Below are positions 1 through 64,000 of a DNA stretch of 64,000 bases, one piece after another (the stretch's first letter is position 1; each line of letters opens with the position of its first letter). This DNA is from Tubiluchus corallicola. Taxonomy: Eukaryota; Priapulida; Priapulimorpha; Priapulimorphida; Tubiluchidae. Position numbers and translations under genes: made by a program. Where the stretch lies: assembly GCA_030141605.1 (NCBI GenBank), contig JAQGDQ010000100.1, positions 434,001-498,000 on the forward strand, in the 5' to 3' direction. Below the pieces are notes generated by a model, which searched no databases, had not been told where the DNA came from, and was given only the letters and a program-made list of their open reading frames with translations.

Positions 1-3000
1 TAATTTTTTTGGTTATCTGTATTACAAAATACAAATACTGTAAGTGTCACAAAAGTATTGTAAGCATTGTATCGACATTTCATTATATTGTGAGAATTGC
101 GAAAGCTGTCAGGTTAGAAGTGAAATTAAAGTTTTTGTCTGGTTTTTCCAACTGCGACAGGATTCATTGATAAAGAAAGCACAAGCTGTATTGTATCATG
201 GCAATTGTAGTTCATGATATATATAGTAACTGTAAAATGAAATGTAATTTGTCCGATTTTAACTTAAAAAATCTAAGTGCAATAAGAAAATCTGTGTTAC
301 GAAGATTCAGTTATTTCTTTACTGAACTCTGAACATAGAGTGTAAGCTTATTGTGGTAAACTATAAAATGAACTGTATGGCTGTATGTCATGTATGTGTA
401 AACATACACGGCTTCTTGCTATGTCATAAGGCATTTTAGCTCATAATATTGCCCAGATTCGTATTACATGCCCTTATTATTATTATATCACGTCACCTGT
501 CACCTATAAGATGTTTTAAATAACACAGCCATTAGCATGCAAACTAACTGTTCTTATTGTTAATATTGTTAAAATGGCACTGCAGTTTGGTAGGTTTTAT
601 TGTATTAAGTTTATTGTATCAGGGAGATGATGAAGTGATGCACTGATGGATGTAAATACGACACTTGTATGTAATTACTATTTTATCTTCCTATGCTACC
701 TTTCAGATGGTGCTAAGACCTCATGGTATTCTTTACTGTCTTCGTTTCTGTGCCTCTTTTTGAAATTCGAAGCCCGTATCGAGGGATTTTTGCTTATGGC
801 AATTGTCTCTGTGTTTATAGGCCATATGTATTTATAATCTCTGTGTAATGTTCCTTGCATTCAAAGGTGTGGTATTGCAGAAGTTAAATTTCATTCACTG
901 GATATTTAAAATACGTCTGCCATTACTTTATAGTGCTGTGGGCATAATACCTTATTCAGTATTGTCTTTTCAAGTATAAGATAGCATAGTGTTAACAGGA
1001 TATCGTGATGGTCTATTGATTCTGAAAAAAATCGAGTTAGTTTACTGTTGCTGGTGGTATGAGGCTTAACCTTGATGATAGATAGCCAAAGGAGATTGCT
1101 GAGTGGTTATGGTGTGTGTTCGCATTTGATAGTTAAGCAGCACCAGGCCTGGTTAGTAAGTGGATGAGTGACACTACATATGCTATTATTCCACATATGT
1201 TGCATAGCCAATGTCATCGCCAATCCTGAAACATGTTTGTATCCAGTTAACTTCTTTACTTTGATTAATGATTTTAATTAATTTATGATTTGGTGTGCAT
1301 TTGTTTTCAAATGTTTCCTCATTTGTTGTGTGGACTAAAAATTTTGGTGTGGTAGTTGTAGATTTTTTATTTAAATGTATGTATGTCATCATTGAAAGAA
1401 TGCTCAGTCTGGATTAAAGAAAGGTTTCGCAAAATAACGATGGCAAAATTTGTCTGATGTCAAGGATGTCGTTTGTTTGTTATTATGTGTTCCACTTGCT
1501 TCTGGTCCTTGGTCAGTGTTTGGAAATGGTTGGCAAGCCGTTTTACTCAGTATCGTGTCATTTTGGGAATCAAAGTAATTTCAGTTAGAGTCTTGACCTC
1601 TGTTACGCTTTAATTTCCATCCCTAGGCTTTCTGAAATAAGTTCTAAAGTACTATTGTATGACTGTTTGACATTTTAAACTCAGGGACTGCCTTGTACTT
1701 TTACTTGAATGTCAAATGCCTCTTGCAAGCCACCTAGCATAATTATTACTTTTTGTTGGGATAATTAAGTCCACTGATTGGAATAATTAGCACCAATTTC
1801 AAGAGTGGTAACCAATATAATGTCAGGACAATGACTGGTTTAAACACACGACCGAAAACCCATTTTGATGTTAAAAGTGTTGGAATGTGTGAACTGTGAC
1901 TGGTCACAATGCCACAAATTTTTAAAATTTGCACAATTTTGTTTGCACATCCTGGCTACCAAAGTGTCAGCTTGAAGCAGGCTTGCTAGAGTTTGCTTGG
2001 ACTTCTCTTCATACTGTTTTGATTCTATCTTATTCATGGACAGCGGAATAGCCTGTAAATGTTATTTTTTGCAACTTAATAATAATTGTAATAAAAATTT
2101 GTCTGTTATGATTATTGCTAAATTATGCGAGTGAAAAAATTTGAACAGTGTTTTTATAGATGCATTTTCTGTAGTTAAATGGTGATTGTATAATGACATT
2201 TATTGTTTATAGATGCTCAATATAATGCGATGCTGTTTGGCATTAATTATTTATAGTGCAATATGATGTGGGATGCATATAACTTTTTGCTGGGTCATGG
2301 TGCTTGACACCAAAGCATAAGTTGTGCAGCATATAGAAAAACGACATAATTTGGCTACAAAGTTTCTTACATGCTACTTGCTCATTTTAGTGAGAAGATT
2401 TTTTTAATAGGCATGTATTGAGAATTTTTTTGTGTTTCTACTACAATACATAGTTGATTTGCTGCGTATTTTGTACAACCCATGCATTTTGTTAGGTTAT
2501 AATGTTTTAGCTTTTTAACAGAGTATGAAATGAATTACATAATACTAACGCATTATATTAAAGGCTTTATTTAGAAGGAAATTGAATGTTGAATTATTCT
2601 TTGGTTTTTAGATTAATTGAAAATTAGACTTGATGGTGCAAATTAAACAAAAACAAAATTGTAACTTTTATAGTAATAGTAAATTTTGTGTCCTTTCATT
2701 TTAAGTAATTTATATGTGTTTATTATAAATTCTGCTCATCTGTTAATGTGCCACAGCAGTTGTTCTAATGCATATATCATTTTGCTGATTTTGTAAAATG
2801 TGCTAGATGTAGGCATGTAGCTAGGTAGGCACTTATATCTGTGAATTGCAATCACTGTTTTTATGTCTAATTATATTGCCAACAAGAGTAATTTTGTATA
2901 ATTAATAGACATCTTGTATCATATATAGGTAACGGATTGATCAAGTACTGCACATTAAACAATGGTGTTTACAAATGCAGCATAATTCGTGTGTAAATTA

Positions 3001-4278
3001 TAAATTTATTCTATAGCACTTTATAGTAACATACACACACTGTACAAATTGTGAGCACATCAGTCATAGTATAACTATTTATTCTTTTAGAGCTGATATT
3101 CATTCATTATTCACAGTGATGCTATACTGAGTGTTAACTGCAGTTGGGTTTTTGGGCACTGTGTAGTTTATGCCATCATTCTAGAGTGTATTTGTACATA
3201 CGTGCTGATATTCATTCATTATTCACAGTGCTGCTACTAGGCATTAATTGCAATATTACAGTATTGGGCTTTTTGTCACAGTGTAGTTTTTTGCCAACAT
3301 TGTAGAGTATTTGTACATACTTGTAAAATTAAAATTTAGCATTTCTTTTGCTATTCTGATTAATGCGAGAACCTAGTGAAAGATATGGCAACTTGGTTGA
3401 ACGTAATTAATACCTACTCAGCATACTGATTATTTCTTGCATGCTGTACCAATTTTACTAGCTCTTTTACCATGTAGTTATTGTTTGGTGCTGTATTATT
3501 GCATAGAAGTGTAGGTTTGGGACAAACTCAAAACTAAATCTTTTTTCTGCAGTGGCGTGCTTTACTTTACTGATGTCACTGCAATTGGTAGTCTTGTTTT
3601 GACATTCGTATAACATAGAATAATTTTTCGTTTTGTAATCTAAGCGTTAGTATGTAATCTGTTAGTATTTTTGATTCTCTGTTTCAAAAACCACAATTCC
3701 AAAAACAAAAACAATACAATATAATGGTCTTAATATAATTGCTAAGCATCAGTAGGCTGATCTTTATTAAAATTGGCATTAAACAGTTTTTGAAACTAAA
3801 CTAGATCATTTTATGGCAACAGATTCATTATAAATCCAATAACTTTTGCAAAAAAATTTATATTTAATCAGTTTTGCTACGTTTGAGAATACACACACAA
3901 AGGAAATATCTTCTTAAAAACAGAATAGTCTTAAAAGAGCACCAAAGTCACAGCAACAGCTCACAATAAAGTTATTTGTTCATAGACAAAACAAAGATGC
4001 ACAATGAGATACTGCAATATCAGTGTGGGTACATTAATATTTATTTATATATTATTAACTTATAATGTACATGTTTTGGTAGGTCGAATTAAATATAAAA
4101 TGATCATAAATTAAGTTCATAATCGCTACTCACAGGTGTTCAAAACATTGCAAAGAATGAGATGTTTTACTGAAATACAAAATTACACAAATGAAGGAAA
4201 ATGAGGTTGAAGTAAAAAACATTTTAAGGTTACCTATCCTGACTAGTGACTATATAGAAACTTGCATTTTTATCAGTA
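1..4278. other. Non-coding / unassigned left flank
   Basis: I see no conserved protein family, rRNA or tRNA here on either strand. Only short open frames of 60-70 codons occur, with no recognisable domains or convincing splice chains. The sequence is AT-rich with many short T and A runs. One clear structure is an imperfect direct duplication at 3092-3321: two ~110-bp units, each starting with GATATTCATTCATTATTCACAG and ending in a TTTGTACATAC motif. The stretch could be intergenic DNA or the 3' untranslated region or intron of a gene lying to the left. Confidence 0.5.
3092..3321. repeat. Two-copy ~110-bp imperfect tandem duplication
   Basis: Unit 1 (about 3092-3202) and unit 2 (about 3203-3321) both run GATATTCATTCATTATTCAC, then CAGTGTTGCTA-like sequence, then CACTGTGTAGTTT-like sequence, and end with GAGT-TATTTGTACATAC. 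Small indels separate the copies, so this is not a recent duplication. Confidence 0.6.
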
Positions 4279-4765
4279 CAGTGGCCGCCGCTTATTATGG
4301 ACACGGTTATTGTGGACAGCCGGTTATTGTGGACAACTCGCGAGGGACGGAATTTTCCCCTAATAAAATCCGCCGCTTAATATGGACAGCGAACCTATAA
4401 CGTAAGGTCATATAACGTGAACCAGCCGTGCCAACCACGGCCTGCGCGCGTGATTGAAAAGAGCTTCCCGCTCTGCTGCCTGTGTGAGTCATTGCATCAG
4501 TCAGTTCGCCGTTTGCCGTGGCCTTGAGAGCTTCGAAACTGTGATAACTTCCTTCCGTTCAAGGTTGAGAGAAAAGTTTCCTGCCAAACAAACTCGTCTG
4601 ACTTCTTTTTTTCAATAAAACAGGAGACGAGTTGATACAGACAGTTTTTTGCCTTTTTTAATGAAGGGGAAGGGTCTTCATGGGTCACTTCGCTTAATAT
4701 GGACAGCCGCTTAATATGGACATACACTGCTGGCCCGAGGTGTCCACAATAAGCGGCGGCCACTG
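4279..4765. mobile_element. pogo/Tigger-type MITE with TA target duplication
   Basis: The 487-bp block begins CAGTGGCCGCCGCTTATT and ends with the inverted complement (AATAAGCGGCGGCCACTG). Terminal inverted repeats are about 26 bp with one mismatch, and TA lies directly outside each end. The motif CCGCTTAATATGGACA recurs just inside both termini. TA duplication with CAGTGG ends is typical of pogo/Tigger elements (Tc1-mariner superfamily). No transposase frame is present, so it is non-autonomous. It is far more GC-rich than its flanks. Confidence 0.85.
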
Positions 4766-5863
4766 TACTACACACTGCAGAAAACGCGAGTACACTTGCA
4801 CAACTGAAAGTAGTTTAACCTGCCACAATGAGATTCGCGAAATTTAGCTGTTTAATTTATAATGCCCATGCATAACATAATCAGTTAGTTCTAAAATTAA
4901 TGTAAAACATGCTCCAAACACCATTTTCCTTAAAAATTTCACACAAATATGAGAAATCTAGTAGACACTTCAAATTGTGTTAAGTGAAACATTAATATAT
5001 ATCATGCCTTATACAATGCTACAGTAATAATGATTAATTTGTTAAGTTGATATAGTCTATCAGTTTTTATTCTACTTTGTTATAGAAAACACACTGGAAT
5101 GCAGTCAATCGCACAAAGTTACAGAAATGGAATCGCTGTGTTGTTTTTGTTTAGAGACACCTGTAGCTGTACAAAATAACCAGAATATCCCAAACATTGA
5201 TTATATATTTAGCAGTTACTCTTATTACGTATTTAGTAGTTACTGCTAAAAATGTCAGGATCTGGAACTACCATGATACATCAGGACAATGCTTCTTGAT
5301 CACACACCAGCGAGTATGGCTAGTAGCCCAGTGTTCATTTCTTAAATCATTTTGTAATCAATAGGATGCATGATGCCTGCTTACCACTATCTGACTAATA
5401 TTCTATTAAATACATGTAATTATGTAATTATTGGAATATGATTCACAGACAAAAGTTACAGAAAGTCAACTACCTTTCGTTTAATAAATAAACCTACGTA
5501 TTCGTATGATTTGGTGTCAGTCTTACTAAAAGCTACAGAACTAAAAACAGTCACTTTACAAAAGATATTTTATTGCCCGAGCCTCTTCCCTCAGTAAATT
5601 CTATTTCCGCCATTGAAACATGAAATAACAAATACAAGGACAGACAAATGGCAGTTATAATAATTTTTTTCAGTGGAAAACATGCACATTAAAATACTAT
5701 AATTTTATAAGAACATATTAAAATACTACATTAAATGAGAAGACAAATTAATCATAAAATGAGCTTCGGTTTTACGGACTAGAGATATTCAGATTTTTCA
5801 TGGAGACTAGCCAGTCGAGACCAGTTGTACTGGATAATTCTATTTATCAGTGTCTTTCACTTC
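4766..5863. other. REEP5 3' flank
   Basis: No gene is seen apart from the probable 3' untranslated region of the minus-strand REEP5 gene. A minus-strand AATAAA (plus-strand TTTATT at 5569-5574) lies about 290 bp beyond the REEP5 stop and is the best poly-A signal candidate. The rest is AT-rich and featureless. Confidence 0.5.
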
Positions 5864-13454
<7,591 letters not shown>

Positions 13455-14797
13455 GATGGAGTCTGCTATTGTGTGAAAACGTCAATGTGTCACTCAATAA
13501 TAAATAACAAAATTCTTTAAGCTATATAAAAAAATATTGGTCAAACAAACAACAACATATAGCACAACGTTCAGTGGGCGTACAGTGTTCTATTGTTTGA
13601 TGGTAACGGACGCAAAAAATGTTTTTATTTATTTTGATACGCAAAGTGAGTTTTCATACTTTCCCCGCCCAAGGGGACGAAAAGGAGTTGGGAATTAGGA
13701 ACTTCTATATCCCTTCCGATTCCTTTCTTTTTAGACACTGTCGGAGATTGTTGTGCGCCGTTTACCGCACAATAAGATAGTGGGTCTTGCCAATATGCCG
13801 CACGAGCTTGTTGGGCTGGCCCATATAGCGCACAATAACACTTTATCAGAAAATGAACTACAACGAGATACGTGGTTATCAAAATAATGATGCACGTCGG
13901 GTTTCATCCTTGTACATGTCAGGTGTAAAGACCTGCTTGGGTGTACGTAAGCAAATACAAAATGACTTACTCTAGCTAAATATGCCAGATTTTTTTCATT
14001 AAAATGTACAATAATCATGAGGAACGCAGCAACTTTATGGAGATGATAGAAAAGTGTCATGTTGCAGAAACTCCCATGGCAGATCATGTGTACAATGTCA
14101 GGATGATGGCAATGGATCCTGCAATATTTGACATGAGAGACAGAAAATAAAGGTGTTTGAATTTCGATGCTAGCACAATATGTACCTATAAGCTCATTAA
14201 TCATAGCTTGGTCAGTCACCTACTTTACTGGAATCGCATGACAACAATAACAGAATCAGCTAAACTCTTTTGGACTAGAGCCCATATACCAGCCATCGGC
14301 TACACATTGAAATGGGACGATTAAGGCATTTACCCAGCCAATCTAGAACCTGTAGTTGCCCAATGACTGATGAGGTACATGATGAATGATGATGCTTATA
14401 ATACTACTTGCATTTCATTATGCCAAAAAAGTTTTTTTTACATGCACCCAATTTATACGTGACGTCACTGATCTAGCAGTAAGGAACATGCCTTGTTACG
14501 GACTAACTTCTTTTATATCTACATTGTAATCTTATTTTAATTTTGTTAGTCATTAAATTACATGCATACGGCTAGAAATAAAAAAGCTTGCCTAAAATTT
14601 TGATTAATAATTTGCAATTTCAGCCCGGAATGAAACTCAGACTCAGTGTTCTACTTTGGTACTATATACTGCTCTTATTTTCCGGATATTCGACGCGTGC
14701 GCAATAGCGTAAATACCGTTTATGGGTTAGCGCGCAAAACGGCGTCAAACAGTAATAAAGTTGTTTTTTCAGATGGCGCAAACTTTGCAAATAAGCG
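13455..14797. promoter_or_regulatory. Divergent REEP5-PLPBP intergenic/promoter region
   Basis: The start codons of REEP5 (-) and PLPBP (+) face away from each other across 1.34 kb. GC-rich, CpG-containing patches lie at 13660-13840 and 14685-14760, against AT-rich surroundings. The second contains GCGTGCGCAATAGCG, resembling an NRF-1 site, 80-110 bp before the PLPBP start. No clear TATA box is placed for either gene. A 162-codon minus-strand open frame (13731-14219) shows no recognisable domain and I do not call it a gene. Confidence 0.45.
13758..13839. repeat. Three ~31-bp imperfect repeats in the REEP5 upstream region
   Basis: Three copies of a CC-ATAT-CGCAC-A core lie at about 13758, 13790 and 13820: CCGTTTACCGCACAATAA, CCAATATGCCGCACGAGC and CCCATATAGCGCACAATAA. 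They sit 300-390 bp upstream of the REEP5 ATG. Regular spacing suggests repeated binding sites or a decayed minisatellite. Confidence 0.45.
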
Positions 14798-17700
14798 ATG
14801 TTAAAGTTACCAATGACTAAAATGAGTGAAAATGTTGGGAAATCATTGCGCTTGGTTCTAGAAAAGATCAAAATAGCTTCAGAAGCAAGGCCACAGGTGT
14901 GTAACCGTCACGCTTTGTTATTTCTGTGTGGTTCACAGGCAAACTTACTCAGCGATGTGGCAAAAGACCGGTGGTCATTCACTAAGCTTAATTAAAAGGA
15001 CCCTATAAAGATATAAGTTAAGATTGATCTGTAAACTGCAGAAGACTGGTTATTATTATTAGAAAAGAAAATGTGACATTAAAATAGTAATATCTTATAT
15101 AATGATATTACTGATTATTTTGATGCAGTGATATTAGTGATCCACAAAAATGGATGAAGATTATGTTTCTACCTTGGTGCAAAGCTTGAAGGAATGATAG
15201 ATCTGCACAAAATTTAAACTTTAATTACAGTGTTACCCCAATCTTAATTATTTTATTAACATTTTTTAGCATGTATTTAACTGCTAATTTATGTTCGGTT
15301 GATATCTGTCTATGAAACTATAGAAAGAAAAAGGAAAGATTAAAAAATTGCATGAATTAATATGTTTGTGCCATCACCTTCTGCGCAGCCATAACGTGAC
15401 ATCTGTGACATGATTACCTGTGGCTACCTGGACTGGCTCTAGCTAGTTTAACACCCCAGGGAAAAATATTTTTGGTGCTCCCATTTCAACTGCTTCGCCA
15501 TGGTCCAACTTCACTAGGGAACCCTCCCCAAAAGCAAATTTTTGTTGTAAACAATAAAAAGTTTCGGCATCTTCAATTCATATACATAACTTTGGTTGCA
15601 AGTACTTTATTATCGAATCTTCTTACTGTTCAATGTTCGCCAGCTTTTTACCCTTTTGTCTTCTATATTACGCTCCTGCTCCTGAAGGCCTTGATTTCTT
15701 ACAGCTTTATCTGTTTAAATTAGATAAATGCTATAGCAAGAATCTTTTTTATTAATGGAACAATGTGCTGCTGTTAATGGTTGCTTATACAGGACACACA
15801 CAGTGAGAAAATTATCTACAACAACTTGTCTGAAACACATTTTTCCTCGTCTGTCGGCTCAATTGATTCTGTTTCGGAGAGGTTTTTATTAAACATGCTT
15901 AATTTTCTATCATACGAACTGATCCTGTTCTTGTACAGTATCAAATCTGTCTCAGACAAAATCAGGTCACTCTTGTAAAATGCAATCTTTTTGGTCATGT
16001 GTCATCAAAGTAAGTTGTTCATAACAGTGTGCTTCATACAAAAGCTATCCTGTGCGAGCAAATTTGCCTGGACAAATTGATGCAGACAGATTTTTTTATT
16101 ATGTCCGACTAGTATACATCTCTGGTTTGCTGCTTTATGCTTTATACAGTATAAACTATGGGCAAAAAACAGGGAAATGCGTCAGTGTAGTCTGCCTGAA
16201 ATGATGTGATCTTAGAGTGACAGATAAAGCCAAAAGTAGTTCTAATTTGTTTTGTTGCGGGAAAATAGCTTCATGCTAGTGTGGATTGATCTTACATTTT
16301 GGCATGAAAATAATGAAAGAAATTGTTTCATTTAATCAGTGTTGTGCACTTGAGCATTTACACTTGTACTATGTTGTTATTTATGACAACCTTAAAAATT
16401 AAAGAATTACTTTTACAAAAATACAGCATTTTCTGGTGCACAGTAGCAGTCTTCATTAGGAAATATATGTAGAATGATTTAAAATTCTGAACGAAATAAA
16501 AATATTATGGCAAAATCATGAGTATCTATTAAAATAAAAATCACAGAGGAAGAAAAATGAGAAATGCAGTGTATCATTAGTGATTAATTAAAGAAGCAAT
16601 ATATTTTAAAAGCAAAATGTTCTGTGGAACAAACCCTAATTAGAATATTAGCAAATTAGCTAATTAGCAAAGCCAAGTTAGAATATTTTACAATTAAAGC
16701 AGATACAACTAAGTGCATTTTAGTGATGTTTCTAGCTGGATATCAGATTCTTGCTCTATTAAGCATCAAAGCTGTAGTTAGTTTCTCTGACGTTGATAGC
16801 CAAAACACTTTTGGGTTTTTGTTGGTGTATGTCTTCCTTATGCTTTCTAATTTTGACTTTCTCACTATGACTGCTAATGTGCAGTAGAAACTTCATATAT
16901 TTCAATAAAAGTTTAATAAAACTTATTATGTAACGGGTTGCTTATGAAACAGATATGGTTCTTATGGTTAAAGAATTTAAAAGCTGTACTTAATCACTTC
17001 TAGAATTTGTAGCCCCCAAAATTTTGTGACGTAGGCAATTGTCTAGTTTGCTTAGCGGTAGAGCTGGCCCTGATTATTACTTATGCATGTTTGAAAAAAG
17101 TGACACAGATTGACTAACCAAAAGCACATGTTGCTGTTATTTAAAGCTAATACCATACCATTATTTAAAGATAAAACGGTATCAAGACTTTGTCCTGAAT
17201 GTGGAATGTTCCAAATCTTATACATTTTATTGTTGAGCCTTTCATTTTATTTTTTGCATAGCATATTTTTAATAAAATTTCATTTCTGTTGTCAGTTGTC
17301 GTTTACTTTAAAATTTCAGCAAGTAGTTGGTACAAGATATTTTTTTCTTTTATTGACATATTATATATTTCTTGTAACTTTGTGAAATGAATGCCATTGA
17401 TTGTAGCTGACAGATTATATGAAATTAATTTTTTTTAGGAATTACGAAGAGGATTGCCCCGGTTAGTTGCTGTGACTAAAACCAAACCAAAGCATCTTGT
17501 GAAAGAAGCTTATGAGCATGGACAAAGAAACTTTGGTGAAAACTATGTAAGAAACATGTCTTTGATTAACTTAATATGTGACAGTACTGTGCATCGATTG
17601 GACATAGTCGTTTACTAACATATCAGGTGATTTTGTGTAACCGCCGTATTATTAGGAAGTGACTATTTAGGGCTAAGTTTTTGCAGCACCATGGCACCAC

Positions 17701-20700
17701 AAATGAGTTGGGAAGAAATTCTTGTTATTAGTCCAGTCGAGTTGACAGAAGCAGAGGCAGACAACTTATATTCACCTTTGATACAATTTAAAGTTTCTGA
17801 AGAAGACAATGTAAAACATTTGTTTCATTTGTTCTGTGTTACACAAAAGGTGTTGGAAATTAAAGGTGGAGAAGCTGAAGTTTACATGGATGAACTAGAA
17901 AAAATGGCCGAACAACAAGGACAAGATAGCGCTGAACGAGAAAAAGAACTTTTGAGTGAAATCGAAGAGCTAAAACGTGACATTTTACGATTAGAGGATG
18001 TAAAGGGAGGAGATAAAGATGTCCGATCTCTAAGAAATGATTTACGAGATCTAGAAAGGCAAAATAATTTGTTGCGACAAGAAATACAGGGTGTTGAACG
18101 TGAACTTAATGCTCAGAATCGAAGTGTTGAGCAGCATATAATGAGAGCTGAAAAAGCAGAGACTGAACTACGTGAACTGCGTCTGGACAATGAACAGAAT
18201 AAGGCTTCTGTACTAGAACTGCAGCTTCAACTGGAAACTCAAAGAGAGGCAATATCGTCTAAGCGTGGTGATGACGCTGAAGCTAGAAGTAAAATTCGTG
18301 CTAAAAATAAAGAGTTAAGTGAAGCTCTTGATGAAATTACTAACCTGACGGAAGCAAATGATGAACTTCAGAGCAAGTGCGAAGAAATGAAAAACAAGTT
18401 AGAGGATGCTGTTCGTGAAATGGATAAAATAACAGAAGATTACGTTGCGATAAAATCTGCTTTAGATAATGCAGATTCTAAACATGATCACGTTGTGCAG
18501 GAAAATGAACGGCTTAAGGTGCAGTTGGAAGATTTCAATAAGCAGCAACGTGAAAAAACTGAGGCTGATGATGCTGTGATGATAGCAGTTAATGCCAAAG
18601 TAGATGAGTGGAAGCAGATTCTTAGTAAGAAGGATGACGAAATTGTAGAATGTAAAAGTGAAATATTTCATCTTGAAGAGCGTCTAGCTGCCATGTCAAT
18701 TGATACAGACAGAGAATATATTTCAGTGCTTACAAAGGCTGTTGAAGAAAAGGATAAACTGATTGAAAGTTTGCAGCAGCAATTAAAGGATGCAACAGCG
18801 GAAATGGAATCTAATGCTGCAGCCTTGGAAGATCTGCATCAGCAACTTGAAAGTAAAGCTGGAAGTGTAGGCACTGACAAACAGCAAGAAAAGGTTGTGG
18901 CACTTCGAAGTTCTCTCAAGAAAAATGAAACTCTGATAACAGACTTGAAAACAAGAGTCACTTTGGCTGAAGCAGATGCAGCTGAAAAAGACAAGCAGTT
19001 AACGGAAGCGCTTACTAGAATGCGGCAGTATGAGTCTGGGGAATATGGGTTAGCCGAAGCTGTTTCAGAAATAAAGCAGCATAAAGCTCAAATCACAGTC
19101 AGGGATAGACAAATAGAAGAACTCGTGCAGCACTGCAATAAAATTGAAGTCAAACAGAGTGAACTTTGGGAGGAAAATCAACACTTACGTGAAAAGCAGA
19201 ACTTGGATCCATCAGAACCCTTGGATTTTCACCAGAGCTTGGTGGCCAGAAAGCAACAAGATAGAGTACTTGTACTTGCCTTGGAAAAAGAGTTGGAAAC
19301 TTTAGAAGAAGAGAGAATTAACTTGAAAAAACAAATTCGGCAACTTGTTCAGTTAGCTGGTAAGAGGGTTATGGAGCTAGGTTCAACTTCTGAGGGCCTA
19401 GAAGTGACAATTTCTCATTTGTTGAAGCCTGCCTTAAAAGATATACGTAGTGGGAAATTTGACTCTGTAGCTGTCACACACACAGATGTTTTTAAACAAC
19501 AAGTAGAATCAAAAGTATATCAACAACAAATTAGAGAACTCGAACAGGAAATCACAGATTTAAAGAAAGCTATTACTACTAATAAGCATTTTGAGGAACG
19601 CACACATGAGTTAGAAGAAGAGAACAAGAATTTGGAACAGGGCTTAAGAGAAATACTGGAAGCATTGAAGGAGCATCAGGGTCAGAATTCTAAAGGTAAT
19701 GTGACTACCATTCTCTGTCCCACTTTGGAGAAAGTTTTGTCCTTGCTGGAAGCAAAACTGCAAGCTGAAGCTGGCAATTTAGGATCTCCATTTAAATCAC
19801 AAGCCGATGAATTACGTGGCCGTTGCGAAGAATTGCGGAATGAACTGAGACTTGCACATAATGAAGTATTAAGAATTACAACTGAACGTGATAATGCTCT
19901 AGAAAAAATTTCGGAGCTTCAGATGTACAAAGAAAAAATGCAGCAAAAAGAAATTTATAGCATAAAAGCAAAATTTTTACAATTACCACAAGATTTAGCT
20001 GCTAGTAGCAGTGAAGTTATTAATAACTTAAATGAACATTTAATTGAAACTGTAAATGAATTGCTGTTGAAGCAAAGGACTATTTGCGACATGGAAGAAG
20101 CATTGGAAGAATCTAGGCGCAAATTTGCTGTTGTAGTTCACCAGCAAGGACTTGTATACAAGGATTTTACTTCATCAAAGGAACATTGGGAGCAAGCTAC
20201 ACAGCAATTAGAATCAAGAAACAGTGAGCTGTTGGAAAAGAATGCGATTGCGGAAATAAGAAGTGCAGAATTTGATCGTTTGTTAGATTCTTTAAGTCAG
20301 GATGATGTAGAAGTAAGAAGGCGATTGGCTGAATTAACCCGCAAAGTTACAGTTTTACAAGTCAATGAGAGCAAGCTGTCTCGAAAGTACACAACTATGC
20401 AAGACTTAGAGAAAGTCCTGCGCAAAGAGAATACCAAATTACAGAGTGAAGTTCTTTCAATGGAAACTACAGTAATGAAGCGCCTTGGATATTTACAAAG
20501 ACACAAAGACATGAGTGCGTACAAGATTCGCGGTTTGCAACAAGCTTTGGAAAGGAGTGTTCCTGAAGATGAGCTAATACTGGCTAACAAGCATTTCACT
20601 GAGTTGACAGAAAAATACAGGGATGTTTTGCAGAAAGTGAACACGTTGGTAGACAAAACTGAAACTACATCTAAATTAGAGATTGAATTAAATTCCTTAA

Positions 20701-23700
20701 AATCTGACAAATATTCTCTGGAAAAGGAGTTAGAAACAGCAAAAGAGAAGTTGCATGCACTAGATGCAGCATTAGAATTCTTAAAAAAAGGAGGAGTGGA
20801 AATTGTCCAGGATACTTTGTCAAATGAAACTATTACAAACTTGTCAAAACAAGTAACACTACTGGAAATGAGAGAGTTGAATGAAAGACAAAGAGCCGAA
20901 CATTCGGTTAGATTGTATGAACAACAGAAAACTACGTTGCGAGAAGTAGAAGATAGAAATGCAGAACTTGAACAGAAATTTGCAGAAATTTCAAAAATGA
21001 ATTTGCAGTATCAGAAAGAAGATAGAAGGCTTAGAGAGGAATTGGAAAACAGTGTTACTAGGGCAGAGAGCAAAGCAGATAAATTGAGAATAGGTAAATT
21101 GGAAGAGTCTGAGTCTACATTGAAGGAAGAGGTAGAAAAGCTAAGAGAGATAGCCGATGTGGCTTCATTTCAGCGTGATGCTAAGAATTTTGCGCACATA
21201 TCAAGAGATACAGAGTTATTTTCCATTAGGCAGCTGCTGTTAGATTTCCAGTCGAATTCTGATGATAAATCAACTATAGCTAAACTTCACCATCAGTTAG
21301 TAGCTTTACAAGTAGGTGAAGGAACAGCTGTTAGGAAATTAGAACATACTCAGAATGAACTGAAAAAGGTGCAAGCACAGCTTTTAAGAACTGAGCAGAG
21401 ATTAGATGAACGAGAAGAGAGAATGTTTTACATGGGGCAGGATTCACGTAGCAAAATTAGATATTTGAAAAAAAATTTGCATGATGTCCGAAGGAAGTTT
21501 GCAGGAGCCATTCCTTTACTGGAGCAAGAAAAATTTTCTGAGACGTTTTTTAAGTTGCAAGTTGATAAACAGAAAACTGAAGAAGAGCTGGCTTTGGCCT
21601 TGTCTGAAAGATGTAAAGCAGATTCAAAGGTAGCTGAAATGGATTTTCAACAAAAAGGACTGCAGGAACTCATTAGAACACTGAAAGATGGCAGAGGAGC
21701 CACAAAAATTACTGAGTGGCATGCAAAGATGGAAGAAATTCGTCTAAACGAATTGAAACTAACCCGCGAAGTAAGCCAATTGAGGCAGCAAATTCTCCAC
21801 GTGACACAGCTTAAAAAAACTGCTGAAGATGGCATCAGAAATTTGGAGAAAAAGCTTGTGCAGCAAGCTTCTATGCAAGACCAGAGACAATTAACATGGG
21901 AGGAAAGAGAATTGGCACTTGAAGAAAATGTTGCTCGTTTGGAAAAACAACATTGCCTTATTAGTAGCGCAGCTGCAGAATTTGAAGAGGCCATGGGTAG
22001 TATGCCAGATCCTGATGAACCAGTAGCTACTCAATTGGAGCAAGCAGTTACTACTATTAAACGAAATGTGAAAGTGATTCTTGAGAGTCGAGCAAAAAGC
22101 AAAGAATTGCAGTCAAAAGTTATAACACTAGAAGCAAAATTAAAAGAGGTGGATGACAGTTTAATATCAAGAGAACGAATAATTTCTGAACTGAGACTTC
22201 GTTTGCCGGTAACAGTTGAAAGGGAAAGGACTGTAACAAAAGCCAAGGAATCAGGCAAACCGAAATTTCACAAATCAACTGAAAGTGAGTCAAAGCAAGG
22301 TGTTACGATTGCCAAAGAAACTGTCAGTAGCTTGCGGGAGCGCTTGGAGCAAAAACAAGATACTATTCTTAAATACCAAGAACTGCTTAAAGATGCTCGT
22401 GATGAAGTGCGACAGTTAGGTCTAAAACATGAACAAGAATTAAAAGCAATGCACGGTAAATTACAAAAACAGCAGGACCATGAATTTCAGCATTTTAAGC
22501 AAGCAGCAATGGCATTAATTAATAAGCCCGGTGTGCAAGCACCAACTAACAAGCAGGTCGCTCAAGTTAATGAACTTAAAGCCCTTGTTGAAGAGCAAGA
22601 ACAATCTATTTGGGCTTTGAAACATAATTTGGATGAGTCTAACATAGAAATTAATAGGTTAAAATTGGCCCTAGAGGAGCGAAAGTTGAAAATAGAACAA
22701 GAAAAAAAGTTAACAGAGGAAAGTAGTTTGGGAAGTGAAGTAGCCATGGAACAAAATTACGATAAACTGCAAGCAAGAATTACTGAACAGGCGGAAGAAC
22801 TGGCACTGGTTCACCAGCAGCTAGAGGAACAGAGAGCAGTTAATATGCGCGCTCCTTCTGCATTATTGAAACAGACTGTAGAAAAACTAAAAAATCAGTT
22901 GATTTTGAAGGAGAAGCAGTATGATGCTCTTAGTAAAGCTTTGAGTGACGTCAGGGCTGATATGGTGCGTACAGCTGAAGATAATATTAAATTGCATAAC
23001 AAAGGAATATCTGATGACATTCAAACTCTCATTACTAAACATACGCAGGAACTGCAGAGTCGTAATAATGATTTAGAAGCTCTTGTTGACAAACTGAATG
23101 GTCAACTGAAAAAATATCAGGAAGCAGAACCAAAGACCAAAGATGTTAAAATAGATGTAAGTAAGAAAGATTCAATTATTCAGTCTTTAAAATCTGAAAA
23201 GGAAAGACTGGAAAGTGAAGTGCATGAGCTAAAGCAAAAATTTCAGCGACTTGTATCACAACGTAGTGTGAGGACTGTGGGGCTTGATCATAAAAATGAA
23301 GTGGCTGAATTGCGTAGAAAAATAGAACGGCTTGAACAACAGCAGCAATCACGGCAGTCTGTAAAAACTGATTTTTCTTTGTGGGAAGAACGGAAGAAGT
23401 ATGAGAAAAATATTGAGCAGCTAAAGAGAAAATTGAGTTTGAAAGAGGTAGAATGTGCTGAACAGCAGAAATCTGTATCAACTTTAAAGGAAATGGTAGA
23501 ACAAAATGAGAAGGAGAAAACAGTATTAAGGAATCGCCTTCGTGATGCCCAGAAAACTGATGGAGTACCACTCGGAACTGAAGAAAAAATTCAAGAACTA
23601 AAGAAACAAGCTTTTCAGCTAGAAGAAGAAAATTTAAATTTAAAAAGACAAGTTTCTGTTGTGGCTCAAGCAGGTGAGTTGCATCAACACCGACTGGAAA

Positions 23701-26700
23701 ACCAGTTACTTGCAGAAAAGATAGAAATACTTGAAAAACAGTTGGAAAAACAAGCAAAGGGGACAAAATTGAGTTCTGAAGTATTTCAAGAGTTTAAAGA
23801 AAGAGAGCAAAAACTACAACGGAAAATTATTAGTCTTTCAGAAGAAAATATGAATAAACAGTTTGACCTTGAGAAACTAAACTCGGATATTCCTAGATTA
23901 AAGGAAAGAGTTAAGGATCTGGAGCAATATATTGATGTATTAAGAAATGAAAAAGAGGAAAGGCCAGATTCTACTAGATCCACTAGCAGTGGTGGAATTC
24001 GGAAAATTGGTACAAGTGGGAAAACCACTATAGAATTGGAGAGAACAATTAGTTTGATGAAGAAAGTTATTGAAAATCTTAAAACAGAAAATGAAAGGCT
24101 AAAAAAGACATCTCGCCCTATGAATGAAAAAATCACTTCTCTTCTGGAACAAAATGAGAAACTAAGTTCTGAGCTTCAACAGCAAAAAGAAGCAAGTGAT
24201 CTCATTATGTCTAAGATATCTTCTGAAAATGAAAAGCTCCGACTTCAATTTGATAAAGAGAAAAACATTAATGAAAAGTTGAGAATAGAGATGCAAGAAT
24301 TGAGCATGAAGGAACGTAAACTTCAGAGTGATTTACAAGAAGTCAGAAGTGCTGCTCCAGTTAGTAAGGCAAAGCGATCGACAGTTGCATATCGGATGAT
24401 GGAAGACAAATTACAAAGTTTGGAAGCAGAGCTCAGCTCCAAATTGCAGGTGTTGGACAAATGTGAGGAGGAAAAACAGCAGTTACAAGAGCAGTTGACA
24501 ATGTTTCGAAATGTTGCGTCACCCCCATCTAGTGAAGCATACAGGTCTCTAATGTTGGAGAATGTAGACTTGAAGTCAGAGCTTCGTGATGTCCAACTAG
24601 AAAACATGAAGTTACAACGAGAGATTGAGCATCTAAAGCTTGACGCAGATTCCCATACACCTCCTTAAAGGATCTTAAAGCATGGATTCAAACAATCCAT
24701 CTAGCAAAAGGCTCAATACGAATTATAGTTGTCAGGGTCGGCAGGCAATTTGAAAATGATGCCAATATTCATTTAACCCATATTTTGTTTTTGCAATTCC
24801 CTACTTCAGTCACATCTATCAGTATATGTTTCTATGCTTCAAATCCTAAAACACTGGAATATATTTGCTGATTGAGATAACAAGTTTTTCTATCAAAGTT
24901 TCGACCTGCAGAGGCTTGTTAGAGCCTGAATCTGCTGTTTGCTAAGATGAGTAGACCAACCAAATACTAGTCTAAGCAAGCATCCATTTTATTGCACCAC
25001 TACCATGGTTTTGACTATTTATGATATTAGTTTTACTGGGCTGTGATCAAGTATTTTACTTTTTTATTGAATTTGCATAAAAATTTTGTGCAGCTTTGCT
25101 TAAATGTCTGTGACACATGGTGTACAATTAAACATTATGCTTACTGCCTGTCGCATGTGAGAGGGTGTGTGCTCGAATGTGACTATATGAGTGCATGTGC
25201 GGTGTTGCATGCATACTTATGCACAAGCCATGCATCTGTGTTTTCCTTTAAGACCTTAGGTTGAGCAAGTAATCGCTAATTTTCAAACATTTGATAACTT
25301 AACTCCTTCCCAGTGTTTTAAATTTTGGAAGCTAAATTTTGTTTTACTTTGTATATGTAGTTGCTGTGTTTTGTTGCCAACACTCATAAATTATATTGTT
25401 TGCCAAAAATCAGTCATCTGGACACATCACATGTATAGTAATACCCAAATTGATCCTCTCGCTCACATTAGTTAGTCTAATGGTTTTGTATTATTTCATC
25501 ATGTGTATGTGTGTATAGCACTTATAATGCAGTGTGCTCGCGGCTAAGCTTGTAATACAAATTAACCCTTTTTATATTTTCTAACCAATCTTTAGTAAAA
25601 TAATAGTGTTTATACATTTATATTCTGTAGAAAAATGTTGAAGTTCTTGTTTTCTGTTTTGTTTGAGATCACCAGCATAATGATATACTATATAATATGG
25701 TATAGGCTACTATAAAAATTATTAAAATGTTCTTAAAGTGTATCAGTTAAGTGGTCTTTGGTCTGATTGGCACATATTAAGTTTGTTGAAGTACATGTAA
25801 CTAAATTGTAGCTTGCCAGCTTTTAAAAGTGATACGCTCACTGGTAACAGGTAATATTTTTAAATTTACTAGTAACATGGTGTCTTTACTGATTTTAAAG
25901 CAGTTAAATAAAGCAAAAGTGAGCAAAAATTAGTAATTTTTAGAAAAGACAAAGTTATTGTCTTCAGGTGGATGCACAATAATATAACTTTTCGTTATTA
26001 GTAGGGAATAGTTTGTAGGCTTTTAGTTAGTATGTACTGGTCAGCTTAAATTTTCAAAAATCCTCAAAACTGCAACCTCAATTAAGTAGAATCCATGCTA
26101 TGAAGTTGATTGGCTGTACAATGTTTTAGGCTACTTTACATTTTTAAAAAGACAAGTTTAATTCCCAACAAGAACAGAAGAACACAAAAAAGAATTTACT
26201 GAACTCATGATAATGAAATGCTAATTTCAGTTGGCAATGTCTGACCAGACCTAAGTTGAACTTTTAGCTTACTCTCTGATTATAAATTTGCATTTTTTCC
26301 AAATCAGGATGTTTATGTTTTAAGTGCAGCACAAAATAAGTTAAGCTAGTTACTTGAGTTACCGTGATATGTACGGCTTCTAGAGTGCAATTCTGTCACG
26401 TGGATCATCGATAAATTAATGGGTAAGGGCTTCTTTTAAGTTTTTCATATAAATTATCATTCTAAAATGTTTGTTTTCTGTAAAAGTTTTTCTGCACACG
26501 TTGCTGACTTCAAGTGACCTGTTAGTTTTGGTATTACAGATTCAAGAGCTGGTCGACAAGTCCAACGACAAAGAGGTAGCGTACATAACTTTACCTATTT
26601 TTACATTAGAATTGCATATTTGTGCCTACAAAAACACCTACAATTAAATGTATGTGACTCCTACAGATACAAGTTTATTCATTAGGCTCGTACTCGTCCT

Positions 26701-29700
26701 ATAATTCCTATAAAACTATAACAATATCCTATAATTCCTATAAAATCATGAATTCTCAATGAAATGAGAATGTTATTGGTATTTTTCGCACGCATAACCA
26801 CAATTAGATATTATAAGTTTTTTATCTTCATGATTTGGGCATTTTAGTAAATGTAAATAACAGTTGTCTGTCGCGAAGTATGTATGTTTTTACAGAGTTG
26901 GTATTCTCATTGCGTGGTTGATGGTTCTGGTGTATGCTCTAATGGCGTGTGAACACAAGATTCGAAGATCCCCGAACGGTTAGTACAAAGTTTTTTATGT
27001 CTGATTATTGTGACGTGAAATGGATAGTTTTTAGGATCACCCAACACCTAATAAGGTGGCCCAATGATAACTGTATGCATTCTGTGGACTTTCGTTGATC
27101 CAAGCAGGGGTGCACCCATTTTGCCAATATTATTGGTGCACCCATATCGCTGTTGTTTATATCACACGCTGTTTTGTGTATATCGCTGTGTGTAGTGATG
27201 TTCTGCAATAATCGTGCTAAATTTTGTTATTTGACGAATCTTTTGTGGCTGCTTATTCATGTTTGCGTCTGGCCTCTTTAAATATTCTAAAATTTTAAGA
27301 TGTCAGAAAATTTTCGAACTTTTTACGATTTCCAATCAGTGTTTTGCGATTAAACATTCATTCCTTTCATTTAAGTTCGTCAATTTCCAGATATTACATA
27401 TATTATCATGTTCTTTAACCAATGTTAGTTCGTTTGTGCTAGACATTGTGTATCATTTCCGTAAGGGCTCTTCCTGCTCATGTTGTGTTTGTAAAATGTA
27501 ATTTTGAACAATTCCAGGTGGCGAAAGAGCATACCCAGAAGTGTATAAGCCGCTCAATGACAATGCCAACTTCAACCAAAGAATGCTCTCCTGTTACAGG
27601 TAGGAAAAATTATTTTCTTTTGCAAAGAAATTGTGAAAATCGCTGTAGTGTAAAGTTAGAAACTTTTGTTTTTAAGGGAAAATGTCCTATAATTCCTATA
27701 TTTTTTCAAAAAATGTCCTATATTTTTTTAGAATAATGTCCTATATTTTTGAAAAGTAGAGTACGAGTCTCTAATATTGCTTTCACATACAATTTGGCTC
27801 TTTCATTAAACTTTCAGTGTCTGAATAGTTTTATCAGTGACAGAGGCATGCTTGTAGCCAAATGCCGATTTTTATAGTTTTTTCAGACTTAAACAATTTG
27901 ATTTACATGTTTCTTCAGCTGTTAGAAAAATGCACCGATATAAGATGGCATTTCATTGGACATTTACAAAGAAACAAAGTTAACAAGTTACTAGGTATGT
28001 GATGAAGTGGTCTACTCTTAAACATGGGCTGTGTATTCATTGTTAAAACTACTGTCATTTGCACTTGATCTGGAACAGGTGTTGTCACATGGTTTCTAAA
28101 TTGTTGTTGGAAATCTGGTGAAAATGCCAAAGTTTGTGCCTATAGCGGCTTGGTGCTGTGGAATCATTTCAATAAAGACTACTAACCTATGCCAGTATTT
28201 GCACTCACTTGCATTAACAAAGTTATCAAATAAAATTACAAATGCACTTTATATTGGCATTTACCTAGTTTTCTGTATAAATATAATATGATGTAAATCC
28301 AGTTTGACAAGCCCAGTTTTGTCATTTTAACTTTTTTTTAATTTTTGTAGGTGTTCCAAACTTGTACATGATAGAGACGATTGATTCAGAAAAACTTGCA
28401 TGTGCTCTGGATGCAGCTTGGGGAAAGAAAAATACAGGCAGCAAACTTAAAGTGATGGTTCAAGTGAATACAAGTGCCGAAGAAAGTAGGTGTTTCTTGT
28501 GCAGTTATTGAGGAAGTGCTTGTAGAGCCCCATCTGAGCTCTTTCTGTGAAATTTTTCACTTAAAGATAGGATTCGAAATGCGTGTTGCATGTTGACTAT
28601 TTCAATGTGTTCGTGAACACTATGGATATTAACAAAGCTCATGGTGCGTCTTCTGCCATTTTGATTACTGCTTCATGAGAAATTCCTAACAATTTTTTGG
28701 AAGCCGTTTATCTGTCGAAATTTCAGGACCACAGTAATCAATGAGAAATTATAATGATGGCATTAGCTTATTATTATATTACGTAAATTGTCTACATATT
28801 TTGGCTGCATAACATTTTGTAGCAGAGTGAACAGTACGAAATGTACGATTATTTGGTGAAAGAACTTCAGCTACTTTCAGACTAACATAAAGACGTATGC
28901 TTCTCTAGCCTCTCAAAAGCTCAATTGGAAGAAATGTTATTGTGTGTATGTCCCAAGTAAACAAAATTGACCTGACCAGTTGAAAGGAGTCTGTTAATTT
29001 GCATGTGGTGTATTTTAAAATTAGTCCATTCCATTTTGTTTTAACCATGAAAATGGTCACTGGAAAATTGAAAACCCACGAAATCCACTTAGCAGTTGCC
29101 ACTTTCCGTTTGCGTATTGTGCGAAGTATACTGACACAATAGCTATCGTTTTTGGCTGAATATGGGTCACACATTATGCATTACGTACACATGGAAACAC
29201 TTCCACTAAATACAAACTGTAGTAGTCACGTTTTCCTCATCATGGGCAAAACTTAATGATTTTATAAGCACTCAAATAGCTAATCAGCCAATTACCTCTC
29301 CCAAATAGAAAATTTTCTAGCCATGTAATTGTAATAGTATACCTAATTGTACATAGACCCTTTGTACAAAAAAAACTGAAAAAGCTAAATAATGATATGG
29401 AATTGCTTTTTCTGAATTGCGTTTGGTGTATGTTAATGGGTACACATTTTAAGTGATAGATTTGACTAGTAATATTAAATTGTTTTTGAAAAAGCTACCT
29501 GATTGTTTGTTTTAGGTAAGCACGGGATCAGCCCCTCAGAAGCGCATAAACTAGTTGCTTATGTACTAGAGACTTGCAGTAACCTTGACCTTGTAGGACT
29601 CATGACAATTGGTGCATTTGACCATGACTTGTCTACAGGACCTAATCCAGATTTTTTGGTAAGAGAATACATGTGTAATCAGCCACAATGTGCTATTACG

Positions 29701-32700
29701 TGCAGCTTGTGAAAGACACGGTTATTGAAATTTCAAAATGTTTAGTATTTTCGTTCTTTGTTATGAAAATCTGCAAGCTATGCATCGATGCAACTTATTA
29801 TCCGAAAATATGCTGTTACGCTTATTGTTTAACCAAGTTTGTGTAGCTGTGCTGCTTCAAACTAATATACTGGGTTGCATTGCCTGCTTTCTGTTGATAG
29901 AGCATAAATTTGTGCTGCTCAAACTGGTACCTGAGTTTGTTCCCTACTGCCCCCTCTCGAAGAAAACAATGTAAATATTGCAAGAATATCACATGTATTG
30001 TCATAACTTTCACGGGAACAAATTCTGAAATGTCTTTACACTACTAAAGTACACATTAAAACTTAACCGGCACTTGCTTGCTCTGATTAAAACTGCAGCC
30101 CTTCCCACAAAAAACCTGTGCCACCTTAGGCGAACTGTCTCCTTGTCGCCTTCATGCTGCTGGCTAACAGTGTACAAATATCGTATGTTTGTTTACCTTT
30201 AACAATTTCAGTGTATTCAGCAATGAAAAAATTGAAAATGTACTCTAATGTGTTTTAATTATCAGTTTAATTAAGTACTACAGCTGTAATACAGCATAGT
30301 AGCTTTCAAAAGGATAGTTGGCAGTTGCAAATTATATTTAGAGCAAAATCTAAAATTATAAATCAATAAAGAAGTTTCTGTATCTAATCCTGATAGAAGC
30401 ATGTTTAAAATGAAAAATAAAATTTTACTCAATCCATTTTCATCAGTTTCTTTCTTTGTTAGACAGTGAATTGCTAGCAATGCTATTATTAGAGTTCTTT
30501 TGAAATGCTTACTCTAGATAAACAGTTTTTCACTGTTCTTGTGAATCTAATCGGTTTTGTTCCAGCTTTAATTTTTTGGTATTATATGGAACCAAAAATA
30601 TGTACCAACACTGTTTGCTATATTACTAAAATCACTTACACACACTGAATATAATGTCAATATAACTGCCAATTATACTGAATGTTTCTAAGCAACTATC
30701 AATATAACTGATGAAATCAAATTTAATGTAAGGCAGCAAAACAAAAAAATTCATCAATTGCATTGAGAAAGTTATTAACAATTATTACTGAGTGTGTGTA
30801 TAGCCCTTATAGTAATCGGACAATTTTATTTTAGAAGGTGTTGCCAGAAAGTTGTTGGCATAAGCGTCAAGTATTTCGTCAGAGCTAAATCATTTTCAAA
30901 AATACAAGTTGATGTAAATACACTCATGACATACATTTTGAGTATGAATTTTATTTTCAGTGTCTTCTAGACTGTCGAAGAGATGTTTGCGAGAAACTTA
31001 AACTTAGTGTTGACAGTTTAGAGCTCAGTATGGGAATGTCAAATGATTTTGAACATGCTGTAAGTAAATAGATGGCTGTAAATTTGATACTAGCTGTTAG
31101 CATACAATGTTACAAGTTTACATGCATTCAGTCTTTTGCAGATTAGGGGCCGGATTAACGTATCTTGCCTACGAGATGCACCTACGCATGTTTGCATACG
31201 AAAACCTTAAGCACGTTTGGCTTTTTGTCTTAAGTACGGTATTAGGTGCCATTCACGGTAATCTTACATTATGAGTATGTAGCTTGATGTTTCAAGTCAT
31301 ACTCCATTTTGATCTTCGTGCTAAAATATACACTTTGTTACTGTTGATAGTGCATTATCATAGCATTTGGAAATGAATCCCAATTATATTATGTTTATTA
31401 CCTATACATGTTTAACCTAGCAGCATCGTGCGTGTTACAAACTTATTTTTTCATTTGTTGTTTAGTTGACTTACTGATCACCACGAACTGACAGCGTATA
31501 TTACGAACCGACAGCATAAATTAAGAATTGCTCTTTCAATTTGCTTATTTACTTAATTAGTTTGTAATAAAAAACATAAGCCTGATAAAGCTTCAATTAA
31601 TTGTAACTGTAATTGTAGTATGTAATTGTAATTTGTAATCCAGTATTAACGTATAATTCATATTATTCATGTAGTTACAGAATTATATTTACATTATAGT
31701 AATGGATCTACAGATTATGCAGCTAGAGTTACGGAATAAAAACATTATAGTTACAAAACTACGTAGTGGATAAAAACACAAAGCAAGAATGCTATACTAC
31801 AATAAAGCATATATACTCAATATAATAAACCACAGACAGGAAGAGATGAAAAATAAAGAGAAAGAAAGAGGAAAGAATGAAAAAGTAATTCTGAAGAGAT
31901 TTGTGACGTAGTAGCATAAAATAAACGATCATAAAGCAATCTGTCAAGGGATGTGCAGGCAACTTCAAAATTTAACTAAAGTATTATTGTAACAAACGCT
32001 GCTGTGGCAAACATTGGTAAAAGGTGAACTGCTGTATATTTAAAAAGACAAATAGCTTTATATGATTTTAATCACTACTACACCTATCACTATGTCGTAA
32101 TTGGCAATTTATAATTAAGTAAATTTTTCACTATTATCTGTATTAGAAACTAAAAAGTCGGACATCCTTGGTCAAATATTTAGCAATTAGGAGCATATTT
32201 ATTACTTTATTTTCGCTGTTTTATTACTAGGTTGCCTCGCTACGACAGACTTACTGGTGCTCCTGACCACTCGTAACCTTTTGCATGTTTCTACGACAGT
32301 TTTGAGTCTCGTGAATCTCACACAAATCCTTAAGTGCGCGTAATTTATGCATGCGTAACTTCTCTCGTAAGTGTGGTACGTGAATTACGCGTAAATGCTT
32401 TCACATGCGGAGTTTAAGTGTACTAAGCATTTCATACTTATGAATGATATGTGAATCGTAACTACTTTCTTAAGCTTGCCTAATCACTCGTGTGCACAAA
32501 GCATGTGCTTAGCACGGTACATAAATCCAGGCTCAGGATATGTGCTAAAAATAAATCTGCCTTCCTTTATAGTTTCTCTCATAAATTTTTTGTATGTAGT
32601 TCTGCATATTGTTAGCCAAAGTGCAGCACCCACCCGTAGAATCAGTGCAATGCAGATACTAGTGAACATGATTGGAATATATGTCATTGAAATGGATAAT

Positions 32701-33649
32701 CTTTTAAGATGAGACAGTGAACTTGTTGAAGTGTCTTAGCCTATTCAGCTATGTATAAATTCTGCTTAGATCGTTGGTAATTCTGTGGAGGCAGTATGGC
32801 GGATGTGAATAAAACAACCTTGGCCACCAATCCATTTAATGACCAACTGTTTATTTTGTTTGCCATGTTGTCTCTACGTAATTATTGATCTTAAGATTAT
32901 ATTTTTCTAAAAGGCGGCTCATGATATACCAGAACTTTATCTTTGAAGTTCCTCTATATTATTTCTTACTTTGGCATTATCTAGTCAATTTAAGTGCATC
33001 TGAATGTGGCTTAGACACAGACCTCTGCCTGTTCAATATGTGTTCTTAAGATTGTCCTTGATAATGAGGTATGTTCCAGTCCTGCCTCAAGTATTTGCAT
33101 TACGTCTCACCTTTGTTTAAATTCAGTCTGTGTTGACTGTATTAACTGCAGACAGGAAATAGTAGAATACTTTTACTCAGATACTGGATTTTGAAGATAA
33201 TTTTCAATGTCAGAAAAAAGTTTGTCACTCTCACTGCCTCATTTCTTATGCAATAAGACATTTATTTTCTGTTAAGCTGTAATCAAATGTCATAATTATT
33301 TATAATCACAGAAAAGTAATAGCAGTTATAGAACACATTACGCGTAGCACAAAATTCCAATGCTTGAAAATTTCATCTTGGATATGCAATCTTGATAGTG
33401 GTAATATGTTCCTAAAAACCTATCTAAAATTCTGTCTTTGTTTCTTCAAAACATGTGCTGAATAGTTAATTGTCCTGTGATTTTGCAATAATAGAGAAAC
33501 ATTTTGTTATACAGATACTACTAGGAAGTACAAATGTTCGAGTTGGCAGTACTATATTTGGAGCACGTGTATATCCCACAAAGTCTACCTTAAGCGGCAC
33601 AGAAACCTCATCAAAAGATGGAGCAGCTGTTTTAGGTAGTTCCAGCTAA
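14798..33649 (+). CDS. PLPBP: PLP homeostasis protein PLPBP/PROSC, YggS family (8 exons)
   Basis: Exons: 14798-14896, 17439-17546, 26540-26575, 27919-27994, 28351-28485, 29516-29658, 30961-31059, 33515-33649. All are GT-AG with continuous frame, giving 276 aa (human 275). Exon 2 carries [10 protein letters not shown]; the first Lys of TKT is residue 47, equivalent to the PLP-binding Lys47 of the human protein. Other family blocks are [76 protein letters not shown] and [13 protein letters not shown]. Family knowledge: a fold-type III barrel protein that binds PLP without catalysis and buffers cellular vitamin B6. The start could instead be ATG 14813 or 14822; an out-of-frame uORF begins at ATG 14774. 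Likely poly-A signal AATAAA at 34132-34137. Odd feature: intron 2 is 9 kb and contains CEP290. Confidence 0.96.
15428..17072. mobile_element. Degraded hAT-like element in PLPBP intron 1
   Basis: Left end CTGGACTGGCTCTAGC and right end (complement CAGGGCCAGCTCTACCGC) are imperfect inverted repeats of a hAT-type terminus. The right end is clear: GGTAGAGCTGGCCCTG at 17057-17072. No convincing 8-bp target duplication or transposase frame was found, so the two ends may come from separate insertions. Confidence 0.35.
17691..24668 (+). CDS. CEP290: CEP290, full-length intronless reading frame
   Basis: A single uninterrupted frame of 2,325 codons, nested in PLPBP intron 2 on the same strand. Family blocks run collinearly with vertebrate CEP290 (human about 2,479 aa): MSWEEI N-terminus; [53 protein letters not shown] near residue 300; [29 protein letters not shown] near 970; [19 protein letters not shown] near 1190; [32 protein letters not shown] near 1435; [15 protein letters not shown] near 1500. 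The product is almost continuous coiled coil. Family role: scaffold of the ciliary transition zone and centriolar satellites, linking microtubules to membrane. The start ATGG has a strong context (CACC) and lies 4 nt after a TTTTTGCAG splice-acceptor motif. A poly-A signal AATAAA lies at 25907-25912. No poly-A tract or target duplication is evident, so a retrocopy origin is inferred from intron absence only. The C-terminus is shorter than in human. Confidence 0.96.
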   Translation: MAPQMSWEEILVISPVELTEAEADNLYSPLIQFKVSEEDNVKHLFHLFCVTQKVLEIKGGEAEVYMDELEKMAEQQGQDSAEREKELLSEIEELKRDILRLEDVKGGDKDVRSLRNDLRDLERQNNLLRQEIQGVERELNAQNRSVEQHIMRAEKAETELRELRLDNEQNKASVLELQLQLETQREAISSKRGDDAEARSKIRAKNKELSEALDEITNLTEANDELQSKCEEMKNKLEDAVREMDKITEDYVAIKSALDNADSKHDHVVQENERLKVQLEDFNKQQREKTEADDAVMIAVNAKVDEWKQILSKKDDEIVECKSEIFHLEERLAAMSIDTDREYISVLTKAVEEKDKLIESLQQQLKDATAEMESNAAALEDLHQQLESKAGSVGTDKQQEKVVALRSSLKKNETLITDLKTRVTLAEADAAEKDKQLTEALTRMRQYESGEYGLAEAVSEIKQHKAQITVRDRQIEELVQHCNKIEVKQSELWEENQHLREKQNLDPSEPLDFHQSLVARKQQDRVLVLALEKELETLEEERINLKKQIRQLVQLAGKRVMELGSTSEGLEVTISHLLKPALKDIRSGKFDSVAVTHTDVFKQQVESKVYQQQIRELEQEITDLKKAITTNKHFEERTHELEEENKNLEQGLREILEALKEHQGQNSKGNVTTILCPTLEKVLSLLEAKLQAEAGNLGSPFKSQADELRGRCEELRNELRLAHNEVLRITTERDNALEKISELQMYKEKMQQKEIYSIKAKFLQLPQDLAASSSEVINNLNEHLIETVNELLLKQRTICDMEEALEESRRKFAVVVHQQGLVYKDFTSSKEHWEQATQQLESRNSELLEKNAIAEIRSAEFDRLLDSLSQDDVEVRRRLAELTRKVTVLQVNESKLSRKYTTMQDLEKVLRKENTKLQSEVLSMETTVMKRLGYLQRHKDMSAYKIRGLQQALERSVPEDELILANKHFTELTEKYRDVLQKVNTLVDKTETTSKLEIELNSLKSDKYSLEKELETAKEKLHALDAALEFLKKGGVEIVQDTLSNETITNLSKQVTLLEMRELNERQRAEHSVRLYEQQKTTLREVEDRNAELEQKFAEISKMNLQYQKEDRRLREELENSVTRAESKADKLRIGKLEESESTLKEEVEKLREIADVASFQRDAKNFAHISRDTELFSIRQLLLDFQSNSDDKSTIAKLHHQLVALQVGEGTAVRKLEHTQNELKKVQAQLLRTEQRLDEREERMFYMGQDSRSKIRYLKKNLHDVRRKFAGAIPLLEQEKFSETFFKLQVDKQKTEEELALALSERCKADSKVAEMDFQQKGLQELIRTLKDGRGATKITEWHAKMEEIRLNELKLTREVSQLRQQILHVTQLKKTAEDGIRNLEKKLVQQASMQDQRQLTWEERELALEENVARLEKQHCLISSAAAEFEEAMGSMPDPDEPVATQLEQAVTTIKRNVKVILESRAKSKELQSKVITLEAKLKEVDDSLISRERIISELRLRLPVTVERERTVTKAKESGKPKFHKSTESESKQGVTIAKETVSSLRERLEQKQDTILKYQELLKDARDEVRQLGLKHEQELKAMHGKLQKQQDHEFQHFKQAAMALINKPGVQAPTNKQVAQVNELKALVEEQEQSIWALKHNLDESNIEINRLKLALEERKLKIEQEKKLTEESSLGSEVAMEQNYDKLQARITEQAEELALVHQQLEEQRAVNMRAPSALLKQTVEKLKNQLILKEKQYDALSKALSDVRADMVRTAEDNIKLHNKGISDDIQTLITKHTQELQSRNNDLEALVDKLNGQLKKYQEAEPKTKDVKIDVSKKDSIIQSLKSEKERLESEVHELKQKFQRLVSQRSVRTVGLDHKNEVAELRRKIERLEQQQQSRQSVKTDFSLWEERKKYEKNIEQLKRKLSLKEVECAEQQKSVSTLKEMVEQNEKEKTVLRNRLRDAQKTDGVPLGTEEKIQELKKQAFQLEEENLNLKRQVSVVAQAGELHQHRLENQLLAEKIEILEKQLEKQAKGTKLSSEVFQEFKEREQKLQRKIISLSEENMNKQFDLEKLNSDIPRLKERVKDLEQYIDVLRNEKEERPDSTRSTSSGGIRKIGTSGKTTIELERTISLMKKVIENLKTENERLKKTSRPMNEKITSLLEQNEKLSSELQQQKEASDLIMSKISSENEKLRLQFDKEKNINEKLRIEMQELSMKERKLQSDLQEVRSAAPVSKAKRSTVAYRMMEDKLQSLEAELSSKLQVLDKCEEEKQQLQEQLTMFRNVASPPSSEAYRSLMLENVDLKSELRDVQLENMKLQREIEHLKLDADSHTPP
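24669..26539 (+). other. CEP290 3' flank / remainder of PLPBP intron 2
   Basis: No further conserved exon is seen. It contains the probable CEP290 3' untranslated region with AATAAA at 25907-25912, about 1.24 kb past the stop, and is otherwise AT-rich. Confidence 0.5.
26685..27770. mobile_element. Short-TIR element carrying two exon-like segments
   Basis: Left end GGCTCGTACTCGTCCTATAATTCC and right end complement AGACTCGTACTC...TATAGGACAT are inverted. Both ends hold repeated TCCTATAATTCCTATA-type units pointing inward. The element lies in PLPBP intron 3 and encloses two splice-bounded coding segments. The family is not identified and exact ends and target duplication are unclear. Confidence 0.45.
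26896..27599 (+). pseudogene. Two exon-like segments of an unrecognised membrane protein
   Basis: Segment A (26896-26978) follows TTTTTACAG and ends before GTTAGT. Segment B (27518-27599) follows ATTCCAG and ends before GTAGGA. The frame is continuous across the 539-bp intron. A encodes [17 protein letters not shown], a good transmembrane helix, then [10 protein letters not shown], a basic stop-transfer-like patch. B encodes [19 protein letters not shown] then QRMLSCY, a polar tail. The phase does not match PLPBP exon 3 (phase 0), so these are not simple alternative PLPBP exons. They could be a captured host-gene fragment or part of an unannotated nested gene. No function is assigned. Confidence 0.4.
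31146..32534. mobile_element. TIR element (~1.4 kb) in PLPBP intron 7
   Basis: Left end AGGGGCCGGATTAACGTATC and right end complement TGAGCCTGGATTTATGTACC match at most positions. Subterminal regions are rich in TTAAGTGCG/TACGTAA-type short palindromes. No transposase frame is present. The superfamily is not assigned because no clear target duplication was found. Confidence 0.5.
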
Positions 33650-36119
33650 CTACAGGCCCTCAGCACCATTGTGAAGTAGCCAAAATACCTCAGTTTTTGT
33701 CACAAATCTTTGTCTTCATTTATACATTGAAAGTTTCCTGCATTTTTTATTGTGATTATATTTACAGGACATTTTATTCAGATTGTAATTTTCGTATATA
33801 CTCTACTGTACAAAGTAGCATAAGCCCTATGCACACTACTCAAATTAAGTAACAGGTGTGTCAGTTGTGTAGGTTATTGGTGTAAATGTCAAACACTTAT
33901 AGAATTATTGCTGTAGGTAAACTTATATAGCACAGTTGTACATTGTATTGGTTGTATGTTATACTGAATGATGTGTTAAGTATTTATAAAATTTTAAAGT
34001 TTTAAAAATTTGAATGGCATATTTGTTGTGACTTGGTGGTTAAACCTTAATTTTGTAAGCTCTTCTGAAATTCCAGCTAGTGTGAACTTATTTATACGTT
34101 CACTATAAGGTCATTTATTTCATTTGTGAACAATAAAATCGGCCATTTGATGATGCACACATAACATCGTCAACAAAAACAAAAAAATGTTTTTATAATT
34201 TACATAATGCATGTTTGATTGGCAAGAAAAAAGACAAATAAAATACAAACTAATCACAACTTTGTTGCATTATATAGACATACACGTAATAAATATTTTA
34301 ATGATAGACTGGACCACACACTATTGCTACCAATGCAATGATATGATATCAATTTTTGCACATTTTCATACAGAGGTAAAACATGACTTGGTTGACCTGC
34401 AAAAACAAGATCTAGCAGTTAAAGTTTTAGACACTCATTGGTGGTGTGCTGCAGAAGCTTTAATTCTTCAGTCAGGCAAAATGAAAACACCAGTCACCAA
34501 TTAGACAACCAATTTAATGCAATTTTTGTTCAACTGACACTGTGGCAAACCAATAAAAAATACATATACAATATTTTTAAACAATTACAAATTTGGTTTA
34601 AAAAATGTCTGAATGACATATAATTATTATCAGTACATCATGCATTGACTAATTGCAAAATTTATCTTAACAATCTGCAATCATCACGTAAATAAACTGT
34701 TACAGCATGATTAAACATCAAGTATTTGACCTTATTTGTAATAAAAACTACATTTATAAAAGCTTCTATGCCAATGTACCGGTAGCGATCCTTAACAGTA
34801 ATTTTTGGCAACATAGCCTATATAAGTGTCAGCAACTATCCACATAGCAAATTAGCCAACATTAAGAAACATCAGCAGCTAAGTTACCCTGAACACATTA
34901 TTTAAAAAAAACAGCAATACTTTTACTATTTTGACATCTAAGTCAAATGGAAAGCTGCATGCAAGTTATAACATAATTGCCAAGGGGCATAAATTAATGA
35001 AATCGTAGTGCCACAGATAATGCATAAATATTTGTTGTCAGTTTAAATAAAATGATGTTACTGCAGATTTTATTTATTATGATGAATGTTGCATTATTTT
35101 CACACTTACTGATACCTGAAGATAATATGACTTGCACAAATAAGCGGATTTTTTCCATCAGGCAGAACAATGATATGTTCTCTGATTATAAGAAGAGAGA
35201 TGAACATGTGTGCTTTACTAAAGCAGAATATTTACAATATGTCTTGTGCTTGTTTCTGCAAGTAATGCAGTCAGCTCACTTGTCAGGAACGAATAGCAGA
35301 ATCATGCAAAATACAAATTTCGACCTGAAATGTGATGTTAAGAAAATAATAGGTCAACAAGATGATAAACAAGCTAAATAAAATGTGAGACACTGTATAC
35401 AACAAGGCTGTAAATAACTGTAAAGTGTACTTTTAATGTAGATTGATGAACACTGTGATCGACGTCGTGGAATGTGGCAAAAGTGAAGATGTAACTGAAC
35501 TTGGCTCCTTTTTTTGAAAGTAGGCAACTGCGGTTTTAGTATGAAAAACTATTCATTTGGTCTAGTTCACTAGACTTATAGGCTGTGTGTCAACATCATT
35601 CAATATCTCTATATTATCATACAATAATACCATACTAGATCTATATATAACGATGATGATATATAATATAGAAAACATTAAGCTTCTCTTTTTTTACACC
35701 TAAAACCGTTCCACAGCTTTTCTCTCACATAAACATGTACCACTACACAAACAAACACCAAAAAAGCTAGTAAATAGCAATTCTGCAAAAACATTAAGTT
35801 GTACACACATAAACTAGCCTCTGCTTGTTATCAGAAACTCTACACAAGGCAAAAAGACGAACATGAAATTTGAAATACAGATAGTGTGCTATCTGTGGAG
35901 TGGTCTGTTTGTACCTTAGTATTCTGTATTTCACGCACTAAATGCATTCATTAACTAAAAATGGTAACTAAGAAAGGCAATAGTCTGAAAGCATAAATTA
36001 AAAAAGCATCTGCACATTTTTTATATTTAAAGCAAAATCAAATGACACCTTAATATTGCTGTTACATGTGGAAGTGTAAATTTATTTCATCAATTTTCTG
36101 TACTGCTGTGAAGTTTACA
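33650..36119. other. Convergent PLPBP-GOLGA7 3' region
   Basis: Holds the PLPBP 3' untranslated region (AATAAA 34132-34137) and the end of the minus-strand GOLGA7 transcript (TTTATT at 36081-36086, a minus-strand AATAAA only ~35 nt past its stop; others lie further out). A 109-codon plus-strand open frame at 35052-35381 begins with a hydrophobic stretch but shows no family resemblance and lies in the convergent 3' region, so it is not called. Confidence 0.5.
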
Positions 36120-39100
36120 CTAAAAGGATACAACTCGTAGTCCACGCTCTATTGGATCAACAATCATTAATCCTCTAGGGAGATAAATAGTTTTGTTCTG
36201 CTCTTGGATAAACCGCGAAATTTTTTTCAAGCACTGAAATCATAAGAAATGTTTAAATTCACAGCAAAATACTACTTACATAAAACTGGGCAGTGAGAAA
36301 AGTGAGCTATGAAAAGCCTGGAAATGAAAAAAATGGTCAACTGGTGGAAAAGTAGGCAATGGAAAAAACTGAGACAATGAGAAAAGTAAGGCTAACAGGA
36401 GATTGGGCTATGAAAAATGAGCAATAATAGCAAGCCTCCACATTTCAAACATTTATATAACCCAAAATTGTTCTCGAGCTATTTGGTTTGCATAAGCTAT
36501 AGTAATAACACAATGTTTTGTGTAAAATATTATAAATACGAAGTTCCAAAATTATGTCCTAAATTCTGCATTGTATGGTTTAAAATACACTATTATTTGA
36601 ATAAGATTCTGTACTCATGGATTCGTTTTATTTTTGGCTATTTTCCAAGCTAGATTTTGCATTTGGTTTATTTTTATCAAGAATGTCCCTTAAAATGACT
36701 CCATCATCTGGCAGCCCCGCAGCTCACATACACCCATGAGTCTGTGACATATTAAAATTAAATTAAAACATTTTTTAATATAGTAGAACAGCAGTTGTAC
36801 CAATATAATTTTTGGAAGAATAAATGTTGCCCGATGAATAAACGTGAACTTCACAGTGATACTTATTAATTATCAGTTTCATAGGAATGAAAGTCTGTTC
36901 TCGTTTGCATAAGCTATAGTAATAACATAATGTTTTGCGTAAAATACTACAAATACGAAGTTCCAAAATTATGTCCTAAATTCTGCATTGTATGGTTTAA
37001 AAGACAATATTATTTGAGTAAGATTCTGTACTCATGGATTCGGTTTATTTTTGGCTATTTTCCAAGCTAGATTTTGCATTTGGTTATTTTTATCAAGAAT
37101 GTCCCTTAAAATGACTCCCATCATCTGGCAGCCCCGCAGCTCACATACACCCATGAGTCTGTGACACATTAAAATTAAATTAAAACATTTTTTAATATAG
37201 TAGAACAACAGTTGTACCAATATAATTTTTGGAAGAGTAAATGTTGCCCAATTCCCGGTGAATAAACGTGAACTTCACAGTGATATTTATTAATTATCAG
37301 TTTCATATGAATGAAAGTCTGTTCGCGTTAGCGTTCACGAAAATAATATTCGGTTATGCAGTCTTTCTTCGTTTAGTTAAGCCTTGTATTTGACTGCCTA
37401 GTATGTATGCTGTTAGTCTATTACCTTTTCATAGCGAGTGTTCATGCATATGTATATGAGGTAAGCAGTAAGGCAGGCCAGGCACCCTTCACAATACGTT
37501 TTAGTTCCAATTTTCTCAGCTTCACCATACATAGCATTAAGTGTGTTGATGGTGTGGTCAAATACTGAAGGTTCCACCTGAAAAAAATTAATGTACATAG
37601 TAAAAGCAAAAATGACTTTTGCATTATGGTTTTGATTCTCATTGCAGTATTATGACTTTGATAAATGTGACTTATTTTGACTACCTTTCCCTCCAGTTCT
37701 GGAGGAAATTTTGTTTGGAATCTGCATATTGTTCCCTCCGAATAATCTCGCTGTATGAATACTTTTGCACAACAGGTTTGAGGCAATCGGTCACTCTGGA
37801 GAAGAAAACAAAAACAAATAAGTTACTACAAGTTATCAAACTTGAGCTTATATAGTACAAGTGAGAGAATAACAATAAAAAATATTAAACACTACTCAAG
37901 ATTCCCAAAGCTAACAAATCAATGCTATATAACAGTTTTATGCGACATAAAAAATATTTTACAGCAAATGAAACCCAGAGATTTTTCATAGTTTATCACT
38001 ATCATATCACATAATAATATTGATTCCATGACATCTTATAACTAACTGTAGTGGATTTGAACGTCGAACCATTCCACCTAAGTAACTTATAGTATTTTAA
38101 GGCTGACTTCTATAATTAAGCTCCATAACACATTATTGGGTAAAGTGTATTCAATAACTACTGAAATTTTTATTGAGCCACTTCTGGCACAGTAATTAAT
38201 AATTTAAACCACAACCAGATTTAACATTGAGCATGCAATGAAAAGTGACATTTTTATAGAAGTTGAAACGTATGTAAGAGAAAGAATTTAGAGGAAACTA
38301 TGTTTATGAGTGGAAAATTAATTTCTAGCAGCATTATTTACATTTCAAATAGTTGTGTATATATGGTACATAAAGTTCAGATGGTAAGTGTTGCACAAAC
38401 TTTTTATTTCACACAAAAGTACCTATAAATCTGTCCACAAAGAAACACAAGACATTTTTTAGTTTTGACAATGTGAAATTTTTAATTTATTAGTTTTTGT
38501 CCATAGAATTAAATACCACCACGATCTGACATTGTCATCCAACTACAAACAACAGCCTTAGAAAAAAATAACTGAAAAATATAAGAAAAAAACTTGACAC
38601 TGTAAAATTCTAGTAAAAATTTTATGAAGACCTTAGACTCTTAGAGAAATCATGGAAATTACCATTCACGTTTAAATCGAGCCTGGAAAGAGTTGTGATT
38701 TCAGTCTCCTACTCGGTCTGCCTCACTGTGGAATTTTATGTTAACAAAATTAATATTTCAGTTATGGTCAAGAAATTCCATAAATTTTACGGTTTGTGAA
38801 TTTTTCTTTCTAATGAATTCGATCTACGCCTACATTTCGTTTGACTTATGCACAACAAGTTACAGAACAGGGTAACATAGGGTCTTCGTTACACCGGCTC
38901 CTACTGACTGTGCAAGAAAACACACACTGCTTCTCCACATCTAAACACAGGTGCACCTTAATTACTGTTTTTTCCTTTATTTAGGACGATACGTGTAATG
39001 CACATGATTGTCGACGAAGCGAAATTATAAAAATAGGGTGGCTGACGCGCGCCGCCATATTGTGGGAGATGAAGGTAGAACATCATTTTCTAGCATATTT

Positions 39101-39330
39101 CGGTTATCAGTTTTCAAACAATATGAAAGTAAATTAAAAATGGCATTGGTTCAAACGATTGCAATAATCTACAAAAGCATTATTACTTAATCATTTTAAT
39201 TTTGTAATAATCAGACAAAAAACAATAGCATAAGTGACGTACAAAGTATTTAACCAGCTATTAGCTCATGTTAGTATGTAAATGCATAATTTTTAAAGAA
39301 AACACAATAGCTTACCTCCGTGGTCGCCAT
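36120..39330 (-). CDS. GOLGA7: Golgin A7 (GCP16) / ERF4-like palmitoylation accessory protein (4 exons)
   Basis: Exons in transcription order: 39330-39316, 37795-37685, 37577-37425, 36233-36120. GT-AG junctions, all phase 0, give 130 aa (human 137). Recognisable blocks: [65 protein letters not shown] and [12 protein letters not shown]. Cys74 and Cys77 (CLAC) correspond to the palmitoylated Cys69/Cys72 of the human protein. Family role: Golgi-associated partner that stabilises the ZDHHC9 palmitoyltransferase acting on RAS; Erf4 is the yeast counterpart. The first coding exon supplies only MATTE. It is tiny and inferred from ATG plus GTAAGC, so it is the least certain part. TGACGTAA, a CREB/ATF-type site (39353-39360, minus), lies ~25 bp before the ATG. 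Confidence 0.93.
36487..37328. repeat. ~417-bp tandem duplication in GOLGA7 intron 3
   Basis: TTTGCATAAGCTATAGTAAT starts copies at 36487 and 36904. Both continue through GCAGCCCCGCAGCTCACATA and end at GAATGAAAGTCTGTTC. They differ by scattered substitutions and a short insertion (around ATTCCCGG) in copy 2, so the duplication is recent but not brand new. Confidence 0.85.
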
Positions 39331-39571
39331 TACTGTAAACTGAGTCTTACCCCTTACGTCATCGTGTGAATCATCCAGTCATTGCTTCGATATCTATGGT
39401 TTAGATGACCAGCCATAAAGCAAGGATTGTAACTCCTGCACAGCATGGCAAGCACAAGCATTAGCACACTAGCATTCCCCCTCTCCAAGCACCAATTTCA
39501 CACCAGAGCATAGTTAATAGCAGAATTAAAAATAAATGCTATTACCTATTTGTATAATTTTGGTGGTATAA

Positions 39572-40225
39572 TCTATATATATATATATAAGATTCGAGGC
39601 TACAGCTCAGGTCGACGGCACCATTTGCGGCGATCTATATATATCAAATGAAAGGTCTCGATCTAGTGTGGTCTCATTGGGGGTTTATTTTTTTAATTGG
39701 GCCATCCGGATGAATGGGGGGGGGGGTCGAAAAACCTCCAAAATGGCCCTTTTCGGACGTTTTTTGCAAAACTTATATCTCTTATTTTTGGAGAATGGGA
39801 ATGGGCTTGGGGTAGTGCGCACTATGGCTAAAGAGCCCGTTCAGCGGTGGGTGTAGTAGGCATATTAAGAATGCACGAGAGGGCCACGGAGTGTCGTAAC
39901 GGGCGTTTTCCTGGACGCAACTCTCGATTTTTTTGAAATTTCGGCCAAACAGCCTGTAGAAAAAACTTTCTACATTACTGTACCTGTACCTGTTTTACAT
40001 TGCTGTACGTGTTTTACCATAAATTTATGCATATAGTATAACTATTGTTATTATTCACAATGTAACCTCGTATTCAATTCTCAAGAATTTCTCGCTCACT
40101 ATTTTTTCCGCCCTTTAAAAATATGACTAGATTAAATATACATTTCTGCTACTTAGTATTTAATTTAATACCAAATCTATTTTTAATACTATAATGTTTA
40201 TATACGTATGTGTATGTATATGTGA

Positions 40226-40272
<47 letters not shown>

Positions 40273-40767
40273 AACGCCTAAAAAAATGTAATGAGCCTGT
40301 AAGTAAACTTGTATTTTTAATAAGGGGCAGCTGACCAATAGGTCTTTTGCTGCTCCTTCTCAGCTGCAATGAAATGTAAAAATAATTATGACGAATTTTA
40401 ACTGCTATTGAGAAAATAAAATAAAATTGAAATTTCTAGTGGCGCCTGGTGGGACTCTCGGAAGGAGCTATATGGCTCTTTAGAAAGAGGAGGAACATGG
40501 GTACACGACGGTGTGGGCTATGTTTTAGGACACCTCAACCAAAAGGAGTGGCGACAAGTTAATTAGATGTTCCATTTTTGGCAATTTTTGCTCAGAAAAC
40601 TGCTGACGCAAAGCTATTGTTCCGACGTCATCCATTATACTCTCTTTATAACTTTAATTCAGTAAAAGCTGCTACTGGTTTAGCGTTATGAGGACTGTGT
40701 AGGATGTTCGCGTATTATTGATTATAAGTGTATTTATACGCAAAATTTTTTGCGAGGCCTTTGCTAG
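39572..40767 (+). mobile_element. Helitron-like non-autonomous element
   Basis: Starts TCTATATATATATATATAAG after an A. It ends with the hairpin CGCAAAATTTTTTGCG, then AGGCCTTTG, then CTAG, followed by T. TC start, 3' hairpin, CTAG end and A/T flanks are the Helitron signature. Interior landmarks are ATTCGAGGCTACA, CGAAAAACCTCC, a G run (39717-39726) and an (AT)n microsatellite (40228-40270). The 15 bp 5' of the TC are shared with the copy at 7118, so the true 5' boundary may be slightly further left. No Rep/helicase frame. Confidence 0.65.
40228..40270. repeat. (AT)n microsatellite
   Basis: Uninterrupted TA repeat of about 21 units inside the Helitron-like element, preceded by a GTATG-rich stretch. 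Confidence 0.9.
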
Positions 40768-41500
40768 TTATTTAATACTTTGCAACAAGCTTAGTATGTA
40801 TGATTGGTAATTAGTAGAGATTGTGCAGATGGTTATAATTAGTGCTCAAATTAGTATGCAGTGATTTGTGACTTTTTCAATAATAATTTTAATTCGGTGC
40901 TAACAAAACTGAACTGAGTTTCTGAAATTTTGCACAAGTATGGGTCACATATGATCATAGGCAATTATCTAGTCTTCACATGGAACTTAACAGAACCTCG
41001 TGTTTTGAGAAACACAGGCTTTGATGATTACGAGTTATGAATGTACTAACAACAGAGATTTAATAATCATGTTTATTAGTTCTTATAAATAATACAAAAA
41101 TGATTATTTACACATTAAATAGAATAAGCATGTATAGCAAGGCTTTAAATATCTGTGTTTTTTATACCTAGTAGGCCTGTAAATTTATAACAAAAATACA
41201 CAAGAAATTAAATTTTAAGTGGCTTCGCATGTACAAGGTTATTATTATGAATGAAGCAAAAGAATCAGTAAACCACGTGAAGCTGATGCATAAAAATTTT
41301 TCCTAACTACATTTAAGATCATCTGCATCTTCCTTTAGTGCACAGCACCTTTATAGCATCACCCAATGCTCGCATCGTACCCGTATCACGGTGAGCAATT
41401 CAAGGAAATGAGACTAGAGTTAAAGTCAATATCTTACACCACCTGGCTGCAGTCCATAAACCAAAGTAGGAATACAGACTCTGTTAAGCTGCTGTAATTG

Positions 41501-44500
41501 TCACATCAAGCTTTCTCCAATCTGTTTTTGAATTCTTTCCAAAGTCTGTCGATGCATTTGCCATTCTCTAATCACAGTAATTGCAATGGCAACAACTCCT
41601 ACACAAAATGCACATGCTTCAAATATCCAGAACTTTCGTGCTGCTTCATTTCTTGAACCATCACAACTGTAAATAGTACAGAACAGTCTGTCAGTAATGT
41701 ATGTTTAGCTTTAAAAACTCCATAAATGAAAAAACCAAAATTTAAATCTTGTGGTACCATGCAACACTACTATTCAGTGGCGTAGCTAACGGAGGGTAGT
41801 TTGTCCCAGGTGGCACTTTTCAAAGGACAGCATTCTGATCAAGTTAACTGAAAAAGTTCAAGTTTGCAGATTAACTGTTTGTTGAGGTGTGTGATTTTCC
41901 TAGCATTAATTTATCAAACACTTAAATGTTGTTTGAAGCAATATCAAAGTACTGAAAATGCTATAGTAATTATAGCTACACACAGTTAAAGCTAAAAAAA
42001 TGAAACAGATTGTATAACGGCAAATATACAAATATTTTTTTTGAACAGCATTTCATTTTTTACAAACTTTTTGCAAACAATGCAATGGCTTATTCGTGGT
42101 GAGGTAACATACGGAAACAACATACAGTAAGTTCTCGCTTAACGACGGTAATGCGCTCCAGCAAAATGTGTCGTTAAGTGAAACATCGCTAAACGAAACA
42201 GCATTGTAACAACACAATGTAAAAGCATTCAGCTGCGTTCCAGGAGCAAAAATCAATAGTGCTTGGTTATGAAAAATGTTCAGTTGTTTGCATGGGCGTG
42301 AAAACTATAGAAGTGTGGTTGTGGTAAAAGATTCAGTTTTCTTGCAGGAGAAAAATCAATAACGTTTGGCTCATAAATTAAGCACTTTATATGGTTTATT
42401 GCTTCCAGTTCTGCAGCGTTTCTTTAATTAAAATGCTACAGTGTACTGTGTAAAACAAAATACTACTGTACTAGTAAAATTTAAATCTGAAATGTAGCCT
42501 CCTCTCCTTCAGTCATTTTTTCCTCTTCTTCCTTTTTTCTTTTGTTTTTTTATAAAAATAATATATTGTTGGTTGTTTCGATTTTTTCTTTTTTCTGCTA
42601 ACACTTCCTTATAGTATTACATTGCTTTCGCTATGACCCGCTTCACTATTAGACTCTGTTCTAGGTCACTGTGATTTTGACATAAAATATGAAGCCCAGC
42701 ATCAATGTGTTTACAAGCTTCATATAGATGCGCTGTGGTTACCTTATGCTGTGGTTCAGGAGATGAGTCGTCATCTTCTTGCAAGATAACTTGATGTTCA
42801 TGTAATTCCTGTAATTCTTGTTTAGTCAGTTTTTCAGTATGAGATTCCAGTACTTCTCCTATGTCATGCTTTTCCAAGTCATTGAAACCTGTAGCTTATG
42901 CTATTTGTAGCGTCTCTTCATTTACACAAGGAATCAACTTTGCCTGTTCTGTTTTTGTCACACACTCCGTGCATAAATTACGCCACACTCCATTCATGCA
43001 TTCTGCCATAATACAGCCCCAGGCTTCTTTAACATTATCTAAACAGTGCAAAATGTTGCACACTCGCCAGGACTCTTGAATAGTCGACTTTTCTTTACCG
43101 TTAGTTTCAGCAATGAATTGTTCAAAACTGCAGCGTAGATAATACGCCTTAAAAGCAGCAATTGCTCCTTGATCCATTGGCTGTATTAATGCTGTAGTAT
43201 TTGGTGGCACGAAAACAATTTTTACATTGTCACAAAGATCATGGAGATTTGTTGGGTGCGAAGATGCCTTGTCGACAAGCAAATGCTCGGTCAGCCATTC
43301 ACTAAAAATTTTGCCTGTCATTCATGCTTTCTTGTTACGTTTTCAACTGACAGGCATGCAGTCTTTTGAATAACCCTTCAATGCTCATGGGTTGGCAAAG
43401 CGATAAACCAATCTTTAATGCTCATGGGTTGGCAGAGCGATAAACCAATGTTGGCTTCATTTTCATATCACCTGTTGTGTTAATCTCCCAACAGCAACGT
43501 GAATCCGTCTGTCGCTGCTTTGAAACTGGGTGCTGATCTGTTAGACCCTCATATATAAGCGCGTGCTGGCATTCTTTTCCAAAAGAGTCCTGTTTCATCG
43601 ACGTTAAAAACATGTTTGCTTGAATAACTGGCATCTGTGATTATAATCTTGAAAGTTTTTGTAAATTTCTCGCTGCTTCAACGTATGCGCTGCCCGCATC
43701 CCTCGTAATTTTAATGTTGTGATCATGGTAATATTTCTTAAACTGCTGAAACCATCCTTGACTTGCAGTAAATGTTTCTTCCTGTGAGCTTTCACCCTTC
43801 TTAGTTTTTATGCCATTACACAAACTTAAAGCCTTAGCTTGAATCATGTGCAATTTAGAGGCATACTATGCTGACTCCGATCATCAATCCACATAGATAA
43901 AGCTGCTCTGCTTTTTCTATTGTTGAACTCCTCACTCTCGTAATCCTTGCAGCGTCTGGTGGTGTTGTACTTTTTGCACTCGCTCTTATTTTTGCAGCAT
44001 TTTTGTGAATTGTCTAGACAGTTAACGGTAGTAAATTTAGAGCCTTACTAATGTCTATTGCTCTTTTTCATCAGCATCAAAACAGTGCAAAATGTCCAAT
44101 TTTGTCTCTAACATAATTGCTTTTCTTTTTTGTTTAACACTGGCCATGACACCTGAGAAATATTACTAGTGTTGTGTTTGCGACAGTTAAAATGCAAATG
44201 AGGTGAACGCAGCAATTAACCATGTAACACCCACCAGAGTTTTATCAGCTGAAACGTTTGTGTTTTAACAAGAAGAATTTTACCTAAATGTGGAAAAGCA
44301 ATGAATTATCGTGGCCCGCCTATAGCCGTAGCAGATTGTCTGCCTAGTTGTGCTATGGTGATCCGGGTTAAGTGGCGGGCTTCTTGATAGAGTACAAGCG
44401 CAGTAAATAAGGTTTTAGTGTTTAAAGCAAGGCAAAAAAATCGTCGTAAAGTAAAACATACAATGTAAAGCAAAAACAGGTGTCAAATGATTAGCGTGGT

Positions 44501-47261
44501 TAAAACGAAACGTCACTAAGCGAGGAGTTGGTAAGCGCGGACTTGCTGTACATAGTAGTTTCACAATAAACAGCTCTGGAAATACTGTTTCTTAAAGCAA
44601 AAAGTACTAAATTCGCAATAGACACAAAGAAGAATTTGCAGACATTAGATATTGATTAATTCTACCTTCTGTACACATCTCCTTCTTTTTCACAGTGGAC
44701 CGTTTCACGATATCCTGTTTCTGAACATCCTTCTGCATGGATCTTCTGTAAGAAGTGTAAACATACTGCCATTTAGTTCAAAAATGTAATCTAAAGTTCC
44801 CTCAGATACTAGGATAAGTTACTTTTCATTTTCTTTAAAAATACACTTTTGTCAATGACCACAGTTTATGTTGTTTGAACATGACTATTAGTGTTGTTTT
44901 AACAGAATTTTCTCACATTTGTTCTCAGTTGTAATAGAGGAAAAATCACAAAAAAGCTCTGAAGATTTTATGACCAACTGTCATTAAAGTATGCTTATAT
45001 GTAATCTTGTGACAAACTAATAAAACAGAAGTTACAACTTTCATACAGATCATGGAATATATATATTTAATAGCATTCTTTTGTAAATTCAGCCATACAC
45101 ATGTAACAGGAGCTTACTGCAGTAACTGTATACAAATCAATAGAACTACATTAACATGTGTGTAAAAAACACACACAACACACCTTTTCAAAATTAGTGC
45201 ACTTTTTGCAAGGCTCTACAATTGTAAAATTTTCAGTTTCCCAACAATCTAAAGATCCATTTTCTGAAAAACCAATTTTCAGTTTAAACTTGAACTATAT
45301 TTCTAGTAATGTGTCATGCCAGCAAAGCTAGAAAACAATAAAATTAATAAATTTAAACACTTGGAGCAACATAAAACATCATCTCATTACTTTATAAGGA
45401 AAAGTCGTAATTAATAAATTTACCATAAAAGTCGCATATAATATGAAAACCTTTACAATGAAAAGAATTGATGTAGCAGAAGGCCTTCCATAGTTTGAGC
45501 AAATGTTATAATTTCTTTTAGTTGCAGTTTAAGTGCAACTTATGTTACACTAATCTATTTTCTAAGTGTGCCTACCTGGCTTTTTGTGATTTGTACCTTT
45601 CACGGCAAATACATCTTCCAATATTAATATTAGGATTGATGCTCTGAAAATTGGATCAGTAAGTTTACTGCAATGATTAATATACATTCTATAACTATAT
45701 ACACAGCATAACTGTACAATGGGTAAAATAGGTAGTTTTTATGATAAGACCCATGCAATGATGGATGATGACTGTATTAGATGAATGTCAGTATAATATT
45801 TTTCAAGAAACAGTGCTTAGGCCTAAAATATAAGTTGCCCAACAATGATTGCCTTATATTGATTCCACTTGTTAGAGCCCTTTCAAATAGACTATCAGTA
45901 GCTATGCAGAGTTTGTCTTGATCTAGCGTTAATTTATAGACAAAATTTTACCAAGATTAGTGCTGTTCTTCAGTAAATTATTTTAATGTACTAAAAGATA
46001 TTTACTCCACCAGTTACAAATGCAAAAAAATGACAAGCAAAATCTTTGTAATTCATCCGATTTTGTCGGCCAACAAAGTTGGCAAATACCATCCGACGAC
46101 TTGAATTAACTCAGATATTCAAGCATTGAACATTTCAAACATTGATGTCTGGCATATTTGTCCTTGTTTGAATGTTGCATTTGTTACATTTGCTTTGCGA
46201 AGACATCCAAATTTATTACAATCATCCTTCAGCAAAGGCAGTTTTGTTTTGTTCACATAATTTATAATGGTTTCATACTCTACATTGTATGTAAGCTTGT
46301 GGTTTTAATTATTTATTATTTGCAACATAAGCAACATGAAGAAATTGTTGTGTTCATTATTAAATGCCGTAACTATGCTCTCCATCTCTCTCTCTCTCTC
46401 TCCCCACATCTCTCTCTCTCTTTCTATCGGTCTCTCCCGCTCTCTCTTTCTCTGTCTATCTATCTATCTAACTACCGAGCTCTGCAAATAGAGAGTCTCT
46501 GTCTTCTGTATTGTAAGTATAATTTGTAAATATTGTATGTATAATTTTTACATTTTAACTTAATAATAACAATAATGGTAATAACAATAATTTCTTCTTC
46601 TCTCTACTTCTGTGCCTCCCTCCCTCCTCACTCTTTCCTCTCTCCATCTCTATCTCACCCTCAATCTCCCCTTCCATCTTTCGATCTTTCTCTTCCCCTC
46701 TCTCCTAATGGGGGTATGTTCTCATATGCTAAGCTAGACATAAATAGTTTAATGTATGCATAATAACGAATAGCTGTAATGTTCCTTATTTGCATAATAG
46801 CCTATATCACGTGAATGCAAGAAGGTTTACTACTGCCGAGTACTGGCTGTCTTCCCAGAAGCCAGAAGACAGTTGGATGAAAAGTTGAGCAATTCCTGAC
46901 TTTCAACTGACAACTTGGATGTTCAATTTTCCTCTTCACATGACATCCGATAAAGTCTGTCCAACACCATCCGATTTTGTCTGATCGTGTAAACGATTCA
47001 TCTGACTTCATCTGACAATCCGATTTTGTTGGACCATCTAAACGGGTATAATATTTGTGCGCTAGTGTTTCAGCACATTGTATTTTTATAATGCTTTATA
47101 CAGTGTGCAAATAAATGCACTTCACTTTACAATCAATTAATAAAAAAAGTTGATAGGATTGATTTCATTATTTTCAGGGATGCTGAAGAAAGATACTTAA
47201 CTTACCCTATCAAAACTGCCAGAGCAATTATCATGCTCTTCACTGAACATGTTTCAATCAT
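41501..47261 (-). CDS. JTB: JTB (jumping translocation breakpoint) membrane protein (5 exons)
   Basis: Exons in transcription order: 47261-47206, 45643-45576, 45263-45184, 44745-44666, 41666-41501. GT-AG throughout with continuous frame, giving 149 aa (human 146). Residues 9-28 form a hydrophobic signal sequence (MIIALAVLIGASILILIL). The luminal part has the JTB cysteine pattern: DCWETENFTIVEPCKKC, then CSETGYRETVHC, then SCDGSRNEAARKFW. A transmembrane helix spans about 109-127, followed by a basic tail (REWQMHRQTLERIQKQI). NGS at 43 and NFT at 53 are possible N-glycosylation sites. Family role: small type I membrane protein linked in human cells to mitochondria and cytokinesis; precise function is unsettled. 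An in-frame TGA lies three codons before the ATG, fixing the start. Candidate poly-A signal at 41072-41077. The last intron contains a Tigger element. Confidence 0.93.
41776..41822 (+). mobile_element. hAT-like terminus remnant
   Basis: CAGTGGCGTAGCTAACGG at 41776 resembles a common hAT-type 5' end, but I find no partner end or target duplication, so it appears truncated or decayed. Confidence 0.25.
42125..44548 (-). mobile_element. Tigger (pogo) DNA transposon, decayed, near full length
   Basis: The 2,424-bp element is flanked by TA on both sides, with imperfect inverted termini (CAGTAAGTTCTCGCTTA and complement CAGCAAGTCCGCGCTTA). The minus-strand transposase remnant shows a CENP-B-type DNA-binding segment (QGWFQQFKKYYHDH, ~43740) and the DDE catalytic core. 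First Asp: VFNVDETGLFW (~43580-43610). Second: LLVDKASSHP, where Asn of the usual VDN is Lys. Third: PPNTTALIQPMDQG (~43165-43200). Frameshifts and stops break the frame, including a TGA inside a 39-bp tandem duplication (about 43378-43450). Sits in the last intron of JTB. Length and architecture match Tigger elements. Confidence 0.9.
46376..46480. repeat. (CT)n / (CTAT)n low-complexity array
   Basis: CTCTCTCTCT runs change into CTATCTATCTAT. A second CT/CCCT-rich stretch follows at 46595-46710. Both lie in JTB intron 1. Confidence 0.85.
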
Positions 47262-47426
47262 TATTTGTCACTTCAAAACGGATTCACCTTCAATCTTGAA
47301 AGGTTGTAAAAATAAACTTTATAAATTTTCAGCTGCCAACACTTTATCAGATAGTGGTTATCTATCTATTAGAATTTAATTATCTTTTACACGAATATAC
47401 ATCATGGTTGGGAGCGGAGTAGAACA

Positions 47427-48486
47427 CTAGCCAAAGTAGGACAATTGGCATACATGTGCTAGTCCAAGTAGGACGCATTGTACATGGGCTAGCTCAAGTA
47501 AGACGCGTACACGGGCTGCCCAAGTAGGACACTAGAGACAGGTCACGAATTGAGTCCTTGACCGTACTGGCAGTGTCAGTTCTCCTTGTTTATTTAACAA
47601 TAATAATAGTATCTCTCGGTTAATCATTCGATACTTAGTTTAATGTTATGATGATTTTAATGGAGTTAATAATACTGATGAACTATTGTAAAAAATACAT
47701 TAATTTTGTAAATTGTCAAGGACTAGCCATCATCATTATAAAGTTACTTTTTTTCTAAAACAAATTTTATTTATGTTTTATTATATCATCATAATTCTTA
47801 CAAGAATCGCCAGTTCCCTACTTAGGCTGCCCATGTACATCTGTCAGTGCAATGTATAGCGTTAAAGTAAATGAGCTCCATAGGATTAAAACATCTCGGT
47901 TACGCCTCTCCTCACATAACCTAGCTATTGAGACGGGAAGATGGGCAAGGATAAAAAGAGAGGACAGGCTATGCTCCTGTTCTGGCTTAAACATTCAAAC
48001 AGAAGAGCATGTTATCTGTTTTTGTCCACTTACTAATCACCTTCGTGAAGATAACACTGAACTGAGCTTCAACGTTTTGCATGAATTTTTCAATGGAAAC
48101 CCAAACTCATATTGTGAATTTGTAAATAACTGTTTAGCGATTTTTGGACAGTAATGATCATGTTAGGCGATAATAAGTGGGTAGTGAGAATGTATAAATA
48201 ATTCTTCAGTTATTTTTTTTGACAGTAATGATCATGTTAGGCGATAATAAGTGTGTAGTGAGAATGTGTAAATAATTCTTCAGTTATTTTTTTTTGACAG
48301 GAATGATCATGTTATATGATCAAAAGTCCTTTTTTTGTAATGATCTATGGACTGAACCAAATGTTCGACTATCTCTTAATCAGTCAATAAACATATATAT
48401 ATATATATATATATATACAACACGGCTTTTTCGCAAATTTAGCACATGCGTTTTACCGGAAGTGTCCTACTACGGCTAATGGTTTA
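47427..48486. repeat. Inverted AGTAGGAC-containing ends around a LINE fragment
   Basis: AACACTAGCCAAAGTAGGAC at 47427 and the complement of GTCCTACTACGGCTAATGG ending near 48486 are similar inverted sequences. The left side also holds four AAGTARGAC units (about 47439, 47466, 47498, 47521), a small minisatellite. It may be an inverted-repeat element into which the LINE inserted, or a chance relation of minisatellite units. Confidence 0.35.
47852..48420 (+). mobile_element. 5'-truncated non-LTR retrotransposon (LINE) 3' end
   Basis: Codons from 47852 to the TAA at 48152-48154 encode the C-terminus of a LINE reverse-transcriptase polyprotein: SRLRLSSHNLAIETGRW, then a cysteine/histidine motif CSCSGLN...EEHVICFCP. 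The 3' tail has 74-75-bp tandem units starting ACAGTAATGATCATG at 48148, 48222 and 48297 (the last partial). It ends with (AT)n at 48391-48416, a tail type seen in several LINE clades. Severe 5' truncation is typical of incomplete reverse transcription. Confidence 0.75.
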
Positions 48487-49144
48487 CTCGGCGCCCTACG
48501 GCTATATCTGTAACATGCTGCTGCATGGGATGTTCGCTCTTGCTCCACTTTCATGTACGGCTTCGCCGTTTAATGAGTTAGCGTGTACTGCCTTGACATG
48601 TACTATGGTGTTGCATTCTGCCTTGGCATATACCATGCCACCTCGCTGTGTACCGTAACTCCAAGTGTCACCTAACTGTACTTCATAGTTTCTACTTTTC
48701 TTAATCAACTTCAGCTGTAGCAGCTAAATTAATATATTTTAAGCATACATTTTATATTTGATTTTTGTACATTTTAACTTGTTTTTAATGATTAATTTAT
48801 ATTTTTCTTGCTAAATTTGCTTGTGAAGTCTAAGAGAGCTAAACGTAACATGGTTTTTGGCGGTTCCTCATACATTTCGAAAATTGAGCCTTTCCCGTAT
48901 TTACTTTTCTAGTATGAGCCAGCAAGCAGCTTACTCAAATCAAATAAAAATCTGGGGATTAAGTTCCCTGCTGAACGTGCATGGGCTGACCAGTGTGTCA
49001 TATGACACAAAATTGTGAACTATGTGTATTTGTATGCAACTGACAAAAAGTCACTTCTGAAATTCTTTCTTCATACCCTGATATCTATAATTGTAGATAT
49101 GTATTGGAATTATGACTTCTAATTTTGCAGAAGCTGTGTGAACA

Positions 49145-49247
49145 ATGGTTTGGCAGTTGCCTAAGCACCAAATACCAACACTAATGAAAAGCTTTGAGAA
49201 ATGGTTTCCTTATTCATATAAGGTAAACAATTTATACTTGATCATTG

Positions 49248-49294
<47 letters not shown>

Positions 49295-52200
49295 ACTTAT
49301 GAATATATGCTATAATATATGTATATTTTGCAATATAATCATGTTTGCATATTCTATATATTATGTAGTTTTTATAGATATTACATAGAATTTATAGTCT
49401 TGACAAAAATTGAATATTGTCGAAGATTTTCATATTCACGCTATTGTCAAATGGTTTGTACATTTGTTACAAAAAAAAACTGTGAAATGTGAGAAAAAAC
49501 AAAAATGTGATTATGTATAGATACATACTTGTCAGCTCGAGTCAATTGCCACTTGATTTGAAAAACTTTTGCAGCAACTCGACAAAACGAAACTTATTGC
49601 AAACCACTCTATCTCTTTTCCAGTCTGCTGTATTGGCAAGCTAGCAACATCTTTGTTACAGCAAAATCTTTGACTTAGGCCAATCTAGGCACCTCATGCC
49701 TTGGGTGAAATTGAGCAAAAATTTGAAGTGGTTTCATAAATTTTATTCTGTCTCTGTATTCATTCAGAGTGAATCAGCTAGCCTGTTTTTCAGAAATTGT
49801 TAGAACTATTCAAGAGTTATTAGGCATGTAGAGAAGTTCGGTACCAGGAAAGTTTGGAAATCACAAAATTTGGTACAAGGAGTTTAAGTACATGGAAAAT
49901 TTGGTACTACGATCTTTGTGCTAAGCACTAGGGATTTTTGGTACTACGAAAATGTGTTTTGGAGAATGTTTGGTTGTAGGAGAATACGGTACCAGGAATG
50001 TTTAGTACTAAGAAGAAAGTGTGATACAAAGGAAGTTTTGGTACTAAGAAAATATGCACAGGGAGAATTTTTTACTAGGAAAGTTTGGAGCTAGAAAATT
50101 GATGCTAAGCGGAAAAGAGATGAGAACATTCACACCAGTAGTAGCAGGAACAGCAATAACAATAACAACAGCAGCAGCAGCAGCAAAAACAATGACAACA
50201 ACAACAGTAACAACAAGAACAACAAACAACAGCAACAGCAGCAATAACAGTAGCAGTAGCAAAATGGCAAAAGTGACAGCAGTGGTGAAGATGGTGATGA
50301 TGATGATGTCGACAATGATGATGATAATGATCACAACAAAAGAGCGAGTAAGAAACAGTCAAACAACAGCAACAATAACAGCTACAGCAGCAGCAGCTGA
50401 CATTGTGTAACAAGCAACAGGCAAACAAAAATAACAAATAAAAACAAATGTAACAATATGAACCTTATAGCTTTTTTGAGTAGGTATCTAGAAGATATTT
50501 TTGTAGTACCAAACTTTTCTTTTATCAGACTTTCTCTGTATCAAATTTTCCTAGTACCGAACTTACTGTTATTAGTTGTGCTTCTACTCGCGTGTTTAAA
50601 TATTAGCTCATTTAGTTGCCAGTTGCGTTTCAGCAAAAAAAGCTATTTGAGTTAGCACTTAGTCTCCAAACTCTTCTTTTAAATAATATTTCGTATGGAA
50701 GGCTCAGCTTTGTTTAATTACAATTTGTTTAACATTACACTTTGTTCGAATACATATCCTTCATTAAGGGAAGACTCCCTGTAAATAATAATTGTTTAGA
50801 TAAGGCCTTTGATAGAATGGTTATATTGTGCTGTAAAATACTTTGAAGATGAATATTATCTAAATATATCAGTTTCCAGAAAAGTTCCTTGTTGACTGTC
50901 TCTAATTTTGATAGCCATTACTAGATTGTTAGATCACAAACCAAACAACTTAAAACTGTTTTAGCCATAGATTGAGCGCCATTAACTAAGAAAGTAAACC
51001 AGAGATATAAATCATGTGCTACTTGTTAGTTTGAAACGCAATTTATAATTCAAAGTTATAAGTTCTGAGAAACATACATAATTTCATTTTGTTTTTAAGG
51101 TGGACATATTTTGGTCACCCAGGCTTAACCTGTGTTTTCAGTTGACCATTCCATATAGCTGGTTTCAGTTTCCTTTTTGGTTAGGCAAGCCTGGTGATTT
51201 TGGGATGCTGAAATGATCTCTTATTAATTTTAACAGGTTTTTTGCTTGGCTCGAAATGTTCACCAGAAGCGATGGCGAGGTGTGGACTTTGTAGTGGACA
51301 AGTGGCCTGATTGGCATGCTGTTGTGTATAAACCTAGTAAGAATGCACATGTATGTATGTAGTGGCGAAGTATATCAACAAAAGCAGCTGTACTATTTTT
51401 ACTTTCTCCTTTACTTTTATACAAAATTGTGTGCAAAGAAGAGTAAACGTGTGTATTTAACTAGCACTTAAAAACTGTTCGTAAATACAGTTAACTTACT
51501 AGCTAATATCGTAACAATATTAACAACTTCTTTGTTATCTAATTTTTAGGAATTTTGCTTGCATACTAGTAATAACTATGGAATGTTTAGTAATGACAAA
51601 GAAGCTTTGACAAGTCTGCTTAAAGAGCCTGGTGTTATCGACTGGAGTAAGAAACCTGTATTTTCTGGTGAATTTATATTTTATTTTTTCTAAATTATTT
51701 CAGAATATAGGCTATAGTATAGCCTATAGTTTTCCTCAAACTTGACCCAAATTTAATATTGCTTGAATTACTGTCACTTGAGTTAGTTTTTACTACAGCT
51801 TGTAAGAGACACTAGATGGGCAGTTCACGTTCTGTTTTGTTGCTGATTCTGCTGCATGAACACATCACTTTGTGGAAAATAATGAGCCGGTCTGTGCCTG
51901 ATCTATTGCTCGCAATGGATGATTGTTACCACGGTTTTCATGAAAAATGTGTCAAATCTTGATTTTTGCCAGATATTTTTAATTACTTTCCTTACTGCTA
52001 TTATTACTCTTCTCTTGTTTTGTAACAGAGAAACTATTAACTAAACAAGTCGTCTAAACAGGTAATAAGTATAGTTGTAAAGATTTCATACCTGTTGTTT
52101 TTTAAAACAGCGAATCTAGGACAAAGACTAGATTGATTGGGCTGTTGTTCAAGTTTGCTGCTTGTTGTCAACAAAAGTGGATTATATTATAAATGGGTGT

Positions 52201-54342
52201 GTTGTCAACAATAGCATATTCAAAATTGGTTTGTGCCATGAACTGGTCATTTATAGCTTACTTTTATTTTTTGCTGTCTGGTGTTCAAATTTTAAGGCTC
52301 ATGGTACATAGGTAATTTGCCAGGTAGCTCGTGCTATCACCCAGTTGAAGCTGTTTTGCGCATTAGTATTAAAATTTAATTTGGAAGTCAGAGTGTGTTC
52401 GCACTGCCATTGATAACATGCGATGTGGTAACATTCGGATTTGTAACACTAGATTTTTGTGTTTTTCAGAAATGTATGAATCATAAAGCAGCTGGTATTT
52501 GCAATAATACACGTACCAGTTTTCAAACAAGCCCAGTGATTCAGTTACACTTATAGAGTTTTTACTTGGTTTAATCAAAAATGCTTAGAAAAATCGTATA
52601 AGTGATTTAGGAATTCTGTTATGCCAATAAGTGTCTGTTTGGGAGGTTTCTAAATGATTTGATTTGTTTCATATAGCTGTACGTAGTGTGGTTGAGCAAG
52701 AGGCACTGACTGATGCAGCAGTAGGGAAGGGAAAATTAACCATAATTTTTCCTGCAGAAATGTACATTGGAAATCCACACATGTTCATTGATTTTCACAA
52801 CACTTGGTAAGTAATAGCATGTAATGAATTTGCATTTGAAGTTGTTTTGTTTCTTGAAGTTAAACTTCAGCGCTGTGAACCTATCTGGCTACTGATCATT
52901 TGCCTTGAAGTAAACAAAAATCTTCGATGATTTCAATACTGCTGGGGGGGGGGGGCTCTTGGTGAATAAAGAGTCGGTGTAATTCATTCTTGGGTGTAGC
53001 TGAGTGAGGAGTGATTCAGTTGCTCATCAAGTCATATCTCCCCAAGCATTCTTGTTAGGGGCTCGAAACTATGCTGGCTGGCTTATTAGCATTAGCATGA
53101 TCTGCCCGTAAGGGGTAAGACTATGCGTGGTTTTATTTCTTTAAATCTTGTCTTTCCAAAGCCTCTGAATTAGTGTTTTGAAGCTGTAGCAGCAGTTACT
53201 TGGAGGTAAGAAATGCCCCAAGGCACTATTCAGCCTTTGAGGGTAGGTTTGGGCATTGTTCAAGCAAGATGTGGGTTCCATTCGTTGCCAGGCATGCACC
53301 TAACCATCTGCCCTTCTCTCCAAATTCATTTCTTGCTAGTTTAGATTGCTTTTATAGGATGGCAACAAATCTGAAACAAACATCTGCATTTAGTTTTGGA
53401 AATTGCAGTTAATTGGAAATGATGTACCAGCAAACAAAGTATCAATGCAAAATGTAGTACTGACCATTTACTTTGTGAGCATTCATATATATTATGAATT
53501 TATATCAAGTATGAGTTTACATAATTACGTGTGAAATGTTGTATCTCATTATTTGACTAGATTTTAGTGCTTGTCAAAAGCTTATCTAGATACCAGTATT
53601 TTCACTTTACAGCAATGTCAGCTTCAAACATTTTCTGTGGTTCAATTACATCTGTTGAGTTTTCACATGGTTTAAACTGCTTGGGATTGCTTGGTACTTT
53701 GTGTGAATGATTTTGTGAACTGTAATGTCATGGTTGTCAGTGACATCACCCTTGCTCTTATCTGTATAAACTTCTGATTCAACTTAGAGTAGTGTAAAAT
53801 CGTGTCACGTAAAGTCATCATAATATATTATGAATGGGTTATAATTATGGCTAGTTCAATTTCATGCATGTTGCTGTTATTATTTTTGTTTTCTCATTAT
53901 ATTTATCCTCAGTCCTTCCTTACCTGTGGGCGTCTATGCTGTGGAAGTGAAAGGGGAGCATTTGGAGGAAATCAACCGTCTTTGGAAATTTGGAGGGACA
54001 TCTTATACATTGGATTACATCAGGTGTGTCGTTGAAAATTTACCATATGTATGTCTGGTTGATGAGAAACAGAAATTTGTACATTTTGGTGCAATTAATG
54101 AATATGGTGCTTACAATATTGCATACACTGTCCCACATATGCGAAACAAGGGACTTTTTTTGTATGACTTACATGTATTGGTCAGGCAGAAATTGAAATT
54201 GTGGCCTGATGATGCATTTGACTTTACTTATGTGGCACCTGGTAATATTGTTATGAAGCAGTTGGCTGCCAAACTGGGTTATATTTGTGTGAAGGACAGC
54301 CTTTCTTGTCAAATGAGGCTGTCAAGCTTATCAAGCTTATAA
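49145..54342 (+). CDS. GLYAT: Glycine N-acyltransferase-like protein (GLYAT family, 5 coding exons)
   Basis: Exons: 49145-49222, 51237-51350, 51550-51646, 52677-52806, 53913-54342. GT-AG and in frame, giving 282 aa (human GLYAT 296). N-terminal domain: MVWQLPKHQIPTLMKSFEKW, then GVDFVVDKWPDWHAVVYKP, matching the family VVDKWPDF block. C-terminal GNAT-like domain, mostly in exon 5: INRLWKFGGTSYTLDYIRC (compare NKFWHFGG in human), LPYVCLVDE, EYGAYNIAYTVPHMRNKGL and LAAKLGYICVKDSLS. Family role: transfers acyl groups from acyl-CoA to glycine or other amino acids. Which paralogue (GLYAT, GLYATL) cannot be decided. A 3' splice site (AATTTTGCAG, 49121-49130) lies 14 nt before the ATG, so a 5' untranslated exon exists upstream. 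The original poly-A signal is probably AATAAA at 55243-55248, now separated from the stop by an inserted element. Confidence 0.92.
49250..49290. repeat. (AT)n microsatellite
   Basis: About 20 AT units in intron 1 of the GLYAT-like gene. Confidence 0.9.
49834..50564. mobile_element. Foldback-like element with trinucleotide-repeat core
   Basis: The left arm is an array of GTACYAGGAAARTTTGG-type units beginning AAGTTCGGTACCAGGAAAG. The right arm is the inverse, ending TTTTCCTAGTACCGAACTT at 50564. The centre (50140-50400) is CAG/CAA/GAT simple repeat. It can be read open on both strands only because of low complexity, so no protein is called. Lies in intron 1 of the GLYAT-like gene. Target duplication not found. 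Confidence 0.5.
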
Positions 54343-54356
54343 AGTAAACGTGCATT

Positions 54357-55206
54357 CAGGGTCAGATTATCCTATACGCTAGCATAGGTTGTAGTCTAGG
54401 ACCTTGGGGGAGCTTTTAGCATTTGGTAAAAATCTGTTTTTTCACCATGGTTGCGTTGAAATGTGTGCTAATTTGGTTTGCAATAAATACTGGTGCTTCT
54501 TAACCCATTCACTATGTAGTTGCTTTTTAACAGGGCTGCATTGGCTTTTCACATTGGACAATAGCTTCTTGTGGCGTGTTACTAAAACAGAAATTTGTAA
54601 TAAACAAATAGCCATTTGTTATTAAACACTAATATTGAATATTAGTTTTATTTATACACATGCACACACTTCCACACACACATATATGCACTCATGCATG
54701 CACGCATGCGCACACCCACACAAATAAGAACATACTTATATTTAGAAACCAATTTTCACAAAAGTCATATTACTAATCTATAATATGTAATTATTTTATA
54801 AGAATGCAAAACAAGTACTAGACACATTTCACCAACTATCAAGCAGTTTTTGCATGAGGACGTACTATACAGTACAGTATTACAGAATGCACCTATCTTA
54901 GGATGCTGATTGGCTGGTTAGTGTTACTTGTTGCAAAGCAACCCCAATCCTATGGTTGTTAAATTTTCTATAAGGTTTTTGCATACCATGCAGTGAAATA
55001 AACAGACCGGGGTAACTGCGCTTAGATTTGAGCTCTGGCGATAGTTTGTCACCTTCCGACCCTTGCAAGAAAAACATAGTGAAAGGGTTAAAGAATATTT
55101 TTATTGACAAAGAAATGATAGCTATTCGAGTTAGTGGGTAGCTTCGGCTGAGGGGCCCCATAATTTCATTAGCCTAGGGACCCCAAAAGGTTATAATCTG
55201 GCCCTG
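54357..55206. mobile_element. hAT-type non-autonomous element just after the GLYAT-like stop codon
   Basis: 850 bp, starting CAGGGTCAGATTAT and ending ATAATCTGGCCCTG, flanked by a perfect 8-bp duplication CGTGCATT (54349-54356 and 55207-55214). Ends and duplication length fit hAT. The element begins 15 bp after the GLYAT-like stop codon. It contains AATAAA at 54482-54487 and 54599-54604, so it probably supplies the 3' untranslated region and poly-A signal. No transposase frame. Confidence 0.85.
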
Positions 55207-55828
55207 CGTGCATTCAGTATCTTGGTGTTTTATATATCATTGAATAAACAAAAAAGCATTTTAAAAATTTGCAAGTCACATTGATGAAACACAAAAAAAG
55301 ATGCAGAAGTATGCAGAAGATGGAAGTTGCAGAAGTATGCAAATCAAAAATGACTTGCAAGAAACAGTCCGAACATATATTACAAAAACAAAAATGAGAG
55401 ATTTGCAGAGATCATATGAGATCAGGTGTTAGCTTACACCTTGCACCCTAAATTTTTTCTGGAAAATTCATCCGAGCTATTTAAGAAAAACTGATTACTT
55501 CATCAGTTTGTCTCTTACAATGTCTAATGAACATGGTTTAACTTTGTTCTTGAAATTCAAAAATTAGTATTCACATAAGAATTATAATAGTCAAAATAAT
55601 TGCAAAAGCTTTGTCAATAGAGTAATGTTATGCTACTTACCATTTGTTTTCATACTACACATTAGTGTAAAAATTGTTCATAATGCCAACATTGGTTTTG
55701 CATACAGCTCTATGATTAAAGTGTGTTGAATAATCAGGTAACTGTTTGATTTCCCGCATTAGGTAATATAATTATTGCATATTATAGTATACATGTATTT
55801 ATCGCTACAGGCCATCTATCACCAATTT

Positions 55829-57480
55829 AAGTTCTGCTTATTTTTAATTTTGGTCTGCTTTTGAATACTCATAATTTTTCATTAACATTTGATTTGGTGT
55901 TGTGGCATCTTAAGAAAGTGCAAGTATATAAATATTGCAAAAAATATGCACATGTTATTTAAAATGTAAAAACAAGAATATGTAGTAGTAAGTGCAGTAG
56001 ATGTTAAGTGATATTTTTGGTAATCATATAATGACACTTATGGTTTGAATTTTAAAGAATCCGTTTCTTTAGTAGAATTTTCTTTCAAAATTACAATATT
56101 ATGCAATTTGTACAGATTTGTTGATATTTGAGAGATTACAACAGAAATTCTTTCACACAGAATTTTTATATCTTATGCTTGATGATTAGTATTTTGTATT
56201 ATTTACATTTTAGAGATTATATAACTGTGATTTTAGTTTTATCATTCCATTCTGTTTTACAAAATTCAACATTTAAAAAAAATATTTGTTTTTTTTTCTA
56301 TTGCAATTAAAATCTTACAGGTAGTTAATTGTTACGTTACTTTGTGCATGCTTGCAAATTGATTATATTTATGAGGTTTATTTACACCTATGAGGAAAAA
56401 TTCTCAAAAAACATTAGCACTATTTGGAGAGATATTGAAAAAGCATTACTTCACATTACTGATGTAAAAATATTGATAACATCATTAATTAACAATTGTT
56501 AATATGATAAACATGTCAAGTTAATAATTTTGATACATATTACAGCATACAGCATTCATTAACCACAATGCCATCATGAACATCATTCAGTTTCCCCAGG
56601 AACATTGTCTTAATTTTTTTCATTCATCATTTCTTTACGCAGGAGCTAATAGAAATAAGTTCTGCTTATTTTTAATTTTGGTCTGCTTTTGAATACTCAT
56701 AATTTTTCATGAACATTTGATTTGGTGTTGTGGCATCTTAAGAAAGTGCAAGTATATAAATATTGCAAAAAATATGCACATGTTATTTAAAATGTAAAAA
56801 CAAGAATATGTAGTAGTAAGTGCAGTAGATGTTAAGTCATATTTTTGGTAATCATATAATGACACTTATGGTTTGAATTTTAAAGAATCCGTTTCTTTAG
56901 TAGAATTTTCTTTCAAAATTACAATATTATGCAATTTGTACAGATTTGTTGATATTTGAGAGATTACAACAGAAATTCTTTCACACAGAATTTTTATATC
57001 TTATGCTTGATGATTAGTATTTTGTATTATTTACATTTTAGAGATTATGTAACTGTGATTTTAGTTTTATCATTCCATTCTGTTTTACAAAATTCAACAT
57101 TTAAAAAAAATTATTTGTTTTTTTTTCTATTGCAATTAAAATCTTACAGGTAGTTAATTGTTACGTTACTTTGTGCATGCTTGCAAATTGATTATATTTA
57201 TGAGGTTTATTTACCTATGAGGAAAAATTCTCGAAAAACATTAGCACTATTTGGAGAGATATTGAAAAAGCATTACTTCACATTACTGATGTAAAAATAT
57301 TGATAACATCATTAATTAACAATCGTTAATATGATAAACATGTCAAGTTAATAATTTTGATACATATTACAGCATACAGCATTCATTAACCACAATGCCA
57401 TCATGAACATCAATCAGTTTCCCCAGGAACATTGTCTTAATTTTTTTCATTCATCATTTCTTTACGCAGGAGCTAATAGA
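55829..57480. repeat. ~828-bp direct tandem duplication
   Basis: AAGTTCTGCTTATTTTTAAT begins copies at 55829 and 56657. Both run almost identically through CAGGAGCTAATAGAAA. Only a few substitutions, a small deletion in the TTTACACCTATGAGG stretch and single-base indels differ, so the event is recent. It shows as two nearly identical 60-codon open frames, which have no family resemblance and are not called as genes. Confidence 0.9.
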
Positions 57481-58564
57481 AAATCTGCTTTTAACTGTGT
57501 TTAAACGTAAAATTTTCAGTTGCAAAAGCATTAAATATTGCTAACTCTGAAAGTCTAATTTGCACATAAGTTGCACAAGTAACTGGCATATTTTCGTTTG
57601 GATGTATGCCTATGTGTCGCTGCAGTTCCTATGCCAAAGTTTTGACATTGAGGTTAGTGAAGAAATGGCTTAACACTGGTAGGTAATCGTAATCTAATTA
57701 TGTACCTACCTGTAATAATATGGAAACGTTTATTTTATCAAGCGTTATTAATATGATAACTGTGATACGCAAGTTACTAGATGGCACACACTTTATTACA
57801 GAGAACTGCAACTGCTATTAATAACTGTAATTGTAATGCTACTGAACCATAACAAGGAACAAATTCCATAAAACTATTGTAGAACTGGATTTATGTATGT
57901 TGTCAACCCCATTAGTTTATATATTGATCACTGAGGAGGCATTGAGGAGAACATAAAATTGACACTAACAAAGGTGACTAAATTTACCTTTATAATTATG
58001 TAACTAAAACGTCTGTCAATTCACAAAGCATGTAATCTATTTTTTTCATCATTTGATTTCAATGAGCAAAATGCTCAATGATCCTATAAATTGTTAAAAC
58101 CTCATAAACATCCACAAATGCACACCATTCTAATTAAATTAGTAATACAATTTTAATGGCAAATTGTTGATGCAAACAAATGTCTGTAATTTGTCAGCTA
58201 ATTATTCTTCAACTAATTTGGAAGTACACTCTTAAATTAATCAAACAATTTTCCATTTCTGAGGCTCATTTCTAAGTGGGTTTGCCTAAAAGGTTTAGGC
58301 CCATGCACCTCGTAACCGTGTGGGTAAACTCCATAAAAGCCGCAAATCCAAAATGGCTTCCCACAGTAGGGCATTTTGAAAATCACATTTTTTGTTGATT
58401 TTGTCTATGTAGTGCTGCAGTATATAGTTTCTGGAACTTTCTGGATCATGAATATTTTTTGTGTTATGTTTATGACTTCACCTATTTCTTATTGTCAACT
58501 TCAAAATTGCCACTGTCAGCCATTTTGGAATTTATGTTTTAAATGGCTTTCTCTTCAAATGTAT
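57481..58564. other. Unassigned intergenic stretch
   Basis: AT-rich with no recognised gene, RNA or repeat. Part of the region downstream of the GLYAT-like gene. Confidence 0.4.
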
Positions 58565-59012
58565 GCATAGTGTATGCGGCCTCTCCAGGGCGCATGCCTG
58601 GGCAAGGTGCATGGAGATCCTGAGTTGCCCAGACAACTGGAACCCCTCTGTTCCTCCCTGGTGTAATCCAAAGGAAAGCGGAGCGATACGTTTGGCACTA
58701 GGTTGGCTGCAGGAGCTGCCAGAGTCAGTGAGCATGCTGCACTGGTCCGTCTTCGGGGCTCCACTCCTGATTTGGAAGGTTTACTCTTCTACACATGGCC
58801 GTTGGGTCACTTGACCTCCTATGCTCTCTAACCATTGGCTGCTTGTGCAGCTTCTCCGCCTAGTGTTGAGATGCAGTGTGGGCATCCCGCAAGCCTACAG
58901 CACCTGGTATTCCTAGGCAGTTACCCATCCAAGTACTAACCAGACTCCGCATTGCTTAACTTCGGTGGTCAGACGAGAACCGGTGTTTTCAACGTGATAT
59001 GGCCGTAGACTG
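58565..59012 (-). mobile_element. Candidate 5S rRNA-headed SINE (SINE3-like)
   Basis: A full 5S rRNA sequence (58891-59010) continues on the minus strand directly into ~325 bp of unrelated GC-rich sequence, without the T-run Pol III terminator expected after a genuine 5S gene. CAAATGTATG (58557-58566) and CAAATGTGTG (59013-59022) flank the block and may be a target-site duplication. A 5S head with unrelated body is the SINE3 layout. Alternatively it is one repeat of a dispersed 5S unit. Confidence 0.55.
58891..59010 (-). rRNA. 5S rRNA sequence (120 nt)
   Basis: The minus strand starts GTCTACGGCCATATCACG, passes through TCTCGTCTGACCACCGAAG and GGTTAGTACTTGGATGGG, and ends GGTGCTGTAGGCTT. Length is exactly 120 nt, and 5' and 3' ends pair as helix I (GTCTACGGC with GCTGTAGGC). 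Internal promoter parts are visible: A box AAGTTAAGCAATGCGGAG, intermediate element, and C box ending GGATGGGTAACTGCC. No TTTT follows the 3' end, so it may not terminate properly as a stand-alone gene. Confidence 0.85.
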
Positions 59013-59040
59013 CAAATGTGTGTAGTACTCACATTGATCA

Positions 59041-59955
59041 TCAATTTGTTTTTTTATTTTGATACAACTTACACAATATGGTGTAGGCGATTATTTTTTT
59101 ATTCAAGTCTGTTGTCTGACTTGATTCTCCACACTTGCTTTTCTCATCATCGCTACTGCTGTCATCAATACTTTCATTTGAACAGTATAAATAAGGTGTG
59201 AACTGCTTGGATGAGTTGAAATAATGTGGTAAAAGTGTGTCTTTGGAACCATTCACGGCTTATCAGTCTTGGCCAAATGGGGATGCATGTTTCACAGGGT
59301 ATAATGAAACTGACGGTATGAGCTGTAGTTCGTCCTTTCCACATGGGGTAATCCAACATGTCATCATCAGATGGAAGACAAATAATACTCCACTTCTTCA
59401 GTTTGCGCTGCTTGGATACTGCAACCTGTCTACAGAATCTGATTACGAGTGAACCCTTAGTCTAAACTTTGAAGAGAACAAATGTCTTTATATTTTCTGT
59501 TACTTTGTCCTCTAGTTCTAAACTCTCATCTGCTTGCCCGAGGTGTTCTCTCACCTCATTGATCTTCAACAGTGGCACTGCTCGTGAAGAAGGGTATTTT
59601 TATGTTGTTTTGGTTTCCTGACCCTCATCTAATTGTCTGAGAAGCTTTCATGTCTCAGGGTCAGATATCACCTTTTCCACTGGCTTTTCCAATGCCCATA
59701 GAAACCTGATGTGTGGTCACTGCTAGTAACATGGGAAACTATGATGAGCTTGTTATAGGCAGAGATATAGGCAGAGATGTCCCTGGTTGTATAAGGGCAT
59801 ACTTCCATCCCCACCATGCTAGTGCTCAGATTAGTTGACATCTTCTCGTCACTGTCCATGATGTAATCTTGCCTTTCCTTGTTGAAAATTCCACAGCATC
59901 TGTAGAAAGTGTCTTCAGTTTTTGGGAAATTTGGGAGTCGGGGAAACAGATGCAT
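59041..59955 (-). pseudogene. Possible decayed protein-coding remnant, unrecognised
   Basis: Several minus-strand frames share a composition closer to coding than their flanks (for example 59955-59668, with CPYTTRDISAYISAYNK then HVTSSDHTSGFYGHWK, and 59256-59041 with SNESIDDSSSDDEKSK). Stops and frame changes separate them. No family is recognised; it may be a transposon remnant or chance. Confidence 0.2.
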
Positions 59956-62900
59956 CCATTGTAAAGCAAGATTAGGTTGTAGTATATCAAGTGAAATAGC
60001 TCATTGAGGCAAATTGAATGGTATGACTTATGCCGAGATGGTTGAGCCCTGACCTCACTATGGAGGGGGGGTGGGGCAGAAACCGAAATTGGGGTGTTGG
60101 GGGAGGCATATGTTTCCTGTGTCGAGCAACTGTGGTTTGTAGTCTATCATATCAATTAGAATTGAGTTGCATGAATTTTGCCTACATGAATGACCCCTGG
60201 CCCCAACATCACAGGTTGAAATTGGTGTTCCAAATTTAGTAGTTTCTAATACACCAAGATAGGGTGTATTTTTAACACACCACCTATACACTAAGATATC
60301 GATGAGGTATGTATTGGCCCCCATTTGATTGACCTTGACCCAGGGCTCACCAAGTCAACAAGTGACATTCTGATTTCACTAAAACTATTCATGTCAAACT
60401 CAGCCGTATTTATGCTAGGTTAAATGCAGTATTGTTAATTATTTTGAAAAACATTTTTATCCATAAATACGAAATAAAAGCCGTCACTTAAAGCATCTCC
60501 TGTCACAGAAGCAGAATCTTATCACAGTTTTTAATAGGTCAAAAACGTTCAATAGTTTATTTTATGTTATAGATATACTTTGCTACTTATATATAAACAA
60601 AGTACTTGTGCCTTTTTAGCGCTCCTTGGATTTGAAAATGTGAACGCTGGGTCTATCATTCATATACATGTGTATGCAGACATCAGTATCGGGTAGCTTG
60701 TGATATAAGTCCATACTACTCAATACGCAGAATCTGTGTGTAGCAAAAAAACTGATTTATACTTTGCCATATGGTTTTTCCTGTATGAATTATTATTTGC
60801 GATTGGTATTTGTCTGCATGGGGGTGGAATCAGAAAAGTAGTCGTAGAAGCGTGATAATCACGCAATTTTAGTGCAACATGTCTGCTGTTAATGTATATA
60901 AATCCTTGCTATATTTAAATACATATAAAATTAATGACTGCATGGAAAGATGAGTTCCAAATGTACCATCTACATTTTATCTTGCCCCAAAAACCACGAA
61001 TGTATTGTAAGAAATCATTTTCAAAATGAATTACTGTCGTTAAATGAATTGAAAGGAATCAAATCAGAGATCCATTAGACAAGACTATAGTCAGGATGAT
61101 GTTATAGGTAGTAGATGAAGCTAGACCAGAACTGATTTTGTTCGTGTTGAGGTGAATCGAAATACGAACCGTAAAAAGAAAGGAGTTATTATTGCTTAAT
61201 TAAACTGCTTGGACAATTGTCATTTCAAATTGAGATTTTTAACTTCATTTAAGATGTTTTCACTATTATTTAACTGGTTATTAGTGGTTAATGCCTAAAC
61301 AATTATTGGTTTTCACATAACCACATAACGGGCGATGTTTCAACACATGGGTGTGAATGTTGAGCGAAGCGTAGTTTGATTATTATGTTCTCAGAAGTAT
61401 GATTAACTAACAGAAAGCCGCATCGATAGTGGATTCAAACGTCACGTATTACTTTGCTCAGACTGTTGCGTCTAGAACCGATCTAGATAGATACTGTAAA
61501 AAATTATCTTAAAAATCAGCTTTTCAGTTGACTGACTGTTTGAGTTAAAGGACTAGTCAGTTAAGGATTAATGCCCTAACTCGTAGATAACTCGCATTCT
61601 CATAGATATCAACGAATTTAACCAGACTATAGTTTGAGGAAATAAGACGTAAATCCCAAACATTAGTGCAGGCGATTGCCTTCTGAAGATTATGTAGATC
61701 AATTTGATTGTAGGTTTTCATACAAGATCTCAATATCATTTTTCAGTTTCTTAATGTTACAGATCTGAAGGCGAGAACTAGTGATTTCTGGTAGCGTTGT
61801 CGTTTAATAATAATTTTTTGTAAATACAATATTGTGGGATTTTGTGTAAAAACGGTTCATTTTCGTTATAAAGAATATCATAATAATAAAACTGTTTAAA
61901 CGTTATAGAATTAAATCGTGTTGGCCTGAAAGAGTCATGGTGTTGAGCTAGAAACGCGTCATAGAGATATAATGATGTTGAGCTAGAAACGCATTGCTTT
62001 TGATCCACTTGTTATTTACTATCAAGCCGCATTGTTCAAAATTTGCGATTAGGAATTAAATAGTGAAACCGCACCTTGTAAATTTAATTTATGAAGTGAG
62101 CAATACTTGCTGTAAAGTTAAGAGAAACAGTTCTAAAATCAAATTCTGCTGAATGAAAAGCCCTCGAGCTTGTTGTATTTCTTTCTTAAAGGAACATATC
62201 TTTAAGTTAGTAAGTTTGGTTCTAAGCTAAGCCGGCCGTTGTGCCACCATCGTCACAATATATAAACTCAGCTTTTAAGTCCTGTGTGGTACGTACTACT
62301 CAAATTTAACTTCGCGTATAAGGTAGTAATAAACCGTGCGTCATACTAAAGCTGATAATTAATTCTAGTAATAACTAATAACTTACAGCAAAACAGTCAC
62401 ATAAACCCTAAATCCTGGACGGAATATTTGTGGCTCGAACGTTTAATAGCGACACGTGCAGGTATGGGATTCATTGGCAATTAGCGAATTAGGACTAAAT
62501 GACGAAAACGCCTTGTAAAAAGAATATACTAGACTAGACTAGACTAGACTACACTAGACTAGACTAGACTAGACTAGACTAGACTAGACTAGACTAGAAT
62601 AGAATAGAATAGAATAGAATAGAATAGAATAGAATAGAATAGAATAGAATAGAATAGAACAGAACAGTTTTTTTCGTGGAGCTCATTAAATTGAATACAA
62701 AATATTTCATAAAGGTGTAGCCTTATTGTTGTCAAAATTTACGATTATTTGATAAGCAAGATTTTATAACTGAAATATCACCTTTCCGTTAATACAAACT
62801 GACAGTAAACAGAGTGCACACATCCTGGAAATAAATTACTTCCAAACTATTTAATCCAAACTGAAACCAACGAATTCCATTTGTTGTTATTTAACCTTCA

Positions 62901-63166
62901 TTGTGAAGTGAAGAGCATTTGTGACAAGTGTTATCTTATGCAGAGTATTTTACTTGTTTAACAGAAGTTAAGAAGAGTAAGTTTATACAAACACACGTGA
63001 AATGCAGGGCTCCTATATATCCATTTATCCTGCAAGTAATCTCTTTTTAATCTTTGCGTATATTAAGGTTTTTGGCTGCCTTTTAGTGACCTTTCTAAAA
63101 TTTTCAAAGTCATAGTGTTCCAGAACAAACTTAATTCACATTTATAAAACTAATTACCCTCTGCGG
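59956..63166. other. Unassigned region with simple repeats
   Basis: No conserved coding exon is recognised. Visible structure: a G-rich patch at 60061-60075, a 17-bp direct repeat TGTTGAGCTAGAAACGC at 61941 and 61977, and the pentanucleotide array listed separately. Confidence 0.4.
62527..62668. repeat. (AGACT)n to (AGAAT)n pentanucleotide array
   Basis: About 14 AGACT units (one variant ACACT) turn abruptly into about 13 AGAAT units, ending with two AGAAC units. The sharp switch means a variant unit was amplified after it arose. Confidence 0.9.
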
Positions 63167-63238
63167 TTGCGTGGTTTTCTTACGTTTGTTTACGTTTGGG
63201 GCTATTCACCTAGATGGAGAGTATCACTCGGAATCACC

Positions 63239-63373
63239 ATGGAAACCAGCGAAACGGTTGTCACGGAAACCGATTACGACGAATACAAAATCAGGTGTAT
63301 TTGCTGTGTGACAGATGGAGACAGGTACGGGAAGGAACGCGCTCAAGGTGTTGGAGAGGATATTGATAGCTAG
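63239..63373 (+). CDS. Possible first coding exon, unrecognised
   Basis: ATG at 63239 has a strong context (CACCATGG) and opens METSETVVTETDYDEYKI. The GC content is higher than the flanks, as at a 5' end. Donor candidates are GTGTAT (63295), GTACGG (63325) and the stronger GTATGT (63374); the last lies just after an in-frame TAG, so one of the earlier ones would have to be used. Downstream exons would be outside or unrecognised in this window. No family is recognised. Confidence 0.25.
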   Translation: METSETVVTETDYDEYKIRCICCVTDGDRYGKERAQGVGEDIDS

Positions 63374-63894
63374 GTATGTTACTGTCATTATAATACACGG
63401 CTGCTTGCTGCGCGCTTTAGTGTTTTGTGTATTGAATCTGAGCATGTCAAATACATGCAGGTAGTCAATGTCGTGCTGTGGTTAAGATGTCAATGTGTAC
63501 TGTGCATGGTTAAATCTACTATATAGATAAGACGAGCGGATACAACTAGATTTCAGGTCTACAATTTTAAATGTAAGTTAGTCGAACTAATATTTAATAT
63601 TTATAGCTATTTTGTTATGCCAGCGTAACTTATAGGCCTATTGTTGTTGTTTTTTTAACAGTAGTACCAAGTATTGCTTGCTTTCGGATTTATCTAATCA
63701 TTCAGTTCAGCGCTCTGCAAACCGGAATCCAGAACTCGGAAACTGGGTTTACTTAATATAGATAGTTTTTGTTGGATGTGGCGGGACTGGAATCTAGTTC
63801 AATATCATAAATAATTTTCCAAGATGAGATACAGAACTGTCAAAGGCATATGTTTTCTTTCTTAATGTGATAAATAGCCAGGATGAGCCAAACT

Positions 63895-63990
63895 ACCTAG
63901 AAGCAGTGTACTCCGTGGGCACTCATCCAATTACTGCCCAGGCTTCGTTGCTAGGCATAGACTGTGATCACTGTCCAAATTAGACTATAC
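63895..63990 (-). repeat. Diverged 5S-like remnant
   Basis: GGGCACTCATCCAATTACTG, then CCCAGGCTTCG, TTGCTA and TGTGATCAC on the plus strand follow the order of the inverse 5S sequence at 58921-58975 (GGCAGTTACCCATCCAAGTA, then ACCAGACTCCG, TTGCTTA, GGTGGTCAG). Similarity is modest and limited to the C-box side, consistent with an old 5S-derived SINE copy. Confidence 0.4.
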
Positions 63991-64000
63991 ATGTATATAA

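Follow-up and report, generated by a model that had tools for sequence, protein, structure and literature searches.

An intronless CEP290 nested in a PLPBP intron of Tubiluchus corallicola: probable replacement of the gene by its retrocopy

Introduction

CEP290 is a multi-exon gene in other animals, with dozens of introns in vertebrates and 54 exons in human. The first-pass annotation of a 64-kb window of the Tubiluchus corallicola genome (C623:434001-498000, the whole stretch of DNA that was analysed) had described a CEP290 of 2,325 codons in one continuous frame, lying inside an intron of another gene, and had read it as a retroposed or intron-purged copy. The locus raises three questions, namely whether the frame really encodes CEP290, whether it is the only CEP290 in the assembly, and how a gene of this size came to be without introns.

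Results

An intact reading frame inside PLPBP

The open-frame list of the window contained a plus-strand frame of 2,345 codons without a stop (17631-24668), and the ATG at 17691, in the context ACCATGG, was taken as the start codon. From there the frame stays open to 24668 without any intron, just as had been described, and the window's five other frames that reach 150 aa were 237, 205, 187, 165 and 162 aa long. At the stop frequency of the window (0.065), the chance of such a stop-free run was approximately 10^-69 per start position and approximately 10^-65 across all starts, which agrees with the earlier statement that about 7 kb would not stay open by chance. The A+T content was 46%, 71% and 69% at the first, second and third codon positions, and this strong contrast is as in coding DNA. 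An intact frame free of introns is what a retrogene should have, and this frame has both properties.

The frame is a nested gene: its host is intact, shares its strand and holds all of it in intron 2, flanked by exons 2 and 3. The host, which we take to be PLPBP from its likeness to human PLPBP, and the nested coding sequence have the following features:

14822..14896, plus strand, PLPBP exon 1 (a further in-frame ATG at 14813)
17439..17546, plus strand, PLPBP exon 2
17547..26539, plus strand, PLPBP intron 2, which contains the CEP290 frame (8,993 bases, GT..AG borders)
17691..24668, plus strand, CEP290 coding sequence (2,325 codons and stop, 0 introns)
26540..26575, plus strand, PLPBP exon 3
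27919..27994, plus strand, PLPBP exon 4
28351..28485, plus strand, PLPBP exon 5
29516..29658, plus strand, PLPBP exon 6
30961..31059, plus strand, PLPBP exon 7
33515..33649, plus strand, PLPBP exon 8 with the stop codon

Joined, the eight exons gave 807 bases in one open frame (268 codons and a stop), and all seven introns had GT..AG borders, so the nesting in PLPBP intron 2 was borne out. The end of exon 2 is separated from the CEP290 ATG by 144 bases. Intron 2 without the CEP290 frame would measure 2,015 bases, and the other six PLPBP introns measure 356-2,542 bases.

Identity of the encoded protein

A Pfam-A search with the product of the frame returned one family, PF16574 (CEP209_CC5), which is the coiled-coil region of CEP290, at residues 1285-1411 (E 1.1e-31; score 110 bits, cut-off 25). 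For further comparison we used a human CEP290 sequence of 2,479 residues, which serves as a yardstick and is not a database record. The top BLAST stretch against it covered residues 1-2255 of 2325 in the query and 1-2293 of 2479 in human at 37.8% identity, and together with the family match this upheld the naming of the frame as CEP290. Global alignment with the same sequence gave 892 identities in 2,292 aligned columns, in which no decay is apparent, and a score of 3839, whereas five shuffles scored 312-429 and the reversed protein 537. These shuffled and reversed sequences are the usable nulls for collinearity; rotated copies of the protein were also tried as a null and dropped, since they scored 1104-3449 and did not discriminate, their scores staying high because end gaps are cheap.

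The N-terminus of the product aligned from residue 1 with the human start MPPNINWKEI. No insertion in the query was longer than 12 residues, and therefore no in-frame intron of such a size has been left over in the frame. The sole large gap was at human residues 2289-2340 (about 50 residues), which are absent from the product, and beyond it the final ~60 human residues had no counterpart and the final ~70 residues of the product matched human CEP290 poorly. The first-pass annotation had called the frame collinear over its whole length, which holds to about human residue 2293 and fails over this C-terminal part. By eye, no remaining C-terminal exons were recognised 3' of the CEP290 stop in the three frames of 24560-26600. 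Judged by family model and by collinearity, N-terminus included, the predicted product is an orthologue of CEP290 with a weak or missing C-terminal tail, that is, a protein collinear with human CEP290 from the first residue whose tail appears shorter. The gene resembles vertebrate CEP290 in its collinearity and in its PF16574 region, and it differs from human CEP290 in the lack of introns and of the two C-terminal segments. A sequence search of the PDB with the product found no relative at E<=0.001.

Search of the assembly for a second CEP290

The home assembly has 343,548,820 bases in 2,344 contigs. A protein search of it to E<=10, in which 20 of 38 candidates were scored, gave two rows, the CEP290 frame itself and a match on another contig (C1673) at E 0.9. 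The frame of the latter resembles bacterial pyruvate phosphate dikinase by eye and was therefore taken as contamination, not as a CEP290 paralogue. A family search of the 343.5-Mb assembly with PF16574 returned the CEP290 frame alone (one candidate). So neither the protein search nor the family search found a second, intron-bearing CEP290, the case that the earlier reading had named as its own refutation.

The power of the protein search was estimated by cutting this human CEP290 sequence into 54 equal exon-sized pieces, which were compared by blastp with the window protein at genome size. For a copy as diverged as the human one, 14 (composition-adjusted) or 20 (unadjusted) of the 54 pieces were detected at E<=1e-3, and for simulated copies, one each, the numbers were 54/54 at 90% identity, 50/54 at 70% and 17/54 at 50%. 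An intron-bearing copy, if the assembly had one, should therefore have appeared, unless it was dropped at the first look of the search, which lies outside this estimate. The assembly itself may be incomplete, because it is in 2,344 contigs and gave no match to the COX1 family and none to an exact 18S 5' pattern. Searches for the GFP family and the glycosyl hydrolase 6 family gave no match either, a result that does not establish their absence. As far as the assembly and these searches go, with assembly completeness as the limit, the nested frame is the sole CEP290 and no parental copy is left. In the prokaryote and virus collections, 32 peptide-pattern matches in genome contigs and 3 in viral contigs were obtained, none of which was confirmed as a relative, as expected there.

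Intron content of other genes

The Meckelin family match was divided among 9 pieces spread over 16 kb, whose open frames measured 45-141 aa, the CC2D2A domain match in 3 pieces (53-92 aa), and the Rootletin domain match in 2 pieces (74 and 80 aa). Four stretches of 9.1-10 kb, two of which make up the Meckelin locus, had a longest open frame of 261 aa. Three other ciliary families above cut-off are thus split into small exons, and intronlessness is not usual among the genes tested. SDCCAG8 (PF15964) was considered as an extra coiled-coil comparison and left out, its two matches being weak, below cut-off and in 86-aa frames. Within the window, the earlier description of the other conserved genes as having 4-8 exons was correct for PLPBP, which has 8; the REEP5-, JTB- and GLYAT-like genes are visible in outline only, by separate coding pieces. 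CEP290 works with the transition-zone module, and the Meckelin and CC2D2A matches suggest that this module is present.

Discussion

Origin of the intronless gene

We consider the most probable history, at roughly 0.7, to be retroposition of CEP290 into PLPBP intron 2, followed by takeover of its role and loss of the intron-bearing parent, that is, retrogene replacement leaving an "orphan" retrogene. The support for replacement is a frame that is intact from the first residue, its orthology and nesting, the fact that no other CEP290 was found, and the small exons of both the host and three ciliary families. In such a replacement a spliced CEP290 mRNA would have been reverse-transcribed, and the cDNA, with its 5' end complete from the first codon, would have been inserted in sense orientation into PLPBP intron 2. 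The inserted copy would have been transcribed thanks to the already active PLPBP locus and could then have taken on the work of CEP290 at the ciliary transition zone, with loss of the intron-bearing parent afterwards.

Marks of the insertion were looked for in the rest of the intron:

24669..26539, plus strand, remainder of PLPBP intron 2 (AATAAA/ATTAAA motifs at 25127, 25721 and 25907; A/T runs of at most 6)

No poly-A tract was found there, no run of A or T exceeding 6 bases, and no convincing target-site duplication flanks the CEP290 frame. An exact repeat of 17 bases, at 23639 and 26143, was rejected as a target-site duplication because one copy lies within the frame. A poly-A tract and target-site duplications are to be expected in young retrocopies only, and because such marks fade with age their absence is weak counter-evidence. 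It fits an old event and equally leaves room for loss of the introns in place. The first-pass annotation was right about an intact, nested, largely collinear frame that is the sole CEP290 detected. The observation is real, and its interpretation is partly supported and largely right, retroposition being the probable history.

Among the other histories, the one that survives best is that an intron-bearing CEP290, already nested in PLPBP or adjoining it, lost every intron where it stood, through recombination with a cDNA copy of itself. This would leave the same intronless frame with no need of a poly-A tract or target-site duplication, and loss of introns through an mRNA intermediate is an established model (PMC3652778). 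However, every single intron over 7 kb would have had to disappear, and the gene would have had to be nested beforehand, for which nothing speaks, the remainder of intron 2 being just 2.0 kb, so we regard this history as unlikely.

CEP290 might also be intronless, and perhaps nested in PLPBP, throughout the phylum, which would make the arrangement old and ordinary there. The missing insertion marks agree with this, as does a frame that is intact and the sole one found. Nothing speaks against it directly, but other ciliary families here have their coding sequence divided among small exons, and such an account would give the time of the event and not its manner, so that it is compatible with retroposition; as a separate explanation we think it quite improbable.

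That the frame is a recent retrocopy beside a functional intron-bearing CEP290 absent from the assembly is very improbable: gaps are possible in an assembly of 2,344 contigs lacking COX1 family and exact 18S pattern matches, but an entire gene of the size of CEP290 would have to be missing, young copies usually keep the poly-A tail and target-site duplications that were not found here, and a parent 90 or 70% identical would have been detected with 54 or 50 of the 54 pieces, yet no second CEP290 appeared.

Comparison with known retrogenes

The closest case among the matches listed was SYCP1 of amphioxus, a coiled-coil gene with a single coding exon of ~3.2 kb and no multi-exon copy left; its 5' UTR spans several exons, it co-opted a bidirectional promoter, and it lies between CHIC and Gsx (PMC5803294). 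As with SYCP1, a coiled-coil gene that is multi-exon in most animals has been kept as a single coding exon without a multi-exon parent. Unlike the intergenic SYCP1, the CEP290 described here is 7.0 kb long and sits within an intron of a host that has the same orientation.

Retrogenes as the only functional copy were also described in human, with 25 orphan retrogenes, and in tunicates, with retroduplication and parental loss (PMC5408686). CEP290 would share this status with them; those cases concern other genes and other lineages, and no CEP290 case was among the matches listed. The same review placed about 20% of 84,483 annotated retrogenes from 62 species in introns, and in its "hitchhike" scenario an intronic retrogene lies near the 5' end of the host (PMC5408686). 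Like KTI12 in TXNDC12 and other nested intronic retrogenes of that review, CEP290 is intronless, lies near the 5' end of its host and may use host transcription; unlike them it is very large, conserved and the sole copy detected. Nested genes typically make up 5-10% of the genes in other genomes (PMC10282587).

Thus retrogene replacement, parental loss and nesting are each already known, and the combination seen here (CEP290, 7 kb, sole copy) was not among the matches listed. An intronless CEP290 was not reported among those matches either, which is no proof against one in print.

If the replacement took place, a full-length coding sequence of 7 kb, compared with the ~3.2 kb exon of SYCP1, would have been copied from the first codon, and a ciliopathy gene would then have been left with this one copy. 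A natural intronless CEP290 would show that in Tubiluchus corallicola the gene can do without introns and without its native promoter, and the nested gene would be a test of how a gene in an intron gains expression from its host.

Possible expression from the PLPBP locus

The leader in front of the CEP290 frame is short:

17547..17690, plus strand, leader from PLPBP exon 2 to the CEP290 ATG (144 bases; the top-scoring candidate acceptor ends at 17686, cutting between TTTTTGCAG and CACCATGG)

The leader has 9 AGs, of which we scored 8 with an acceptor matrix made from the seven acceptors of PLPBP itself. The candidate acceptor TTTTTGCAG, which ends at 17686 and four bases 5' of the CEP290 ATG, was the best with 5.4 bits, and the next, at 17584, had 4.6. 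The true PLPBP acceptors scored 11.3-15.9 bits with themselves in the matrix and 0.8-9.9 when each was scored without its own contribution, so the site at 17686 was within the leave-one-out range. In the window, 3.6% of the 3,784 plus-strand AGs scored at least as high (about 2.2 per kb), and an equally good acceptor within ten bases of the ATG would be a coincidence of approximately 2%. The site is suggestive only, because the idea was formed after the sequence had been seen and the matrix came from seven sites. By way of this candidate site the CEP290 mRNA may borrow a 5' exon of PLPBP or a spliced leader. Because PLPBP exons 1 and 2 are both in phase 0 at their 3' ends and the ATG has four bases in front of it, the CEP290 ATG is out of the PLPBP frame and a splice from exon 1 or exon 2 would make no fusion protein.

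One may accordingly imagine that the PLPBP transcription unit yields CEP290 as well, made from the PLPBP promoter (or with a spliced leader) by splicing to the site four bases 5' of its ATG, and we hold this as a tentative proposal with the odds against it. If true, an essential ciliary gene would be coupled to a vitamin-B6 homeostasis gene by alternative (or trans-) splicing. A bacterial-type promoter scan of 17400-17700 gave 0 sites, a model that is uninformative for animal DNA, and the RNA fold of the leader had z = +1.4, with 183 of 200 shuffles folding at least as well, which gives no sign of a structure there. At the other end of the gene, the 3' UTR of CEP290 is presumed to lie within 24669..26539, in the remainder of PLPBP intron 2.

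Repeats and mobile-element remnants in the window

We found an exact 17-base repeat that is common to the CEP290 ORF (23639-23655) and to the part of PLPBP intron 2 lying outside the ORF (26143-26159), and this match is probably due to chance. At 55828-57482 in the window, a unit of about 829 bases is duplicated in tandem with 98.9% identity, and this duplication is either recent or an assembly artefact. Another tandem duplication, of about 420 bases, is at 36486-37329 with 94% identity. An array of the ACTAG pentamer (about 26 copies, 97% matches) occupies 62528-62658. The 5S rRNA match at 58892-59010 on the minus strand (102 bits) spans the full model length, and it may be a pseudogene or a portion of a 5S-derived repeat. 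Also on the minus strand, a remnant of a pogo/Tigger-type transposase was seen at 42620-43865, in which the DDE_1 (E 9.8e-16) and HTH_Tnp_Tc5 (1.4e-7) domains are in different frames.

Other gene pieces

Pieces of the following genes were also identified in the window:

5867-13481, minus strand, REEP5-like gene, several pieces (one of which matches TB2_DP1_HVA22 at 73 bits)
41504-41704, minus strand, JTB gene, pieces (40 bits vs cut-off 22)
51550-54339, plus strand, glycine N-acyltransferase-like gene, pieces (Pfam matches under cut-off)

Bacterial-like contig in the home assembly

Locus L003 (G000:C1673:20913-24287), the second row of the CEP290 protein search of the home assembly, carries a 921-aa frame without interruption which, read by eye, resembles bacterial pyruvate phosphate dikinase, so bacterial contigs are probably present in this assembly.
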